Shown here: positions 1 to 64,000 of the stretch, in pieces
Layout: each line of letters starts with the position of its first letter
How positions within the stretch are numbered: the first letter of the stretch is position 1
The notes under the pieces: model-generated
The model's input: only the letters and a program-made list of their open reading frames with translations
What the model was told of the DNA's origin: nothing
Databases searched by the model: none
Assembly: GCA_000525025.1 (NCBI GenBank)
Contig: JCKJ01000001.1
Location: 2,108,001 to 2,172,000, forward strand
Direction: 5' to 3'
Length of the DNA: 64,000 nucleotides
Origin: Methylophilaceae bacterium 11
GTDB lineage: Bacteria > Pseudomonadota > Gammaproteobacteria > Burkholderiales > Methylophilaceae
Made by a program: the position numbers and the translations under genes

Positions 1-249
1 TACTTTACCGCAGGCGTACAAGAAGTACGCGCATGGACAGTCAAAAAAGGCGCCACCGCACCGCAAGCTGCCGGCGTGATTCATACCGATTTTGAACGTG
101 GCTTTATTCGTGCAGAAGTCATTGCTTACGATGAATACGTTAAAAACAAAGGCGAGCAAGGCTCAAAAGAAGCTGGAAAAATGCGTTTAGAAGGCAAAGA
201 GTATATTGTGCAAGATGGCGATGTGATGCATTTCCGCTTTAATGTTTAG
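1..249 (+). CDS. ychF: YchF/OLA1-family ATPase, C-terminal fragment (5' end outside window)
   Basis: An open frame runs from the first base to a TAG at 247-249 and gives 82 residues without a start, so only the end of the gene is in the window. The segment carries the C-terminal TGS-type domain of the Obg-related ATPase Ych[18 protein letters not shown], then a [17 protein letters not shown] ending. YchF is a cytosolic ribosome-associated P-loop ATPase; the nucleotide-binding part lies upstream of base 1. In many proteobacteria it follows pth, which cannot be checked here. The family call is from recognised sequence and is firm. Confidence 0.93.
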
Positions 250-262
250 TGGCAGGCAATTG

Positions 263-304
263 AACACTTTAGAAAGCATTTAAGCGGATTTTAAGTGTTT
301 TTGC
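263..304 (+). terminator. Possible ychF terminator
   Basis: Arms AACACTT and AAGTGTT enclose about 23 bases and are followed by a short T run. The position, just after the ychF stop, fits a rho-independent terminator, but the loop is long and the stem A+T rich. Confidence 0.4.
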
Positions 305-369
305 TTTGACAACCACCCCGTAAAACACTAAAATTGCGGGCTTGCTTAAATCAAAGCAACCAGTTTACC

Positions 370-446
370 GGTGATGTAGCTCAGCTGGTTAGAGCACAGG
401 ATTCATAATCCTGGGGTCGAGGGTTCAAGTCCCTCTTTCACCACCA
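370..446 (+). tRNA. tRNA-Met (CAT anticodon)
   Basis: The 77-nt cloverleaf reads cleanly: acceptor GGTGATG against TTTCACC (one T-T mismatch and one G-T pair), D arm, anticodon stem CAGGA/TCCTG with loop TTCATAA, T arm GAGGG/CCCTC around TTCAAGT, and an encoded CCA end. A CAT anticodon fits elongator tRNA-Met; the lysidine-modified tRNA-Ile2 has the same anticodon and cannot be fully excluded. The 3' half (411-446) is the target of the integrative element and is repeated at 12754-12789. The gene itself is left intact by the insertion. Confidence 0.93.
411..446 (+). repeat. attL: 36-bp core in the tRNA 3' end
   Basis: These 36 bases, from the end of the anticodon stem through the encoded CCA, occur again without mismatch at 12754-12789. 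This is the classical footprint of a tyrosine integrase that recombines in a tRNA T arm. The integrase gene starts about 100 bp inside this end. Confidence 0.95.
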
Positions 447-450
447 CTTA

Positions 451-484
451 CCCCGAGAGCCTTGCTAATGCAGGGTTCCCGGGG
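451..484 (+). terminator. Strong hairpin just inside attL
   Basis: CCCCGAGAGCCTTGC can pair with GCAGGGTTCCCGGGG across a TAAT loop, giving a 15-pair stem with one mismatch and two G-U pairs. It begins 5 bases after the tRNA CCA. The insertion separated the tRNA from its probable native terminator (12792-12827), so this element-borne hairpin may serve as the new 3' boundary of the tRNA transcript. There is no strong T run, so termination is an inference. Confidence 0.45.
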
Positions 485-520
485 ATTTCAATTGCTTGCG
501 GAAATCCAGTTCCAGGTGGG

Positions 521-530
521 TGTTACACTT
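521..530 (+). repeat. 10-bp direct repeat near attL
   Basis: TGTTACACTT occurs here and identically at 12701-12710, about 75 bp inside attL and 50 bp inside attR. Matching short repeats inside both ends are what arm-type integrase or excisionase sites look like. Confidence 0.4.
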
Positions 531-550
531 TTACTCTGAAAGGTTTAAAA

Positions 551-1873
551 GTGGCAAATATTTCCAGACGCAGCAGTACGTATTATTTTCGTAGAAAAGT
601 CCCTCTAGACCTTCTACAGCTCTATTTCCCTCGTAAAGAACTCATCCTCTCCCTGCATACAAAAAACCGTAAGGAAGCTCTGGTTAGGGCTGCAAGGTGT
701 ACTGTAGAATCCGATGTCCAATTCATGCAGGCACGTTACCAACTTTCAATTGGGAGTGCACAGCAGCATTTACTAGCATTGCAGCAGTTACAACAGGCTT
801 TGTATACTGGAATCTCTGCACAAAATCATTCATTAAACTTATACGCGCTGAATCCTGCCACTAGCAATGTTGTAGATGTTTCCATGAAAACTGATACCAG
901 TCTAGAAAAGGTTTTCCAGAAATGGTGTGCAGAGTCCCCGAAACCGAAACGGACGGAATCCCTCTTTAACTCGATTGTCAGAAACTTTACTATGTCCAGC
1001 GGAGTTAGCAATACAAAGGCTATTAGGAAACAGCATGTAGTTATGTATAAAGATTGGATGGTTGAACAGAAGAAATCTCCAAACACCATTAATCAGAGAA
1101 TAGCCAGCCTTCGCACCCTTCTCCGCTTCGCATGTGCTCAGGACATTATTGAGAAAGACCCAACAATCGGCGTGGGTGTTAAGGACTCAAGTGTTGCCAT
1201 TGATAAGAGAAATCCTTTTACTGTAACCGAACTCAACCGGATATTCAGTTCCCCGGTTTATACCGAGGGGTACAGGACTAAGGGTGGAGGCGGTGAAGCG
1301 GCATATTGGTTACCACTACTTGCACTGTTTCAGGGGGCAAGGCTCAACGAGTTGTGCCAGCTTACAGTTACCGATCTAATACAGGAAGAATATCAGTTGG
1401 ATAAATCCCTCCACACTTCTTGGGTAATGAATATTACGGATCAGGGAGAGGGACAGCAACTCAAGAATGCATCCAGTCAGCGCAGAATTCCTTTACATCC
1501 AGAGCTCTTAAGACTTGGATTCATTGATTACCTACATAAGCAAACAGGAGTTCGTTTATTTCCAGATCTTCATAGCGCAAGCTTTGATGGTTCATTGAGT
1601 TCGGGCTGGTCCAAATGGTTTGCACGCTATCTGGATAATGTAGTCGGCTTAAAAGACAGAAAACTCAGCTTCCACAGTTTTCGACATACCTTCAAAGAGT
1701 TTGCCCACTACAATAACATCCGGAAAGAAGTTAGCAATGCAATTCAGGGGCACTCTGATAATGATATGAGTAGCATATATGGAAGGAGATTATATCCGTT
1801 GCCACCTATGGTCGAAGCGATGAATAATTTTAGAATACCCGGACAGGACCTAGATCATCTTTATAAAACATAA
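551..1873 (+). CDS. int: Tyrosine recombinase (integrase of the island)
   Basis: This 440-aa phage-type integrase would catalyse excision and integration at the 36-bp core. The N-terminal part (about 1-60, with ISRRSSTYYFRRKVP) resembles the basic DNA-binding segment of this integrase group, followed by a SAM-like core-binding region (about 115-200). The catalytic domain shows R264 (FQGARLNELCQ), H375 and R378 (HSFRHT), H401 (GHS) and the nucleophile Y410, so the set looks complete and the enzyme probably active. The start is GTG with AAAGG upstream. Its place next to the tRNA and its outward-in orientation are typical for tRNA-targeting islands. Confidence 0.93.
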   Translation: MANISRRSSTYYFRRKVPLDLLQLYFPRKELILSLHTKNRKEALVRAARCTVESDVQFMQARYQLSIGSAQQHLLALQQLQQALYTGISAQNHSLNLYALNPATSNVVDVSMKTDTSLEKVFQKWCAESPKPKRTESLFNSIVRNFTMSSGVSNTKAIRKQHVVMYKDWMVEQKKSPNTINQRIASLRTLLRFACAQDIIEKDPTIGVGVKDSSVAIDKRNPFTVTELNRIFSSPVYTEGYRTKGGGGEAAYWLPLLALFQGARLNELCQLTVTDLIQEEYQLDKSLHTSWVMNITDQGEGQQLKNASSQRRIPLHPELLRLGFIDYLHKQTGVRLFPDLHSASFDGSLSSGWSKWFARYLDNVVGLKDRKLSFHSFRHTFKEFAHYNNIRKEVSNAIQGHSDNDMSSIYGRRLYPLPPMVEAMNNFRIPGQDLDHLYKT

Positions 1874-1909
1874 AACAAAAGAAACAGATCATGCGCGTGC
1901 ACGGTACAT

Positions 1910-2353
1910 TTAATAAGCGAATCCGGATTTACTAAGATATTGTATTAATGCAGCTTCTCGATGTTCTGGTTCTGTCAGCCAGACCAATAGCATAAAGGCC
2001 CCTATTACCCGAGCAGAAGCATTTGCGATATCTTGCTGTCTCACAACCCGGGTGACTACAGGCATGGCAGTGCCCAGTAGGGATGCCAAACTTATAGAGG
2101 CACCTTGTCGTTTGAAAATAGACAACAATACCTGATGCTCCCTATCAGTTTTCAGAACACCCATTTTTAAAGCCATGTGAGCAGATTGCGTTAAATAAGC
2201 TGCAGACATCCTTGCACGTTCGAGTGGAGAGGCTGAGTTTTCATAATGATATATCCAGACATCAAAATCCAGATTGGTCTGTTTATCAAGCTTTCTAGCT
2301 TTCCATAACCACAGAACAATAAGTGTTGCGAATACAAAGATAATAAATTCCAC
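1910..2353 (-). CDS. Hypothetical membrane-anchored protein
   Basis: I do not recognise this protein. From a GTG at 2353 (preceded closely by GGAGGG) it would have about 147 residues; a longer TTG form begins at 2389 but has no ribosome site and overlaps an inverted repeat. The N-terminus is one hydrophobic helix (VEFIIFVFATLIVLWLW) followed by basic residues, so the rest is probably cytoplasmic. A helical middle part and a second hydrophobic stretch near the end (VIGAFMLLVWL) follow. It is convergent with the integrase and divergent from the XRE gene. Function unknown. Confidence 0.55.
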   Translation of the reverse strand: MEFIIFVFATLIVLWLWKARKLDKQTNLDFDVWIYHYENSASPLERARMSAAYLTQSAHMALKMGVLKTDREHQVLLSIFKRQGASISLASLLGTAMPVVTRVVRQQDIANASARVIGAFMLLVWLTEPEHREAALIQYLSKSGFAY

Positions 2354-2381
2354 AAGCCCTCCAAATAAAACAACTACTATA

Positions 2382-2421
2382 AGTGACAAACAGTATAAGT
2401 AGCATTCAGTAAATTGTCACT
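2382..2421. promoter_or_regulatory. Inverted repeat between divergent genes, candidate operator
   Basis: AGTGACAA (2382-2389) and TTGTCACT (2414-2421) form perfect inverted arms with centres about 32 bp, or three helical turns, apart. They lie in the gap between the membrane-protein gene and the XRE regulator gene, which suggests an operator of that regulator. Binding is inferred. Confidence 0.4.
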
Positions 2422-2479
2422 CATAGAGCGTCGCCTTATAGTGATCTAATTCATAGCATATCTCTTTTGAGGTATTGTC

Positions 2480-2692
2480 ATGGATGTACGAAAACAGTTT
2501 GGTCAGAGGTTAACAGAACTCAGGAAAGCTAAAGGCTGGAGTCAGGAAGCACTAGCACTTGAGTCAGGAATTGCAAGAAGCTATCTGGGAGGCGTTGAAA
2601 GAGGTCAGAGAAACATTGCCTTGATCAATATCTGCAAGCTTGCTGAAGCTCTGGAAACGAGCCCTGATGACTTATTCAAGTTTAAGCTTTAA
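2480..2692 (+). CDS. Small XRE-family HTH regulator
   Basis: This 70-aa protein is almost entirely one HTH_3 domain: RLTELRKAKGWSQEALAL forms the first helices, SGIARSYLGGVERGQRN the recognition part, and ALINICKLAEALETSPDDLF the last. The size and motif resemble restriction-modification controller (C) proteins. The restriction operon is about 2.5 kb away and has its own HTH on the methyltransferase, so a role as element regulator or excision control factor is equally possible. GAGG upstream of the ATG is a suitable ribosome site. The preceding gap holds a candidate operator at 2382-2421. Confidence 0.85.
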   Translation: MDVRKQFGQRLTELRKAKGWSQEALALESGIARSYLGGVERGQRNIALINICKLAEALETSPDDLFKFKL

Positions 2693-2759
2693 TAATGGGT
2701 TTCAATCTATTTATACTGTAGTACTACTTACGTAGTAATAGAAATTTTAATCGTTTAGA

Positions 2760-2785
2760 GGGTGCATTGCACCCTAAATGCACCC
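2760..2785. repeat. 15-bp perfect palindrome plus a third half-site
   Basis: GGGTGCATTGCACCC (2760-2774) is a perfect inverted repeat, and a further TGCACCC follows at 2779-2785. It sits at the 3' end of the coiled-coil/HTH gene on the minus strand and overlaps its last codons. It could be a weak terminator, but no T run follows; a protein-binding site is the alternative. Confidence 0.4.
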
Positions 2786-3565
2786 TTTTAAACCTACGTT
2801 AGTGGACCGATTCAAGATAGATTTTACGGTATTTAAAGGTGCATTAAGAAGTCTTGATATTTCAGTTGCTCCCTTACCTTCACTTTTAAGAAATAACACC
2901 TTCTCTTTAGTGCTAGTGGCACCTGCATCGGTTAAGGAATTTCTAGTTTTAGTCACCTTAATTTGCTGTTCCAGCCTTTCAACTCTTTGTTTTAACAAAT
3001 CAACTTCATTTTCCAGATTCGTGATTCTACTCCATCCATTTAACAGGACAGCACCGATGGCAAGACCTTTTCCGAAATTACCAGCGTTATATCTTCGGTT
3101 AAGCATGTTTTTACCATACATAATCTGCAAGGCAATTTCGACAGGATGGTTTCTTACTTTTACTGAATTATAAGCCTTACGAATTCTTGCACCTGATTTG
3201 ATTCCACCCAAGCTTTTTGCTTTGGCAGGATCATTTGGGAATGCAGAGCTTAATAATCTGCTAATGCTAGTTTTTTCTTCTTTCGAAAACATGTCGAGCT
3301 GTAAAAGAATTACTTTTTCGTAATCTTCCACAGAGTGTTTAGGGCCATTAATTCCAGCTGCATACATTGCTTGTCCTAGCTCTTTACCCGCCTGCTTAAT
3401 TTTGCGCTGATATTCACTGAATATACTTTTATTACTAGGTGCTTGAGCTTTTAAAGATGCTTCAACGCGTTTAGCTAAATCTGGTCCTATCCTGCTTTGC
3501 ATCTCTAAAAAGGACATTCCTCTAAAGTCTTTCGCGATGCTTTCTATTTCTATGTCGTTTAACAT
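2774..3565 (-). CDS. Hypothetical protein with coiled coil and C-terminal HTH
   Basis: This 263-aa protein is not recognised as a named family. Residues 1-110 are helical and charged. Around 160-180 there is a glycine-rich stretch with weak hydrophobicity, then a clear leucine-zipper-like heptad pattern (LENEVDLLKQRVERLEQQI). The last 45 residues look like a resolvase/transposase-type HTH (KVLFLKSEGKGATEISRLL followed by NTVKSIL). The protein probably oligomerises and binds DNA, so a regulator or element-maintenance factor is plausible. The start has an AGGAG ribosome site, and a 296-bp gap separates it from the restriction operon upstream. Confidence 0.6.
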   Translation of the reverse strand: MLNDIEIESIAKDFRGMSFLEMQSRIGPDLAKRVEASLKAQAPSNKSIFSEYQRKIKQAGKELGQAMYAAGINGPKHSVEDYEKVILLQLDMFSKEEKTSISRLLSSAFPNDPAKAKSLGGIKSGARIRKAYNSVKVRNHPVEIALQIMYGKNMLNRRYNAGNFGKGLAIGAVLLNGWSRITNLENEVDLLKQRVERLEQQIKVTKTRNSLTDAGATSTKEKVLFLKSEGKGATEISRLLNAPLNTVKSILNRSTNVGLKGCI

Positions 3566-3861
3566 TTAAATATCTCCTTTGCGGTGCCCACCAGCTCTCA
3601 CCCGATCCTTTAGTAGCAATCCCTCTATAAAGGAATAGACTAATGGACACGGCAAAAAAGACGCTGGGATTGTTTCTAAAATTGATAAAAGATATTTGAG
3701 AGGTTTCTTTTATCCATTACGGGTGCCTCTAAGAGTGCTTTGTTGTATTAGATGAATTTTATAGGTGGGGGTACGGGGAATAATTAACGTTAAAACGTAT
3801 GGGATGGGCTCTCGTGTAAGCGAAGCATTTTTACTTGCGAGTGCGCATGTTCAAAAAAATA
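3566..3861. other. Noncoding gap in the island
   Basis: These 296 bp lie between the restriction-enzyme stop and the coiled-coil gene start, both on the minus strand. No large frame is present. An 18-codon ORF on the plus strand (3643-3699) with an AAGGA ribosome site is the only coding hint. The promoter of the coiled-coil gene is expected here, but I cannot place it. Confidence 0.5.
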
Positions 3862-5157
3862 TTAAGTTTTATTAACCAGCCCTATGAAGTCTGCGACGGT
3901 CCACAGATAGTCAACCTGAGAGGATTTATAAGTTGCATGTATTGCGGCTGGTATAACTAGCTGGACCTGATGATGCTGCATTTCGAAAGTCTGTTGCTCA
4001 CTAATAGCTGCCTCTAAAGTTATAAGGTGTTTTGTGGAAATTTTATTAGCTTCGGGGAGTATTTGTCGCCATCTGTCCTTGCATGTTGTTTTAGCTCCAA
4101 GCATATAAATACCTGTATTAGGCTCAGCGGCATGATAAGCTTCAAAAGATGGAAAGATGAAATCTGGCTTGGCATTGTTTTCCGTTACTTTACCTTTACC
4201 TCTACCCTGCTCGTATTGCAATCCGTTTTGATCAAACAGACAACCAATATGACCTTCGAATGCATGCCCAACTCTGGACTTCCTGCGATTCTGAACACTC
4301 AATGAAAAATCAATGAAAGCATCTACATCTTCACCATTGTTCCCAAAGCCTGCCCTTAGCCTCTCCTGCACAATATTACGTTCATATATTCTGAAAAGAC
4401 TTTCTTCATGTTCCATCCACGCCATTAATGTAGCATCAGGGTCATCGATTGGAGAAACAACTTTCCCGATTGTCTCCCGGGCGAATGAAGAAAAGGCAGC
4501 AGTTGTAGGGAAAGTAGCACCACCAAATTTATCAAGCAAAACTTTGAGCCAGTCATCGCTATCTTTGGGCTCACCGAAATCGATTCCAATGTCTTCCAGC
4601 ATCATCCTCAACGGCAATAGAAGACTAATAGCATCCTCTTTGCCTGCAGAGAAACTCTCATCAACTTTATCTAATCCGAACATCACCCTTAGTTGGTGCT
4701 CGATCGAGCTTCCTGCAGGTGTGAAAATCATGAGCAGATTCCCAGCTTCTGCGCTGAACAATTCTGGGTTAGGTTCTATAAGCTGTGCAGGGATTACGCC
4801 CTCCTGCAATTTGGCTATAAGAAAGAAATCCCCCGGATTTATCAGATTGATTACAGGACTATCATAGTAATAAAGCCTGTATTCTGGCCCCCGGTTCAGC
4901 GATTTGCGTCTTGAGTCGTACCATGTAACCTGACTATCACAAGTCACTGGGTCCTCAGTTTCATCAGTTATGTAGATTTGACGGGCTCTGAACCGGTACT
5001 CTTCTTGTTTACCGGGTATTCCCAGATATTTTTTAAAGCCCGCAGACGGCAACCCTCCAATTTCATGCTGATTGGATTTACTCGGCTCTGCATCAACTGC
5101 ACTCAAGTACTTGGCAGCAACACCTTCAAAATAATCACTTAACTTATCGCTGAACAT
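3862..5157 (-). CDS. EcoRII-like type II restriction endonuclease
   Basis: The protein has 431 aa, close to EcoRII (about 400). The C-terminal half matches the EcoRII catalytic domain: VGHAFEGHIG, KPDFIFPSFEAYH with D332, then YMLGAKTTCKDRWRQIL with K356 and K360, followed by a helix of the KHLITLEAAI type. It would be a PD-(D/E)XK nuclease. The N-terminal half corresponds to the EcoRII effector domain but is less conserved. EcoRII cuts at CCWGG, and the neighbouring Vsr and cytosine methyltransferase fit the same target, but the exact site is inferred. The gene is last in the operon and overlaps vsr by 14 bp, so it is translated after the protecting methyltransferase. Confidence 0.88.
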   Translation of the reverse strand: MFSDKLSDYFEGVAAKYLSAVDAEPSKSNQHEIGGLPSAGFKKYLGIPGKQEEYRFRARQIYITDETEDPVTCDSQVTWYDSRRKSLNRGPEYRLYYYDSPVINLINPGDFFLIAKLQEGVIPAQLIEPNPELFSAEAGNLLMIFTPAGSSIEHQLRVMFGLDKVDESFSAGKEDAISLLLPLRMMLEDIGIDFGEPKDSDDWLKVLLDKFGGATFPTTAAFSSFARETIGKVVSPIDDPDATLMAWMEHEESLFRIYERNIVQERLRAGFGNNGEDVDAFIDFSLSVQNRRKSRVGHAFEGHIGCLFDQNGLQYEQGRGKGKVTENNAKPDFIFPSFEAYHAAEPNTGIYMLGAKTTCKDRWRQILPEANKISTKHLITLEAAISEQQTFEMQHHQVQLVIPAAIHATYKSSQVDYLWTVADFIGLVNKT

Positions 5158-5614
5158 GCAATCCCCTTGAATCTAAAACAGCACTTCCTGTGTCGCCACT
5201 AATCCACTCTGCAACAATCTCAATCAGTTCATTTAGAATAATTTCTTTTTTATTTCTTGTAGTGCATTCCCAAACAGTTAAAACACGATAGCCCAGCTTT
5301 GCAAGTTCTAAAGTTTTAATCACGTCTCTAGTTTTATTTCCTGAGATTTTTTCTTCCCAGAACCCGGTTCTTGTAGCTGGCAGTTTGAATAAGCTGCAAT
5401 CATGCCCATGCCAGAAACATCCATTAATAAATATAGCAGCTTTATATTTAGGGAATAAAAGATCAGGTTTACCCGGAAGTTTTTTAGAATGAAGCTGATA
5501 ACGGAACCCTTTGGCATGAAGAGCTTTACGAATGATTAATTCAGGTTTCGTATTCTTTCCACGAATACCAGACATCATCCTGCTTCGAGTCTCCTTACTA
5601 ACAATGTCAGTCAT
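5144..5614 (-). CDS. vsr: Very short patch repair endonuclease Vsr
   Basis: This 156-aa protein is the typical length for Vsr, which nicks next to T:G mismatches that arise when 5-methylcytosine deaminates. Landmarks are SRMMSGIRGKNTKPE, LPGKPDLLFPKYKAAIF with catalytic D51, the NGCFWHGHDC histidine/cysteine segment and ATRTGFWEEKI. It sits 6 bp after the methyltransferase and overlaps the endonuclease by 14 bp. The order MTase-vsr-REase makes mismatch repair part of the restriction module. Confidence 0.96.
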   Translation of the reverse strand: MTDIVSKETRSRMMSGIRGKNTKPELIIRKALHAKGFRYQLHSKKLPGKPDLLFPKYKAAIFINGCFWHGHDCSLFKLPATRTGFWEEKISGNKTRDVIKTLELAKLGYRVLTVWECTTRNKKEIILNELIEIVAEWISGDTGSAVLDSRGLHVQR

Positions 5615-5620
5615 GCACAG

Positions 5621-6868
5621 TTAAAGAGGTAGTTCCGGCTGCATATCATCACGGAGGAATTGCTGCATTAAACGAGCAGCGTGTACCATAACATTAACAA
5701 CGACCGAGTTTCCAAACTGTTTATAAGCGCGAGTATCCGAGACAGTAATCCTGAATGTATCGCTGAACCCCATTATGCGAGCGCACTCGCGGGGAGTCAA
5801 ACGGCGCGGATTTTTACCATCACCCTGAGACACAAGAATTTCGGAACCATCCTTATAGTATCTGGCAGAAAGTGTACGGGTTACGCTATCCGGACCAACC
5901 AGTCCAAAACCGAAACCATTTCCCTTAACCCTATGCTTTTCTGCATATCCTTGAAGGTATATCCAGAGTTTAGAAGACAAGGTGTATTTAGAAAGTACTT
6001 CACGACTTGCATGATCAAAAAACCTGTCTCCATCCCAAGGTAAATAAGGTTCTGATCCATCCGTCTTATGAAGTATATCTTTTAATTTAATCTCGCCCTT
6101 AGCAGGCAAAGCGATAGCGTTCCAGTCAAAAGCTACAGAATCACGAAACCCAACTATCAGAATCCGTTCACGATGCTGTGGAGTAAAGTGGGCTCCATCT
6201 ATCACTTTATAATGTATATGATAGCCGAGCTCCTCTTTCAGAGTTTTACAGATTACGTCAAAAGTCCGGCCCTTATCATGTGATAAAAGATTCTTGACGT
6301 TCTCCAATAGAAAAGCACGAGGGCGTTTTTCATCAATTATTCTTGCCACATCAAAAAACAAAGTCCCCTGAGTTGCATCTGCAAAGCCGTGAGCTTTACC
6401 CAGCGCATTCTTCTTGGAAACTCCTGCAATTGAGAATGGCTGACATGGAAATCCGGCAAGCAAGACATCATGATCAGGAACATCTTTAGCGTCAACTTCT
6501 GTAATATCACCATTAAATTCATGTGAATCTGAATTGTAATTTTCGGCGTATGTTTTCTGCGCGTAAGAGTCCCATTCGCTTGTAAATACACACTCACCGC
6601 CTATACTTTCAAAAGCTTGGCGTATACCGCCGATACCAGCGAATAGGTCAATAAATTTAAATTCAGATTTAACGGATGAAACGAAGATAGGTGGTAATAA
6701 ATCTTTTAATGCATGACTTGCAAATGCTGGTGGTTCTGTTTCACCAGTCTCCCAGCGCCTTATAGTGCGAACATCAACATCTAGCAAGCGTGCAATATCT
6801 GTTTGAGATTTAGACTTTCTAACTTGAAACAATAGAGCTTTAATATCAAATAATTCTGGAGCATTCAT
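5621..6868 (-). CDS. dcm: DNA (cytosine-5) methyltransferase with N-terminal HTH
   Basis: The protein has 415 aa. Residues about 10-60 form an HTH (SKSQTDIARLLDVDVRTIRRW), as in the EcoRII/SsoII group, where this part represses the enzyme's own promoter. The catalytic part follows: motif I DLFAGIGGIRQAF (about 74-86), motif IV GFPCQPFSIAG with nucleophile C142, motif VI ENV at 189-191, QHRERILIVGF as motif VIII and GNSVVVNVM as motif X. It should protect the site cut by the downstream endonuclease. It is the first gene of a three-gene minus-strand operon, and an inverted repeat lies just upstream. Confidence 0.96.
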   Translation of the reverse strand: MNAPELFDIKALLFQVRKSKSQTDIARLLDVDVRTIRRWETGETEPPAFASHALKDLLPPIFVSSVKSEFKFIDLFAGIGGIRQAFESIGGECVFTSEWDSYAQKTYAENYNSDSHEFNGDITEVDAKDVPDHDVLLAGFPCQPFSIAGVSKKNALGKAHGFADATQGTLFFDVARIIDEKRPRAFLLENVKNLLSHDKGRTFDVICKTLKEELGYHIHYKVIDGAHFTPQHRERILIVGFRDSVAFDWNAIALPAKGEIKLKDILHKTDGSEPYLPWDGDRFFDHASREVLSKYTLSSKLWIYLQGYAEKHRVKGNGFGFGLVGPDSVTRTLSARYYKDGSEILVSQGDGKNPRRLTPRECARIMGFSDTFRITVSDTRAYKQFGNSVVVNVMVHAARLMQQFLRDDMQPELPL

Positions 6869-6893
6869 TTAGATTTTCGCTGGGTATAATAGC

Positions 6894-6906
6894 GGACATT
6901 TTGCCC
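6894..6906. promoter_or_regulatory. Candidate methyltransferase operator
   Basis: GGACATTTTGCCC is an inverted repeat with one mismatch about 25 bp upstream of the methyltransferase start. It resembles, as I recall it, the GGACA-N3-TGTCC site bound by the SsoII-type methyltransferase N-terminus. Since this methyltransferase carries such an HTH, autorepression is likely; the exact site is inferred. Confidence 0.4.
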
Positions 6907-7009
6907 GTAAAAGTTACCAATGTACACTAGAACTTTAAAATATTTTTTATATTAATGATTGCGTGTAAAGTGACCAGAATTAATTTCAACTTAATAAATA
7001 GGAAACGAT

Positions 7010-7546
7010 ATGCAATTTGGCTTAGCTCTATTTGAATATTTGGTTGCAGGACTATGTGGTGCTTTATGGTTAATACCAATAGGAAATGAATGGGGGTTGA
7101 AAATAATTATAGATGCAGTTACAAAAGCCTCTGGAATCGGCGATTTAAATGTTTTTATTTTCATCCCGATATTCTATGTTTTAGGTATTTACATAGACAG
7201 GTCAGCCTCTTTCATCAATAAATGTCTTAACAAATTCGTTTTCAAAAAAGAAGATTCTTCAGAAGCTTCCTATTTGAGAACAGTAAGAATTTTGCACAGC
7301 TCAGAAAGACTTGGCTTAGCAATGGAATATTATGTGAGCAGAGAAAGAATTGGAAGATGCACTTCCTTAAATTTATTTATTGGCGCTATTACACTAGCAT
7401 TTTACAATCATTGGTATGGTATGGCTCTGTGCGTAGCAATTTTTATTTTTAGCTTATTAATCACTAAGAATTTAAAAAGTTTAAGTGATGACTTCAAAAA
7501 TGAATCTTTGAAGATTATTACAGATTATCAATACAGACAAAATTGA
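7010..7546 (+). CDS. Hypothetical integral membrane protein
   Basis: This 178-aa protein is not recognised. It has about four hydrophobic segments: residues about 8-25, 45-65 (VFIFIPIFYVLGIYI), 120-135 and 137-152. A charged loop (FKKEDSSEASYLRTVRILHSS) lies in the middle and the tail is hydrophilic. The start follows AGGAAACGAT, a fair ribosome site. It is divergent from the methyltransferase and begins the AT-rich right half of the island, 103 bp ahead of the next genes. A membrane effector or accessory role in defence is possible from context only. Confidence 0.6.
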   Translation: MQFGLALFEYLVAGLCGALWLIPIGNEWGLKIIIDAVTKASGIGDLNVFIFIPIFYVLGIYIDRSASFINKCLNKFVFKKEDSSEASYLRTVRILHSSERLGLAMEYYVSRERIGRCTSLNLFIGAITLAFYNHWYGMALCVAIFIFSLLITKNLKSLSDDFKNESLKIITDYQYRQN

Positions 7547-7617
7547 TAAAAGCATGAATTTAACCGGGGTAAAAGTTTTTATATGTGGCTTGCTCTGGCC
7601 GAAAGTAAGGGTGTAAT

Positions 7618-7659
7618 ATGAAAATCTTGAAGCCGCGCCTAATCCCAACATGTCTCTGA
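7618..7659 (+). CDS. Possible 13-codon leader ORF
   Basis: An ATG at 7618 with a good AAGGG site 6 bases upstream opens a 13-residue frame (MKILKPRLIPTCL) whose TGA lies a few bases inside the next gene (ATG 7650). That gene has no ribosome site of its own, so translational coupling through this leader is possible. A frameshift that split one longer gene is the other reading. Confidence 0.35.
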   Translation: MKILKPRLIPTCL

Positions 7660-7982
7660 ATCGTTTTTCCACAACTCCAGATGAATTCGGATTATATACA
7701 ACAATTTTTTCCAATGGTGAGCAAGTCCCAACTGCAAATTTAAACTATTCAGATTTCGATAACGTTAAAATCATTTGCAAACAATATGCTTTAGTAGGCC
7801 GGCTAGGTGGAAAAAATGTTGCAGATAAGTTCTTTCGGCGACTACCTATTGCTGAACTTCAAACTTCATATAATTCATTTAGTAATGATGAGTTCATAGA
7901 TATCCTTAAAAAAGTTAAAAGACTTTTGCCGACATATAGAAAATTAAAAAGAGAGTTGAAATGGATCCAGATCGCATTCTAA
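7650..7982 (+). CDS. Hypothetical small protein, first gene of an overlapping operon
   Basis: This 110-aa soluble protein is not recognised. The N-terminal half is mixed and the C-terminal 40 residues form a basic helix (FIDILKKVKRLLPTYRKLK). Its last 22 bp overlap the start of the two-TM protein gene, which in turn overlaps the cupin-like gene by 11 bp, so the three are almost certainly co-translated. No ribosome site precedes the ATG; a leader ORF (7618-7659) may supply it. Confidence 0.6.
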   Translation: MSLNRFSTTPDEFGLYTTIFSNGEQVPTANLNYSDFDNVKIICKQYALVGRLGGKNVADKFFRRLPIAELQTSYNSFSNDEFIDILKKVKRLLPTYRKLKRELKWIQIAF

Positions 7983-8857
7983 ATTTATCTAAATATCACA
8001 GAAAAACCTTAATAGGTTTTATGGTTCTTCTATTTATATTATTGCTTGCATTAGACGTTTGGGTTAAGCCAAACGCTTTAGCTGAACTTGCTGAAATGGC
8101 GTCAGATTATATAAGAGCAATCGCATCATCAATACTCACTGCTTTGGTAGTGTTATGGATAGTGAAATCATTCCTTCCCCCTTTATCTGCAAAAGGCCTC
8201 AATGAAATACAGCCGGAACAAATTACAAAAGAATTTGACCTATTGTTAGCAACTGCTACAAGTTGGCGATACAAAGGAAATTTCGGACGTTATCTAAGAA
8301 ATAAAGTGCTTACATCACTCGAAAATAGAATGAATATGCATATTAGTGTATGCATTATCGATCCAAAGAATGATCATTTATGTGCTGAGCATGCAGTGTA
8401 TAGAGGTCGAATTCATGCAATTGATAAGGGCAGGAAGTATGATGCCAATCTCGTAGCTACAGAAGCGTTAGTCACAATCATTTTTTGTGCTTGGCATGTT
8501 GCACATAAAAAATCAAAAATTGATCTCTACCTTACAAGTGTATTTGATCCCGTTAGGATAGATGCAAATGATAATGCAATGATTCTTACGGTGGAAGATA
8601 GGCGTCAACCAGCATTAAAAGTTACAAAAGAACATTTTTCATACGCACATTTTGATTCGCAGTTAAAATTTACTCGTGAACAAGCAAGGCCTTTGGATCT
8701 TGTAGGTTTAAAAGCCTCGACATCTATATCCACACTTACAAGTAAAGACATTATAGACTTTTGCGAAAGAATTAATATGAAAGAACTGTGCGAAAGGCTT
8801 ACTGCTAAATCTATATTAAAAGCTTGTAAAGAATCAAAGAATCCCTATGAAAGTTGA
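7961..8857 (+). CDS. Two-TM membrane protein with large cytoplasmic domain
   Basis: This 298-aa protein has two hydrophobic helices, about residues 17-34 (LIGFMVLLFILLLALDVW) and 50-68 (IRAIASSILTALVVLWIV), followed by some 225 soluble residues. The soluble part opens with TATSWRYKGNFGRYLR and has alternating strand-like segments such as ISVCIIDPKN and IDLYLTSVFDP. This arrangement slightly recalls phospholipase-D-like or nucleotide-sensing folds, but no HKD motif is present and I do not recognise the family. A short two-TM anchor with a sensor or effector domain is common in antiphage effectors; that link is inference. Confidence 0.65.
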   Translation: MDPDRILNLSKYHRKTLIGFMVLLFILLLALDVWVKPNALAELAEMASDYIRAIASSILTALVVLWIVKSFLPPLSAKGLNEIQPEQITKEFDLLLATATSWRYKGNFGRYLRNKVLTSLENRMNMHISVCIIDPKNDHLCAEHAVYRGRIHAIDKGRKYDANLVATEALVTIIFCAWHVAHKKSKIDLYLTSVFDPVRIDANDNAMILTVEDRRQPALKVTKEHFSYAHFDSQLKFTREQARPLDLVGLKASTSISTLTSKDIIDFCERINMKELCERLTAKSILKACKESKNPYES

Positions 8858-9452
8858 AGCAGAATATTTTTTGCCATATCTTAAAAATAATATTTGTGAA
8901 CTTGAGCTTAAATGTATCCCACTATGGCATCCTTTAGGATTCGTTTCATGCATCATTCATGAAGTTTCAAATCTTTTTACTGTCAGAATTCATTATTGGC
9001 CTGAAAATGTAAGAAGGGTTAAAAATCCCGATTGGCCCATTCATACCCACTCCTATTTTTTATCGAGTCACATTTTAAATGGGGAGTTAACTGATATCCA
9101 ATATGAACAGTATGAGGCTGAGGAGTACTCTATATTTTCAGTAAATTACTATAAAGGTGGTTCAGAAATTCATCTAACAAATAAAAAAACAGGAGTCAAA
9201 GAAACTATTCATACCCGAAGATTAGGTGGTGAAAGTTACAGTGTCTCGAAGGGAGTTTTTCATCAGACAAATGTGGAAATTGACAAAACCGCATTAACCT
9301 TAGTTGCATTAAGTGAGTTCAGTGAAGAACCACCTTTAGTATTAGGAAATTCAGTTGCGCAAAATAGTTATCCATACGACAGAGTAATATTTGAACCAGA
9401 AATTTTTTGGAGAGAAGTTAAGATAGGTTTAAATTTAAAGTATTCACTTTGA
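8847..9452 (+). CDS. Cupin-like hypothetical protein
   Basis: The protein has 201 aa. The middle has cupin-like metal motifs: PIHTHSYFLSSHILNGELTD (HxH then a glycine turn) and, about 70 residues on, GVFHQTNVEID with a further histidine, between beta-rich segments. If a true cupin it would be a small metal-binding enzyme or sensor in the cytosol; no signal peptide is visible. It overlaps the two-TM gene by 11 bp and is last in the operon. I know no described defence system with this trio of proteins. Confidence 0.6.
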   Translation: MKVEAEYFLPYLKNNICELELKCIPLWHPLGFVSCIIHEVSNLFTVRIHYWPENVRRVKNPDWPIHTHSYFLSSHILNGELTDIQYEQYEAEEYSIFSVNYYKGGSEIHLTNKKTGVKETIHTRRLGGESYSVSKGVFHQTNVEIDKTALTLVALSEFSEEPPLVLGNSVAQNSYPYDRVIFEPEIFWREVKIGLNLKYSL

Positions 9453-9589
9453 AGGATAATTTCTGGATGACAATAATAAATATTGTGATCGTTTAAATTA
9501 CAAATCTCAAATCAGTAATTACTAGCATATATTAGTGATTAGATTTATGATTTTAAAAGATTGGATTTCTTGAATTACAAAAATAAAAC

Positions 9590-10756
9590 ATGTCTATATC
9601 CAAAACCATAGCTATTCATAGTAAACATCGAATTAAAGATGACTTAGATAAGTTGCTTTCGGATAATCCCAAAGATGAAAAACAAGGTGTACACGCCACT
9701 CTAGGATTTACTTATCAGCAATGGTGGGCCACTTTAAGGATTGTAGAGTTACTTGCTGAACCCGATCAATTTGCTGTCGGTATGGAATTTAAAGAAGACG
9801 TGTCTATTATAGATGACGATACAACACCTTCTAAAATTGAATTCTGTCAAATTAAGAAAAATGAACAAGCGGGTGCGTGGACACTAGAAGAATTGCACAA
9901 AAAAGGAAGAAAGTTGAATTCCGGTCAATACCCACCCTCTACTCTAGCAAAGCTTTATCAACGATTCCATGATTTTCAGCCATATTTAAATGCACGTCTC
10001 AGATTTGTATCGAATACAGGCTTCAAAATTAAAGTGAATGATAATTCAATTCATTCACACGATTTCCATTTTAAAGATTTGACTAAAATACCAAGTGACT
10101 TGTTAAAAAAAGCTATTGGCAACCAGTTGAACATACCTCCGACATCCGTCATTTTGAAAGATTTTTCATTACACCGAACAAATTTGCCACTTAATGAGGA
10201 GAATATATTTGTTGCTGGGAAATTATCTGAGTTAAATGATCATTCGAAGTTACCATTCAAAATTCTCAAACCAACCATCGCAGCCAGAGTATTAGCTTCC
10301 GAACTCCAATCTAGAGCATCTAATACTAGTTATTGCAGCACTTTTGGAGAATTAACAAAAACGAGGTTTATGTCCAGATCTCAAGCAATAGATGTTCTAG
10401 CTAACTCAACCAGTAACAAAAAAAGTCTAAGTGAGATTTTGGATTCGGCAATTCAGATACTTAATTCTGATCATTATCCATTTAGGTTAGTACAGGGTAT
10501 AGAAAATGTAAGAATTCAAGTTTGTGTTGATGCAGTGGAAAGAACCAATATACTTTTTATAAATACTGTAAAAGCTTTGAAACTTGCGTATGCAATTACA
10601 TCTTCTCAAGAAAATTTAAGCAGTTTACGCTCACTTTTGGACGAAACTGTAGAAATTGCAATACAGACTTCGCCTGAAATACTAGAAGTTGAGTCCCGGC
10701 ATTATATAAATACTGCTGCTTTACTGGTTATCTACAATGCAATCGACCTTAACTAA
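9590..10756 (+). CDS. DUF4297/Cap4-like dsDNA nuclease
   Basis: This 388-aa protein has an N-terminal domain (about 35-200) with the DUF4297 pattern: GFTYQQWWATLRIVELL, then a PD-(D/E)XK-like core, EFKEDV (E66, E69, D70) followed by IEFCQIKK (E84, Q87, K89). Such nucleases are the effectors of CBASS Cap4, Lamassu LmuA and Vibrio DdmA. The C-terminal half (about 200-388) is helical and unrecognised; it may sense or bind the partner. The ATPase gene follows 38 bp later in the same direction, so the two form a unit. There is no clear ribosome site before this ATG. Confidence 0.78.
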   Translation: MSISKTIAIHSKHRIKDDLDKLLSDNPKDEKQGVHATLGFTYQQWWATLRIVELLAEPDQFAVGMEFKEDVSIIDDDTTPSKIEFCQIKKNEQAGAWTLEELHKKGRKLNSGQYPPSTLAKLYQRFHDFQPYLNARLRFVSNTGFKIKVNDNSIHSHDFHFKDLTKIPSDLLKKAIGNQLNIPPTSVILKDFSLHRTNLPLNEENIFVAGKLSELNDHSKLPFKILKPTIAARVLASELQSRASNTSYCSTFGELTKTRFMSRSQAIDVLANSTSNKKSLSEILDSAIQILNSDHYPFRLVQGIENVRIQVCVDAVERTNILFINTVKALKLAYAITSSQENLSSLRSLLDETVEIAIQTSPEILEVESRHYINTAALLVIYNAIDLN

Positions 10757-10794
10757 ATCATTACTTAGACTTATAAGAAATCTGAGGCAAGAAA

Positions 10795-12696
10795 ATGAAC
10801 CGTCGCGTGACATTCAAAACACTCTGGCTAATATCAGAAAAACAAAAGAAAGCAAGGAAGCAACCGTTCAGCCCTACGAAAACGCTCCTTTTAGGAAAGA
10901 ACGGAACAGGTAAATCTAGAGTTACAAAGAACTTATACTATGCGTTAGGTGCTACCCCACAAAAACTCAATGTGGGACTTTGGGATCCTGAAACTGTTTC
11001 AGCATTAGAGTTTTCTTATAACTTTAATGACTACCTAGTAATTCATTCCGGCAAGCTCCAAGGCATTTTTTCTAGAGAAGGCTTGCTTTTCTCATCGTCA
11101 AATGCATCTGCTTGGACGAAATTCATTAGCAATTTTTTTGGATATAAGTTGCAAATGCAGAGGCCAAACCAAAGCAGGTTCAGCCAAGCCGGAATGGATT
11201 ACTTAACTTTGCCTTTCTATTTAGATCAAGACGGAAGTTGGGGTACTTACTGGAATACATACACATCATTGACACAATTCAAAGATTGGAAAAAACCTGT
11301 TTTTGAATCATTTATTGGATTGCGACCTAATGCCTATTTCGGACAAAAACAACTCCGGGACGAAGTCGCAAATCAAATTCAAGAGAAACAGAAAGAGTTC
11401 GAAGCACAGCGAAGTGCTTTTAAAAAAGTTGAAGATTATCTTCCTAAAAATTTGCCCTCTCTTCACATGCCACAATTTAGAGTTGAGCTGGCAGCTGTAG
11501 GTAGAGAGGCGTTGAAAACCCAACAAAAACAATTATCGTTAAGATCAAAATTAATTGCAGCAATGTCGCTTAAGCAAAAAATCCGCACTGAGCTCGAAAT
11601 TGTTGAAAACGCCAATAAGGAACTGATTGCTGATTTAGTCTATATTTCCGATCATTCAAATTTTCCCGATAAAGCTCCAAAGTTATCAAGTACTACCAGC
11701 CAAAGAATCAGATCAACTGACTTGGCAGTCACAAGCGATTTTATTATTTACAAAGCTATGCCTGAATTTAATGTGCTGACAGAAAATGATAACTCAATCC
11801 TTAATTCCTCTGTGAATGCAGTGGATATTGTGGAGTGCCCAACTTGTGGCACTGTTCATGAAAATTCTTTTCACGCCAAAGTACAATTATCAGAAGATAT
11901 AGAATCCTTAGATGCCTTAAAAGACGAACTTGAGAATAGGCTAGTAGGAGTATGCCGGGAAGAAGCTACCATTAGAATTGATATCAAATCAGTTGAAAAA
12001 TCTTTAAGCAAACTAGATGAAATGATGCAGGAAAAAAAATCAAACTTACGCTTGGGTGAAGTTATAGCTGCACATAGTAAAAAAACTCTCAATACAGCAT
12101 TTCATAAAATCACTTCGGAATTGTCAGAAATACTTTTTATACTAAACCAAGAAGAAAACATTTTAAACGAGAAGTTGAAGAAGTATACGGATGCAAAAAG
12201 AGTTAAGGAAGTTAATAGCTACTTTGCTTCACAGGTAAAGTCAATTTCTCAATCTCTGAATATTCCGCCAGATGAGCAGATCCAAAAACCAAAACCACAA
12301 TCAAGAGCTCATACCGGGGGGAGTTCAGCACCTAGGTCAATGCTAGCAGTTCATCTTGCGATGATGAAAACCAATGTAGAGTTTGGGGATTCACCATGTT
12401 TTCCCTTCGTTGTCGACACACCCCAACAATCAGGTCAAGATGATATTAATCTCCGCTCTATGATTGACGAACTTGGGCGTCAGGCAGGTGATAATCATCA
12501 AGTAATATTAGCAGTTGAAAAATTACCAGACAATATCGATACAAATTCTTTCCAAATAATACATTTTGATGAAGTCAAAAGTGTACTGAAAAGTGAAACC
12601 TATATTGAAGCTCTAGAAAAACTTGAACAACCATTGCGAATATTGAGAGCTAAGATTTTAAGTGACAGCTTAAGTCAGCCTTTAGCGACTTCTTAA
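10795..12696 (+). CDS. Rad50/SMC-like ATPase, partner of the Cap4-like nuclease
   Basis: The protein has 633 aa. The head comprises a Walker A motif GKNGTGKS (34-41), a signature-like TGGSSAPRSM (507-516) and a Walker B VVDTPQQ with D541. Between about 190 and 480 lie two long coiled-coil arms, and at their turn is a CPTC pair (C348, C351), which would be a zinc hook as in Rad50. This is the design of LmuB/DdmC-type SMC proteins, which pair with a nuclease and act against phage or plasmid DNA. No third subunit (LmuC/DdmB) is recognised nearby. GAGG 7 bases before the ATG gives the start. Confidence 0.8.
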   Translation: MNRRVTFKTLWLISEKQKKARKQPFSPTKTLLLGKNGTGKSRVTKNLYYALGATPQKLNVGLWDPETVSALEFSYNFNDYLVIHSGKLQGIFSREGLLFSSSNASAWTKFISNFFGYKLQMQRPNQSRFSQAGMDYLTLPFYLDQDGSWGTYWNTYTSLTQFKDWKKPVFESFIGLRPNAYFGQKQLRDEVANQIQEKQKEFEAQRSAFKKVEDYLPKNLPSLHMPQFRVELAAVGREALKTQQKQLSLRSKLIAAMSLKQKIRTELEIVENANKELIADLVYISDHSNFPDKAPKLSSTTSQRIRSTDLAVTSDFIIYKAMPEFNVLTENDNSILNSSVNAVDIVECPTCGTVHENSFHAKVQLSEDIESLDALKDELENRLVGVCREEATIRIDIKSVEKSLSKLDEMMQEKKSNLRLGEVIAAHSKKTLNTAFHKITSELSEILFILNQEENILNEKLKKYTDAKRVKEVNSYFASQVKSISQSLNIPPDEQIQKPKPQSRAHTGGSSAPRSMLAVHLAMMKTNVEFGDSPCFPFVVDTPQQSGQDDINLRSMIDELGRQAGDNHQVILAVEKLPDNIDTNSFQIIHFDEVKSVLKSETYIEALEKLEQPLRILRAKILSDSLSQPLATS

Positions 12697-12700
12697 ATTT

Positions 12701-12745
12701 TGTTACACTTACGTTTTACATGTGTAATACCCAATTAACGTAAGT
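12701..12745. repeat. Nested inverted repeats inside attR
   Basis: ACTTACGTT (12707-12715) is inverted at 12737-12745 (AACGTAAGT), and TTACAC (12703-12708) is inverted at 12722-12727. The 10-mer TGTTACACTT at 12701 also occurs near attL. These lie just before the right core and probably bind integrase or excisionase; this is inferred from place and symmetry. Confidence 0.45.
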
Positions 12746-12753
12746 CATTGATT

Positions 12754-12789
12754 CTGGGGTCGAGGGTTCAAGTCCCTCTTTCACCACCA
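12754..12789 (+). repeat. attR: second copy of the 36-bp tRNA core
   Basis: Identical to 411-446; the base 5' of the core differs (T here, C in the tRNA), which sets the left limit of the repeat. Only the 3' half of the tRNA is present, so it cannot be a functional tRNA gene. Confidence 0.95.
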
Positions 12790-12791
12790 AT

Positions 12792-12827
12792 AAAAAAGCG
12801 GTTTCCAGAAATGGGAACCGCTTTTTT
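12792..12827 (+). terminator. Displaced native terminator of the tRNA
   Basis: AAAAGCGGTTTCC pairs with GGGAACCGCTTTT around a short loop, followed by a T run, 3 bases after attR. Before the insertion this would have followed the tRNA directly. It now lies 12.3 kb away from the intact tRNA gene. Confidence 0.85.
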
Positions 12828-13135
12828 CATATGTGTTTTCTTAGCTAGTCGCTGCTATATAAGCAATAAAAAAGACCATGACAACTTACGCGATTATCAT
12901 GGTCAGAATACTGCGAGATCAACAAGCAAGTTGGGAGTCTACCCCTCTAATATTTATTGTTAACTCTTTATATTAAAGGTCCTAGTGATAGCTCTCCCTG
13001 ATATTTGAAATGCAACTAGTATGCCAAATTTTAAAAACAATATTAACCTGTTGATTTTTAATAATATTTGTATGAAATTTAGTTTTTCACCAATTTTAGC
13101 TTTGGTTGATTGCAACCGATGTGGTGGATGTTGCT
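12828..13135. other. Noncoding region between island and MocR-like gene
   Basis: About 310 bp, A+T rich, after the terminator. Short frames exist but none has a ribosome site or recognisable product. I see no further element here. Confidence 0.5.
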
Positions 13136-14623
13136 TCAACCAAATGCTGCATATTGCAATGGTTTCGGTTGTGCCAATATGCTTTTTTTCAAACGTTTGA
13201 TCACGCTTTTTTGTTCTTCCAAATTAAGGTGTGCAAAGTAAATGCGCATACTGATTCGACCGGTTTGGTCATGTTGATACACCGTAGAGGTGTCTAGTGT
13301 TAATACGGCTTGCTGCATGCGTTCAACTAGCATGATCTCCGTAGCCTCTGTTTGCCATTGCACCCACACCGCAAATCCGGCACTCGGTATCTCGCATTTC
13401 ACTGCATCTCCCAATGCTTGCTTGAGTAGCTGGCAAAAGTGATCGCGCCGCTCTAGATATATTTTTTGTGCTCGTTTTAGCTGTTTTTTCACCTCGCCAG
13501 ATAGCAGCAGTTCTGTGAGCGCTAGTGTCTGCAACTGGTCATGGCTATCGTTTATCGTGTTCAATTTTTGCACAAATGTTGCATGTAGCTGTTGGGGTGA
13601 GATGATATACGATGCTCTGTAGCTGGCGTTTAACATATGCGCCAAACTACCAAGGTAAATCACCCGCTCCGCTTGGTCTATGCTCGCGAGTGTTGGCAAG
13701 CTATGTTTAGCATACTGAAATGATGCGTGCATATGATCTTCAATCACATAAAAATCATAGCGCTTGGCCAGTTTGAGTAGTTGCGCGCGATTGTCCGTAG
13801 ACATACGCCACGTGGTGGGCTGCTGACATTCTGGTGAGACATAGATAGCGCGTACCGGGTAATTGATGCATAGCTTTTCCAAATCGTCGATATCCACACC
13901 ATGTTGATGATGTTTAACGGTTTGAATATGCGCATGATTTTTCTTAAATGCCGCAGCAGTCGCAGGGGCATGCAGTGCTTCTAGTACGACGTAATCACCT
14001 TTTGCAAACAGCGTGCTAGCTACAATCTGCAAACTGGTTTGTGCCGAAGGCGTGATTAGCAATTGTTCTGCTGCAACATCCATGCCCTGCTCAAAATTGA
14101 GCATATGGGCAATTGCTTGACACAATGGCGCTAGCCCATGCAGCTTGAGTGGGTGTTGCCGCTTGGTGGCAATCAACGCGTGACGCGTAGCGCGCACTAA
14201 AGCCTGCAAATTAAATAGGCGGCTATCGCCATAGGGGTAGCTGAGATCAAATGTATCTTCACTCAGGTCATGATGCGCATACGCAGGCTGTTCCAAATGC
14301 AACGTAGTGGTATGTTGTTGAGGGAGCGCCTGCAATGAAGATAGAAAATTGGCTGATTCTACGGGTTGCTGTTGACGTACAAATGTGCCGCGCTTGTCTT
14401 CGCTATATAGCCAGCCTTGGGCGACCAACTCATCGTAAACTCTAATCACCGTTTTACGGTTAATGCCCAACTGTTGTGAAAGCTCCCGGCTGCCAGGTAA
14501 TGGCGTGCCCACTGCAAATGCGCCAGTTTGAATGACATGGATGAGTTTATGCGTAAGCTGTTGATGAATCGATTGGCTCGATACTCTCGAAACAGTAAGA
14601 TTCAATTCCCATGGCCTAAGCAT
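13136..14623 (-). CDS. MocR-type (GntR-aminotransferase) regulator lacking the PLP lysine
   Basis: The protein has 495 aa. Residues about 15-80 form a GntR winged HTH (AVGTPLPGSRELSQQLGINR, then RKTVIRVYDELVAQGWL). The rest is a fold-type I aminotransferase domain, as in GabR and PdxR. In these proteins a lysine in a GTFSK-type motif binds PLP. Here the matching segment reads YLGSLAHMLNASYRASYI with H329 in the lysine position, so covalent PLP binding is unlikely. It may respond to another ligand or be degenerate. The gene is transcribed away from xoxF across a 373-bp gap. A role in controlling the methanol genes is possible but unproven. Confidence 0.88.
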   Translation of the reverse strand: MLRPWELNLTVSRVSSQSIHQQLTHKLIHVIQTGAFAVGTPLPGSRELSQQLGINRKTVIRVYDELVAQGWLYSEDKRGTFVRQQQPVESANFLSSLQALPQQHTTTLHLEQPAYAHHDLSEDTFDLSYPYGDSRLFNLQALVRATRHALIATKRQHPLKLHGLAPLCQAIAHMLNFEQGMDVAAEQLLITPSAQTSLQIVASTLFAKGDYVVLEALHAPATAAAFKKNHAHIQTVKHHQHGVDIDDLEKLCINYPVRAIYVSPECQQPTTWRMSTDNRAQLLKLAKRYDFYVIEDHMHASFQYAKHSLPTLASIDQAERVIYLGSLAHMLNASYRASYIISPQQLHATFVQKLNTINDSHDQLQTLALTELLLSGEVKKQLKRAQKIYLERRDHFCQLLKQALGDAVKCEIPSAGFAVWVQWQTEATEIMLVERMQQAVLTLDTSTVYQHDQTGRISMRIYFAHLNLEEQKSVIKRLKKSILAQPKPLQYAAFG

Positions 14624-14996
14624 ACGTATTCCTTACAAAGCAATATCACTTAACCATGCTGACCCGCACTGTCTAACTCACAATCTTGCAGATCAACATA
14701 ATCGCTTTGTGGAAACCTAGGCTATGTCCACTGCACTATGGTATCAAAATTTTTTAATAATTCACAAAATTCACGTGGACCCCTTTTTAAAAGCAAAACT
14801 GGATGGGTGTTTATGTAGGCCAATTGTATTAGAGTTACAACTGCTTAACATATTGAAACAGCCATACGCATACGGGTTGTTTGTGTGCGTGTTTCTTAGC
14901 TGGGCTCCTAGTACCAGTATTATCTAAGCAAAGTGCATCCTTACACTTGTAGGGTCGGTGCGCTTACCATAAATCAATTTATTTGGAGATAATACG
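14624..14996. other. Divergent intergenic region upstream of xoxF
   Basis: 373 bp separate the MocR-like gene and xoxF. The promoters of both should lie here. A 67-codon frame at 14724-14927 has no ribosome site or recognisable product and I do not count it as a gene. GGAG about 8 bases before the xoxF ATG is a good ribosome site. No convincing riboswitch or sigma-54 site was seen. Confidence 0.5.
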
Positions 14997-16868
14997 ATGA
15001 CGCACATCAAACGTACGATGGGTTTAGCAGCGAGTATTGCGATGGCTTTGCCATTACTCGCTTCTGCAGCAGCGGATCAAGAAGCCGCGATGAAAGATGC
15101 AAATAATTGGCTGCATCCACGTGGTCAACATAACAATCAAGGCTACAGTGCACTAAAGCAAATCAACAAAAGCAACGTTAAAAACGTCAAAATGGCATGG
15201 ACATTTGCGACCGGTGTAAACCGTGGTCACGAAGGTTCTCCTGTGGTGGTTGGTAATATGATGTACTTGCACACTGCGTTCCCAAACAACGTGTACGCAC
15301 TTGACTTAAACGACAATCAAAAAATCGTATGGTCATATTTCCCTAAACAAGACCCATCAGTACAAGCTGTTTTGTGCTGCGATAACGTTAACCGTGGTTT
15401 GGGCTATGGCGACGGCAAGATTTTCTTGCAACAAAATGACGGTTTGTTGGTAGCGTTAGACGCGAAAACAGGCGCTAAAGTATGGGAAGCTAAAAATACA
15501 GATCCTAAAGTAGGCGCAACCAATACCAATGCAGCGCATGTGATTAAAGATAAAGTGCTTACCGGATGCTCAGGTGCTGAGTTCGGCGTACGTTGCTTTA
15601 TCGCAGCATACAACATCAAAGATGGTTCTTTGGCATGGAAAGCTTACTCAACAGGTCCTGATGCTGAAGTGTTGATCGGTGCTGATTTCAACTCAGCTAA
15701 CCCACAATACAGTGCGTTATCTGTTTACCAAGATGTGAATGGCGGTAACAAACAAGGTGGTTCTTTCAAACCGCTTCCAAACGATCAATTAAAAATTGGC
15801 GAAAAAGAATTAGGTACACGTACATGGTTGAAACCACAAGCAGTTAAAGATGGTTGGCAACATGGTGGTGGCTCTGTATGGGGCTGGTGGCCGTATGATG
15901 CACGTACAAACTTAGTGTACTACGGTACAGGTAACCCATCTGTATGGAACCCAGATGTACGTCCAGGCGACAACAAATGGTCTATGACTATTTTCGCACG
16001 TGACTTAGACACTGGCGTGGCTAAGTGGGGCATGCAAATGACGCCACACGATGAGTGGGATTACGATGGCGTGAATGATGTGATTCTGTTTGACAAAGGC
16101 AGCAAAACATACGCATGGCACCATGACCGTAACGGCTTTGCTTACACTTGGGACGCACACACAGGCACCTTGATTGCTGCTGAAAAAGTACATCCATTTG
16201 TAAACTGGGCAACTGGCGTTGACAAGAAAACAGGTGTTCCAGCTAAAGATGCTAAAGCTTCAACACACCAAGACTACAACGCTAAAGGCATCTGCCCAGC
16301 TGCATTGGGTACTAAAGACCAACAACCAGCGGCTTACAGCCCACGCACTGGTTTGATGTATTCTCCACTCAACCATGTGTGTATGACCTACGAGCCAGTT
16401 GAGTCTAAATACGTTGCTGGTCAACCATGGGTGGGTGCTACTTTAACGATGTTTGCTGGTCCTGATGGTGTAATGGGTGGCTTCGGCGCTTATGATCCAA
16501 TGACCAACAAAAAAGTTTGGTACAACAAAGAACGTTTCTCAGCATGGGGTGGTGTACTCACTACAGCATCTGATTTAGTGTTCTACGGCACTTTAGACCG
16601 TTGGTTAAAAGCGGTGGATGCACAATCAGGTAAAGAACTCTGGAAATTCCAAGTAGGTTCTGGCGTGATTGGTAATGCATTTACATACGGCAACAAAGGC
16701 AAACAATACGTGGGTGTATTCTCTGGTATTGGCGGCTGGGCTGGTGTAGCGATGAACCTTGGTATGACTAACGACACAGACGCACTTGGTGCTGCTGGTG
16801 GTTACAAAGAGTTAACCAAATACAACGCTGCACCTGGCGGCGGTGGTTTAAACGTATTTAGCCTGTAA
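14997..16868 (+). CDS. xoxF: Lanthanide-dependent PQQ methanol dehydrogenase XoxF
   Basis: The protein has 623 aa with an N-terminal signal peptide ending near ASAAA, so it acts in the periplasm, oxidising methanol and passing electrons to a cytochrome c. Hallmarks are the vicinal cysteine pair C127-C128 (LCCDNVNRG) over PQQ, tryptophan-rich propeller repeats, and HDEWDYDGVND with catalytic D355 and D357. The extra aspartate two residues after the catalytic one marks the lanthanide enzymes; calcium MxaF has alanine there. No cytochrome xoxG or binding protein xoxJ gene follows, so they must lie elsewhere. An mxaD-like gene lies 0.6 kb downstream. Confidence 0.97.
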   Translation: MTHIKRTMGLAASIAMALPLLASAAADQEAAMKDANNWLHPRGQHNNQGYSALKQINKSNVKNVKMAWTFATGVNRGHEGSPVVVGNMMYLHTAFPNNVYALDLNDNQKIVWSYFPKQDPSVQAVLCCDNVNRGLGYGDGKIFLQQNDGLLVALDAKTGAKVWEAKNTDPKVGATNTNAAHVIKDKVLTGCSGAEFGVRCFIAAYNIKDGSLAWKAYSTGPDAEVLIGADFNSANPQYSALSVYQDVNGGNKQGGSFKPLPNDQLKIGEKELGTRTWLKPQAVKDGWQHGGGSVWGWWPYDARTNLVYYGTGNPSVWNPDVRPGDNKWSMTIFARDLDTGVAKWGMQMTPHDEWDYDGVNDVILFDKGSKTYAWHHDRNGFAYTWDAHTGTLIAAEKVHPFVNWATGVDKKTGVPAKDAKASTHQDYNAKGICPAALGTKDQQPAAYSPRTGLMYSPLNHVCMTYEPVESKYVAGQPWVGATLTMFAGPDGVMGGFGAYDPMTNKKVWYNKERFSAWGGVLTTASDLVFYGTLDRWLKAVDAQSGKELWKFQVGSGVIGNAFTYGNKGKQYVGVFSGIGGWAGVAMNLGMTNDTDALGAAGGYKELTKYNAAPGGGGLNVFSL

Positions 16869-16896
16869 TCTATCACTACTAGTTGTAGCTACTATT

Positions 16897-16926
16897 AAAA
16901 CACCCCATTTTGATGGGGTGTTTTTT
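16897..16926. terminator. Bidirectional terminator after xoxF
   Basis: ACACCCCAT and ATGGGGTGT pair around TTTG, flanked by A and T runs. It can end xoxF on the plus strand and the convergent small gene on the minus strand. Confidence 0.9.
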
Positions 16927-17251
16927 ATTGAGCTAACTCGCCTTTACGCTCAACAATCAGTGGGTTATTGGCATCCAAGTTCACATTACGTATTGAGCCA
17001 TCTGCCGCTTCAAACCAGAGTGTTGTCTGTTTATTGGCTTGTGTCACCGTGACTAATTTTCCATAAGCTCTTGGTATTTGAAATTTGGCCCGCGTTTGGT
17101 TAAGGCTATTTTGCAAACCAAAAGACAGCTTATCTTCATAGAAATTGTCTGTTCTTAACGCACCAAAATCAAATTGATACGCCCAAACAACGCCAGAAAA
17201 CAGGGCCGTAAATACAGAAAAAATTACAATTAGCTTTTTGACTATGCTCAA
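16925..17251 (-). CDS. Small secreted hypothetical protein
   Basis: This 108-aa protein has an N-terminal signal or anchor helix (KLIVIFSVFTALFSGVVWAYQ) followed by about 85 polar residues. The rest has beta-strand character (LVTVTQANKQTTLWFEAADG), so it is probably periplasmic. I do not recognise the family. It is convergent with xoxF and divergent from the mxaD-like gene, with a 34-bp palindrome in between that could control both. A role in periplasmic methanol oxidation is suggested only by place. AGGAG precedes the ATG. Confidence 0.7.
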   Translation of the reverse strand: MSIVKKLIVIFSVFTALFSGVVWAYQFDFGALRTDNFYEDKLSFGLQNSLNQTRAKFQIPRAYGKLVTVTQANKQTTLWFEAADGSIRNVNLDANNPLIVERKGELAQ

Positions 17252-17363
17252 TGAAGTCTCCTTACTTTTTCAAATAGATGGCAGCTTAACTACTCTTCTC
17301 TGACAGTGCAGTCATCAATTCATTCTTAAAATGATTAGATTGCATTTTATATTTTGTGGTGCT

Positions 17364-17397
17364 AGTATACAGATCGGTATATACCGATCTGTATACT
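17364..17397. promoter_or_regulatory. Perfect 34-bp palindrome, probable operator
   Basis: The half AGTATACAGATCGGTAT is followed at once by its exact reverse complement. It lies about 65 bp upstream of the mxaD-like start in a divergent gap. Such GATCGGT-type symmetry is common for TetR-family operators, but no TetR gene is in the window. A symmetrical site of this length without mismatch is very unlikely by chance. Confidence 0.75.
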
Positions 17398-17463
17398 TAA
17401 CACTTATTTTATTCATGTATCTTAATTTTGGTAATTCTTTAAGATCACCACTAAGGAGTCGAT

Positions 17464-17985
17464 ATGAAATTTCACAATGCAATATTAGGTCTATTTTTCA
17501 GCGCATCACTGGTCGCAAATGCCGCAGATGCAAACAAACTCAAGGTTGAAGAAAAAGTTGAAGTCAATGCCAATGCTGCGCAGGTATGGGAAAAAGTGAA
17601 CAAATTTGGTGATTTAGGCGCATGGCATCCAGCAGTGGCAAACACCACTATTCAATCTGGTGCTGAAGCAAAAGTGGGGACCGTACGCGTACTCACCTTG
17701 CAAGATGGCGGCAAAATTACAGAGGAATTGAAAGCCTATGATACCAACAAAAAAATGTTTACTTACCGCATTATTGAAGGCGTACTTCCTGTCAGTCATT
17801 ATATCTCAACTGTACAAGTCACCTCTCTAGCATCTAATAAAACGCTAGTCACTTGGGTAGGGCATTTCCAACGCAAAGATTTATCTGCTACACCTGCACA
17901 GGGTCAAGATGATGCAGCAGCAGTGAATACAATCACTGCTGTATATCGTGCAGGCCTAGACAATTTAAAGAAAATATCTGAGTAG
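17464..17985 (+). CDS. mxaD: MxaD-like secreted SRPBCC-family protein
   Basis: The protein has 173 aa: a signal peptide (ILGLFFSASLVANAADA) then a START/polyketide-cyclase-like domain (VNANAAQVWEKVNKFGDLG, WHPAV, GTVRVLTLQDGGKITEEL). MxaD proteins are periplasmic and in methylotrophs aid electron flow between methanol dehydrogenase and its cytochrome. The nearby xoxF fits that role, but it could be another SRPBCC protein, so the symbol is provisional. AAGGAG before the ATG at 17464 fixes the start. The palindrome at 17364-17397 is its likely control site. Confidence 0.75.
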   Translation: MKFHNAILGLFFSASLVANAADANKLKVEEKVEVNANAAQVWEKVNKFGDLGAWHPAVANTTIQSGAEAKVGTVRVLTLQDGGKITEELKAYDTNKKMFTYRIIEGVLPVSHYISTVQVTSLASNKTLVTWVGHFQRKDLSATPAQGQDDAAAVNTITAVYRAGLDNLKKISE

Positions 17986-18000
17986 TTGGTATTCAATGCG

Positions 18001-18040
18001 GCAGATATTTGTTTGGGTTGATATTCAAGCAAATATCTGC
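18001..18040. terminator. Inverted repeat between convergent genes
   Basis: GCAGATATTTG (18001-18011) and CAAATATCTGC (18030-18040) are perfect arms between the mxaD-like gene and the convergent beta-propeller gene. The loop is 18 bases and the T run weak, so it is a probable rather than certain terminator. Confidence 0.5.
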
Positions 18041-18043
18041 TGA

Positions 18044-18955
18044 TTATGTTGCAGGTTTAAATACATAAAACAAATTGGGCTCGCTCATAATATAAATACT
18101 TTTGTCTGATCCCACCGCTATACCTTCAGCTTGCGGCACATGCGCTTTTAGGCCATGAAAGCCTTTCCACAACGCTAATGCGCCCAGTGCATTGCCCTCT
18201 TCATCGTATTCTTTAATCAATCTGGACTCGTCACTTAACAGCAACAAATGTCCGGTTTCACTGTGAAACGTCACGGAGGACAAATCTCGCATTGACCACT
18301 TAATGGCCTTATCAAAAGCGTCTAACCGTTTGATATCAATATTCAATGGCCTGGATACATCCGCGTCAAAAAAACCACTCACGGACATAATGTATTTAGG
18401 ATCACGCTCTTTTGCCACCAACAAACGGCTGTGATTGTCATCCCAAGAGACGCCCTCAAAATTTTTATTGCCTGAAGCATTGACGCCCAGCCTAAGTTTA
18501 GGCGCGTTAGTCACATCTAAAAACTGAGCATCATTGTCTAGCTCCGCCAAAATCAAGCGATTATCGCGCTCATCGGCAATCACATAACGGTTACCCGTCA
18601 CATGCGTAATCCCTTCCATGTCATCCACGCCTTTCACATGCACTTCACGCATGATGTGCCCTTGTAAATCAAGCTCAATAATTTTTGACTCTTGATTCAA
18701 CACCGTAAATAGTGTGTTGCGTTCTACGTTGTGCGTAAGCCCAGAAGCATTTTTCAATGCTGCGATTGGCAATGCATCGATAGTGACTTGGTAATTGCTT
18801 AGATGGAACGTATTGTCATGTGCAGCTGGTTTATAGCTATGCCATGCATACCAGGCCAGCGCCTCCAGCTTGAAGTAATACGCCAACGAACCAAGTGCGA
18901 AGCATATCGCAATGATCCAACTCCATGTTTTAGATAGTTTAAAAGTAAATTTCAT
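18044..18955 (-). CDS. SdiA-regulated (YjiK-type) beta-propeller protein
   Basis: The 303-aa protein starts with a membrane anchor (WSWIIAICFALGSLAYYF) and continues with a SdiA-regulated domain: ALKNASGLTHNVERNTLF, GVDDMEGITHVTGNRYVIADE, NKNFEGVSWDDNHSRLLVAKE and a GHLLLLSDESRLIKEYD blade. The fold is a propeller in the periplasm; the molecular function of the family is unknown. The gene begins 7 bp after the channel-like gene and is probably co-transcribed with it. Confidence 0.85.
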   Translation of the reverse strand: MKFTFKLSKTWSWIIAICFALGSLAYYFKLEALAWYAWHSYKPAAHDNTFHLSNYQVTIDALPIAALKNASGLTHNVERNTLFTVLNQESKIIELDLQGHIMREVHVKGVDDMEGITHVTGNRYVIADERDNRLILAELDNDAQFLDVTNAPKLRLGVNASGNKNFEGVSWDDNHSRLLVAKERDPKYIMSVSGFFDADVSRPLNIDIKRLDAFDKAIKWSMRDLSSVTFHSETGHLLLLSDESRLIKEYDEEGNALGALALWKGFHGLKAHVPQAEGIAVGSDKSIYIMSEPNLFYVFKPAT

Positions 18956-18962
18956 TTGTCGC

Positions 18963-19307
18963 TTATACGTCTTGTGTCCAATGGAATTTATGCATGATGC
19001 GATGCGCCACTGGCGCTAGAAACAACCCAACAATCACTAGAAAAACCAGCCCTGCATACAAGGCATATAGGCCTGCAAACAATTTTCCATGGTCGGTTTG
19101 TGGTGGATCCACCGGGCCCATACCTCCCAATAGCATCGCAGCATTTAAAAAAGCGCTGTGCCAAGACAGGTGCTCAAAATACAAATAGCCCAGCATGCCA
19201 ATAGCAAGTGAAAACAGCAACAGTAAGGCAGCCGTGATTGTATGCAACGCCATGCGCAATAGAAATTTTTGCTGAGAGATGGGTGGGTGATGGCGGGATT
19301 CGTACAT
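18963..19307 (-). CDS. Small ion-channel-like membrane protein
   Basis: From the ATG at 19307, which has GGAG a few bases upstream, the protein has 114 residues; a longer frame from 19349 lacks a ribosome site. Helix one (TAALLLLFSLAIGMLGYLYF) is followed by a re-entrant-like segment (AFLNAAMLLGGMGPVD) and helix two (LFAGLYALYAGLVFLVIVGLFLAP, quoted here only for its ends LFAG and FLAP). The layout TM, pore-like loop, TM resembles two-TM potassium channels, but the filter is GGMG rather than GYG. Function is therefore a guess. It is in an operon with the propeller gene. Confidence 0.65.
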   Translation of the reverse strand: MYESRHHPPISQQKFLLRMALHTITAALLLLFSLAIGMLGYLYFEHLSWHSAFLNAAMLLGGMGPVDPPQTDHGKLFAGLYALYAGLVFLVIVGLFLAPVAHRIMHKFHWTQDV

Positions 19308-19490
19308 AAGGACTCCACAATAAGATGGGCTGATGCCCATGAAGTTCAATGACTGGATGACCGCTGAATTATATTGGATTTACATGTGCGCAGGGTGAGC
19401 AAAACCAGTTGAGCAATACTACTGAACAAACCCTGCTGATAATGAATAAACGATATGCAATGAAACGATGATGGATGAGGTGCTGAAAAC

Positions 19491-19521
19491 AAAAAAGCCC
19501 AGTAGTTAACTGGGCTTTTGT
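19491..19521 (-). terminator. Terminator after pqqA
   Basis: On the minus strand GCCCAGT and ACTGGGC pair around a five-base loop and are followed by a T run. It ends the pqqA transcript 16 bases after the stop and separates it from the channel-like gene. Confidence 0.88.
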
Positions 19522-19536
19522 TAAGGTAATTAAACC

Positions 19537-19608
19537 TTATTTGTTCATTACGTACATTGTTACTTCGAAACCGAAACGCATTTCAGTAGCTGCTGGTGTT
19601 GTCCACAT
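19537..19608 (-). CDS. pqqA: PqqA, precursor peptide of PQQ (orphan copy)
   Basis: A 23-codon frame reads MWTTPAATEMRFGFEVTMYV and ends MNK. It has the conserved glutamate (E15) and tyrosine (Y19) that PqqE and later enzymes join to make pyrroloquinoline quinone, in the usual RFGFEVTMY context. AGGAG lies 7 bases before the ATG and a clear terminator follows. None of pqqB, C, D or E is adjacent, so this copy is expressed alone and feeds biosynthesis genes elsewhere. High peptide supply suits a methylotroph with abundant PQQ enzymes. It lies near xoxF, the PQQ user. Confidence 0.97.
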   Translation of the reverse strand: MWTTPAATEMRFGFEVTMYVMNK

Positions 19609-19754
19609 AATAATCTCCTTTTGTTTAAACACATCCACATGATGTATCTGTATGACTCACACTATACCGACAGGTTTAAATAATGGCCTATGTGCTTGAC
19701 GTATTGTTGCCTAATGATTTTACGTAAAAGACCTACTGTATTTTTTCAGGCTGA

Positions 19755-20684
19755 CTACTTCATGGTTCTTAATTTTGAGGCCACATAAGAAGCAGCGGCT
19801 GTTCTGGTTTCCACACCCAGCTTGGAAAACACATGCTCCAAATGCTTATTGACTGTTCTCGGGCTGGTGCCCAAAATATCGCCAATATCACGATTGGTTT
19901 TACCTTTGATCGCCCAATACAGCACTTCTGATTCGCGTTTGGTGAGACCAAAGGTGCTTGTCAGCGCTTGAATTTGGGCTTCATCAGACTCTTCACTCAG
20001 CAAAATAATCCACTGTTCATCACTGCTATCATCAGCAAGGCTCAAGGTTAAGCGACTAGAGCCTTTAATCATGTTCAACGCTTGCGTACGCTCAGCGTTG
20101 GCTTGCTGCATATTTTGCAACCAATTCAACATGGGCTCTGGCGTGGTGTCTGCAGCATGCAACCCACTTTCATAAAAATAGCGTTGCATCCATTGTCTGG
20201 CCAGTGGGCTTTGCCAGACAATTTTTCCGTCTTGCGGTGTAATCGCAATAGCCGCTTGGCCAAACGCATCCAGCGCACTGCGCGCTTGGTTCATGAGCTT
20301 GACCGTTTGCAGATGCGAGGCAATCCTAGCCAACACCTCTTTAGGTCGAATCGGCTTGGTCACATAATCCACCCCGCCCGCCTCAAAGCCAGCCGCCACA
20401 TGCTCAGCTTCAGTCAGCCCCGTCATAAAAATGACCGGGATATGCCGAGTCAGACTATTGGCTTTTAATTGGCGGCAGGTTTCAAATCCATCTATGCCGG
20501 GCATCATCGCATCCAGCAAGATAACATTGGGTTGCGCATCGTTCGCGCGTTGCAATGCCGTCTGCCCGCTATCGGCAACCAGTACCATATAGCCGGACTC
20601 ATCCAGTGCATCATGCAAATAGGCCAAATTGTCCAGCACATCATCTACGATGAGCACCGTGGGTGTTTGTGTAAGGGTATTCAT
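19755..20684 (-). CDS. Response regulator, REC-PAS-like-LuxR HTH
   Basis: The protein has 309 aa. A receiver domain (about 9-125) carries D58 in VILLDAMMPGIDG and the DD pair at 14-15. A middle part (about 140-240) looks PAS-like. The C-terminus is a LuxR/FixJ HTH (GLTKRESEVLYWAIKGKTN, then TVNKHLEHVFSKLGV). Its ATG overlaps the stop of the preceding permease-kinase gene by 4 bases, so the two are a cognate pair. Given the urea and amide genes upstream on the same strand, it is the likely transcription factor for their control; this is inference. Confidence 0.92.
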   Translation of the reverse strand: MNTLTQTPTVLIVDDVLDNLAYLHDALDESGYMVLVADSGQTALQRANDAQPNVILLDAMMPGIDGFETCRQLKANSLTRHIPVIFMTGLTEAEHVAAGFEAGGVDYVTKPIRPKEVLARIASHLQTVKLMNQARSALDAFGQAAIAITPQDGKIVWQSPLARQWMQRYFYESGLHAADTTPEPMLNWLQNMQQANAERTQALNMIKGSSRLTLSLADDSSDEQWIILLSEESDEAQIQALTSTFGLTKRESEVLYWAIKGKTNRDIGDILGTSPRTVNKHLEHVFSKLGVETRTAAASYVASKLRTMK

Positions 20685-23600
20685 TGTTTTACGTCTTCAA
20701 TATATTTTTTCACTGCTTCTAATTTAAATTGACCGACCAGTTGCTTCATTAATGCAATAAAGGATTGATATTGAGGGTTTAACTGCTCAATCTCATCCAG
20801 TTTTTGGTGTATGCCTTTGACATACCCCATATTGACCAGTGACAAAATATCCTGCAAATGATGCGACTCTGGCATTGTAATCGTATCGTCGCTCATTGCG
20901 TCAATGGTTGGTACAACTAGGTTACGTGTATCGTGATTTTCTTTTATCCACTCAATCGACAGCCTGCTGCCAATCCAATCCAGCAAGTCTTCTACATTCA
21001 CCGGCTTCACCATAAAGTCTTGGCTATCAATCCCTGCCGCATTTTCCAGATTTTTGTCGTATGCGTTAGCCGAGACAATAGCAATCGGGATATTGGAATG
21101 ATGCACTTTACGAATGATATAAGAAGCCTCCCAGCCATCCATCACTGGCATCGCCAAATCCATGAGGATGATATCCGGTTTAAACTGCTGATACATATCG
21201 ACACATTCTTTTCCGGTTGCCGCTTGTGCGACATCAAAGCCCAAAGGCGCAAGAATATTGATCACCAACTCCCGATCCACTTGCTCGTTATCTACCACCA
21301 GCACTTTGCGACGCAATCCACGATACCCTACTCGCTTACGGTAAACGGCAGGTTCTACCTCTACATCTTGTCGAATTTGTGATAAAAACAGGCGGATTTC
21401 AAACTGCGTGCCCTTACCTTGCTCGCTCTTAAAGTGAATCTCACCACCCATTAATTCTGTTAAGAGCTTGCTGATGGTCAGACCCAAACCGGTACCACCG
21501 ATATTGATTTGCTCTGCGGCACTGCCACGTTCAAATGGCTCAAATATCTTTTGATACTCGGAAGGTTTGATGCCAGGGCCAGTGTCTTGAATTTCGATAT
21601 GGGCGATTTCACGCGCATAACTGACGCGGAAAGTAATGCCGCCCTCTTTGGTAAATTTAACCGCGTTGCCCAATAAGTTAATAAGAATCTGCGTCAACCG
21701 TTTTTGGTCTGCACGCACCAAAGCGGGTAATTCTCCACGCTGTTCAAATTTAAAATAGAGACCTTTATTACGCGCTTGCAGTTCAAACATGCTGACAATT
21801 TGGTGAATAAACTCGGGGAACTTGAGTGGCTTGGTATCAAATGTGAGCTTGCCACTCTCGATGCGCGCAATGTCTAATGTCCCCTCAATCAGCGATAGTA
21901 AGTGCTCACCACTTCGACTGATGACACGTATCGCTTGGCGGCGATGCTCAGGGATAGATGCATCATTATCGAGCAATTGTGCGTAACCTAAAATACTATT
22001 GAGCGGGGTGCGTAACTCATGACTGATCCCCGTGATATAACGGCTCTTTGCTTTATTGGCTTGTTCGGCCAAATGTCTGGCCAACTGCAACTCAGTGTCG
22101 GTTTGTTTATGCAGATCAATTTCACGCAATAGCAAGCCGGTTTGTCGGTTAGACTCTTCTTGCGCCACACGCCGACTCTCGGTAGTGAGCACTAACCACC
22201 ACGCTACAATTCCACTAGCAAACACCAAGGCGGCAAACACTTTGAGATAGCCGCTACGTAGTTGCGGCAACAGCTCGGAGGCAGTGCCTTCTAATATCAA
22301 GGTCTCATGGAAGTAAATCAAACCAAGCACTGCACCAAAAAATCCTAAAGCAATGGTCATCAGCAGCAAATAATGAGCAACCCCGCCTTTGATATGCGGC
22401 CACAGCGACTTAGGCAGAAAAAACTTGTTCACGTCTATCCATTGTTGCGAGAGTTTTGCATGCGGCTTGCACGCATCATTGCAGCGTGCATCCAGACAGC
22501 AACACAAAGAGCAGATTGCACCCTGATATGCCGGACAGTGCGCCATGTCATCAGTCTCGTATTCTCGCTCGCACACCACGCATTTTTGCATGCGTTTAGT
22601 GGTGGGAAACACGAAAGGTTTACGTGCAATGTAGTAACGGCCCTTGGTCAGCCAAGCAATCAAGGGCGAAGTAATGAGCGCTGTACCCAAGGCAATAAAT
22701 GATGAGAACGCGGTCAGTGTCTCGCCAAATACCCCAGAGAACGCTGCAATCGAAATCGCCGACGCCAGAAACATGGTGCCGACGCCAACCGGATTGATGT
22801 CATATAAGTAAGCGCGCCTAAACTCAATGCCTTTGGGGCTGAGTCCCAACGGTTTATTAATCACCAAATCTGCCACTACTGCGGTAATCCAAGCAATAGC
22901 AATATTGGAGTACAAGCCTAGCACTTGCTCTAACGCTTTAAATACATCTAACTCCATCAGCATGATGGCAATGACCGCATTGAATACCACCCACACCACA
23001 CGCCCGGGATGACTATGCGTGAGCCGCGCAAAGAAATTAGACCATGCCAATGAGCCGGCATAGGCATTGGTCATATTCACTTTAATTTGTGATACCACCA
23101 CAAATAAAGCGGTCACGGCCAAGGCTACATCGTATGAGCTAAATGCATAGTTAAAGCCAACCAAATACATGTGTGTGGGGTTTACTGCAGATTGAAACGA
23201 CATATCACTTTGTATCACCAGGTAAGCTAGCAGTACGCCGCCAAGCATTTTGAGCATGCCTAAGAATACCCAGCCTGGCCCAGCCATGAGCACGCCAATG
23301 TTCCAACGCCATCGATTTTGCACCGTTTTGTCCGGCATAAACCTTAGAAAGTCGACCTGTTCACCAATTTGGGGAATAAGTGCTACGCCAACCGCTGTTG
23401 CTGCACCAAACATGTGCAAGTTAAACTCGCCCGCTTGCCCCGATACACCGGCAAACATACTAAGTTTAGATAAGATATCCGGATCATGATGCAAGATGGC
23501 AATGAATGGCAGAAACATCAGTACCAGCCAGATAGGCTGCGTAATCATTTGAATGCGGCTAATCAACGTAATCCCGTGCGTCACCAGCGGAATCACCACC

Positions 23601-24112
23601 AGCGCGCTCACCAGATAACCAATATAGAGCGGCATTTGGAAGTACAACTCTAGCGCATAGGCCATGATGGCGGCTTCTAAGGCAAATAAAATAAAGGTGA
23701 ACGAGGCATAGATAAACGAGGAAATCGTGGAACCGATATAGCCGAAGCTGGCACCACGGGTGAGCAAATCCATGTCTAAGCCATATTTAGCTGCGTAATA
23801 ACTAATCGGCAAACCGGTAAGAAAAATAATTGCGCCAACTGCCAATATCGCCCAAAATGCGTTGATAAACCCATAATTGACAGCAATCGTGCCGCCAATT
23901 GCTTCTAACACCAAAAATGAGATTGCACCTAGCGCGGTGTTAGATACGCGTAAAATTGACCATTTACGAAAGGAGCGCGGCGTAAAACGTAAAGCATAAT
24001 CTTCGATAGATTCGTTAGCGACCCAGGTATTGTAGTCGCGACGAATCTTCACAATACGCTGTGTGGGCTCTGCCTGCGGCGCTTCGCGCGCATTGAGTTC
24101 TGCTGTTGCCAA
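20681..24112 (-). CDS. NCS1 permease-histidine kinase-receiver fusion
   Basis: The protein has 1143 aa. Residues about 30-480 are a 12-helix NCS1 (cytosine/purine/allantoin type) permease. Then come a cysteine-rich putative zinc segment (C511, C514, then CCCLDARC), two more TM helices (about 575-660), a HisKA domain with H698 (GISHELRTPLNS), an HATPase domain with GTGLGLTIS, a receiver with D985 (IILMDLAMPVMDGWEA), and a helical tail that may be Hpt-like. A transporter used as sensor is suggested: it may read nucleobase, allantoin, urea or similar solutes. The regulator gene follows with a 4-bp overlap. Confidence 0.92.
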   Translation of the reverse strand: MATAELNAREAPQAEPTQRIVKIRRDYNTWVANESIEDYALRFTPRSFRKWSILRVSNTALGAISFLVLEAIGGTIAVNYGFINAFWAILAVGAIIFLTGLPISYYAAKYGLDMDLLTRGASFGYIGSTISSFIYASFTFILFALEAAIMAYALELYFQMPLYIGYLVSALVVIPLVTHGITLISRIQMITQPIWLVLMFLPFIAILHHDPDILSKLSMFAGVSGQAGEFNLHMFGAATAVGVALIPQIGEQVDFLRFMPDKTVQNRWRWNIGVLMAGPGWVFLGMLKMLGGVLLAYLVIQSDMSFQSAVNPTHMYLVGFNYAFSSYDVALAVTALFVVVSQIKVNMTNAYAGSLAWSNFFARLTHSHPGRVVWVVFNAVIAIMLMELDVFKALEQVLGLYSNIAIAWITAVVADLVINKPLGLSPKGIEFRRAYLYDINPVGVGTMFLASAISIAAFSGVFGETLTAFSSFIALGTALITSPLIAWLTKGRYYIARKPFVFPTTKRMQKCVVCEREYETDDMAHCPAYQGAICSLCCCLDARCNDACKPHAKLSQQWIDVNKFFLPKSLWPHIKGGVAHYLLLMTIALGFFGAVLGLIYFHETLILEGTASELLPQLRSGYLKVFAALVFASGIVAWWLVLTTESRRVAQEESNRQTGLLLREIDLHKQTDTELQLARHLAEQANKAKSRYITGISHELRTPLNSILGYAQLLDNDASIPEHRRQAIRVISRSGEHLLSLIEGTLDIARIESGKLTFDTKPLKFPEFIHQIVSMFELQARNKGLYFKFEQRGELPALVRADQKRLTQILINLLGNAVKFTKEGGITFRVSYAREIAHIEIQDTGPGIKPSEYQKIFEPFERGSAAEQINIGGTGLGLTISKLLTELMGGEIHFKSEQGKGTQFEIRLFLSQIRQDVEVEPAVYRKRVGYRGLRRKVLVVDNEQVDRELVINILAPLGFDVAQAATGKECVDMYQQFKPDIILMDLAMPVMDGWEASYIIRKVHHSNIPIAIVSANAYDKNLENAAGIDSQDFMVKPVNVEDLLDWIGSRLSIEWIKENHDTRNLVVPTIDAMSDDTITMPESHHLQDILSLVNMGYVKGIHQKLDEIEQLNPQYQSFIALMKQLVGQFKLEAVKKYIEDVKQ

Positions 24113-24236
24113 ACGAGATTCCTCATGATGTAGAAGTGGTCTAACGCTTGTAAATAAGCAATATCTATTCCTTGGCCGAAATTCCTAGGCAGAACGAGGC
24201 CAGCCACATCTTAATCAATGAGCAAAAGTTGATATG

Positions 24237-24268
24237 TACGTTAAATAACGTATATCACGTGACGTGAT
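24237..24268. promoter_or_regulatory. Two adjacent palindromes upstream of the permease-kinase gene
   Basis: TACGTTAAATAACGTA (24237-24252) is a perfect 16-bp palindrome, and ATCACGTGACGTGAT (24254-24268) is symmetric around TGA. They lie about 125-155 bp before the kinase start, in the 201-bp gap after hupE. They probably bind a regulator, possibly the product of the operon itself. Confidence 0.45.
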
Positions 24269-24313
24269 GATTGAACAAGCGGTGCATCACACACCAACCA
24301 TCGTTAAAGTAGG

Positions 24314-24895
24314 TTAAACCGTGAGCAACAGGTTAGCACCTAACCCTAGCATGAGTCCAGCCAGCAATGATTGCGAGAGCGTGAGTAAGCGGTGGCGCTG
24401 CATGCCCAGCACATAACCCAAGCCATGTAATCCAGCGGTAGCAATCAGCATCCCCAACAAAGGCAGCGCCATATTGGCCATTTTGTCCTGATACAACTCC
24501 GTACCATGTGCCAAGCCGTGCATCAACGCAAATAGCGCAGTCAACAGCAGTTGCAATTCACGGTGAATAGCAAAACGCGTCATCAACACCACGCCCAACG
24601 CGATCAAACCAGCAGCAATGGTAGACTCCACGCCCCCTATTGCAATACCAGCCATACCTAGCAATGCACCTAACAACATTGTGCAGACAAAGGTCAGCGG
24701 CAATTGCCAGCGCGCTTTTCCACCCACATTGGCGGCCCATACCCCAACGGCCAACATCATCAATAGATGATCCCAACCTAATAGCGGGTGCAGTAATCCG
24801 GCAGTAAATCCGTGAGTCAATCCGTGTCCCGGGTGCGCCAGCGCAAAACCAGAGAATAGCGACAGTACAATACTTAGTGTGAATTGTTTTTTCAT
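24314..24895 (-). CDS. ureJ: HupE/UreJ-type nickel permease
   Basis: The protein has about 193 residues and six hydrophobic helices. After a signal-like N-terminus it begins HPGHGLTHGFTAGLLHPLLG, then WDHLLMMLAVG, the histidine-rich motif of HupE/UreJ secondary nickel transporters, and HGLAHGTEL further on. It would bring nickel to the inner side of the membrane for urease. AAGGG is better spaced from the second ATG (24895) than from the first (24898). It closes the urease operon, 9 bp after ureG. Confidence 0.92.
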   Translation of the reverse strand: MKKQFTLSIVLSLFSGFALAHPGHGLTHGFTAGLLHPLLGWDHLLMMLAVGVWAANVGGKARWQLPLTFVCTMLLGALLGMAGIAIGGVESTIAAGLIALGVVLMTRFAIHRELQLLLTALFALMHGLAHGTELYQDKMANMALPLLGMLIATAGLHGLGYVLGMQRHRLLTLSQSLLAGLMLGLGANLLLTV

Positions 24896-24904
24896 CATAG
24901 CCCT

Positions 24905-25549
24905 TTACAACATTAATCCTTGTTTTTCAATAAACCGCACTATCTCTTCTAAGCCTTGACCAATCTTGAGATTGGTAAAAATAAATGGGCGTTCTCCGCG
25001 CATGCGTTTCGCATCTCTATCCATGACTTCCAGTGAGGCACCCACCATCGGCGCTAAGTCAATTTTGTTAATCACCAACAAATCTGATTTGGTAATACCA
25101 GGCCCGCCTTTTCTGGGAATTTTCTCACCAGCCGCTACATCAATCACATAAATCGTTAAGTCAGAAAGTTCTGGGCTGAACGTCGCTGCAAGGTTATCGC
25201 CACCGCTTTCCACAAATACGATATCTAAGGTTTGAAAGCGTTGACTGAGTTGCGCGACGGCTTCTAAATTCATTGAAGCGTCTTCTCGTATCGCCGTGTG
25301 TGGGCAACCGCCAGTTTCTACGCCAATAATGCGCTCTGGCGATAAGGCTTCGTTGCGGGTCAAAAATTCCGCATCTTCCTTGGTGTAAATATCATTGGTC
25401 ACCACGGCAATGTTATAGACATCGCGCAGGCGCTTGCACAAGGCCAACGTAAGCGCAGTTTTACCAGAGCCGACTGGTCCACCAATGCCGACACGTAAGG
25501 GCTCTTGATAGCTTACTGCTGGCACTTTTTCTTTTAATTGCACTGTCAT
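24905..25549 (-). CDS. ureG: Urease accessory GTPase UreG
   Basis: The 214-aa protein has the P-loop [17 protein letters not shown] (about 21-37), [14 protein letters not shown], the nickel/zinc CPH motif in [25 protein letters not shown] and the NKIDLAP guanine-binding motif. UreG uses GTP to deliver nickel from UreE to the UreDFG-apourease complex in the cytosol. GAGG precedes the ATG. Length and motifs are normal, and it follows ureF after 21 bp. Confidence 0.98.
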
Positions 25550-25570
25550 TTTTTACCTCTACGAACTCAA

Positions 25571-26281
25571 TTAAGACCTAAATAATCTGCTGTACTGCGT
25601 TTCGTGTCTGCACCCTGCGATACTAAGCAAAGGATTTAAGTTGCTGATGGCTTCATCTGGCAACTGCATGGCATCTGCAACGACTTGTGGTAGCGATTGC
25701 CCCAAATGCAGCAAGATTTTTTGCCCGGCTACTTGGCCCAATGGCACTGTTTTCATCGCGGCACTGGCCTGATTTTCTAGCCACCCCCACACGTAGCCTT
25801 GTAATGCATCTTGCACATGGATTTGCCAATGCTGTGCAATGGCGGCATAGATGGTTGGGAAAGCCGGCGACTGCAAACTATGTATTTGACCCATCAAGGC
25901 ATCGGGCATTTCTTGCAAGTCATTAAGCAAACGACATAGCGAATAGCCCATTTGGCGTGTCTCAGCCAAGGCTTCCGCCGTATCCCGCCCCGCTTGATAA
26001 AACGCATCCCAAGTTTGCACAGCTTGCATATCACCCACCTGCCACGCGCCATATAAACGATGCAGCACAGGCAACTCAAACTGCGCTTGGTAAATATGCA
26101 GCACATCACCAATCCAAGTTTCTGCACTGGCTAAATCATGCACCTCGCCACATTCAATCGCCCATTCTAAGCCTTGCGAATAACTATATGCGCCTACCGG
26201 CAGCATGGGACTCGCCAATTGCAATAAGCGACTCAGCGCCAGACTTGATTTCAGCACATGTGATTGTGGTGCATTAGCCAT
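25571..26281 (-). CDS. ureF: Urease accessory protein UreF
   Basis: The 236-aa all-helical protein has the family start LLQLASPMLPVGAYSYSQGL followed by EWAIECGEV. Conserved stretches AGRDTAEALAETRQMGYSL and the C-terminal PLLSIAGCRHETQYSRLFRS confirm it. UreF links UreG to UreD and apourease during nickel insertion. The start overlaps the ureE stop by 8 bp, so they are coupled. Confidence 0.97.
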   Translation of the reverse strand: MANAPQSHVLKSSLALSRLLQLASPMLPVGAYSYSQGLEWAIECGEVHDLASAETWIGDVLHIYQAQFELPVLHRLYGAWQVGDMQAVQTWDAFYQAGRDTAEALAETRQMGYSLCRLLNDLQEMPDALMGQIHSLQSPAFPTIYAAIAQHWQIHVQDALQGYVWGWLENQASAAMKTVPLGQVAGQKILLHLGQSLPQVVADAMQLPDEAISNLNPLLSIAGCRHETQYSRLFRS

Positions 26282-26789
26282 GTTTGAGTCGACGCTTTGA
26301 CTGTTGCTTTAATTGTTCCAGGGGACGTAGATTGGTCATCGCGTCGTCATCATGTCCATGGCGATGACCACCACCGTAAGCACCGGCTTCTGGCTCAAAC
26401 GGCGCTTGGCTCTCTGTGACTTGCATGCCCAAACCCAGCAACATTTCTTTGAGTACATAATCTTGCTCTAAACGCAGCCAGCCATCGCCTACTTGCAGTG
26501 GCACATGGCGGTTGCCCAAATGATAAGCGGCACACATCAAAGCCTGTGTGCTTGCTGCGGTCACATCACATACAGGCTCTTGCGCAGAGACGATTTGTAT
26601 TACCGTGCCGGATTCTGATTTCAATAAATCGCCACCACGCAGAATAATGCCCCGGTCTAAAAACAAAGCCGCTTCCGTGCCGGATTTCAATATGACCCGT
26701 AATCGACTTTTCTGGCGTTTATCAAACGGCAGTTCTAAGTAGTCGTCAATGTGCGTAGCTAGCGTAATGCGTTCAGTAATATGTAGCAT
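26274..26789 (-). CDS. ureE: Urease nickel chaperone UreE
   Basis: The 171-aa protein has a peptide-binding N-terminal domain (RQKSRLRVILKSGTEAALFL) and the metal domain ending in NRHVPLQVGDGWLRLE. The tail is GGGHRHGHDDD, a short histidine-rich nickel-binding end, followed by a basic extension. UreE collects nickel and passes it to UreG. It lies 2 bp after ureC. Confidence 0.97.
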   Translation of the reverse strand: MLHITERITLATHIDDYLELPFDKRQKSRLRVILKSGTEAALFLDRGIILRGGDLLKSESGTVIQIVSAQEPVCDVTAASTQALMCAAYHLGNRHVPLQVGDGWLRLEQDYVLKEMLLGLGMQVTESQAPFEPEAGAYGGGHRHGHDDDAMTNLRPLEQLKQQSKRRLKHG

Positions 26790-26791
26790 GA

Positions 26792-28495
26792 TTAAAATAA
26801 GAAGTAACGTTGCGCCATCGGCAATACTGTGGCCGGTTCACAGACCAAATCCATGCCATCGGCCAATACGCGATATGTTTCCGGGTCTACATCAATCGTC
26901 GGCATCCAGTCATTGTGAATCATGTCTTTCTTTTTGACATGGCGCGTGCCGCTAATACCCACCAATGGTTTTTGCAAGCCAAGTGCAGCTATTTCTGGAT
27001 TGCTTAATGCGGCTTGCGAGACAAAGGTTACCGCCGTTTTTAAACCACCTGCATAGGCACCAAACATAGGGCGATAATGCACGGGTTGCGGTGTTGGGAT
27101 AGACGCATTCGGGTCGCCCATGGCAGCGGCAGCGATCATGCCGCCTTTTAATATGGTAGAAGGTTTAACGCCAAAAAAGGCAGGGCGCCATAGCACTAAA
27201 TCCGCCAGCTTACCGACTTCTATCGAACCCACTGTATGCGCAATGCCATGCGTCAGCGCAGGGTTAATGGTGTATTTAGCAATGTAACGTTTGATTCTGA
27301 AGTTATCGTTACGCTCAGAATCTTCTTTAAGTGGACCGCGTTGCACTTTCATTTTATGTGCAGTCTGCCAAGTGCGAATAATCACTTCGCCCACACGCCC
27401 CATGGCTTGCGAGTCTGAGGACATCATAGAAAACGCACCTAAGTCATGCAGAATATCTTCTGCTGCAATGGTCTCGCGGCGGATGCGGCTTTCAGCAAAC
27501 GCAATATCCTCGGCAATAGCGGGATCTAAATGATGACAAACCATGAGCATATCCAAATGCTCATCAATGGTATTCACGGTAAATGGCCGAGTCGGGTTGG
27601 TGGAAGATGGCAACACATTGGCATAACCAGCTGCTTTGATAATATCTGGCGCGTGACCACCGCCAGCACCTTCGGTATGGAAGGTATGAATGGTGCGGTC
27701 TTTAAATGCACCAATGGTAGTTTCCACAAAGCCAGACTCATTCAAGGTGTCAGAATGGATCGCCACTTGCACATCCATTTCTTCTGCCACGCTTAAACAG
27801 TTATCAATGGCGGCAGGTGTGGTGCCCCAGTCTTCATGTAGTTTTAAGCCTATGGCACCTGCCGTGATTTGTTCACGCAAAGGTTCTGGCAAACTGGCAT
27901 TGCCTTTGCCTAAAAAACCCAAGTTCATGGGGAAAGCATCGGCCGCCTGTAACATGCGGTGAATATGCCAAGGTCCTGGCGTACAAGTGGTAGCAAAGGT
28001 GCCGGTGGCTGGGCCCGTACCGCCGCCTATCATGGTCGTCACGCCCGACATCAACGCTTCTTCAATTTGTTGTGGGCAAATAAAGTGAATATGCGTATCA
28101 ATGCCGCCGGCGGTGACGATCATGCCCTCACCTGCAATAATCTCAGTGCCTGCGCCAATCGCTATGGTCACTTCTGGCTGGATATCCGGATTGCCTGCTT
28201 TACCAATCGCAGAAATACGCCCAGCTTTAATACCAATATCGGCCTTCACCACGCCCCAATAGTCGATGATTAACGCATTGGTAATCACCGTATCAGCCAC
28301 ATCAGCAGACACCAACTGCCCTTGCCCCATGCCGTCACGTATCACTTTACCGCCACCAAACTTCACTTCCTCGCCGTACACGGTGTAGTCTTTTTCTACC
28401 TCCACCCAAAGCTCAGTATCGGCTAGGCGCACCCTATCGCCCACGGTGGGACCGAACATTTCGGCATAGGCTTGTTTGTCTATTTTTAAAGTCAT
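26792..28495 (-). CDS. ureC: Urease alpha subunit (catalytic)
   Basis: The 567-aa protein is full length and has every expected active-site element: H135 and H137 ([13 protein letters not shown]), the carbamylated lysine K218 ([12 protein letters not shown]), H247, H273, the mobile flap MVCHHLD with C320 and H321, and D361. It hydrolyses urea to ammonia and carbamate in the cytosol using two nickel ions. ureB is 136 bp upstream, a wider gap than usual. The chaperones ureE, F and G follow tightly. Confidence 0.99.
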
Positions 28496-28631
28496 TCAAC
28501 TCAATCCTTGAAAAATCTCAAAGCGAAAGTAAGCGTAGGCGAAAAGGCAGCGACAACACCGGAGTTTACATAGAGTAAATGAGGATGTTGGCGGTGACTT
28601 TTTAACACCAGATGACTGAGCGGCTGATTTT
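28496..28631. repeat. ureB-ureC spacer with a hairpin-bearing repeat-like sequence
   Basis: 136 bp between two genes that are normally a few bases apart. It holds GTTTACATAGAGTAAAT (small hairpin) and on the minus strand a CCGGTGTTGTCGCTGCCTTTT segment. A looser version of the same layout is in the ureA-ureB spacer (28944-29079). This may be a dispersed intergenic repeat of the genome; that needs a whole-genome comparison. Confidence 0.35.
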
Positions 28632-28943
28632 TCATTCCGAAAGAGCACCCATCACTCTGCCTGCAAAGCCATATACTTTTCTATCACCCGCTAACGCTAC
28701 CAATTCAACGGTGCGCGTTTGACCTGGCTCAAAACGGACTGCCGTACCAGCTGCGATATTCAAACGAAACCCATAAGCCGATTTCCGATCAAAATCGAGC
28801 GCATCATTGGTTTCAAAGAAATGATAATGTGAGCCGACTTGAATAGGCCGGTCGCCTTTGTTCGCCACATGCAAGGTAACGACCTGACGCCCTACATTCA
28901 AGAGAATGTCGCCGCTGTCTATTTTCATTTCACCTGGAATCAT
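28632..28943 (-). CDS. ureB: Urease beta subunit
   Basis: The 103-aa protein is the standard length. It starts [16 protein letters not shown] and contains [20 protein letters not shown] and the [17 protein letters not shown] stretch. It forms the urease core with UreA and UreC. AAGAGG stands upstream of the ATG. Both flanks have spacers of about 136 bp that are unusual for a urease operon. Confidence 0.98.
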
Positions 28944-29079
28944 AACAACCTCTTATATCTAAAAATGATTAGCACTAAGCCAGACAAGACACGCGCAAAA
29001 AAGACCGACGCGGCATATACAAAATATGTAAGGAGGGATTGTTTGCAAGCAACGCAGTATGGTGACGTGATTATCATTT
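28944..29079. repeat. ureA-ureB spacer with a hairpin
   Basis: 136 bp, containing TACAAAATATGTA (inverted arms TACA/TGTA) and an AAGACCGACGCGG segment that loosely matches the arrangement in the ureB-ureC spacer. No gene or terminator is evident. Confidence 0.35.
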
Positions 29080-29382
29080 TTATGGGATTGGGTGATGAAC
29101 GGTGACTAGCTTCGTCCCATCTGGAAACGTCGCTTCAATTTGAATATCGGGAATCATCTCCGCAATACCCTCCATGACATCATCACGACTCAGTAGTGTC
29201 GCGCCATAACTCATGAGTTCAGCGACCGTTTTACCATCGCGTGCACCCTCCATAATGGCGGCAGAGATGTACGCAATGGCCTCTGGGTAATTGAGCTTTA
29301 ATCCACGTCCTTTACGACGCTCTGCTAACAATCCTGCAGTAAATATCAGCAGCTTATCTTTTTCTCTAGGAGTCAGTTCCAT
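29080..29382 (-). CDS. ureA: Urease gamma subunit
   Basis: The 100-aa protein begins [20 protein letters not shown] and ends [15 protein letters not shown], both family signatures. The middle has [20 protein letters not shown]. It is the smallest structural urease subunit, here separate from ureB as in most proteobacteria. It follows ureD after 45 bp. Confidence 0.98.
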
Positions 29383-29427
29383 CTAACGCATCTCATGCTT
29401 CATGTTGATTGATTATGTATTCAAACT

Positions 29428-30354
29428 CTATGTATTCCAGATTCTTGGCCTAGTAACTTCACGACCCGCATACCAAGGGCGTAGTAGCTGCCACAATTGC
29501 TCAAAATACTGTTTGGCGGTTTGTGCAGATTGCCCTACATAGCGTGCTGAAAATACCTCTGGCAACGCAGTGACTCCATACCGTGCTTGCAAATCCAATG
29601 CCAAATTTGGTTGTACTGCCTTGCACGCTTCAATCACTTCTACCGGTACAGTACCAGCCACCACGATAAAGCTTGCAGATACTGGATTGCCACTTAATCC
29701 TACGATAGATTGCATACATCGATTATGTGGCGTCAATGCACCCACTTCGCGCCAAATGAGTTTTTGTTGCCTATAAATGGCAAGATTTTGGTGCATATGC
29801 CCAGTTTGCCAGCGCTCTTGTTGTGCTTGCCTGCCAAAACAAACAATATCCCATGCTGCGTAACGGGCATCTGCCGCTAAATCAATGCGGGCAGAAAAAT
29901 CCACTTGCGCACCATCGAATAGAATATTCTCTTGTGGCAACCACTCTAGGCAAGCATTGTCTGCCAAAGAAAAATGTAAATGTTGACTGGCGGGCTGCCC
30001 ATTGGCTTTGTACCATTTGCCTGCGCCTGGTGTGGTCAACAAAGCGTGCGCTTGTGGTTCAAGCGTTACCTCTAATGTGAGCGCATCACCACCCGCAACA
30101 CCACCCGGCGGATGCACTATTACACCGTGACAGACGGCTTGCCCTTCTGGATGCAAACTCTTTTGCAATACCAAAGGGCCACGGTGCTGCTTAAACGCTA
30201 GAAAACTACGCGACCCTTGGTTTACGTCTTGCTGCTGCGCGACTTGATGATGCGCAAATCTAAGGGTTAAATGTGCCGCCCAATGCCTGGGAGGGGTACC
30301 TAGCACTTGGGCTAAGCATTCAGTTAACTCACTTTTGATTTGCGCATCATCCAT
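29428..30354 (-). CDS. ureD: Urease accessory protein UreD
   Basis: From the ATG at 30354 the protein has 308 aa; a TTG at 30372 gives 314 and neither start has a strong ribosome site. Family marks are LTLRFAHHQVAQQQ, VIVHPPGGVAGGDALTLEV, ALLTTPGAGKWYKANG and CLEWLPQENILFDGA. UreD is the scaffold that holds UreF and UreG on apourease. It opens the urease part of the cluster, 41 bp after urtE as listed from its longer form. Confidence 0.95.
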   Translation of the reverse strand: MDDAQIKSELTECLAQVLGTPPRHWAAHLTLRFAHHQVAQQQDVNQGSRSFLAFKQHRGPLVLQKSLHPEGQAVCHGVIVHPPGGVAGGDALTLEVTLEPQAHALLTTPGAGKWYKANGQPASQHLHFSLADNACLEWLPQENILFDGAQVDFSARIDLAADARYAAWDIVCFGRQAQQERWQTGHMHQNLAIYRQQKLIWREVGALTPHNRCMQSIVGLSGNPVSASFIVVAGTVPVEVIEACKAVQPNLALDLQARYGVTALPEVFSARYVGQSAQTAKQYFEQLWQLLRPWYAGREVTRPRIWNT

Positions 30355-30413
30355 CGCCACATCATGCCACAAAATCTAACTTTACGAGTACAGCCAAATA
30401 CAACCACCCATGC

Positions 30414-31103
30414 TTAAACAGACAGATACCCTTTGATTTTGGCCGCATCGACTTCGCCACGTTTATCTTCATGAATGAACTTGCCTTTATCAATCACAAT
30501 GATGCGATCCGCCACCTCCATGGTAAAGCTCAGCACTTGCTCGGAAACGATAATGGTAATCTCACGCATTTTACGTATCTCATTCAACACGCGGGCAATG
30601 TCTTTAATAATGGAAGGTTGAATCCCTTCCGTTGGTTCATCCAATAACAGCACTTTTGGATTGGTGACTAAAGCACGTGCAATAGCCAACTGTTGCTGCT
30701 GACCACCCGACAAATTGCCGCCTTTGCGTTTACGCATATCAAACAAGACAGGAAACAACGCATAAATATCTTCAGGGATTTCACGCGATTTTGATTTTTC
30801 CAAACCCGTTTCAATGTTTTCCTGCACTGTCATGCTGGGGAAAATCATACGGCCTTGCGGCACATAGGCCAAGCCTCTCGCTACACGTTGATAAGTGTCC
30901 GCACCTTGTAAACTTACGCCATCGACCATGGCTTTTGTCGATTTGCTTGGCAGAATGCCCATCAACGATTTGAATAAGGTGGTTTTACCCATGCCGTTAC
31001 GGCCCATGATGGCCAGTGTTTCGTTTTTATTGGCGGTAATATTCAAGCCATGAATGACTTGGCTTTGGCCATAGCTGACTTGCAAATTTTCAATTTCAAA
31101 CAT
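30414..31103 (-). CDS. urtE: ABC transporter ATPase UrtE (urea/amide)
   Basis: The 229-aa ATPase has Walker A GRNGMGKT, Q-loop YVPQGR, signature LSGGQQQQLAIARAL and Walker B VLLLDEPTEGIQP. It is the LivF-like second ATPase of a branched-chain amino acid-type (HAAT) importer. AGGAG before the ATG gives the start. The EG after DEPT and the place next to ureD fit UrtE. Confidence 0.95.
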   Translation of the reverse strand: MFEIENLQVSYGQSQVIHGLNITANKNETLAIMGRNGMGKTTLFKSLMGILPSKSTKAMVDGVSLQGADTYQRVARGLAYVPQGRMIFPSMTVQENIETGLEKSKSREIPEDIYALFPVLFDMRKRKGGNLSGGQQQQLAIARALVTNPKVLLLDEPTEGIQPSIIKDIARVLNEIRKMREITIIVSEQVLSFTMEVADRIIVIDKGKFIHEDKRGEVDAAKIKGYLSV

Positions 31104-31128
31104 GCGGGTTCTCCTAATGACCTATTAA

Positions 31129-31872
31129 TTAATGACCTAAATACACTTCAATCACTTTTTCATCTTCTTGCACTTTGTCCATAGAGCCCTCGGCCAAAAT
31201 CTTGCCTTGGTGCAATACGGTCACTTTATGGGCGATCTTTTTGACGAATTCCATGTCATGCTCAATCACCAGCACAGAGCGGTTGTTGCAAATTTTATTC
31301 AGTAACTCGGCTGTTTGGTCACGTTCTTTTGCACTCATGCCTGCCACTGGCTCATCCAGCATCAGCAACTCTGGATCTTGCATCAGCAACATGCCGATTT
31401 CCAGCCATTGCTTTTGGCCATGACTCAATAAGGCCGCTTCTAAATCCAGTAAGTCAGTGAGCATGATTTCTTCTGCCACTTTACGTACTTGTGCTTCAAC
31501 CTCGGCCGTGCGCTTAAATGTCAGGCTACCAAACACGCCACGCCCTTTGGGGTAGGACACTTCCAAGTTCTGATACACCGATAAGTTCTCGTAGATCGAA
31601 GGCGTTTGGAATTTACGGCCTACGCCTTCACGCACAATTTCGTGCTCAGAAAGTTTGGTGAGCTCTTTATTCATGAACTTGATAGAACCTGATGTGGACT
31701 TGGTTTTACCGCAAATCAAATCCAGCACCGTGGTTTTACCTGCACCGTTTGGCCCAATCACCACACGTAACTCGTTTTTATCGATGTACATGGTGAGGTT
31801 ATCTACCGCCTTAAACCCATCAAAGGATACCGTCAGGTCTTCGATGGACAATACAAAGTCTGTATTACTCAT
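31129..31872 (-). CDS. urtD: ABC transporter ATPase UrtD (urea/amide)
   Basis: The 247-aa LivG-like ATPase has Walker A GPNGAGKT, LSHGQKQWLEIGMLL as a modified signature and Walker B LLMLDEPVAGMS. The LSHGQ form in place of LSGGQ is characteristic of UrtD. Its start overlaps the urtC stop by 4 bases. Confidence 0.95.
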   Translation of the reverse strand: MSNTDFVLSIEDLTVSFDGFKAVDNLTMYIDKNELRVVIGPNGAGKTTVLDLICGKTKSTSGSIKFMNKELTKLSEHEIVREGVGRKFQTPSIYENLSVYQNLEVSYPKGRGVFGSLTFKRTAEVEAQVRKVAEEIMLTDLLDLEAALLSHGQKQWLEIGMLLMQDPELLMLDEPVAGMSAKERDQTAELLNKICNNRSVLVIEHDMEFVKKIAHKVTVLHQGKILAEGSMDKVQEDEKVIEVYLGH

Positions 31873-33086
31873 GCTTTTGCTCCCTTCATATTGGCCACTT
31901 TGGCGGGTTTCTCTTTTTTAGCTACAGGCGCTTCAATGTGTGACAGCGTAGGCTCAATCTTTTCCGGTTCTGGCGTGTCGTCATAAAACCGTTTCATGAA
32001 CTTGAGTTTTCTAGCATGTTGATCCCACAACCCTGCTAAACCATTTGGGAAGAACATCACCACCGCCATGAACAAGCCGCCCATCAGGAACAACCACAAT
32101 TCTGGATACGTTTCTGAGAAGAAGGTTTTACCGTAGTTGACTAACAAGGTACCGTATACCGCACCAATCAAGGAGATACGCCCGCCTACCGCACAGAAAA
32201 TCACCATTTCAATGGATGGCACAATGCCCACAAACGAAGGTGACATGAAGCCGACCTGCAAGGTAAACATGGCGCCACCAATCGCAGAAATCATGGCAGC
32301 GATACAAAAGATAAAGATTTTGAAATCAGATACGTCGTAGCCAGAGAAGCGCACGCGCTCTTCTTTATCGCGCATCGCCAATAACAACATGCCAAACTTA
32401 CTGGTTAAAATGTATCTGGAAAGCAAGATGCAACCGAATAACAAGATGCCATTGACGTAGTACAAGATGTATTTTGCGCTATCGGTACGTGTATCCCAAC
32501 CCAACATGGTTTTGAGGTCAGTAATACCGTTTACGCCACCAGTTAAGCCTTGTTGACCGACAATCAAGATACTTAAAATTAAGGCAATGGCTTGGGTAAT
32601 GATGGCGAAGTACACACCGCCTACACGACGCTTGAACATGGCAAAACCGATAATGTAAGCAAATAAGGCAGGGATGACCAAGATAGCCAATATGGTTAAA
32701 GGCAAGCTCTTGAACGGCTCCCAAAACCATGGAATGGAAGTCAACTGGTTCCAGTCCATAAAGTCGGGGATGCCAGGTGTGGTTTGGATTTTGGTACTAA
32801 TCGGATCTGAGGCTTCTAACTTCATGAACATTGCCATGCCGTATCCACCTAGACCAAAGAAGATGCCTTGGCCTAAACTCAGAATCCCACCGTTACCCCA
32901 CAACAACACCAAACTCACTGCAACAAAGGCGTAGGTCAGGTATTTACCGACTAAATTCAGCCTGAATATATCGACACCAAGTGGTAGGGCGACAAAGATA
33001 ACGGCAGCCAGCACCGCTAACCCTAACAACCCTTTCTTGCCTCCCAGCAGTTCACTCGAACTTAACTTACTTAATATGGCATTCAT
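31869..33086 (-). CDS. urtC: ABC transporter permease UrtC (urea/amide)
   Basis: The 405-aa LivM-like permease has about ten hydrophobic segments, with GNGGILSLGQGIFFGLGGYG and the coupling region FSGYDVSDFKIFIFCIAAM. A C-terminal cytoplasmic tail of some 50 residues rich in K, E and P is extra. In Methylophilus the same position is filled by fmdF. It follows urtB after 87 bp. Confidence 0.95.
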   Translation of the reverse strand: MNAILSKLSSSELLGGKKGLLGLAVLAAVIFVALPLGVDIFRLNLVGKYLTYAFVAVSLVLLWGNGGILSLGQGIFFGLGGYGMAMFMKLEASDPISTKIQTTPGIPDFMDWNQLTSIPWFWEPFKSLPLTILAILVIPALFAYIIGFAMFKRRVGGVYFAIITQAIALILSILIVGQQGLTGGVNGITDLKTMLGWDTRTDSAKYILYYVNGILLFGCILLSRYILTSKFGMLLLAMRDKEERVRFSGYDVSDFKIFIFCIAAMISAIGGAMFTLQVGFMSPSFVGIVPSIEMVIFCAVGGRISLIGAVYGTLLVNYGKTFFSETYPELWLFLMGGLFMAVVMFFPNGLAGLWDQHARKLKFMKRFYDDTPEPEKIEPTLSHIEAPVAKKEKPAKVANMKGAKA

Positions 33087-33173
33087 CTATGTTCTCCTCA
33101 TCTACGTCAAACAAAATTTGTGGCACTACTTACTATTTGTAATACTTGCTTTTGATCACACTTGCTTGCAGTA

Positions 33174-34091
33174 TTACTTACGTAGTTTCGAAGCAAACAA
33201 ACCTTCTGGCTTCATCATCAAAATCCCTACAATCACCAACAATGTAGACACCTTACCCATCGAGCTAGTCATAAAGAACTGCAAGATTGATTGTGCTTGT
33301 GCAATACCGAACGCGGAGGCGATCGTACCCATCAAGCTGGCTGCACCACCAAACACCACCACCATAAAGCTATCTACAATATAGAGTGTGCCTGTGGTTG
33401 GGCCGGTAGAAGCAATCGTGGTAAACGCAGCACCTGCAATCCCTGCAATCCCACAGCCTAAGGCAAAGGTCATACGATCCACTTTACTGGTATTGATACC
33501 AACAGCGCCTGCCATCACACGGTTTTGCACGGTGGCACGTACACGTAGACCCCAGCGTGAGCGATACATAAACAAGTACACCCCAGCCGTGACAATGATG
33601 GCTAAGAACATCACGAATACCCCGTTAATGGGAATATCAATGTCTGGTGTTGGCTTAAACGAACCCAACATCCATTCTGGCAACTCAGCACTCACTTCTT
33701 TTGCGCCAAACGTTGAGCGGAAGATTTGTTGCATCACCAAACTCAAGCCCCAAGTCGCTAACAGCGTATCGAGTGGCCGTTTATACAGATGCCGTATCAT
33801 GATAAATTCAATGAAGTACCCCACTGCAAACGCTAGGGCGAATGCGATGAGAATCGCAAACACGAAGTAATAGTTTACAAAGCCATAATTGGCCGCCAAC
33901 TTGGAAATCATCACCGTGGTATAGGCACCAATTGCCATAAACTCACCGTGTGCCATATTAATTACACCCATTTGCCCGAAAATAATTGCGAGACCAAGTG
34001 CCATGAGGAGCAACACTGTAAACATGCTCAGGCCAGAGAAACCCTGCATCACCACAATATTGCCTATATCTGCCATTGAATAACCAAACAT
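33174..34091 (-). CDS. urtB: ABC transporter permease UrtB (urea/amide)
   Basis: The 305-aa LivH-like permease has about eight helices, with FGQMGVINMAHGEFMAIGAY and the conserved GIAGIAGAAFTTIAS. It lacks the long N-terminal periplasmic extension that some UrtB proteins carry. It corresponds to fmdE in the Methylophilus formamide cluster. A 149-bp gap separates it from urtA. Confidence 0.94.
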   Translation of the reverse strand: MFGYSMADIGNIVVMQGFSGLSMFTVLLLMALGLAIIFGQMGVINMAHGEFMAIGAYTTVMISKLAANYGFVNYYFVFAILIAFALAFAVGYFIEFIMIRHLYKRPLDTLLATWGLSLVMQQIFRSTFGAKEVSAELPEWMLGSFKPTPDIDIPINGVFVMFLAIIVTAGVYLFMYRSRWGLRVRATVQNRVMAGAVGINTSKVDRMTFALGCGIAGIAGAAFTTIASTGPTTGTLYIVDSFMVVVFGGAASLMGTIASAFGIAQAQSILQFFMTSSMGKVSTLLVIVGILMMKPEGLFASKLRK

Positions 34092-34240
34092 ACCGGCCTC
34101 CTACTCAAAACCTACTAATGAAATAAACTGAACCCACACATCTCAACCTACTACTATTTGCCTGCAAATTGCGGCAACCTGATCACAGACTGCCGCATAT
34201 TGACTACTCAGGTGCGTGGTCTAAACCACGCATCAGACAA

Positions 34241-35485
34241 CTATTGATAACCTTTTGGGAATGGATCAGGTTTGATGTAACCAGAGGTGTAAACCACTTT
34301 CGCTTGACCATCTTTACCCCATTGACCAATACGTAATTTAGTCGTTAAGTGATGGTTAGCTTCTACAGTCACAGGGCCTTCTGGTGCATCTTTGAACTCA
34401 TAACCTGGTAAAGCAGCTTGTACTTTGTCTACGTCAAAGCTACCTGCACGCTCAACCGCAGCTTTGTACAACCATGGGCCTAAGTAAGCAGCTTGTGTCA
34501 CGTCACCAATCACAGAGTTAGGACCCCATTTCTTTTTAAACTCAGCCACAAATTTCTTGTTGGCCGGGTTATCTTGAGATTGGAAGTACTTCATGGCTGA
34601 GTAGAAACCAGCTAAGTTTTCACCGCCAATGCCTAACACTTCATCCTCAGTCACTGAGATGGTTAACATCGTTTGTTTAGCTGAATTTAAACCAGCAGCA
34701 TTCAGTTGTTTAAACCATGCTACGTTACTACCACCTACTACAGCTGCGTAAATCACGTCTGGTTTTTTCAGTTTGATTTTGTTAATCACAGAACCAAATT
34801 GTGTATCACCCAAAGCAATGTACTCTTCACCCACCACTGTGCCTTTTAAGTGTTGCTCAATGTGTTTACGGGCAATTTTCATCGAAGTACGTGGCCAGAT
34901 GTAATCAGAACCAATCAAGTAGAACGTTTTCGCTTTCTTCTCTTTAGCAATCCAATCCAACCCTGCAAGAATCTGTTGTGTTGCTTCTTGGCCTGTGTAG
35001 AACACGTTTTTAGATTGCTCTAAACCTTCATAGAACGTTGGGTAGAACAGTAAGCCATTCTCTTTTTCAAATACCGGTAATGCCGCTTTACGTGAAGCAG
35101 ATGTCCAGCAGCCCATAACCGCAGCCACTTTATCTTTTACCAATAGTTTTTTAGATTTCTCAGCAAATGTTGGCCAGTCTGAAGCACCGTCTTCTTGAAT
35201 CACTTCAATTTTGCGGCCCAAAATACCACCCATCGCATTGATTTGCTCAATCGCTAATTTTTCAGCTTGGATAGAACCGGTTTCGCTGATCGCCATCGTG
35301 CCGGTAGCTGAGTGCAAGATACCTACTTTGACTGTGGTATCCGTCACGGCTAAGCCTGTAGTGTTCACTTTAGCGGTTGGAAAATCCGCTGCCAAAGCAT
35401 GGCTGGAAATCACACCCACTGCTAGCAGTGCGCCAACTAGCGCGCCACCCGCTTTCATAAAACTACGTCTGTTAAAGGTACTCAT
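34241..35485 (-). CDS. urtA: Tat-exported substrate-binding protein UrtA/FmdD
   Basis: The 414-aa type I periplasmic binding protein starts with a twin-arginine signal (NRRSFMKAGGALVGALLAV) cleaved near SHALA, so it is probably exported folded. The mature part has VKVGILHSATGTMAISE, the GCWTSASRKAALPVFEKENG stretch and FYTGQEATQQILAGLDWI typical of urea and short-chain amide binders. It delivers substrate to UrtBC. Which of urea or formamide is preferred cannot be told from sequence alone. AGGAG precedes the ATG. Confidence 0.95.
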   Translation of the reverse strand: MSTFNRRSFMKAGGALVGALLAVGVISSHALAADFPTAKVNTTGLAVTDTTVKVGILHSATGTMAISETGSIQAEKLAIEQINAMGGILGRKIEVIQEDGASDWPTFAEKSKKLLVKDKVAAVMGCWTSASRKAALPVFEKENGLLFYPTFYEGLEQSKNVFYTGQEATQQILAGLDWIAKEKKAKTFYLIGSDYIWPRTSMKIARKHIEQHLKGTVVGEEYIALGDTQFGSVINKIKLKKPDVIYAAVVGGSNVAWFKQLNAAGLNSAKQTMLTISVTEDEVLGIGGENLAGFYSAMKYFQSQDNPANKKFVAEFKKKWGPNSVIGDVTQAAYLGPWLYKAAVERAGSFDVDKVQAALPGYEFKDAPEGPVTVEANHHLTTKLRIGQWGKDGQAKVVYTSGYIKPDPFPKGYQ

Positions 35486-35581
35486 TGCTGTGTCTCCTGT
35501 TTAAAAAATCAAACTGTAAAAATTAAAAATATTTAAAACTAAACTTACTTCAACTCAATTCGCTTTACTTCATCGGCTTGA

Positions 35582-35920
35582 CTAATGCCCAAGCATCCAA
35601 GGTCTAGCGGTTTTTTTGGTTTGTACTTGCAGCGCAGCTTTGCCAGTGTCTTCGTTCACTTTAGTAGTGGTTTTGCAGGTGTGTGACCCGGTGCAACCGC
35701 AACTGGAACGTCGACCAACTTTAGGATCATGTGCAGACTTTTCATTGCGCTCATGCGCCTCACGTTGCTGCTTGCCCATGATGGCTAAGCGTGGGACTGA
35801 CATAATGCGTGGGCTTTCAGCGCCGCACTCTTGGCAAAAAGCAGGTTCACTGCATTCACTCATTCTGCGTAGCGCACTAAACACGCCGCAGCTGTCACAT
35901 TCATATTCATACATGGGCAT
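35582..35920 (-). CDS. fmdB: FmdB-family zinc-ribbon protein
   Basis: From the ATG at 35920 (GGAG 7 bases upstream) the protein has 112 residues. It starts MPMYEYECDSCGVF with the CxxC of the FmdB zinc ribbon and a second CxxC in FCQECGAE, then a PRLAIMG segment. A cysteine-rich motif (SSCGCTGSHTC) is near the end. FmdB was named as a putative regulator of the Methylophilus amidase. It follows fmdA after 11 bp. Confidence 0.93.
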   Translation of the reverse strand: MPMYEYECDSCGVFSALRRMSECSEPAFCQECGAESPRIMSVPRLAIMGKQQREAHERNEKSAHDPKVGRRSSCGCTGSHTCKTTTKVNEDTGKAALQVQTKKTARPWMLGH

Positions 35921-35931
35921 TTGCAAACTCC

Positions 35932-37155
35932 TTAACTTGTTTTGGCGGTATCAACGCCTTGTTTCACCATGATTTTTGGTCCATCTGCGTTCGGCTTCAT
36001 ATCAAAGTCGAAAATCTCAGTTGGTAACCACAGCGTTGCACAAGCGTTAGGGATATCCACAATGCCGCTGATATGCCCTTCCACTGGCGCGGTGCCTAAA
36101 ATCGAGAGTGCTTGGGCGCCGGTGTAGCCAAATTTCTTCATGTACTCAATGGCATTCAAACAAGCTTGACGGTATGCCACATGCACATCTAGGTAATGCT
36201 GCTTACCTTGCTCATCGACAGAGATACCTTCAAAAATGATGTAATCACGATAAGTAGGCGTTAAGACGCTGGGCTGAAAGATTGGGTTTTTAATGCCGTA
36301 CTTTTTCACACCGTCTTTGATTAAGCTGACTTTGATATCAAGATAGCCCGCCATCTCAATCGCACCACAGAACGTAATTTCGCCATCGCCTTGTGAGAAG
36401 TGCAGGTCACCCATCGAGAGACCACCATCTTTCACATACACCGGGAAATAAATCTTAGAGCCCTTAGTCAAGTTCTTGATATCGCAGTTACCACCGTGAT
36501 CGCGTGGAGGTACCGTACGCGCACCTTCTGCTGCTGCCTTTTTCGCATCATCGCCTGTCAATTTACCCATGACTGCAGATTGTGGATTAGGTGGCAATGC
36601 CAATGCTGGTACACGGTCTGGATCTGTTGCAATCAATTCAGCTTCACGCGTATTCCACTTTTCCAACAACTCTTTAGAGGGCAAGCAACCGATTAAACCC
36701 GGGTGCATGATGCCGGCAAATTTCACATTCGGCACATGACGTGAGCTAGTGTAAATACCATGGAAATCCCAAATCGATTTGCGTGCTTCCGGATAATGGT
36801 CAACTAAAAAGCCGCCGCCATTTTCCTTAGCAAAAATACCGTTAAAGCCCCATTGCGAGTCTTCAAACGTACCCACATCTAAAATATCCACCACCATTAA
36901 ATCGCCTGGCTCAGCACCTTCTACGCCAATCGGGCCACTTAGATAGTGCACTTGCGTTAAATCTACATCGCGTACGTCATTGGCGCTGTCGTTGTTGCCA
37001 ATTTGGCCGCCAGTCCAGTCCATACATTCCACACGGAATTCATCGCCTGGCTTTACCATCGCCACCATCGGCAGATCAGGATGCCAGCGATTATGAATCT
37101 GGCCATCTTGCTCCCATGGTTTTTTGTCTAAATCTAACTTGACGATTGTTTTCAT
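35932..37155 (-). CDS. fmdA: Formamidase FmdA
   Basis: The 407-aa FmdA/AmdA family hydrolase splits formamide to formate and ammonia. Marks are VKPGDEFRVECMDWTGGQ, HYLSGPIGVEGAEPGD, the GIMHPGLIG region, RTVPPRDHGGNCDIKNL and GDGEITFCGAIEMAG. The formate can enter the methylotroph's dissimilation and the ammonia is assimilated. It lies 47 bp after the porin gene and leads fmdB. Confidence 0.97.
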   Translation of the reverse strand: MKTIVKLDLDKKPWEQDGQIHNRWHPDLPMVAMVKPGDEFRVECMDWTGGQIGNNDSANDVRDVDLTQVHYLSGPIGVEGAEPGDLMVVDILDVGTFEDSQWGFNGIFAKENGGGFLVDHYPEARKSIWDFHGIYTSSRHVPNVKFAGIMHPGLIGCLPSKELLEKWNTREAELIATDPDRVPALALPPNPQSAVMGKLTGDDAKKAAAEGARTVPPRDHGGNCDIKNLTKGSKIYFPVYVKDGGLSMGDLHFSQGDGEITFCGAIEMAGYLDIKVSLIKDGVKKYGIKNPIFQPSVLTPTYRDYIIFEGISVDEQGKQHYLDVHVAYRQACLNAIEYMKKFGYTGAQALSILGTAPVEGHISGIVDIPNACATLWLPTEIFDFDMKPNADGPKIMVKQGVDTAKTS

Positions 37156-37202
37156 CCTTCACCCTCCATATTGATCAGTTAAGTTCCAAGAATGGATGTC
37201 AA

Positions 37203-38336
37203 TTAAAATTGGAATTGCATTGCAACAGTGATTGCATTGACGCTGCTTGAACCAGTCACTTTGGTGTCTGAGTAAGCGGCTGTAATCGTTGCGTTATATG
37301 GCTCAATTACATAGTTAGTACCAATTTCATATTTCTTGGTGGTATCTGCTGTCGCTGCATCTGAATCAAATTTTTGATAGCGTGCAAATGGCATGAATTG
37401 GCCCCAGCCCACTTTAGAATTGAACAAATAAGCCACACCTGCTGAGTACGCTTTACCTTGCTCACTTAAGAACACGTCATCAGTGTCATAGTCGTAGTAA
37501 GCAGCTTCAGCTGAGAAAGTGCCTGGGCCTACGTCTTTTTTCTCCAAGAGAAAGTCCACGCTGTAAGAGCTGTAGTCACCTACATCGATCGCGCTGACTG
37601 CGCCATCGGTTTTTTGTCTACCAGCAATACCAATGGCTAAAATGTCTTTAGCGCCAAAGTAGTTACCTGTACCGTAATAGCCTGGCTCCGCATCCCACAA
37701 GTCAAACTGCAAACGACCGGCATACATTAATTTGTCTTTGTCACCAGCAGTTTCTGATAACGCGCCTACACCACTGAATCTAAAAATCTTGTCGCCTTCA
37801 AACAGACCAAATGAGTAACCGATATGGCTATCCATTGCACTACCCACAATCGCTACACCTTCGTCACGACCAATGGTGCCGCCGTTCCAGCCATAGCGAG
37901 AAGCCACATTGGCCCAGTAGCCGCCACCCATTGAGTAGTAAGGGCCTGCCATGTTGGCGCGATCACTTGGAGAGAGGAAACGACCTGCCCAAATGGCAAT
38001 GTCATCGGTGATTTGTAACTGCACGTTAGCGTCAATCACTTCAGTAGCGCCGCCAGTACCTGAGCTTTCTGTATTCAACATGCCTTTAATGTATTTATTC
38101 AGTGAACCTGAAATGTAAATACGCGCACTGTTCATGGAGAAATCGTTAGAGCGGTCATCACCATTAGCTGCACCATCTTCTACAGAGCTATAGCTACCAA
38201 TGGTGCCAAAACCGATGCTCACGTATTTGTCTTCACCGAATGTAATCGTGCCTGCTGCGTGCGCACTCAGCGCACTTAATGAACATGCCGTTAACATCGC
38301 CGAACGTAATACGCTTTTCTTTAAATTCAAATTCAT
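37203..38336 (-). CDS. fmdC: Outer-membrane porin, FmdC-like
   Basis: The 377-aa protein has a signal peptide (residues 1-27, ending SAHAA) and a beta-barrel pattern of alternating polar and hydrophobic residues, ending in a terminal phenylalanine (VAMQFQF). In Methylophilus a porin induced by short-chain amides, FmdC, lies in the same cluster, so I use that name with caution. It is the first gene of the minus-strand run and should admit amides and urea to the periplasm. Confidence 0.82.
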   Translation of the reverse strand: MNLNLKKSVLRSAMLTACSLSALSAHAAGTITFGEDKYVSIGFGTIGSYSSVEDGAANGDDRSNDFSMNSARIYISGSLNKYIKGMLNTESSGTGGATEVIDANVQLQITDDIAIWAGRFLSPSDRANMAGPYYSMGGGYWANVASRYGWNGGTIGRDEGVAIVGSAMDSHIGYSFGLFEGDKIFRFSGVGALSETAGDKDKLMYAGRLQFDLWDAEPGYYGTGNYFGAKDILAIGIAGRQKTDGAVSAIDVGDYSSYSVDFLLEKKDVGPGTFSAEAAYYDYDTDDVFLSEQGKAYSAGVAYLFNSKVGWGQFMPFARYQKFDSDAATADTTKKYEIGTNYVIEPYNATITAAYSDTKVTGSSSVNAITVAMQFQF

Positions 38337-38533
38337 GTCTACTCTCCCATAGAGTCAAAAAAACAGGTTTAGAAAAATTTGGCATGTGCATTTCAACTTC
38401 AATGCATTTGTCACGGAGCAAGATTAACGATTGGTAGGAGTGAGTTAAATACGTCATATTGCGTAGTCAGTTTCTGCGCAACTGGCTGTATATTGTGCAC
38501 ATCAAAGATGAATAAAATGGAAGTACTACGTCA

Positions 38534-39196
38534 ATGAATTTCTCAAAAAAATACTTAACAATCATTGTGTTAGCAATTACAGCAAGCGCGTGTGGCGAGG
38601 TGTCTTATAAACGCGGCGCATCTGTGAGAGACATTGAATCTGCGCATAAAGCTTGTCGCGGTGTATCTGAGGCAGAGTTCTCAAACTGCTTGCAAAAACA
38701 AGGGTGGGAAGTACAAAAATTTGATGATAGTGATCTGTTTGCAGAGACTTCTGTCACAGATAATCGCGGTACACCGCCAGCTAACGCTGACAAATCTGCT
38801 TTTGTGGAAGTGCAAGAAAAACCTCATGCAGATGCCAGCAATGCAGATAAAGTAGTGCAAAGCAAAGAAGCGCAAACGGAGCAAATGCAGAAGACAGAAA
38901 ACACAGTCGCAAGCAATGCTAGCGAAAGCGCATCAACTGCTGCTAACACCCCTGCTGCAGAAACCAAAGTAGAAAAAAAACCAGCAACGGCGCCTGTAGA
39001 CCCGATGAAGACTTACAAAATTAACTCTTGGTGGAAATTTGGCGGAACGCCGACACAACTCAAAGCCGATCAGACCAGTTGTGTTGCAACGCTTGGCGAA
39101 GCGCATCAGCCTGATATGGCAACACAAACTTACACACGCGGCTTGATAGAGTGCTTACATAAGAATGGCTGGAAGGCATTGAAAGCGATTAAATAA
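38534..39196 (+). CDS. Putative lipoprotein
   Basis: The 220-aa protein has a lipobox, ITASAC with C20, so it is probably a lipoprotein. The mature part has a small cysteine-bearing domain (AHKACRGVSEAEFSNCLQKQ), a low-complexity middle rich in A, E, K and T (about 80-150), and a similar C-terminal domain (LKADQTSCVATLGEAHQPD, then GLIECLHKNGW). The two halves look like a duplicated short repeat. I do not recognise a function. It is divergent from fmdC. Confidence 0.75.
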   Translation: MNFSKKYLTIIVLAITASACGEVSYKRGASVRDIESAHKACRGVSEAEFSNCLQKQGWEVQKFDDSDLFAETSVTDNRGTPPANADKSAFVEVQEKPHADASNADKVVQSKEAQTEQMQKTENTVASNASESASTAANTPAAETKVEKKPATAPVDPMKTYKINSWWKFGGTPTQLKADQTSCVATLGEAHQPDMATQTYTRGLIECLHKNGWKALKAIK

Positions 39197-39222
39197 AAAA
39201 AGCCCTCACCGGGCCTTTTTAA
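39195..39222. terminator. Terminator between lipoprotein gene and phoB
   Basis: GCCC and GGGC pair around a short loop with flanking A and T runs on both sides. It can serve both convergent genes. Confidence 0.75.
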
Positions 39223-39240
39223 ACACTCAAATCTTATGTA

Positions 39241-39945
39241 TTAACCAGCTTGCTCAACAATTTGTGCAGAGAAGCGATAACCAGAACCACGTACGGTTTG
39301 AATCAAGTCTTGGTGGTTAGAAACCATCAATGCGTTACGCAAGCGGCGGATATGTACATCCACGGTTCTGTCTTCCACAAACACGCGGTCGCCCCATACT
39401 TTATCCAGCAACTGCGTTCTGCTGTGCACGCGTTCTGCGTTGCTCATAAAAAAGTGGAGCAACCTGAACTCTGTTGGGCCCAGCGGAATATTGACGTTAT
39501 TACCGGTGACGCGATGGGTGGTTGGATCTAACGACAACCCAGAAATCTCAATCGGATCATCCGTCATTTGTGGCGCACGGCGTCTTAACACCGCTTTAAT
39601 ACGCGCATTCAACTCACGTGGGCTAAACGGTTTAGTCACATAATCATCGGCGCCCACTTCCAAGCCACGTACTTTATCGTACTCATCACCTCTTGCTGTC
39701 AGCATGATGATAGGAATCGCTTTGGTCAGATTGTCTGATTTTAATCGTCTGGCATATTCAATACCACTCATGCCAGGCAACATCCAGTCCAATAAAATTA
39801 AATCCGGCAATGTTTCTCTCAATAATTGTTGCGCATGTTCTGCGCTGAGCGAGCGTAATGCGTTATACCCCGCTTGTTTAATATTCAGTGCCAGTAGCTC
39901 TTGAATCGCTGGCTCGTCTTCTACAACCAATATGTTTGCTGTCAT
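39241..39945 (-). CDS. phoB: Phosphate regulon response regulator PhoB
   Basis: The 234-aa OmpR-type regulator has a receiver with D53 (LILLDWMLPGMSG), K in YVTKPFSPREL, and a winged-helix domain with LGPTEFRLLHFFM, VWGDRVFVEDRTVDVHI and VRGSGYRFS. This is a strong match to PhoB. No phoR follows within the window, although a convergent gene leaves little room. A triple TGTCAT repeat upstream suggests autoregulation. Confidence 0.93.
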   Translation of the reverse strand: MTANILVVEDEPAIQELLALNIKQAGYNALRSLSAEHAQQLLRETLPDLILLDWMLPGMSGIEYARRLKSDNLTKAIPIIMLTARGDEYDKVRGLEVGADDYVTKPFSPRELNARIKAVLRRRAPQMTDDPIEISGLSLDPTTHRVTGNNVNIPLGPTEFRLLHFFMSNAERVHSRTQLLDKVWGDRVFVEDRTVDVHIRRLRNALMVSNHQDLIQTVRGSGYRFSAQIVEQAG

Positions 39946-39981
39946 TGCTTAAACCCTATTGTTTTTAAGTATGCTCATTCT

Positions 39982-40012
39982 ATGACCGAAATATGACAAA
40001 TTCATGACAAAT
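39982..40012 (-). promoter_or_regulatory. Probable Pho box upstream of phoB
   Basis: On the minus strand TTTGTCATGAA, TTTGTCATATT and TCGGTCATAGA follow each other with an 11-bp period. PhoB binds tandem 11-bp repeats of this type. The site is about 37 bp upstream of phoB and lies between it and the OFA transporter, so it might affect both. Confidence 0.72.
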
Positions 40013-40118
40013 ATTAAACGCCCAATTGGCTCAAAATACAAAGGTTAATTGCCAATTCTGCAGATTTGTAACAATATGTTAATGGCATGTTGCTTATCAG
40101 AAATAATAAGGGTTGAGG

Positions 40119-41789
40119 ATGTCTGACTTTTTATCAAAAGAACATATTACTGCAGATGCAAGTTTTAATCGTTGGTTGGTGCCCCCAGCCGCATTAGCAG
40201 TACATTTATCTATTGGGATGGCCTATGGCTTTAGCGTATTTTGGAAACCGCTGGGTAATGCGTTACTGGATGCCGAAGGCAAACCATTGGCTGCATGTGC
40301 GGCAGGCGCTACAAGTTTTGCCGAGAAACTATCCGGCACCGGCAAAGCCCTATTTGCGACCGACTGCAACTGGACGCAATTTGATTTGGGCTGGATGTAC
40401 ACTTTATTTTTTGTTCTACTTGGCTGTTCTGCTGCCCTGTGGGGCGGCTGGTTAGAGCGCGCAGGTCCAAGAAAAGCAGGCTTAGTGTCAACACTTTGCT
40501 GGTGCGGCGGTTTGCTACTTTCAGCTTATGGTGTTTACAGCCACCAACTTTGGCTCATGTGGTTAGGCAGCGGCGTCATTGGTGGCATTGGGCTTGGGCT
40601 CGGCTATATTTCACCGGTATCTACCCTGATTAAATGGTTTCCAGATCGCCGTGGCATGGCCACCGGCATGGCCATTATGGGCTTTGGTGGTGGCGCCATG
40701 ATTGGCTCTCCACTAGCGACTAAATTGATGAGCTATTTTGCCACCCCTACCGCCCCCGGTGTGTGGCAAACATTTGTGGTACTGGCTATTATCTATGCCG
40801 TATTCATGACATGCGGTTCGCTAGGTTACCGCGTACCAGCTACTGGCTGGAAACCCGCGAATTGGACACCTCCAGCCCCATCAACCAACACCATGATTGC
40901 AACCCGCCATGTGCATCTGGACAAAGCCCATAAGACCCCACAATTTTGGCTATTATGGTTAGTATTGTGCATGAACGTTTCCGCCGGCATTGGCATTATT
41001 GGCGCCGCCGCACCCATGCTGCAAGAGACCTTTGGCGGCGCACTTATTGGCCAACATACCGTTGGTTTTGCCGACATTAAGAAAGACGAAGCATTGACCG
41101 TAGCGGCAGCCGCTGTAGGCGCTGGTTTTGTTGGCATTATTTCACTCTTCAATATTTTTGGGCGATTTGCGTGGGCCACCTCATCCGATGCCTTAGGCCG
41201 CAAACGCACTTACTTTATTTTCTTTATATTGGGTGCACTGATGTATTGCGCCGCAACCTATATGGCAGGTCATAAATCACTGGCGCTATTTGTAGCAGCA
41301 TTTTGTGTGATTGCCTCTATGTATGGCGGTGGGTTTGCTACCATTCCTGCCTACCTTGCCGATATGTTCGGCACGCAGTTTGTGGGCGCCATTCATGGCC
41401 GTTTACTCACAGCATGGTCCACAGCTGGTATTGTCGGGCCCGTCATTGTGAATTACATGCATGATATTCGCTTAGAGGCAGGTGTGCCGTTTGACCAAAT
41501 TTACGCCCCTATTTTTATGGTGCTAGCAGGGTTATTGGTGGTTGGATTTCTGGCTAATTTCCTAGTCAAACCAGTGGCAGATAAGTATTTTATGACCGAT
41601 GCAGAACTGGCGGAAGAGCGCAAAATCAGTCATGAAAAATTTGCTCAGACACAAGCCAATATGCAGGCGTACACCGCATCCGCTCCTCAATCTTCGATGG
41701 TGGTAAAGTTGGCGTGGCTGGCAGTATTGATACCGATTAGCTATGGCGTTTGGATGACCGTGCAGAAAGCATGGGTGTTATTTAGTTAG
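40119..41789 (+). CDS. OFA-family (oxalate/formate type) MFS transporter
   Basis: From the ATG at 40119 (AAGGG upstream; a TTG at 40113 is less likely) the protein has 556 residues and 12 or more helices. It has the OFA-type N-terminus IGMAYGFSVFWKPLG, a conserved WLERAGPRKAGL loop and the second-half GRFAWATSSDALGRK motif. Long loops near residues 50-75 and in the middle make it larger than usual. Family members exchange oxalate, formate or related acids; the substrate here is unknown. Formate is plausible in a methylotroph. Confidence 0.88.
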   Translation: MSDFLSKEHITADASFNRWLVPPAALAVHLSIGMAYGFSVFWKPLGNALLDAEGKPLAACAAGATSFAEKLSGTGKALFATDCNWTQFDLGWMYTLFFVLLGCSAALWGGWLERAGPRKAGLVSTLCWCGGLLLSAYGVYSHQLWLMWLGSGVIGGIGLGLGYISPVSTLIKWFPDRRGMATGMAIMGFGGGAMIGSPLATKLMSYFATPTAPGVWQTFVVLAIIYAVFMTCGSLGYRVPATGWKPANWTPPAPSTNTMIATRHVHLDKAHKTPQFWLLWLVLCMNVSAGIGIIGAAAPMLQETFGGALIGQHTVGFADIKKDEALTVAAAAVGAGFVGIISLFNIFGRFAWATSSDALGRKRTYFIFFILGALMYCAATYMAGHKSLALFVAAFCVIASMYGGGFATIPAYLADMFGTQFVGAIHGRLLTAWSTAGIVGPVIVNYMHDIRLEAGVPFDQIYAPIFMVLAGLLVVGFLANFLVKPVADKYFMTDAELAEERKISHEKFAQTQANMQAYTASAPQSSMVVKLAWLAVLIPISYGVWMTVQKAWVLFS

Positions 41790-41873
41790 GAATAGTAGTC
41801 AATCAAGTAGATTCGGTCGAGAATAAGGGTTATTGAGTTAAAATAACGCTTTTAGAAATCGTTAGGATTGAAA

Positions 41874-42323
41874 TTGAACAAAATCGCTCAAGATTTAAAC
41901 GGCGCAGGTAAAAAAATTGGGATTGTAGTCTCGCGCTTTAACAGCAATGTGTGCGACGCATTGTTAAATGCATGTCACCAAGAACTACTTAAACTTGGCG
42001 TAAAACCACAAGATATTAAAATTGCCACCGTGCCGGGCGCACTAGAAACGCCACTGATCTTGCAACACATGGCCTTGAGTGAACAATACGATGCGCTAAT
42101 TGCACTAGGTGCCATTATTCGTGGCGAGACCTACCACTTTGAAGTCGTGGCCAATGAATCTGCGCGTGGCATTTCAGAAGTGCAGCTCAACACCGGCATT
42201 CCAGTGGCCAATGCAGTCTTGACCACAGAAGATGATGCGCAAGCCGAAGCCCGTATGCACATTAAAGGCGCTGAGGCTGCACAAGTAGCCATTGAAATGG
42301 CCAATTTGGTACGCGCGCTATGA
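41874..42323 (+). CDS. ribH: 6,7-dimethyl-8-ribityllumazine synthase
   Basis: The protein has 149 residues from a TTG at 41874, 6 bases after AGGA; a TTG at 41868 is too close to that site and there is no ATG. Motifs are [24 protein letters not shown] and [20 protein letters not shown], with [12 protein letters not shown] near the end. It makes the riboflavin precursor. It overlaps nusB by 4 bases. Confidence 0.96.
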
Positions 42324-42787
42324 GTGGCGAGCAACCAGCAAGCAAGCCGGTAAAGAAACCTAAAACCAGCCAAAATCGACGTAAATCACGCGAACTGGTG
42401 TTAAAAGCGATTTATCGCGGCATGATGAATGCAGGCGAGCTTAAGCAGATTGCGACCGATGCCAAGGATGACCCGGATTATATTAAAACGGACGAGGCAT
42501 ACTTTAAGCAGTTACTGGCAGGTGTCACAGAGCATGTTGAAAAGCTGGATCAAGAGATCTCAGCGTTTATTGACCGCAAAATTAATGAGCTCAGCCCGGT
42601 TGAACATGCCATTTTGCGTATTTCCAGTTATGAGTTGTTTTTTGATGTGAGCATTCCATACCGTGTCGCCATCAACGAAGGTGTTGAGCTAGCTAAATTA
42701 TACGGTGGGGTAGATGGCCACAAATATATCAATGGCGTGTTGGATAAAGTCGCGGCAGTAGCAAGACCCATGGAATTTAGAAAATAA
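42320..42787 (+). CDS. nusB: Transcription antitermination factor NusB
   Basis: The 155-aa all-helical protein has [33 protein letters not shown] and [20 protein letters not shown], then [15 protein letters not shown]. NusB with NusE starts antitermination on rRNA operons. The coupling to ribH is usual in proteobacteria; the thiL gene that often follows is absent and a kinase gene takes its place. Confidence 0.97.
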
Positions 42788-42848
42788 ACTTTATCTCTTT
42801 CACGCTTTCATCCTATTGAGTTAGGCGATTTCATGAAATCGAAGAAAA

Positions 42849-45368
42849 GTGAAGAAAAGCCTGTTAGCGACTGATTGGATAATTGCACTCGGATTATCTC
42901 TTCTGTTATTGCTGAGCAGCCATAGCCAGTGGATGCAAGCCATTGAGCGCATGGCTTATGATATTGGCATGCAGTTGTCGCATCGCGAGCCTGGCCATGA
43001 CATTGCCGTGATTGCGATTGACGACGAGAGCATCCACAACATTGGCCGCTGGCCATGGTCTCGTCAGGTGCATGCCACCCTCATTCAACAGCTCACCTCG
43101 GCCAAAGTGATTGGCCACACCGTATTTTTTCTAGAGCCGCAAGTCGATCAAGGCTTAGCTTACATCAATCAGTTGCAAACCAAGCTTCAGCACTCCTCCA
43201 TGGCCAACAGCACAGATGGCCATGCGCTTAATACCATGTTAGAGGATGCACAACGCGCCCTTAACGCTGATGTGCGATTGGCAGACAGTATTGCGCAGGC
43301 CAATAATGTAGTGTTGGCGATGCCCTTTAAACTGGGCGTACCTAATGGCAAGCCTGATGACCTGCTGCCTGATTACATCACACGGCAGGCACTGACCAAT
43401 GTGGTGGATCGCATCCATGCTACTCAACACCAACTGACGCCGACTTCCGCACTTAAAGCTTACCCGCCGATTGCACCAATCGCATCACAAGCACGTGCCA
43501 TTGGTCATCTCAACCAAGTGACAGACGTAGATGGCGCTGTGCGCGTTGAGCCGCTGGTATTACAGTATTTTGACCAATATTACCCATCACTCGCTTTGCA
43601 AGTTGCAGCGCGCTACTTAAACCTGACCGCACAAGATATTCAAGTGCAACTGGGCCAAGGTGTACAAGTCGGAAAATTAAATATTCAAACCAATAATGCA
43701 CTGCAGATGCATAGTTTTTTCTACACATCTCCGCTTGCGCAACCCCCCTTCCCAATGGATTCTTTTTACGATGTCTACAGCGGCAAAATCCCGGCGTCTA
43801 AATACCAAGGCAAAATTGTATTGATCGGCATGGCGGCTACAGGTGACGGCGGCGATACACAAATTACGCCGATCTCTGCCCATATGCAGCCGATACAAAC
43901 GTTGGCACATCACATTGCCAGCATTCTGAATGAGGATTTTTTTATCACGCCAACTTGGGCACTGCTTTTGGAATACGCCGCATGGCTGAGTATTGGCCTC
44001 TATTTAATGTTTCTGTTGACGAGATTGTCTGCCAGTACTGCAGCTGGTGTGAGCTTATGCTTAGGGCTGCTGTTAGTAACGATGCACCTTGTCTTTATGA
44101 CGCAGTACGGCTGGTGGGTACAGCTGATGATGCCTTGCGTATTGTTACTACTCGGACATGCGCTGCTCATCTCTAAGCAATATTGGTTGACTGAGCGTGG
44201 CAAACGCCTCGCCGACGCCGAGTCCTCAGAAAGCAATCGCAATCTGGCGCTGATGCTACAAAGCCAAGGGCAACTCGATATGGCGTTTGATCGTTTTAGA
44301 AAATGTCCGCTAGAAGATAACTTGATGGATAGCCTCTATCACTTGGGGCTGGATTTTGAACGTAAGCGGCAATTCAACAAAGCCACGCAGGTGTTTAGTT
44401 ACATGGCGCAACATAATCCATATTTTAAAGATCTGACGCAGCGTATCGCAACATCACGCCAGCTTTCTGAAACGATTGTGTTGGGTGGCCAATCAGGCTT
44501 ATATAGTGATTTATCTAGCGCAGACGGTACACTTTCCAAGCCAATGTTAGGCCGCTATCAAATTGAAAAAGAGCTAGGCAAAGGTGCGATGGGTACCGTG
44601 TATTTGGGGGTTGACCCTAAAATTGGCCGTCAGGTTGCCATTAAAACCTTGGCGTTATCGCAAGCCTTTGAAGCCAGTGAACTGGAAGCCGTCAAAGCAC
44701 GTTTTTTTAGAGAGGCAGAGACCGCCGGCAAACTGAATCATCCTAATATTGTCACCATTTATGATGCCGGCGAGGAACATGATTTAGCCTATATTGCCAT
44801 GGAACTACTCAAAGGACACGATCTCAATCCATATACCAAACTGGGTCAACTCCTGCCGCTGGATACTGTGCTAAATATTATGATCAAAGTAGCGGGTGCG
44901 CTGGATTATGCCCATCAACAACATGTGATTCATCGCGATGTCAAACCCGCCAATATCATGTACGAGCCGGACACCCAATCAGTCAAAGTGACCGATTTTG
45001 GCATTGCCAGGATTACTGACACATCTAAAACCAAAACAGGTATGGTGCTAGGCACGCCCAACTTCATGTCTCCGGAGCAATTGTCCGGCAAAAAATTAGA
45101 TGGGCGCTCTGATTTGTTTTCACTAGGCACAACGATGTACCAGTTAACCACAGGAGAGTTGCCATTTGAGGGAGACTCGATGGCCAATTTAATGTATAAC
45201 ATTAGCCAAGCAACACCCAAAACAGCGATTGAAATTAACCCGGATATTCCGCTAGCAATCTCAAATATCATTCAAAAACTATTGGAAAAAGATGTTCAAG
45301 CCCGTTATCAAAATGGCCAAGTGCTCGCCGCCGATTTGCATAGTTGTCTGCAGTCATTAGCACGATGA
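42849..45368 (+). CDS. CHASE2-domain membrane Ser/Thr protein kinase
   Basis: The 839-aa protein starts at GTG (an in-frame stop lies 15 bases upstream). An N-terminal helix is followed by a CHASE2 sensor (about 30-340, RMAYDIGMQLS, DIAVIAIDDESIHNIGRWPW), three helices (about 365-440) and a TPR-like linker. The cytoplasmic kinase shows GKGAMG, K599 (VAIKTL), H695-R696-D697 (HRDVKPANIM) and D716-F-G, so it should be active. PP2C phosphatase and FHA protein genes follow, forming a kinase-phosphatase-reader set. Confidence 0.95.
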   Translation: MKKSLLATDWIIALGLSLLLLLSSHSQWMQAIERMAYDIGMQLSHREPGHDIAVIAIDDESIHNIGRWPWSRQVHATLIQQLTSAKVIGHTVFFLEPQVDQGLAYINQLQTKLQHSSMANSTDGHALNTMLEDAQRALNADVRLADSIAQANNVVLAMPFKLGVPNGKPDDLLPDYITRQALTNVVDRIHATQHQLTPTSALKAYPPIAPIASQARAIGHLNQVTDVDGAVRVEPLVLQYFDQYYPSLALQVAARYLNLTAQDIQVQLGQGVQVGKLNIQTNNALQMHSFFYTSPLAQPPFPMDSFYDVYSGKIPASKYQGKIVLIGMAATGDGGDTQITPISAHMQPIQTLAHHIASILNEDFFITPTWALLLEYAAWLSIGLYLMFLLTRLSASTAAGVSLCLGLLLVTMHLVFMTQYGWWVQLMMPCVLLLLGHALLISKQYWLTERGKRLADAESSESNRNLALMLQSQGQLDMAFDRFRKCPLEDNLMDSLYHLGLDFERKRQFNKATQVFSYMAQHNPYFKDLTQRIATSRQLSETIVLGGQSGLYSDLSSADGTLSKPMLGRYQIEKELGKGAMGTVYLGVDPKIGRQVAIKTLALSQAFEASELEAVKARFFREAETAGKLNHPNIVTIYDAGEEHDLAYIAMELLKGHDLNPYTKLGQLLPLDTVLNIMIKVAGALDYAHQQHVIHRDVKPANIMYEPDTQSVKVTDFGIARITDTSKTKTGMVLGTPNFMSPEQLSGKKLDGRSDLFSLGTTMYQLTTGELPFEGDSMANLMYNISQATPKTAIEINPDIPLAISNIIQKLLEKDVQARYQNGQVLAADLHSCLQSLAR

Positions 45369-46201
45369 GTGATCTGGAGTTCGCCTTACGCGTTGCGCGC
45401 CTTACCGACCGGGGCCTGCTGCGTTCTCGTAACGAGGATGCCATTGCCAGCGATGCCAGTATAGGCTTTGCACTTTTGGCTGACGGCATGGGTGGTTATA
45501 ACGCGGGCGATGTCGCCAGCCAAATGGCGGCACTGAGTATTACTGCGGAATGTACAACCCAGTTTAACCAAGCACGACAAGCCAACCAGCCTGTGACTAC
45601 ACACATGGCTAGCAGATGGATGGCTGATGCAGTGGCCGCTGCCAACAGCGCCATTTTAGAGGTGTCGAATACACAAGCCCAATGCGCAGGCATGGGAACC
45701 ACGCTGGTGGTGACTATGTTCGTCGATAACCAAGTAGTGATTGGCCACATTGGCGATTCTAGGGCGTATGTTTTACGTAACGCTCAATTATCACAACTCA
45801 CCAACGATCACTCATTGTTACAAGAACAAATCGATGCCGGCCTACTCACTACCGAGCAAGCCAAATATGCCACTTATAAGAACTTTGTCACCAAAGCTTT
45901 GGGCGTCGATCCGGTGGCCGATTTGGAGATCAATACTCACACAGTACAAGTCGGCGACTTATATTTATTATGCTCGGATGGGCTCACCGACATGGTAGAA
46001 GACCATGAAATCGAGTCTATTCTCATCGAACACAATGACGATCTGGAAGCCATCGTGCACCTGTTAATCAGAAAAGCCAATCAACGGGGTGGTAAAGATA
46101 ATATTTCTGTGATATTAATAAGCGTGATTGATGATTACTCATTAAATAAAGCAAATTGGCTGCAATCACTCTATAAAAAAGTCACACATAATAAGGGTTA
46201 G
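45365..46201 (+). CDS. PP2C-type Ser/Thr protein phosphatase
   Basis: From the ATG at 45365, which overlaps the kinase stop by 4 bases, the protein has 278 residues. Metal-binding motifs are complete: LLADGMGGYNAGD, GHIGDSRAYVL, LTNDHSL, LCSDGLTDMV and GGKDNISVILI. It lacks a membrane segment until the C-terminus. It should remove phosphates placed by the neighbouring kinase. Confidence 0.96.
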   Translation: MSDLEFALRVARLTDRGLLRSRNEDAIASDASIGFALLADGMGGYNAGDVASQMAALSITAECTTQFNQARQANQPVTTHMASRWMADAVAAANSAILEVSNTQAQCAGMGTTLVVTMFVDNQVVIGHIGDSRAYVLRNAQLSQLTNDHSLLQEQIDAGLLTTEQAKYATYKNFVTKALGVDPVADLEINTHTVQVGDLYLLCSDGLTDMVEDHEIESILIEHNDDLEAIVHLLIRKANQRGGKDNISVILISVIDDYSLNKANWLQSLYKKVTHNKG

Positions 46202-46205
46202 GGGT

Positions 46206-46958
46206 ATGTCAAAGTTAGTCTGTACATTGGATGACCGCGTGATCAATGAATATCCATTGACCAAGGAACGTATTTCTATTGGCAGAAGACAGAACAATGA
46301 CATTGTGATTGATAATCTAGCCGTCAGTGGCTTGCACGCTGCAATTGTCACCATTGGTAAAGACTCTTTTCTGGAAGACGCCAACAGCACCAACGGCACG
46401 TTTGTCAACTTAAAGCCGGTCAGAAAACATGTACTGGTAGATGGGGATGTCATCGAAATCGGTCGGCACCAATTTAAATACGTACGCGGCAACAGCCAAG
46501 TATCCGTCAGCAAATCGGCTACCCCGGTAAAAGAACAACATGGGAAAGAAGAACATGCAGGCTCTACCCCACTAGAGAAATCACCCCATACCCAGCCACC
46601 TTCACTTAAGTCGTTGATTCAAATGTCCAGACCGATGAAAAGTGAAGAAGAGTCGCTCTCTGAAACCACACCATCGCCTATTGAAGCTGTCAGCCTGCCC
46701 ATTGGGAAGCTACGCATTTTAAATGGATCTAACGGTGGCAAAACCTTAACATTGAATAAAACGCTGACTACCCTAGGCAAACCCGGCACACAAGTGATTG
46801 TCATCACCAAGCGTACAAATGGCTACTTTTTGAGCCAAGTAGAAGGCCATGAGCACCCAAACATCAATGGCAACCCACTGCATACACTCTCGTATGGATT
46901 GAAAAATAACGATTTATTAGAGATTTCCGGCATTCAAATGGAATTTACATTTGCTTAA
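46206..46958 (+). CDS. FHA-domain protein
   Basis: The 250-aa protein has an N-terminal FHA domain (about 20-95) with ISIGRRQNND, SGLHAAI and NSTNGTFVN, all phosphothreonine-binding marks. A proline-rich linker (about 105-155) leads to a second, degenerate FHA-like fold (LTTLGKPGTQVIVI and NPNINGNPL-type NINGNPLHTL). It would read phosphorylation by the upstream kinase. AAGGG precedes the ATG. Confidence 0.93.
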   Translation: MSKLVCTLDDRVINEYPLTKERISIGRRQNNDIVIDNLAVSGLHAAIVTIGKDSFLEDANSTNGTFVNLKPVRKHVLVDGDVIEIGRHQFKYVRGNSQVSVSKSATPVKEQHGKEEHAGSTPLEKSPHTQPPSLKSLIQMSRPMKSEEESLSETTPSPIEAVSLPIGKLRILNGSNGGKTLTLNKTLTTLGKPGTQVIVITKRTNGYFLSQVEGHEHPNINGNPLHTLSYGLKNNDLLEISGIQMEFTFA

Positions 46959-46993
46959 ATGCTCACTGGGTAACCCCACCGCATCTAGTCACC

Positions 46994-48619
46994 ATGTCAT
47001 TTGATCAGTCTCTCGATCAGCTTGAGCGCTTAAATGCGATTGGCATTGCATTATCTTCCGAGCAAAACACCAACCGATTACTGGAAATGATTTTACTCGG
47101 CGCACAAGCGCTGACGCATGCCGATGGCGGGACTCTTTACACCATCACGGAACACCAAAGTTTAAAGTTCGAGATTTTACGCAATGCGACCCTCAACATT
47201 GCACTGGGCGGTACCACTGGTCAGCCAATTCAGTTTCCACCGATTCAGTTATACCTTGGCGACGGTGCGCCCAATCTAAATATGGTGGCGGCTTACTGCG
47301 CAATCCAACAAACCACGATTAATATCGAAGACGCTTACGCCACACAACAAGGCTTTGACTTTTCGGGTACGCGCGCTTTTGATGAGCGCACGGGCTACCA
47401 TTCACAATCGTTTCTCACTGTGCCCATGCGCAACCATGAGAATGAGGTGATTGGGGTACTGCAGCTCATCAACGCAAAAGACCCTATCTCACAAGCCATC
47501 ATCCCATTTTCGGCCTCACACCAACGCTTGGTGGAATCACTGGCATCACAAGCAGCTATCGCATTGTCTAACCATCATTTAATTGATGGGCTCAAACGTT
47601 TATTTGAGTCTTTTATTAAACTGATTGCCGATGCCATTGATGAGAAATCTCCTTATACCGGCGGCCACTGCCAACGTGTCCCAGAATTAACCATGATGCT
47701 GGCTGATGCAGCCATCAAAACCCAGCAAGGCGCGTTTCAAAGTTTTAACATGAGTGAGCAAGAGCTATACGAGCTCAAAATTGCGGCATGGTTACATGAT
47801 TGTGGCAAAGTCACCACGCCTGAATCCATCATGGATAAAGCAACCAAACTGGAAACTATTTTCGATCGCATCCATTTGGTGGATGACCGCTTTGAGTTGT
47901 TGAAATCTCAACGTGAAGCCACGCACTTGCACAAAATGATCGAAGCGCAGGCCAAAGGCAAAACCATTAGCCCCAAGCACCTTGCCCATGAAATCAATGT
48001 CATTAAAAAGCAATTGGACGACGATAAAAATTTTATTCGTAAGGTCAATTACGGCAGCGAATCTATGAGCCAAGCGGATCAGGCACGCGTACGCGAAATT
48101 GCCAATTATCAGTATCGCAATGAAGCGGGGCAATCGGTGAAGTTTTTAACCGACGATGAAGTCTACAATCTGACGATTCCCAAGGGCACACTGACGCCGG
48201 AAGAACGCCAAATTATCAATAATCATATTGTGGTGACCATCAATATGCTGGAGTCTTTGCCCTACCCCAAGGGTTTGCGCCGGGTGCCAGAATATGCGGG
48301 GGGCCACCATGAGCGTATGGATGGCACCGGGTACCCTAAAGGCTTAACGCGAGAGCAAATGTCTATCCCAGCCAGAATCATGGGCGTTGCGGATATTTTT
48401 GAGGCACTTACCTCAAAAGACAGGCCCTACAAAAAAGCAAAGACACTGTCTGAAACCTTAAACATTTTGGGCAATATGAAACTCAACCACCACGTTGACC
48501 CTGATGTATTTGATTTATTTATTCGCGAAAAAATTTACCTGCAGTACGCAGAAAGATTTTTGGATCCAGCGCAAATTGATGTGATTGATGAAAGCAACAT
48601 CGCAGGATATCAGCCTTAA
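46994..48619 (+). CDS. GAF-HD-GYP protein, putative cyclic-di-GMP phosphodiesterase
   Basis: The 541-aa protein has a GAF domain (about 10-195) and an HD-GYP domain with GGHCQRVPEL, LHDCGKVTTPE (HD) and GGHHERMDGTGYPKGL (HHE..DG.GYP). Between the HD pair and the next conserved helix (LTPEERQIINNHI) are about 105 residues instead of some 20, an inserted charged helical segment. The domain should cleave cyclic di-GMP. It is 35 bp after the FHA gene, thus linking Ser/Thr phosphorylation to second-messenger turnover. Confidence 0.93.
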   Translation: MSFDQSLDQLERLNAIGIALSSEQNTNRLLEMILLGAQALTHADGGTLYTITEHQSLKFEILRNATLNIALGGTTGQPIQFPPIQLYLGDGAPNLNMVAAYCAIQQTTINIEDAYATQQGFDFSGTRAFDERTGYHSQSFLTVPMRNHENEVIGVLQLINAKDPISQAIIPFSASHQRLVESLASQAAIALSNHHLIDGLKRLFESFIKLIADAIDEKSPYTGGHCQRVPELTMMLADAAIKTQQGAFQSFNMSEQELYELKIAAWLHDCGKVTTPESIMDKATKLETIFDRIHLVDDRFELLKSQREATHLHKMIEAQAKGKTISPKHLAHEINVIKKQLDDDKNFIRKVNYGSESMSQADQARVREIANYQYRNEAGQSVKFLTDDEVYNLTIPKGTLTPEERQIINNHIVVTINMLESLPYPKGLRRVPEYAGGHHERMDGTGYPKGLTREQMSIPARIMGVADIFEALTSKDRPYKKAKTLSETLNILGNMKLNHHVDPDVFDLFIREKIYLQYAERFLDPAQIDVIDESNIAGYQP

Positions 48620-48641
48620 TTGAATGCTGATTGAAATTTAG

Positions 48642-48911
48642 CTAGGTGTTTAAAAATGCTTTTGCTGTACTCATAATCGTCGGCACTTGTTGCAGATCTA
48701 CATGATGGAATACTGGGCCACCAGGAATTAAGCGCAAATTAGGCCCAAGTTCGCACTCACCTAAGCATTGAATTTCTTCGACCTTTAACGGCAATCCATC
48801 TTTAGCCACCACCTCGAGCAATGTTTGCTTGATTGCATTTGCCCCGCGCGCACTACAAGAAGGCTGATTGGGATTCCCCCGGTGGTGAGTACAAATTAAA
48901 ATGCATTTCAT
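48642..48911 (-). CDS. Thioredoxin-like [2Fe-2S] ferredoxin-type protein
   Basis: The 89-aa protein has four cysteines in the usual spacing of this fold: ILICTHHRGNPNQPSC and later IQCLGECELGPNL. Such proteins bind one [2Fe-2S] cluster and are related to NuoE-type domains; they are often annotated as metal-binding DUF1636 or ferredoxin-like proteins. The redox partner is unknown. It lies just downstream of lpxH on the same strand. Confidence 0.78.
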   Translation of the reverse strand: MKCILICTHHRGNPNQPSCSARGANAIKQTLLEVVAKDGLPLKVEEIQCLGECELGPNLRLIPGGPVFHHVDLQQVPTIMSTAKAFLNT

Positions 48912-48935
48912 ATCAAGCGCCCATAATCAATTAGA

Positions 48936-49673
48936 TTAAGTTGGGATAGTCTCTGCAACAAGATGGCCGCGATTGTCCATTTTCAAATAACTGCCTTGCT
49001 CATACCAATCGCCCAATACCCAGCGCTCACAAGCATGCCCGTCTACATTGAATGCGTGACGATCTGGCCGGTGGGTATGACCATGAATCAATACTGGTGG
49101 AAAATCATGCTCGCGCACTAACTGTGCAACTGCATCGGCATTCACATCCATAATCATGGATTCTTTTTGAGACTTCTCCACCTCACTGCGCGCCCTAGCC
49201 TGTGCAATAAATGCTTTTCGCTCTACCAATGATTGACTTAGAAACGTGGATTGCCAAGCCGGCTGGCGTACCTGCTCACGAAACGCAATGTAGCTTACAT
49301 CATCCGTGCACAATGCATCTCCGTGCGTGAGCAATATGCGCTGGCCATGTATCACTGTTAATAATGGATCCGCAATCAACTGTACGCCCGTTGCTTGAGA
49401 AAAAGCCTCCCGGATTAAAAAATCACGGTTCCCATGCATTAAATACACTTGGGTGTTTTGCTGAGTAAGTTGATGTAATGCATGTAAAATCGGGCGGTGA
49501 AAATCATCCTGCATGGCATCATCACCTGCCCAATATTCAAAAAAATCACCCAAGATATAGAGTGCGTCAGCTTGAGCAGCCACCTCGGCTAACCATACAA
49601 GAAAAACCGAGGTGATATTTGGTCGTGACTCACATAAATGTAAGTCAGAAATAAAAAGGGTATCGCCCTGCAT
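48936..49673 (-). CDS. lpxH: UDP-2,3-diacylglucosamine diphosphatase
   Basis: The 245-aa calcineurin-like phosphoesterase has SDLHLCESRPN, GDFFEYWAGDD, MHGNRDFLI, LTHGDALCTDD and HGHTHRPDRH, the full metal set of LpxH. It forms lipid X in lipid A synthesis on the cytoplasmic face. It follows ppiB after 8 bp, a common pairing. Confidence 0.96.
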   Translation of the reverse strand: MQGDTLFISDLHLCESRPNITSVFLVWLAEVAAQADALYILGDFFEYWAGDDAMQDDFHRPILHALHQLTQQNTQVYLMHGNRDFLIREAFSQATGVQLIADPLLTVIHGQRILLTHGDALCTDDVSYIAFREQVRQPAWQSTFLSQSLVERKAFIAQARARSEVEKSQKESMIMDVNADAVAQLVREHDFPPVLIHGHTHRPDRHAFNVDGHACERWVLGDWYEQGSYLKMDNRGHLVAETIPT

Positions 49674-49681
49674 TCAAGGGT

Positions 49682-50173
49682 TTAGCTCACTGTAGCTTGT
49701 AAAATAACCACTGGCTCTACTGGCACATCTTGATGACCTGCACGGCTAGTGGTTGGCACCGCTTTGATTTTATCAATCACGTCCATGCCTTCTACCACCT
49801 TGCCAAATACACAGTAGCCCCAGCCACTTGGCGTAGGTGCTGTATGATTCAAAAAATCATTATCACCCACATTGATAAAGAATTGGCTACTGGCTGAATC
49901 TGGTACAGAAGTACGTGCCATCGCAATGGTGTACTGGTCATTGGTTAATCCGTTATCCGCTTCATTTTTAATCTGTGCATCGGTTGGTTTTTGTTTCATG
50001 TTGGCATCAAAGCCACCACCTTGAATCATAAACCCGTTAATTACACGGTGAAAAATCACCCCTTCATAAAAGCCTTTTTCAACATAACTTAAAAAATTGG
50101 CTACTGTAATTGGTGCTTTTTCTGCGTTTAATTCAATGGTGATATCACCAAAGTTGGTGGAGAGTTTGACCAC
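49682..50173 (-). CDS. ppiB: Cytoplasmic cyclophilin (peptidyl-prolyl isomerase B)
   Basis: The 163-aa protein has no signal peptide. Core motifs are [46 protein letters not shown] and [14 protein letters not shown]. It speeds proline isomerisation in the cytosol. It is paralogous to the next gene upstream, which has a signal peptide. Confidence 0.96.
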
Positions 50174-50202
50174 AATATTTCCTTTAATAGATGATAGATA
50201 AA

Positions 50203-50787
50203 TTATTTTGCTGCGACAGGTGACTTCACTTTGGCTTGTTTAATCATAATGGCTTTAATAGGTACGTCAGAGAATCCACGGTTATTGCCTGTAGGTACAA
50301 TGCCGATTTTATGGACGACATCCATGCCGCTCACCACCTTGCCAAACACACAGTAACCAATGTAATCAGGCTCTGGGCTGGTGTAGTTAAGAAACTGGTT
50401 GTCTGCCAAGTTAACGAAGAATTGCGCTGTCGCTGAGTTTGGGTCTGAGGTTCTTGCCATTGCAATCGTGCCAGTTTGATTCAGCAAGCCGTTATCAGAT
50501 TCATTGGCGATTGGCGCACGCGTTGGCTTCTCGGTTAAATCACGCTCAAAACCACCACCTTGAATCATAAAGCGGCTAATCACACGGTGAAAAATCGTAT
50601 TGTTATAAAAACCATCATTCACGTAACGTAAAAAATTCTCTACTGTTTTCGGCGCTTTATCCGGGTACACTTCCACCACAAAATTGCCCGCAGACGTCTC
50701 AAACTCGACTTGCGTGGCGGCTGCAGCACTCGACATTAGACCCAAGAATAACGTCATTGAAATGATGAATTGATTGATGTATTTCAT
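50203..50787 (-). CDS. ppiA: Periplasmic cyclophilin (peptidyl-prolyl isomerase A type)
   Basis: From the ATG at 50787 the protein has 194 residues and a signal peptide ([17 protein letters not shown]). The core has [32 protein letters not shown] and [14 protein letters not shown]. It folds proteins in the periplasm. The ATG overlaps the stop of the transpeptidase gene, and AAGG is upstream, so the longer frame from 50817 is unlikely. Confidence 0.92.
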
Positions 50788-52019
50788 TACACAGCACCTT
50801 CGTAAATAATTTTCCATTGGTTATTTTCATATACCCAATACTGGCGTTTTTTCATGCGATTTTGTAACGACGCACTTTTAAAGTCCTGCTCAAAATTCAC
50901 AACAACCATCGGCTGCTGCGCATTGGGATAGCTAAATATGCTCACGTTTTCAATACCTACCGAGACACGCGGCTTTTTAGCCTGTATCAAACGTTTGTAA
51001 TTTGCCCATTGATTAAAATCACCATCGCTATAAAAAAAGTGTGATGAATAATGTGCTAAATAGGCTTCCGAGTCCTGAGACTCCCAATCTTTACGCCAAG
51101 CTTCAATAGAGGTTTTTAGCGCTTGCTTTTGCGCCACCTGCACCTCGCTAGATGCTTCGGCCAACCATTCCACGCCGTTGGCAATAATTACCGGCGTATT
51201 GCCACGGTTTAGAATAGGATGTAACGATTTGATATCCGGGTTGGATAACACTACGCAGCCATCACTCGCACGGGGTGGACGGCTATAGGTATCTGTTGGT
51301 GTACCGTGCAACCAAATGCCAGAACCGTTTCTCTTTTCATTGACATCGATTTCATTCGGATAATTCAGTGGATAAGCACCCTCACCATACATGTCCGGCA
51401 GAGGCCCACTTAGTTTAGAAGAGGCAAAATATACACCAAGCGGTGTGCGCTTATCCCCCTGTAATTTCTTATCAATGCCATTTTTACCAATGGTCACGTA
51501 ATAGTCAGCAATATACTTTAGCTGCCCGTCCTCTTGCTTGGCATACAGAAATAATCTAGATTTTGAGGTATCGACAACCACCGCATAACGCTGGGAGGAA
51601 TCTAACTGAATCAATAAGTTAGGTTGTAAATGGTCTTTATTTTTTTCTAAATAACTCTCTAAACGCTTTTCCGCCTCTTCTTTTAAATCTTCGATCTGGC
51701 GCGGATCGCGTACGGAGGTATCTCCAAATGCGCTCAGCATACGCGCTCTAGAGGCGAGCAAATCTCCACGAATAAGATAAGCCAGTTTGAAGTTGGGAGT
51801 ATTCTGAATCAGTTGATTCACAGTGTTTAAAGCATCGCCAGTTTTGCCTTGTTTAATTTCAAACAAAGTCTTAGCCAGCATGCTCTCAATGATATTGGTA
51901 CTGTATTTTTGCGCAAGAAAGCGAGAAGCAATGCCTTCTTGATTCACAGCAGTCGCATTCCATGGCAATACCGCGCCAAGCAATAGAATAACGACTGATA
52001 AATGTTTAATACGTACCAT
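50787..52019 (-). CDS. L,D-transpeptidase (YkuD) with NTF2-like tail
   Basis: The protein has 410 residues from the ATG at 52019 with a signal peptide (LSVVILLLGAVLPWNATA). A helical part (about 30-145) precedes the YkuD domain (RYAVVVDTSKSRLFLY, then HGTPTDTYS and the catalytic SDGCVVLSN). The last 110 residues form an NTF2-like domain (WRKDWESQDSEAYLAHYS). It probably makes 3-3 cross-links or attaches proteins to peptidoglycan. The next gene has a matching tail domain. Confidence 0.9.
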   Translation of the reverse strand: MVRIKHLSVVILLLGAVLPWNATAVNQEGIASRFLAQKYSTNIIESMLAKTLFEIKQGKTGDALNTVNQLIQNTPNFKLAYLIRGDLLASRARMLSAFGDTSVRDPRQIEDLKEEAEKRLESYLEKNKDHLQPNLLIQLDSSQRYAVVVDTSKSRLFLYAKQEDGQLKYIADYYVTIGKNGIDKKLQGDKRTPLGVYFASSKLSGPLPDMYGEGAYPLNYPNEIDVNEKRNGSGIWLHGTPTDTYSRPPRASDGCVVLSNPDIKSLHPILNRGNTPVIIANGVEWLAEASSEVQVAQKQALKTSIEAWRKDWESQDSEAYLAHYSSHFFYSDGDFNQWANYKRLIQAKKPRVSVGIENVSIFSYPNAQQPMVVVNFEQDFKSASLQNRMKKRQYWVYENNQWKIIYEGAV

Positions 52020-52094
52020 GGGTATAATTATACCCTCCAAACCTAAAACTTACCCCAAATTCAACCAGATATCTACTGCATTTGAGGCGAAACA

Positions 52095-53129
52095 TTAACG
52101 TCCGGCGATTTCCTGCTGAATCAACCACGCACCGCCTATTTTGGTCATCGCCAACGTTTTACGTGTACTTTGTGGCTTACCATCTGCAACATAACGCTGA
52201 CTAAATTGTACTTTGGCGGCATCACTGCCCTCCATCGTCACTTTGGCGTTATTCACTTCTACCACAATCGTTTTTGGACGACTTACGCGATCGCGCCGTG
52301 TCGCTTCCCACGCTTTACGTGGTTCGCCTTTCGGTGTTTTAAAGCTATCCGCATAGCTGGCCAAATATTGATTCACATCTTGTGAAGACCACGCTTTTGC
52401 CCAAGCATTCACAGCATCCAATACTGCAGTGTCATCGCTAGCCGCAGTTACTGGCTCTGGTTTTGCAGGCTCAGCCGGTTTAACTACTTCAGGTTTTTTG
52501 CTATCCATCGGCTTGGCAACAGACGTCGCTGGCTTAGACAACTCCACGGTTTTGACTGGATCTTTGCTTGCCACGGCTGGCTTATTAGCGCTGGCCTTAC
52601 CACCAAACAAATCTGTAATCATGGATAGCTTGCCCTGTGCCCTTGAGTTTGAAGCATCTAACTTAAAGGCTTTGTCATACGCTTCTGAGGCTAGGCGTGC
52701 ATAAATATCACCTAGATTTTCATGTGCTGTTGCATAGCTTGGGTGTGTTTTGATGGCGGTTTCCAGCGCTTTACGCGCTTTATCATACTGCCCTTGATCC
52801 GCGTACAACACGGCCAAATTATTGTAAGGCTCCGGCAAGTTTGGATATTTCTCGGTCAAGTCGGTAAAGGCCTTAATGGCTTCATCGCGCTTACCCTGCT
52901 CGACCAAAATCACGCCCTTCATAAACAGCGCTTCGGCGTCTTTCGGGTTGGTGTTCAAATAAGCATTTACTTTCTCTAGCGCCGCAGCTTGATTGCCCTG
53001 CTCGGAAAGCAAATTAATTTCTTTCAACTCTGCACTTGCGTTCCCCGCAGCCATGCCCATGATCGAGAAATGCAAGGCAGAAAAACCGAGCGTCACGGCA
53101 ATCAACGTTTTTATTATTTTAGTGTGCAT
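52095..53129 (-). CDS. Secreted TPR protein with NTF2-like tail
   Basis: From the ATG at 53129 the protein has 344 residues: a signal peptide (IIKTLIAVTLGFSALHF), four or so TPRs (about 40-175; AEALFMKGVILVEQGKRDEA, NLAVLYADQGQYDKA), a proline- and lysine-rich linker (about 185-225), and a C-terminal NTF2-like domain (AWAKAWSSQDVNQYLASYAD) similar to the one on the transpeptidase. It lies just upstream of that gene on the same strand. A role in cell-envelope assembly is likely. Confidence 0.85.
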   Translation of the reverse strand: MHTKIIKTLIAVTLGFSALHFSIMGMAAGNASAELKEINLLSEQGNQAAALEKVNAYLNTNPKDAEALFMKGVILVEQGKRDEAIKAFTDLTEKYPNLPEPYNNLAVLYADQGQYDKARKALETAIKTHPSYATAHENLGDIYARLASEAYDKAFKLDASNSRAQGKLSMITDLFGGKASANKPAVASKDPVKTVELSKPATSVAKPMDSKKPEVVKPAEPAKPEPVTAASDDTAVLDAVNAWAKAWSSQDVNQYLASYADSFKTPKGEPRKAWEATRRDRVSRPKTIVVEVNNAKVTMEGSDAAKVQFSQRYVADGKPQSTRKTLAMTKIGGAWLIQQEIAGR

Positions 53130-53299
53130 GGGCTTTTTACCTTGAGAAGAATCGAAGATGTTCATTATGTTATACTTGAGACGATGATTAAGTGCCTAAT
53201 TCTATCAATAGCCTAGGCCATACTACAATAGCTGGCTTGCTTAATCACTGATTAATTTTACTTTTTTCCTATTAGAACACGCTTTACATCACACTGCGC

Positions 53300-54739
53300 A
53301 TGTTAAAAATTTACAACTCTCTTACCCGCGAAAAACAAACCTTTACCCCGATTGAGCCTGGCAAGGTGCGCATGTATGTATGTGGCATGACCGTTTATGA
53401 TTTTTGTCATCTAGGTCACGCACGTGTGATGGTGGTGTTTGACATGATTGCGCGCTGGTATCGTGCCAGCGAATACCAAGTAACGTATGTGCGCAACATT
53501 ACCGATATTGACGACAAAATCATCAAGCGCGCCAATGAGAATGGTGAAACGATTGATGTGCTGACACAACGCTTTATTGATGCCATGGATGAAGACTCTG
53601 CCAAACTAGGCATCATTAGACCAGATATCGAACCGCGCGCGACACAGCATATTCAGGGCATGCTGGATATGATTGCCAAACTGATTGAAAAAGGCCACGC
53701 CTACCAAGCAAGCAATGGCGATGTGTTTTACAAAGTGCGCAGCTTTAACGACTATGGCAAACTTTCTGGCAAAAGCCTGGATGATTTACGTGCTGGCGAG
53801 CGCGTCGATGTAGATACCTTTAAACAAGACCCTTTGGATTTTGTGCTTTGGAAATCCGTCAAACCAAATGAACCTAATTGGGATTCCCCTTGGGGCAAAG
53901 GGCGCCCGGGCTGGCATATCGAATGTTCCGTCATGAGCGCAGAACATTTAGGGGCGCATTTTGATATCCACGGTGGCGGACAAGACTTGCAATTCCCGCA
54001 TCATGAGAATGAAATCGCACAATCCGAAGCCGCCCACAGTTGCCAAATGGCTAACTACTGGATGCACAATGGCTTTGTGCGTGTGGATGATGAAAAAATG
54101 TCCAAATCACTGGGCAACTTTTTTACGATCCGTGAAGTGCTTAGCAAATATGATGCAGATGTCGTACGCTTTTTCATTTTACGTGCGCATTATCGTAGCC
54201 CGCTTAATTATTCCGATAAGCATTTAGATGATGCAAAACAAGCGCATGACCGATTTTATTTAACATTGAAGAATGTATCACCTGCAAATATTGATATCGA
54301 CTGGGAAAATCAATATGCCGCAAGATTTAAAGCAGCTTTAGATGATGACTTCAACACGCCGGAAGCCATGGCAGTACTTTTTGATTTGGCAAACGAGGCC
54401 AATAAAACAAAAAACTCTAGCGTTTCTGGTCTTTTGAAAAAATTAGGTGGCATTTTAGGCTTACTCACGCTAGATGCTGAGCCCTATTTGCAAGGCCGTA
54501 GAGAAGTGACCAGAGCTTTAACTGGAGTTGAAGCTAAAGGTCAAATAGGAAATGTCTCAGCAAAAATTACAATTAACATTTCCGGCGAAGAGCACGATAT
54601 TCAAGATGTTATTCAAAAGAGGCTAGACGCCAAAAAAGCCAAAAACTTTGCTGAAGCTGACCGTATTCGTAAAGAACTAGCCGATGCTGGCATTATTTTG
54701 GAAGACACGCCGCAAGGGACTACTTGGCGCCGTGCTTAA
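53300..54739 (+). CDS. cysS: Cysteinyl-tRNA synthetase
   Basis: The 479-aa class I synthetase has the HIGH-type [14 protein letters not shown] motif with TVYDFC before it, the zinc-binding WHIECSVMS and [14 protein letters not shown], and [12 protein letters not shown]. It charges tRNA-Cys. About 20 residues near 400-430 are extra compared with the usual 460-aa enzyme. It is divergent from the TPR gene. Confidence 0.98.
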
Positions 54740-54748
54740 GTGAGGTTA

Positions 54749-54766
54749 ACTTAGGCGAGGCTAAGT
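54749..54766. terminator. Weak inverted repeat between convergent cysS and GGDEF gene
   Basis: ACTTAG and CTAAGT flank GCGAGG in a gap of 37 bp. The stem is short and lacks a T run, so it is only a possible terminator. Confidence 0.25.
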
Positions 54767-54776
54767 AAGTGCAAGC

Positions 54777-55883
54777 TTACTCGGCCTGATACTTGACCAC
54801 GTGATTACGGCCGCCATTTTTGGCGCTATACATTGCCTTATCTGCGTGGCTTAATAAATCCTCTAAGGTTTCCCCAAAGTCTGTCACGCCAAAGCTGGCC
54901 GTAAGTGATAGCAGATTTTCTTGTGCCAATATAATGGTCGAGTTCATCATAGTGCGTTTTAGGTGATTAGCTACTTCTTCCGCCTCGCTCACGCGCGTAT
55001 TCGGCAGCAATACGGCAAACTCCTCGCCACCAAAACGACACAACACATCCGATTCTCTCAAATTGTTTTTGAGCAGTTGCGCCAAACTGCTCAGCGCCAT
55101 GTCGCCGCAAGCATGACCAAAACTATCATTAATATTTTTAAAGTGATCCACATCCAGCATCAACGCGCTGACAGGTTGCTGGTTGCTTTTGCAATAATCG
55201 AATAGTAATCGCGCCTTATCAAAAAAGGCTCGGCGATTATTCAGGCCGGTCAATGCATCCGTACGCGCCATGTCCTCTGCGCTCATTTTGGCTTGTTGTA
55301 AATCATAAGCAAGCTCTAGGTTTCCATTGAACGTTTTTTGCAACAATATGCTGGTGATAATGCAAGAGACATACATACAGCACGCCGCAACGCCCACCCA
55401 AAATGTTTGGTCGTACCCTAATGTCAGCAATACGATAATCATGGGCACCAAGGCCAGAGAAACCGAAGCAATTTGCAGATAACGTAGCGGGCTGTACCAT
55501 GAAATAGCTGCGCCAGCTAAGCCAAGCGAGAAAGTATTCAGGATAAAGATGGCCGTTAAGTTGTCTCTGGGCATAATCCAAATAAGCCCAACGCTCCAAG
55601 AAAGAAACACCAGCAACAAGCTGATAGCAAAGGGTTGCTCCCAACGCAGCACATCAGTGCCTTGTGGGTTAGCCTGTTTGAATCGAGAGATAATGACAAT
55701 CCGCATCAGTGCTAGCAAGAGCGTGATACCGAACCAGATGAGTAATTGCTGACGATTGGCAAGCTTCCATAACGCAGCCACCAAAAACAACCCAGCTATC
55801 GCACTCAGTACAATCGGAATAAGGCTGTGCATATACAACAGCTTGATTTTCTCAATATGAATATGCGTTTGTTTGGATTCCAT
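54777..55883 (-). CDS. Membrane diguanylate cyclase (GGDEF)
   Basis: The 368-aa protein has about six helices (residues 15-190) and a GGDEF domain (about 205-365) with ALTGLNNRRAFF, LDVDHFKNINDSFGHACGD and the active GGEEF motif in CRFGGEEFAVLLP. It should make cyclic di-GMP. No inhibitory RxxD site four residues before is evident. The sensory part is a plain multi-helix bundle. Confidence 0.93.
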   Translation of the reverse strand: MESKQTHIHIEKIKLLYMHSLIPIVLSAIAGLFLVAALWKLANRQQLLIWFGITLLLALMRIVIISRFKQANPQGTDVLRWEQPFAISLLLVFLSWSVGLIWIMPRDNLTAIFILNTFSLGLAGAAISWYSPLRYLQIASVSLALVPMIIVLLTLGYDQTFWVGVAACCMYVSCIITSILLQKTFNGNLELAYDLQQAKMSAEDMARTDALTGLNNRRAFFDKARLLFDYCKSNQQPVSALMLDVDHFKNINDSFGHACGDMALSSLAQLLKNNLRESDVLCRFGGEEFAVLLPNTRVSEAEEVANHLKRTMMNSTIILAQENLLSLTASFGVTDFGETLEDLLSHADKAMYSAKNGGRNHVVKYQAE

Positions 55884-56141
55884 CTTCTAAATTCCTGCCC
55901 TATGGACCAACACTTCACTCGTGTTTTTATTATATTTTTTTAGCATTAAAGTGTACCACAATAAGTATTTGGCGATAGTAAATGCCAATGTATCAATCAC
56001 ATAGCGCTAAGCAACAAATTATTTGACAAAATAAATGCACCAGCTTTTGAACAATAATTCCGCATAGTGGTATACGCAATGCACCATCTTAAAGCGAATA
56101 CGTTAAAATAAACTACTTCAAAATTCCATGGGAACATTGTA
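55884..56141. other. Divergent intergenic region (GGDEF gene / argJ)
   Basis: 258 bp with A+T-rich sequence and a TTGACA hexamer at 56023-56028, but no well-spaced -10 box. Nothing else is seen. Confidence 0.4.
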
Positions 56142-57368
56142 ATGCCTGTTCAATTAAGCGCACCACAAGCCGCATCTCTTTTACCTGTTCGAGGTGTTCA
56201 GTTAGGCTATGCAGAAGCCTATGTGCGCAAACCTAACCGTAAAGATGTGCTCGTGATTACCTTGGCAGAACATAGCAGCGTTGCTGGCGTGTTCACACAA
56301 AACCGTTTCTGCGCTGCGCCTGTCACGCTATGTAAATCGCATTTATCACAGAATGAAGGCATACGTGCTTTGCTAGTGAATACCGGTTGTGCCAATGCAG
56401 GCACCGGCGAAGAGGGCTTGCAACGCGCACAACAAACTTGTCAGGCATTGGGTCAATTACTCAATATCAAGGACAGCCAAGTACTGCCATTTTCCACAGG
56501 TGTGATTTTAGAGCCTTTGCCGGTAGACAAAGTGATTGCGGGCTTGCCCGCCGCGATCCAAAACTTAAAAGAAGATAATTGGCTGAATGCTGCCGAATCC
56601 ATTATGACCACCGATATTGTGGCCAAGGGAACGTCGCGCCAATTACAACTGGATGGCAAAACCGTGACCATTACCGGCATCAGCAAAGGCTCCGGCATGA
56701 TCCACCCCAATATGGCGACCATGTTGGGTTATATCGCTACCGATGCAGCGGTAAGCCAGTCTGCGCTCGAAAGCATCATTCAATACGCAGTCAACAAATC
56801 GTTTAACTGCATTACTGTAGATGGCGATACCAGCACCAACGACAGCTTGATGATGATGGCAACGCGCCTAGCCGGTAACGTAGAAATCACAGAACAAAGT
56901 GCAAACTTTGCAGCGCTGCGCGATGCACTTACGGATGTTGCGGTTGAACTAGCGCAAGCCATTGTACGCGACGGTGAAGGTGCTACCAAGTTTATGACAG
57001 TACAAGTAGAAGACGGAAAAGACGAGGCAGAATGCCGGAAAGTGGCGTATGCCATTGCTCACTCACCGCTCATTAAAACCGCATTCTTTGCCTCTGACCC
57101 TAATCTAGGGCGTATTCTGGCCGCCATTGGTTATGCAGGTATTGATGACTTAGACGTCAACAATATGGAACTGTATTTGGGTGATGTGCTTGTTGCCGAA
57201 AAAGGAGGTAGAGCCGCCAGTTATGAAGAGGCGCAAGGTGCTGCCATCATGAAAGAGTCGGATATCTTAGTGCGCGTAGTACTCAACCGCGGCAATGCAA
57301 ACGTCACCATCTGGACCTGTGATTTTAGCTATGACTACGTCAAAATCAACGCCGACTATCGGTCATAA
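56142..57368 (+). CDS. argJ: Bifunctional ornithine acetyltransferase/N-acetylglutamate synthase
   Basis: The 408-aa precursor cleaves itself before T193 in [18 protein letters not shown]. Other marks are [33 protein letters not shown] and DGEGATKFM, and it ends GFDY-type with [11 protein letters not shown]. It recycles the acetyl group in arginine synthesis. It is 11 bp from the following ATPase gene. Confidence 0.98.
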
Positions 57369-57379
57369 AGCGCGACTCA

Positions 57380-58252
57380 ATGAACAATACAATAGAACAC
57401 TTAATTACGCGTGCAGAAAGCTTGATTGATAAGCTGGAAACATTATTACCTACTGCAAATGCGCCTATAGATTGGTCGGCTATCGCTTGGCGTTGGGTGG
57501 CCAAACTGGGCAAAGGTGAATTGCAGGCCATCTCGCATCCACATGTCATTCAATTAGAGAATATTCTGTTTGCTGACCGGCAAAAAACGGAAGTGGTACG
57601 CAATACGCGCCAGTTTTTACAGGGTTTGCCAGCCAACAATGTGCTGCTGACTGGCGCGCGCGGCACAGGAAAATCCACCTTGGTCAAGGCACTGTTAACA
57701 GAATTTTCTGCAGCAGGCTTACGCTTGATTGAGGTGGAGCGTCACGATTTGACGCACTTGGCCGAGATTGTCAGCTTACTTCGCGACCGTCCTGAAAAGT
57801 TTATTATTTTTTGTGATGACCTCACCTTTGAGGCCAATGATGAAGGCTATAAAGCACTTAAAGTGGTATTAGATGGCTCGATTGCCAACACCTCAGACAA
57901 TGTGCTGGTATATGCCACTTCCAACCGAAAAAACTTGATGCCTGAAATGTTTGCCGACAATCTGCCCGCGCGCTACGCCGATGGTGAAATCCGCCCCGGC
58001 GATACGATAGAAGAAAAAACCGCGCTAGCCGAACGCTTTGGCTTATGGCTGAGTTTTTACGCATTTGACCAGGATGAGTATTTGCACATTGCTGCCAACT
58101 GGTTGAACACGTTTGATATTGCATTCGATGAGGAGGCACGGCTTGCTGCGCTCGATTTTTCACTGACCCGCGGCGCGCGCAGTGGTCGTGTCGCCTACCA
58201 GTTTGCGCGTGATTACGCGGGCAAGCGCAAGTTAACGCCAGTGCATGACTAA
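57380..58252 (+). CDS. DUF815-family AAA ATPase
   Basis: The 290-aa protein has Walker A LLTGARGTGKSTLV (about 91-104), Walker B FIIFCDDLTFEANDEGYK and the arginine-rich NLPARYADGEIRPGDTIEEK. The family is cytosolic with an unknown client; it is often next to argJ and the Nudix gene in betaproteobacteria, as here. Confidence 0.92.
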   Translation: MNNTIEHLITRAESLIDKLETLLPTANAPIDWSAIAWRWVAKLGKGELQAISHPHVIQLENILFADRQKTEVVRNTRQFLQGLPANNVLLTGARGTGKSTLVKALLTEFSAAGLRLIEVERHDLTHLAEIVSLLRDRPEKFIIFCDDLTFEANDEGYKALKVVLDGSIANTSDNVLVYATSNRKNLMPEMFADNLPARYADGEIRPGDTIEEKTALAERFGLWLSFYAFDQDEYLHIAANWLNTFDIAFDEEARLAALDFSLTRGARSGRVAYQFARDYAGKRKLTPVHD

Positions 58253-58258
58253 ACCGTT

Positions 58259-59218
58259 ATGACTAAAGTCGTGCAAGTCGCCGTCGCCATTCTACAAAAA
58301 ACGAATGGCGATTTTTTATTAGCCAGCCGACCACAGGGCAAAGGCTGGGCTGGCTGGTGGGAGTTTCCAGGTGGCAAGATAGAGCAAGGAGAAGCGCCTG
58401 AGCATGCGCTTGCGCGTGAGTTACAAGAAGAGCTAGGCGTGACGCCAACAGCTGTTCAGCCATGGATAACGCGCCGTTACGATTACCCGGCTACCCACGA
58501 TGCCAGCGCCAAAACCGTACTGCTCCATTTCTTCTTTGTGACCGCTTGGCAAGGTGAAGTCATGCCGCTAGAAGGACAATCCCTGTCTTGGCAATCTCCG
58601 CAACATGTGCAAGTGAGCCCGGTATTACCAGCGAATGCGCCTATTATGCATGCGCTGGCTTTGCCCACTATATATGCAATTTCCAATATAGCAGAAATGG
58701 GAAAGCCGCAATTTATGCGCGCATTGGCGCATGCGCTAGACCAAGGTTTGCAGCTTATTCAAATTAGAGAGAAACAGTTAACACGTGATGCACTCTCTGC
58801 ATTGTCACAAGAAATACTGGCCCTGTGTGCCCCGTATCAAGCAAAAGTCATGATCAATACAGACATTGCGCATGCAAGACAACTCGGCGCACACGGGGTC
58901 CATTTAACCAGCCGTGATTTAATGCAGTTACAGCAAAGACCAGCACACTTGTTAGTAAGCGCTTCGTGTCACAACCCATTAGAGTTAGCGCATGCTGCTG
59001 CATTAGGGTTGGATTTTGTGGTGCTGTCGCCAGTGCTCGCCACATTAAGCCACCCTGATGCACCCCCAATCGGTTGGGAGACGTTTGCACATTGGATTCA
59101 ACACTATGCGTTGCCGGTGTATGCCCTAGGTGGCATGACCAGCCAACATCTTAGCAAGGCATTACAAGGTGGTGCACGTGGAATTGCCATGCAGCGTGGT
59201 GCATGGCTAGCTGATTAA
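58259..59218 (+). CDS. Nudix (MutT-like) hydrolase fused to a ThiE/TenI domain
   Basis: The protein has 319 aa. Residues about 5-130 are a Nudix domain with box GGKIEQGEAPEHALARELQE and the following ELGV, as in MutT. Residues about 140-315 are a ThiE-like TIM barrel (LIQIREKQ, HLTSRDL, FVVLSPV, ALGGMT). The fusion is common in proteobacteria. The first domain would clean 8-oxo-dGTP; the second is not proven to make thiamine phosphate. Confidence 0.93.
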   Translation: MTKVVQVAVAILQKTNGDFLLASRPQGKGWAGWWEFPGGKIEQGEAPEHALARELQEELGVTPTAVQPWITRRYDYPATHDASAKTVLLHFFFVTAWQGEVMPLEGQSLSWQSPQHVQVSPVLPANAPIMHALALPTIYAISNIAEMGKPQFMRALAHALDQGLQLIQIREKQLTRDALSALSQEILALCAPYQAKVMINTDIAHARQLGAHGVHLTSRDLMQLQQRPAHLLVSASCHNPLELAHAAALGLDFVVLSPVLATLSHPDAPPIGWETFAHWIQHYALPVYALGGMTSQHLSKALQGGARGIAMQRGAWLAD

Positions 59219-59234
59219 AATCAACCAGTTGTGA

Positions 59235-59672
59235 TTAATTGACTTCTTTGATGGGTAGCGTAACGCTTTGGTGCGTGATGTTATCTGCTTGATCTTTAAA
59301 ACAGAGCTTTAGCGTGACTGTCTCACCTGCTTTAAGTGGTTTTTGCAAACCAAATAGCATTAAATGAAAGCCGCCCGGCGCTAACTTTTCCGGTGTGTTC
59401 GGCTGCAAAGCCAACACATCTAATTTGCGCATTTTCATCACGCCATTATTCATGGTCATGCTGTGAATTTCCACTTCATCCGCGCTGCTGCTTTCAACAT
59501 ACACCAGCTTCGCCGGCTGTGCACTCTTGAGCGTCATGTAAGCGGCACCTACTTTTTGCCCTGGCGCAGTGGCTCGCACCCATGCCTCTGAAATAGCCAC
59601 ATCAGCCAATGCAATATGACTTAGGGTTAACAGCAGCATAACAAATAAGGATGATTTGAACGGATGCTTCAT
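59235..59672 (-). CDS. Periplasmic copper chaperone PCu(A)C
   Basis: The 145-aa protein has a signal peptide and the H-M copper motif: EIHSMTMNNGVMKMRK followed about 20 residues on by GGFHLMLFGLQKPLKAGE. It supplies Cu(I) to cytochrome oxidase. AAATGA-type spacing shows it last in the pilD-coaE-zapD-yacG direction, but after a 72-bp gap, so it may be a separate unit. Confidence 0.92.
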   Translation of the reverse strand: MKHPFKSSLFVMLLLTLSHIALADVAISEAWVRATAPGQKVGAAYMTLKSAQPAKLVYVESSSADEVEIHSMTMNNGVMKMRKLDVLALQPNTPEKLAPGGFHLMLFGLQKPLKAGETVTLKLCFKDQADNITHQSVTLPIKEVN

Positions 59673-59743
59673 TTCACTCGACTCTCTAACAACACAAATT
59701 GGGGAAGACTACTGATATCAAGACTATCAAACATAGACAAAAT

Positions 59744-59941
59744 TCAATTTGAATGTTGGTCTTCATCCAATTCCGGTGGTGTATTATCCGGAATGCGAAA
59801 ACGCTCATTGGCCCAATCGCCAAGATCTACCAATTGACAACGTTTGGAGCAAAATGGTCGATATGGATTTTCGGGGCTGAATTCTGCTGGCTGCCCACAC
59901 TGCGGACAATTGACTAAACGCTTTTTAGATGTATCTGACAC
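59744..59941 (-). CDS. yacG: DNA gyrase inhibitor YacG
   Basis: The 65-aa zinc protein has [13 protein letters not shown] and [18 protein letters not shown], the four-cysteine ribbon of YacG, and an acidic tail. It binds GyrB. It follows zapD after 24 bp. Confidence 0.95.
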
Positions 59942-59965
59942 GACTTACTCACACTCACTTTAAAA

Positions 59966-60721
59966 CTAGAAATTACAAATGACCATGGCAAACTCAACAT
60001 CATGGTCACATTGTTTGGGTTTTTGTACAAAATCCAAGCTGTTAAAACGAATGTTGATGGCGTATTTATTGGCACTGACCTCAGGGAAACAAGGAGAGTC
60101 TTCCACTTCAATTCTTAATAACTGCGCAGGTCTCACACCGCCCAGCAACTGTTGAAACGCACCTTGACGTGCGACGTGTTTAATTAACTCACCACTGCCT
60201 CGGAGAATCTGCAGAATGGTTTGGATGGCTTGATGCATCGGCATCAGGCGTGACAGCCAAGTTTCAAAATCTTTACGCCTACGCTCCTCACCCAAATACA
60301 GCCAATGATGATAAGACGGCAAATCAAACTCACATACACCACCTGGAATATTGGCGCGTTGCTTAATGCTCATTAGCCAATCATTCTCTCGTAACGCCTG
60401 GCCTAGCTTGAGCGTATCACCTCGTAACGCAAGTGCGCTTTTCTCTAGACTAGCAATCGTAGTGTTTAAAGCCTCTTCTGCAATATTGGGGTTACCGCGC
60501 AAATGTTGCAGATGGGATTTTTGACGTTCTAGCTCTTGCAATAAATCCATTTTCAAATCTGCGCGATCAATAATATCGAGCATTTGCAGAATGGAGATAA
60601 GTGCGGCGTGATGGTTGAATTCGTGCCCTACATTGACATGATGCAGCACTTTAGTGAACAAGTCCTCTAGGCGAAGATAAGTTCTGATACGCTCATTAAA
60701 TGGAAATTCGTAGCTAGACAC
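59966..60721 (-). CDS. zapD: Cell division protein ZapD
   Basis: The 251-aa protein is the usual length and has YEFPFNERIRTYLRLEDLF at the start and REFCQFDLP-type CEFDLPSYHHWLY further on. ZapD bundles FtsZ filaments at the septum. It lies between coaE and yacG as in most beta- and gammaproteobacteria. Confidence 0.95.
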   Translation of the reverse strand: MSSYEFPFNERIRTYLRLEDLFTKVLHHVNVGHEFNHHAALISILQMLDIIDRADLKMDLLQELERQKSHLQHLRGNPNIAEEALNTTIASLEKSALALRGDTLKLGQALRENDWLMSIKQRANIPGGVCEFDLPSYHHWLYLGEERRRKDFETWLSRLMPMHQAIQTILQILRGSGELIKHVARQGAFQQLLGGVRPAQLLRIEVEDSPCFPEVSANKYAINIRFNSLDFVQKPKQCDHDVEFAMVICNF

Positions 60722-60776
60722 GATAGGGTATTAAGTCAGCTTACTTATATTTGTAAATTGCAGTGAATTATCAGAT

Positions 60777-61385
60777 TTATTTGCTAACTATGCAAGTATT
60801 AATGTAATTTTTATGAAATTGATAAATATTTTCTTCAAATTCTGCCAGACCTGCGTCGTTGGTGATGATGGTATCTGCCATTGCAATTCTGCTTTGGCGT
60901 GACGATTGTGCATCGATAATTTGCTGTGCTTCTTGCGCACTCAATCCACTGCGTTCCATCACGCGCGCTAATTGCAATGATTCGTCACAATCAATCACCA
61001 GAACATGGTCAATATACGGCAAATAGCGCTGGCTTTCTTGCAACAGCGGAATGGCCAACACCACATAAGTCGAGGTCACTAACGCTGCAAGTTGTTTTAC
61101 GGCCTCATCGAAAATCGCGGGATGCATGATGGCGTTCAATTTGACTCTGGCATCTGGTTGCGTAAATATCAGTGCACGCATCAGCGGCCGATTCAACGCC
61201 CCCTCCTCCGTGATAAATTCGCTACCAAACTCAGTAGCAATCTGCGGCACTAACGCGCCTCCTGCTGCAGTGAGTGTGTGCGCAATGACATCTAAATCGA
61301 CGATCGGTACACCTAGGCTACTCAGCATTTGTGTGGCGATACTTTTACCGCTACCGATGCCCCCTGTCAGTGCAACTGTTTTCAT
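60777..61385 (-). CDS. coaE: Dephospho-CoA kinase
   Basis: The 202-aa P-loop kinase has GGIGSGKSIATQML (about 8-21), DLDVIAH, ALNRPLMRALIF and SRQSRIAMADTIITND. It finishes coenzyme A synthesis in the cytosol. It follows pilD after 24 bp. Confidence 0.97.
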   Translation of the reverse strand: MKTVALTGGIGSGKSIATQMLSSLGVPIVDLDVIAHTLTAAGGALVPQIATEFGSEFITEEGALNRPLMRALIFTQPDARVKLNAIMHPAIFDEAVKQLAALVTSTYVVLAIPLLQESQRYLPYIDHVLVIDCDESLQLARVMERSGLSAQEAQQIIDAQSSRQSRIAMADTIITNDAGLAEFEENIYQFHKNYINTCIVSK

Positions 61386-61409
61386 GCATGCACCAATCGT
61401 ATGCTTACG

Positions 61410-62282
61410 CTACTGTACTAAGTACAAAGCAGCGAGAGATTGCCCGTAAAACAATGCGGCCATCCCACCCAAGGCTAAAAATGGGCCAAAAGGGATCGCT
61501 GTCTGACGGTCTTTGTTTTTAAACACAATCATACCAATGCCGACCACAGCGCCAATCACCGAGCTGAGTAGAATAACTGCGGGTAATAACTGCCAGCCAA
61601 ACCATGCGCCAAGCGCGGCCAACAGTTTGAAATCGCCATAGCCCATGCCCTCTTTACCTGTGACCAACTTGAACAGCCAATAGATGGACCAAAGAATTAA
61701 ATAGCCGGCCATGGCACCGATGACTGCTGACGACAAACTGACGAAACCGTTGTTTAAATTGAAAAACAGCCCCAGCCACAGCAGCGGCAAGGTGATGTCA
61801 TCCGGCAGTAATTGTGTATCAAAATCAATACAAGTTAACGCAACCAAAGCAAACACAAACACCCATGCAAACAAGGTAGTAGCGCTATAGCCATACTTTA
61901 CGGCAACTGCACCAATCAACGCGCCGGTGACAGCCTCCACTATTGGGTAACGTGCACTGATAGGGGCTTTACACTGACGACACTTTCCTTTTAGAAACAA
62001 GTAACTCAGCACAGGGATGTTCTCCAGTGCAGTGATGTTGTGCTGGCATTTGGGGCAAGCGGAGCGCGGTGTCACTAGATTATATTTAGCTTGCTCTGGC
62101 GCATCTTTTCCTTGTAATTCAAGGCAGTTAGCATGCCATTCGCGCTCCATCATGATAGGTAAACGGTGAATCACCACATTAAGAAAACTACCAACTAACA
62201 GGCCAAATACGACAGAAAGCGTGATAAAAAATGCAGGTTCGGCACGCAACAATTCCGAAATAGGCGCAAAAATTTCAAACAT
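61410..62282 (-). CDS. pilD: Prepilin peptidase / methyltransferase PilD
   Basis: From the ATG at 62282 (AAGG upstream) the protein has 290 residues. It has the zinc cysteines CPKCQ and CRQC, and the aspartate protease motifs DFDTQLLPD and GYGDFKLLAALGAW. Eight helices fit the family. It trims and methylates type IV pilins; pilB and pilC are not in the window. The longer frame from 62342 lacks a ribosome site. Confidence 0.95.
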   Translation of the reverse strand: MFEIFAPISELLRAEPAFFITLSVVFGLLVGSFLNVVIHRLPIMMEREWHANCLELQGKDAPEQAKYNLVTPRSACPKCQHNITALENIPVLSYLFLKGKCRQCKAPISARYPIVEAVTGALIGAVAVKYGYSATTLFAWVFVFALVALTCIDFDTQLLPDDITLPLLWLGLFFNLNNGFVSLSSAVIGAMAGYLILWSIYWLFKLVTGKEGMGYGDFKLLAALGAWFGWQLLPAVILLSSVIGAVVGIGMIVFKNKDRQTAIPFGPFLALGGMAALFYGQSLAALYLVQ

Positions 62283-62450
62283 AATGACCTTATGGGTGAT
62301 GTAAACTTTTGCCATCATCGCATCGTTAATATATGTGTGCAATATCGAAAATGATTTTGGTGTAAAAATTGCTAGTTCAATATTGCAAGGCTCTTGAATA
62401 GTACTTAACAGTCACCACATAATAGATGTAATTGAAGCAAAGGACTCTTG

Positions 62451-62858
62451 ATGACAAACGACAATAAAGTATTCGATAGAACGCAAATTGACAAAACACA
62501 AGTTGAGCTCAATCAATTTGAGCACCCCGCATGGGATGAACCCATCATTTGTCGCGTAGAAGTGGATTTGCCAGGCTGGTTAGCCCAACTGACTGGCGAT
62601 CGCTCTTGGGAAATTTATGGTGAAGACGAAGAGGAAACCTGCATTAGTTTTATGATGCGTCAAAAGCAAGGTTCAGAGCACCACGTGATTAAACATAACG
62701 CATTGAAACAAGCAGAGGTCACCTTGTATCACAATGGGTACGCTGTGGTGGATGTAGATGGCGAAGCGCTATTTGATGGCTCCTTGACTACCGGTACTAG
62801 CGAGTGCGCGCACTTAAGCTATTACCATGCAACAGGCGAGCAAATCATGTTGAATTAA
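62451..62858 (+). CDS. Hypothetical protein
   Basis: The 135-aa protein starts at ATG 62451 with AAGGA 6 bases upstream. It is acidic, soluble and beta-rich (PIICRVEVDLPGWLAQLTGD, EVTLYHNGYAVVDVDGEALF), with no signal peptide or metal motif. I do not recognise the family. It is divergent from pilD and followed by a strong terminator. Confidence 0.75.
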   Translation: MTNDNKVFDRTQIDKTQVELNQFEHPAWDEPIICRVEVDLPGWLAQLTGDRSWEIYGEDEEETCISFMMRQKQGSEHHVIKHNALKQAEVTLYHNGYAVVDVDGEALFDGSLTTGTSECAHLSYYHATGEQIMLN

Positions 62859-62885
62859 CAGATGTTTAGCTAAGCTAAACAATAT

Positions 62886-62925
62886 ACGGCTTATCAGCGA
62901 TGCTGGTAGGCCGTTTTTATATCTT
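62886..62925. terminator. Terminator between convergent hypothetical gene and ispB
   Basis: ACGGCTTATCAGC and GCTGGTAGGCCGT pair around GAT (two G-U pairs) and are followed by TTTTT. It ends the hypothetical gene; ispB is on the other strand. Confidence 0.85.
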
Positions 62926-62938
62926 AATTAATATTTGC

Positions 62939-63907
62939 TTAATATTGACGTGTAACTGAAAATTCGGCCAACTCAACCAACGCACGCTGGTGTTGGTTCT
63001 GCGTAAAAGGAGCAATCGCCTCACAGGCCAGATCCGCCTCTTTTCTTGCTACATTACGCACATACGCCAATGCACCGGTTGATGTTAACACTTCCATCAC
63101 CGCTTCCATTTGCGTCAAATCCCCTTGGCTAATCGCCTCTTTGACAAGCGTTGCCTCTGCAGCCGTACCATGCTGAATGGCATACAGCAATGGCAACGTC
63201 GGTTTTCCTTCTGCCAAATCATTGCCTAGCTTTTTACCGATTTGTGCTGGGTCGCCGCTTAAATCCAGCACATCATCAATCAATTGAAATGCTGTGCCTA
63301 AACGCATGCCGTACTCGGCCAAGCCTTGCTCTTGTTGACTGCTTGCGCCACTCATCACCGCACCCAAACGTGTTGCCGCCTCAAACAGTTTGGCCGTTTT
63401 AAAGTGTATGACCTTTAGATAATCCTGCTCGGTAATGTCTGCTTTACGCACATTCAGCAATTGCAACACTTCACCTTCAGAAATCGTATTGGTGGCCTCT
63501 GCTAGAATTTCCATCACCCGCATATTTTGTAGCTTGACCATCATTTGAAACGCACGTGAATACAGAAAATCACCCACCAGCACACTTGCCGCGTTACCAA
63601 ATACATGGTTCGCTGTGGATTTTCCGCGGCGTAAATCAGACTCGTCCACGACATCATCGTGAAGCAAAGTTGCGGTATGGATAAACTCGACTATCGCAGC
63701 CAAATGATGGTGCTCAGCACGAATGCCTTGAAACATATTGGCTGATAGCAGCACCAACGCAGGGCGCAAACGTTTGCCACCACTATGGATAATGTATTCG
63801 GAGACTTGATTAATGAGCGGGACTTCGGAATGCAGCGACTGACGGATTACCGTATCGACTACGTTCATGTCGGTTGCGATATTGGTTTGAAATGAATTGA
63901 AAGCCAC
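62939..63907 (-). CDS. ispB: Octaprenyl diphosphate synthase
   Basis: The 322-aa polyprenyl synthase has the first aspartate motif LLHDDVVDESDLRRG and the second QLIDDVLDLSGD, with GGKRLRPALVLL before them. It makes the ubiquinone side chain; chain length is assumed to be eight as in betaproteobacteria. The 93 bp beyond its start to the window end hold only its upstream region. Confidence 0.95.
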   Translation of the reverse strand: MAFNSFQTNIATDMNVVDTVIRQSLHSEVPLINQVSEYIIHSGGKRLRPALVLLSANMFQGIRAEHHHLAAIVEFIHTATLLHDDVVDESDLRRGKSTANHVFGNAASVLVGDFLYSRAFQMMVKLQNMRVMEILAEATNTISEGEVLQLLNVRKADITEQDYLKVIHFKTAKLFEAATRLGAVMSGASSQQEQGLAEYGMRLGTAFQLIDDVLDLSGDPAQIGKKLGNDLAEGKPTLPLLYAIQHGTAAEATLVKEAISQGDLTQMEAVMEVLTSTGALAYVRNVARKEADLACEAIAPFTQNQHQRALVELAEFSVTRQY

Positions 63908-64000
63908 GGATGCGTCAACAATAAAGGTTCTAAATTACGCTGATTGCACAATGATCAGTTGCCATGATTTAGGTGAATGTGCGTTTTTGACTAAAAACAA

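Follow-up and report, generated by a model that had tools for sequence, protein, structure and literature searches.

A histidine kinase with an NCS1-like carrier part that probably controls genes for the use of urea and amides

The window analysed here, i.e., a stretch of 64,000 nucleotides from Methylophilaceae bacterium 11 (assembly GCA_000525025.1, contig JCKJ01000001.1, positions 2,108,001 to 2,172,000 of the forward strand), contains the gene of a hybrid sensor histidine kinase, that of its partner regulator, and a series of urea and amide genes. The features, in window coordinates, are:

19755..20684 (-), partner response regulator, receiver and GerE/LuxR (Pfam Response_reg and GerE), 4-nt overlap with the sensor gene
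20681..24112 (-), hybrid sensor histidine kinase of 1143 aa whose N-terminal carrier part is NCS1-like; start codon TTG (ORF, Pfam, homologues)
22613..24007 (-), NCS1-like carrier part, residues 36-500, LeuT-type fold (structure model, Foldseek, VIA, hhalign to CodB)
22469..22582 (-), segment of eight cysteines, residues 511-548, which probably form two metal sites of four cysteines each (conservation in aligned sensors)
22178..22384 (-), predicted extra membrane hairpin, about residues 577-645, before coiled coil and kinase (model helices; membrane placement inferred)
21851..22051 (-), HisKA, residues 688-754, phospho-acceptor H698 (Pfam, alignment)
21383..21709 (-), HATPase_c, residues 802-910 (Pfam)
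20978..21304 (-), receiver (Response_reg), residues 937-1045, D985 and K1036 (Pfam, alignment)
24237..24252 (no strand), predicted operator TACGTTAAATAACGTA, its centre about 132 bp 5' of the start codon of the sensor gene
24314..24898 (-), hupE/ureJ-type gene (name provisional)
24905..30372 (-), urease genes ureD, ureA, ureB, ureC, ureE, ureF, ureG (names provisional, from the sequences)
30414..35485 (-), genes of an amide/urea ABC transporter: binding protein (34241-35485, PF13433), then urtB, urtC, urtD, urtE-like (these latter names provisional)
35582..35926 (-), fmdB zinc-ribbon protein (PF09723)
35932..37155 (-), fmdA formamidase (PF03069)
37203..38336 (-), fmdC-type porin gene, with which the predicted target operon begins (gene order; no Pfam match)
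38450..38465 (no strand), predicted operator TACGTCATATTGCGTA, its centre about 121 bp 5' of the start of the fmdC porin gene

As the initial annotation had claimed, carrier part, cysteine-rich segment, kinase and receiver lie in one chain of 1143 residues, and the gene of a LuxR regulator overlaps that of the sensor; an AGGA-type ribosome site, judged by eye, is found just 5' of the TTG start. This architecture is shown by computation. All features of a hybrid kinase are present, i.e., phospho-acceptor histidine, ATPase, and receiver aspartate and lysine: H698 is kept in 157/157 aligned sensors, D985 in 152 of the 157 (H in one, a gap in four) and K1036 in 152 (a gap in five). Since the carrier part has a mean column identity of 78% over 37 aligned sequences, a chance origin of the chain can be excluded. 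Residues 500-680, where a STAC domain would lie, gave no Pfam match, the presence of STAC in the library being unconfirmed and the hairpin not having been queried alone. The claim that the chain sits directly after urease held as well, with ureG and hupE/ureJ upstream on the same strand and a 201-nt gap holding a separate predicted operator. The names of the ureD to ureG, hupE/ureJ and urtB to urtE-like genes are provisional; as the porin has no Pfam match, the name fmdC rests on the gene order fmdCAB (the fmd cluster is named in PMC10781810).

The description of the N-terminal part as a full NCS1 transporter held only partly. The Pfam NCS1 model PF02133 matched neither the window protein, nor any of 37 aligned carrier parts, nor anything in the window's own genome, and no PDB entry matched the carrier part by sequence; of two stand-alone relatives tried, one was matched by PF02133 (31.5 bits, cut-off 23.5), and DUF7942 matched weakly in five of the 37 aligned relatives (best E 0.0004). 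Because these Pfam and PDB searches gave no NCS1 match, comparisons of fold and profile were needed. CodB and Mhp1 fill ranks 1-5 of a Foldseek search; on the predicted fold, VIA gave a Z of 33.8 for CodB over 398 residues at 3.5 A and of 26.8-28.6 for Mhp1, the next entry following at 24.1; and hhalign aligned the profile with that of CodB and 15 relatives over 402 columns (probability 98.4%, E 9e-15). By model-predicted fold and by profile, the carrier part is thus NCS1-like, with CodB and Mhp1 (PMC9379551) as its nearest relatives.

While fold and profile are common to the sensor and these two carriers, the sensor differs from them in escaping the Pfam NCS1 model, in being fused to a kinase and in lacking the substrate and sodium residues of CodB. 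In the latter, Gln105 and Trp108 are the cytosine residues and Thr278/Thr279 the sodium-site pair of TM8 (PMC9379551); the corresponding columns of the family hold T139 and F/L142, and I/V345 and N346, respectively, so that neither set is kept (the TM8 register is uncertain by about one residue). MetT (PMC13390362) offers a parallel, as a member of the NCS1 family whose substrate, metformin, is a nitrogen compound without a ring, but MetT is a carrier and the protein studied here a sensor.

The cysteine-rich segment, which the initial annotation had placed at 511-549, was confirmed at 511-548: cysteines 511, 514, 526, 534, 537, 538, 544 and 548 are invariant in all 157 aligned sensors, and C539 is not. 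These eight probably form two four-cysteine metal sites, no metal having been shown. Modelled alone, the segment reached a pLDDT of 71.8 and a pTM of 0.53, and its best Foldseek match in the PDB was not significant (E 0.28); many of the top rows were cross-brace zinc fingers (FYVE/RING/PHD), whose metal ligands number eight, in two groups of four; the segment has eight invariant cysteines. A role as mere kinase linker was rejected, as the stand-alone carriers carry a cysteine segment too. Among the latter, cysteines 526, 538, 544 and 548 are jointly missing from seven urease-linked carriers and kept in the other seven.

In a tree that left out the partial carrier L245 and sensors more than 85% identical, all 74 kinase-fused forms fall into one clade (support 100/100), and this grouping within the tree is a computed result. 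The kinase-less relatives comprise 14 loci from two genera only, of which six directly precede fmdA-fmdB and diverge from a sensor, seven stand at the end of a urease operon and one is neither. Sensors and carriers agree without exception at T139, E146, Q248, E251, Q252, D254, Q342, K344, N346, N349 and Y351, counting all 157 sensors and those carrier rows that have sequence at the column concerned. Because urease or formamidase genes accompany the closest carriers that lack a kinase, the ligand is likely to be urea or a short amide and not one of the nucleobases or hydantoins usual for NCS1 proteins, an inference made without binding data. The initial suggestion that the chain senses the solute it resembles a carrier for is in this way supported but refined; since the literature searched offered neither expression nor binding experiments with the sensor, this support is comparative only.

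The chain had also been proposed as sensor for the nitrogen cluster, to be refuted by homologues with unrelated neighbours; neighbourhoods and a shared operator support this role, expression data being absent. An even sample of the phylum, comprising 398 genomes, gave 53 with a match to the sensor, and 51 of these yielded 56 copies (not counted are the window's own copy, a fragment of 94 residues in G644 and L176 of G602, a distant protein without a kinase). By computation, 54 of the 56 have urease, formamidase or urea/amide ABC transporter genes nearby, the remaining two (L263, L279) being cut by contig ends; for 53, the distance to urease, fmdA or a set of three or more urt genes is at most 10 kb, and L278 has urtA and urtB in the same fetched stretch with an operator before urtA. 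All 38 of the 398 genomes with an FmdD-type binding protein (at least 68% identity) are among the 53 matching the sensor (hypergeometric P 3e-41, relatedness uncorrected). On the contrary side, 22 of 80 named loci showed no urease, urt, fmdA or porin match in the fetched stretch; L013 has hupE only, L053 has urtA by a looser rule, and the other 20, mostly Rhodocyclales/Zoogloea types, are without such a neighbour in the fetched stretch. Fifteen of these 20 genomes were checked further, and urtA was found elsewhere in 11; the other four gave no urtA match at the threshold used.

The conserved site TACGTCA-N2-TGACGTA has two matches in the window, before the sensor gene and before fmdC. Its core TACG-N8-CGTA occurs in 31 of 57 divergent promoters, as compared to at most nine for any four-base dyad in five shuffles. 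Two such core matches per window are not rare by number (reached in 10 of 100 dinucleotide shuffles); with a matrix trained on other genomes, the two window sites score 23.5 and 20.8, the next one 11.3. Over 154 loci (2.96 Mb), 110 of 116 sites scoring at least 15 were upstream of a target-type gene, training sites included, and the shuffled loci gave one site. In the window organism's genus, the exact site lies just upstream of the sensor in 20/20, and five further sites precede an amidase operon; a score-15 site before the sensor is missing in 4 of 26 Methylophilaceae loci. Untrained sensor promoters had a score-15 site in only 49 of 124 (3/6200 in shuffles), and sensor-linked promoters scoring below 15 numbered 5/35 for the FmdD type and 4/9 for the UrtA type. 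Many of the 124 untrained sensors are not divergent from a target.

With respect to genomes without the sensor, the operator was absent from 39/39 urtA promoters, namely from 40 chosen copies minus L357, whose 183 bases were too short. As all 39 controls are UrtA-type and none FmdD-type, they are best set against the UrtA-type promoters of genomes with the sensor, where linked copies have the site in 5/9; of 20 second copies, five score at least 12, three of them at least 15, and 15 below 12. The five belong to genomes with the sensor by urease, the copy in G768 lying only about 8 kb from it. For the genomes with unlinked sensors, the matrix scan placed an operator upstream of urtA in 11/11 urtA-bearing genomes, about 1.3 kb before the gene in L464, and 14 of 17 urtA-type matches had a site of at least 15; below this are L466, a contig fragment without gene start, and L469 and L470, which at 34-35% identity are probably other binding proteins. 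Three of the 11 genomes have an FmdD-type protein, and these also carry UrtA-type copies. The operator, being present in linked loci and in trans, therefore ties the sensor to nitrogen genes both ways; that it marks promoters of urea and amide genes and that its occurrence goes with the sensor's presence is shown by computation, without binding data.

The strict exact pattern TACGYYANNTRRCGTA had no match in 13 of 15 unlinked-sensor genomes, and the two with a match fell below the reversed control, one of the matches lying before an FmdD-type urtA (G898). This failure at first looked like evidence against the operator; the matrix scan later found sites.

Among the 80 named loci, 76 have the regulator gene next to that of the sensor; by a strict rule, the same is true of 48 of the 56 copies from the phylum sample, where some misses are artefacts of the rule (L192 is 9 bases past the distance limit) and other regulators stand beside the sensor in L177 and L178. 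With its receiver and GerE domains, the partner fits the NarL/LuxR class; NarL belongs to the GerE-type regulators. NarL sites are inverted heptamers in a 7-2-7 layout (PMC9314961), and the predicted operator likewise consists of two inverted heptamers two bases apart, but differs in its heptamer TACGTCA, its predicted urea and amide targets and the pairing of its presumed regulator with a carrier-fold sensor.

Taken together, the gene pair is likely to be a carrier-derived urea/amide receptor kinase system controlling this regulon, ligand binding and signal direction being inferred. The N-terminal part would be a carrier-fold receptor descended from NCS1-like urea/amide carriers, in which binding of urea or a small amide would cause a conformational change; the cysteine segment, probably with two metal sites, and the extra hairpin would relay this change to the coiled coil and the kinase. 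Autophosphorylation at H698 would be followed by transfer to D985 of the chain's own receiver and/or to the LuxR/NarL-type partner (a phosphotransfer route that is inferred only, without an identified HPt protein), and the partner would bind TACGTCA-N2-TGACGTA before fmdC and the sensor gene and switch on porin, formamidase and amide/urea ABC transporter, as well as urease in the same gene series. Ligand, signal direction, binding of the partner to the operator, and activation rather than repression are all inferred, as is the wider proposition that sensor and partner probably switch on urea and amide uptake and breakdown genes in many bacteria.

A review reports that the fmd cluster of M. methylotrophus is induced by formamide and urea and repressed by high ammonia, and mentions only a putative positive regulator in it (PMC10781810); the genome taken as M. 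methylotrophus has both operator sites. Given the repression by ammonia, nitrogen status might be what the system reads. In the literature searched, neither biochemical or expression data on the sensor nor a named sensor for the formamide/urea induction of Methylophilus fmd were found, and titles and abstract starts gave no description of an NCS1-kinase fusion; in the passages of a kinase review bearing on it (PMC8399564), "NCS1" occurs in a thesis title only, and a genome paper (PMC13296017) notes a hybrid kinase and LuxR regulator beside urtABCDE, no function being given in the relevant passages. A probable sensor, its regulator and their sites can now be named for fmd induction in an organism of known physiology.

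Amongst other explanations, a true transceptor remains possible: the NCS1-like part would have kept its transport of urea or amides, and it would be the passage of substrate, and not its mere binding, to which the kinase responds, a question also under debate for CbrA. In favour of it, the SLC5 part of CbrA transports histidine (PMC13022988), and the putative site residues are common to sensors and stand-alone carriers; however, the two groups differ at residues 69 and 70 of TM1 (see below), and most sensors have an ABC transporter or separate carrier for uptake beside them. It appears unlikely that the kinase reads nitrogen status, ammonium or a general signal, with the carrier part as a mere anchor or reading something other than urea or amides. 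The reported ammonia repression of fmd (PMC10781810) speaks for this, as does a strong operator match before a nirB-type nitrite reductase gene in the window's genome, but the carrier part is strongly conserved (see above) and the sites concentrate on urea and amide genes. Moreover, none of the extra sites looked at in other genomes of the genus (the five amidase sites, L448, L451) precedes a nitrite reductase gene, and nirB is for this reason only noted as a possible regulon member.

There is even less to support sensing of a nucleobase, hydantoin or allantoin as upstream sources of urea. The fold is nearest to CodB and Mhp1, but the CodB substrate and sodium columns hold other residues, with the reservation on register given above, and no nucleobase or allantoin genes stood out in an unsystematic survey of neighbourhoods. 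Equally improbable is that the operator belongs to another co-occurring regulator and that sensor and partner have different targets. The tie of regulator to site does rest on co-occurrence and regulator class, without DNA-binding data, but sites precede the sensor gene and, in trans, urtA, they are absent from the sensor-less urtA promoters, and their 7-2-7 layout is that of NarL sites (PMC9314961), the partner being of that class.

The preferred reading, a receptor kinase for urea or amides, adds an NCS1-like case to the carrier-derived kinases. CbrA of Pseudomonas (SLC5-STAC-PAS-histidine kinase, PMC13022988) is alike in joining a LeuT-fold carrier part and a histidine kinase in one chain and in its nutrient control of nitrogen and carbon genes; in contrast, the present sensor is NCS1-like and not SLC5, has a cysteine segment and membrane hairpin after the carrier part, is a hybrid kinase with a receiver and a LuxR/NarL partner where CbrA has the sigma-54 regulator CbrB, and has urea or amides as its likely ligand. 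The Kuenenia ammonium sensor kinase (PMC5764959) also uses a nitrogen-source carrier domain as kinase sensor, but its carrier family, Amt/Rh, and its ligand differ.

A bolder reading, which we offer tentatively and consider a little more apt to fail than to hold, is that an entire NCS1-like branch handles urea and short amides and that its stand-alone members, encoded in urease and formamidase operons, are undescribed urea/amide carriers, one of which would have fused once to a kinase, lost transport via a change in TM1 (69-70) and become a pure receptor signalling through a two-metal cysteine domain to the TACGTCA-N2-TGACGTA regulon. New urea/amide carriers are predicted among the stand-alone relatives, which together with the kinase-fused forms offer a natural comparison of carrier and receptor, as both share the putative binding site and differ at TM1: where the rows have sequence, residue 69 is L/M/I in 156/156 sensors and D in 12 of 13 carriers, and residue 70 is E in 156/156 sensors and Q or F in carriers.

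The sensor gene, its partner regulator and two predicted operators are located in the window as follows:

20681..24112, minus strand: sensor gene, a single chain of 1143 residues in an open frame with a plausible TTG start
19755..20684, minus strand: partner regulator gene, with a receiver and a GerE/LuxR domain, overlapping the sensor gene by 4 nt
24237-24252: predicted operator (TACG-N8-CGTA) before the sensor gene
38450-38465: predicted operator (TACG-N8-CGTA) before the gene that opens the fmd series

Upstream of the sensor gene and on the same strand are hupE/ureJ, ureGFECBAD, an ABC transporter, fmdB, fmdA and a porin gene. The kinase, ATPase and receiver domains of the sensor are clear in Pfam. 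The initial annotation, which had proposed a permease, kinase and receiver in one chain together with an overlapping LuxR regulator, thus held on both counts, except that the part it had called NCS1 is only NCS1-like and divergent. In particular, residues 18-500 have no match in Pfam or among PDB sequences, and a search of the window's own genome with PF02133 likewise gave none, the cut-off of this family being passed by one of two kinase-less relatives tested. A structure model of residues 18-690 (pLDDT 74.7, pTM 0.71) has Mhp1 and CodB as its top structural matches in Foldseek, the VIA Z scores of the carrier-part model being 33.8 for CodB, 26.8-28.6 for Mhp1 and 24.1 for the next entry, and a profile comparison with CodB and 15 of its relatives gave a probability of 98.4% (E 9e-15). 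By fold and profile the carrier part is therefore NCS1-like, yet it belongs to a divergent branch, with transport by the sensor not shown. While it shares its fold with CodB, it does not conserve the CodB residues of interest (PMC9379551), Gln105, Trp108 and Thr278/Thr279, in the alignment. A fusion of a carrier fold to a kinase, as in the sensor, is also known from CbrA (PMC13022988).

Sensor matches were found in 53 of the 398 genomes of the phylum sample (one by a 94-residue fragment only), in 17 of 369 of the class sample and in 27 of 61 near-relative genomes, the window's own genome being included each time, and of 199 candidate stretches from a search of genome contigs, 188 were confirmed as relatives and the best 80 retained. 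Homologues with unrelated neighbours had been named at the outset as an outcome that would refute a link to nitrogen genes. However, 56 sensor copies were examined from 51 genomes of the phylum sample, and at 53 of them the surrounding 10 kb include urease, three or more urt genes, or fmdA (urt at 46 copies, fmdA at 37 and urease at 13). Two of the other three are truncated by contig ends (L263 and L279); in the last, L278, both urtA and urtB lie on the same stretch as the sensor, and urtA is preceded by an operator. For the 80 named loci that are closest, the rule used assigns urease genes to 50, urt or porin genes to 8 and neither to 22; one of the latter has hupE (L013) and another urtA under a looser rule (L053), leaving 20, mostly of Rhodocyclales and Zoogloea types. 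In Methylophilaceae and Methylophaga urease is collinear with the sensor; in relatives of Acidovorax, Rhizobacter and Variovorax it is divergent. The regulator comes after the sensor in 76 of these 80 loci, and in the remaining four (L027, L032, L044, L076) the stretch ends at or just past the sensor. Within the 398-genome sample, all 38 genomes with an FmdD-type binding protein also have the sensor. Sensor variants ending after the kinase, without a receiver, occur in loci L177 (8501-11182, minus strand) and L178 (8665-11361, minus strand), where a different response regulator comes next, and one genome (L130) has two sensor copies (4904-8368 and 14409-17813, both plus strand) about 6 kb apart with two regulators.

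An inverted-repeat search of 57 dereplicated divergent promoters revealed TACG-N8-CGTA in 31; across five shuffles, no four-base dyad exceeded 9. The longer TACGTC-N4-GACGTA occurred in 16, as opposed to 2 at most in shuffles. The predicted operator, TACGTCA-N2-TGACGTA, with its two heptamers and two-base spacing has the same 7-2-7 layout as NarL sites (PMC9314961). Because 10 of 100 dinucleotide shuffles of the window give at least two TACG-N8-CGTA matches, the number of matches is in itself no evidence. The case for the two window sites, which remain predicted without binding data, rests on their positions and on their scores: with a matrix derived from other genomes they reach 20.8 and 23.5, as against 11.3 for the next site and 13.0 for the highest-scoring one in five shuffles. 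A small lipoprotein-like gene (38534-39196, plus strand) is divergent to the fmdC-type porin gene and apparently kept, by eye, beside such a porin in the distant loci L039 (14197-14727, minus strand) and L147 (12550-13170, minus strand).

Outside the training set, 49 of 124 sensor promoters score at least 15, in contrast to 3 of 6200 shuffles, including 22 of 26 in Methylophilaceae and all four in Methylophaga. Over 154 loci (2.96 Mb), 110 of 116 sites scoring at least 15 are upstream of a target-type gene, a count that takes in training promoters, as against one site in shuffled loci. A score of 15 is reached by 30 of 35 sensor-linked FmdD-type promoters (partly training) and by 5 of 9 sensor-linked UrtA-type promoters. 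Of 20 second copies of UrtA type found in genomes with the sensor, 3 score at least 15 and 5 at least 12; in sensor-less genomes none of 39 urtA promoters reaches even 12 (best 8.3). Among 15 genomes with an unlinked sensor, urtA was found at the set threshold in 11, all with an upstream site of at least 15, one of them 1.3 kb away; a stricter exact pattern was found in only 2 of the 15. As the genomes compared are kin and not independent samples, P values indicate orders of magnitude only.

Within the genus itself, 21 of 22 genomes have exact sites, and we counted 49 distinct ones. By coordinates, 20 are directly upstream of the 20 sensors. Another 20 belong to the fmdC kind; 13, that of the window among them, are confirmed to adjoin fmdC, and seven are assigned by spacing and sequence only. 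Five precede an amidase and binding-protein operon (one of the five loci was tested for domains PF00795 and PF13433). Of the remaining four, that of L448 falls within a long frame, one is in L451, and the window's genome has two. In L445, L446, L447, L449 and L450 the operator is directly before an amiE-type amidase gene and an AmiC/UrtA-like binding-protein gene. One of the two sites in the window's genome, scoring 25.4 (L321 10454-10475, G000:C1:400454), precedes a nirB-type nitrite reductase gene, a placement not seen in the genus's other genomes.

A review states that formamide and urea induce the fmdCABDEF cluster in M. methylotrophus (PMC10781810), and in the genome that we take to be this species both the sensor gene and fmdC are preceded by an operator. 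The sensor pair is therefore a strong candidate for fmd induction in this species, although the evidence is comparative only and the ligand, the phosphotransfer route, DNA binding and activation as opposed to repression are inferred.

Kinase-less members of the family were found in 14 fetched loci from two genera. A tree was built from 74 sensors (thinned at 85% identity), 13 carriers and one distant NCS1 protein; in it the sensors all fall into a single clade (support 100/100) with the carriers outside, the branching order of the latter being unsure because of the very long outgroup branch. All 157 sensors conserve the eight cysteines of the segment, as do seven carriers (fmdA-linked or L236), whereas the seven urease-linked carriers lack cysteines 526, 538, 544 and 548 and keep 511, 514, 534 and 537. 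This joint absence suggests that the cysteines form two sites of four, the second of which one carrier branch can do without, with a metal not shown; since all seven carriers are of one genus, a single evolutionary loss is probable. A fold search with the segment gave no significant match.

Six of the 14 stand-alone carriers immediately precede fmdA-fmdB and are divergent from a sensor, in the slot that the ABC transporter has at other loci; seven stand last in a urease operon, and one (L236) is linked to neither. Putative site residues are common to sensors and carriers in the alignment. At TM1 position 69, 156 of the sensors have L, M or I and one has a gap, and 12 of the 13 carriers with sequence there have D. 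Gene position in these two genera suggests that the substrates are formamide, other short amides and urea, an inference from neighbourhood without uptake data. NCS1-like proteins that lack a kinase and are encoded in formamidase or urease operons are candidate new urea/amide carriers; such proteins are encoded, among others, in L128 (10592-12442, plus strand), L235 (8858-10738, plus strand), L129 (9091-10776, minus strand) and L234 (9614-11344, minus strand). In L176 (9783-14369, plus strand), a distant NCS1-like protein (27% identity) is succeeded by what looks by eye like a nitrilase-type hydrolase and by an AmiC/UrtA-like binding protein, and it might be a further amide-related NCS1 carrier.
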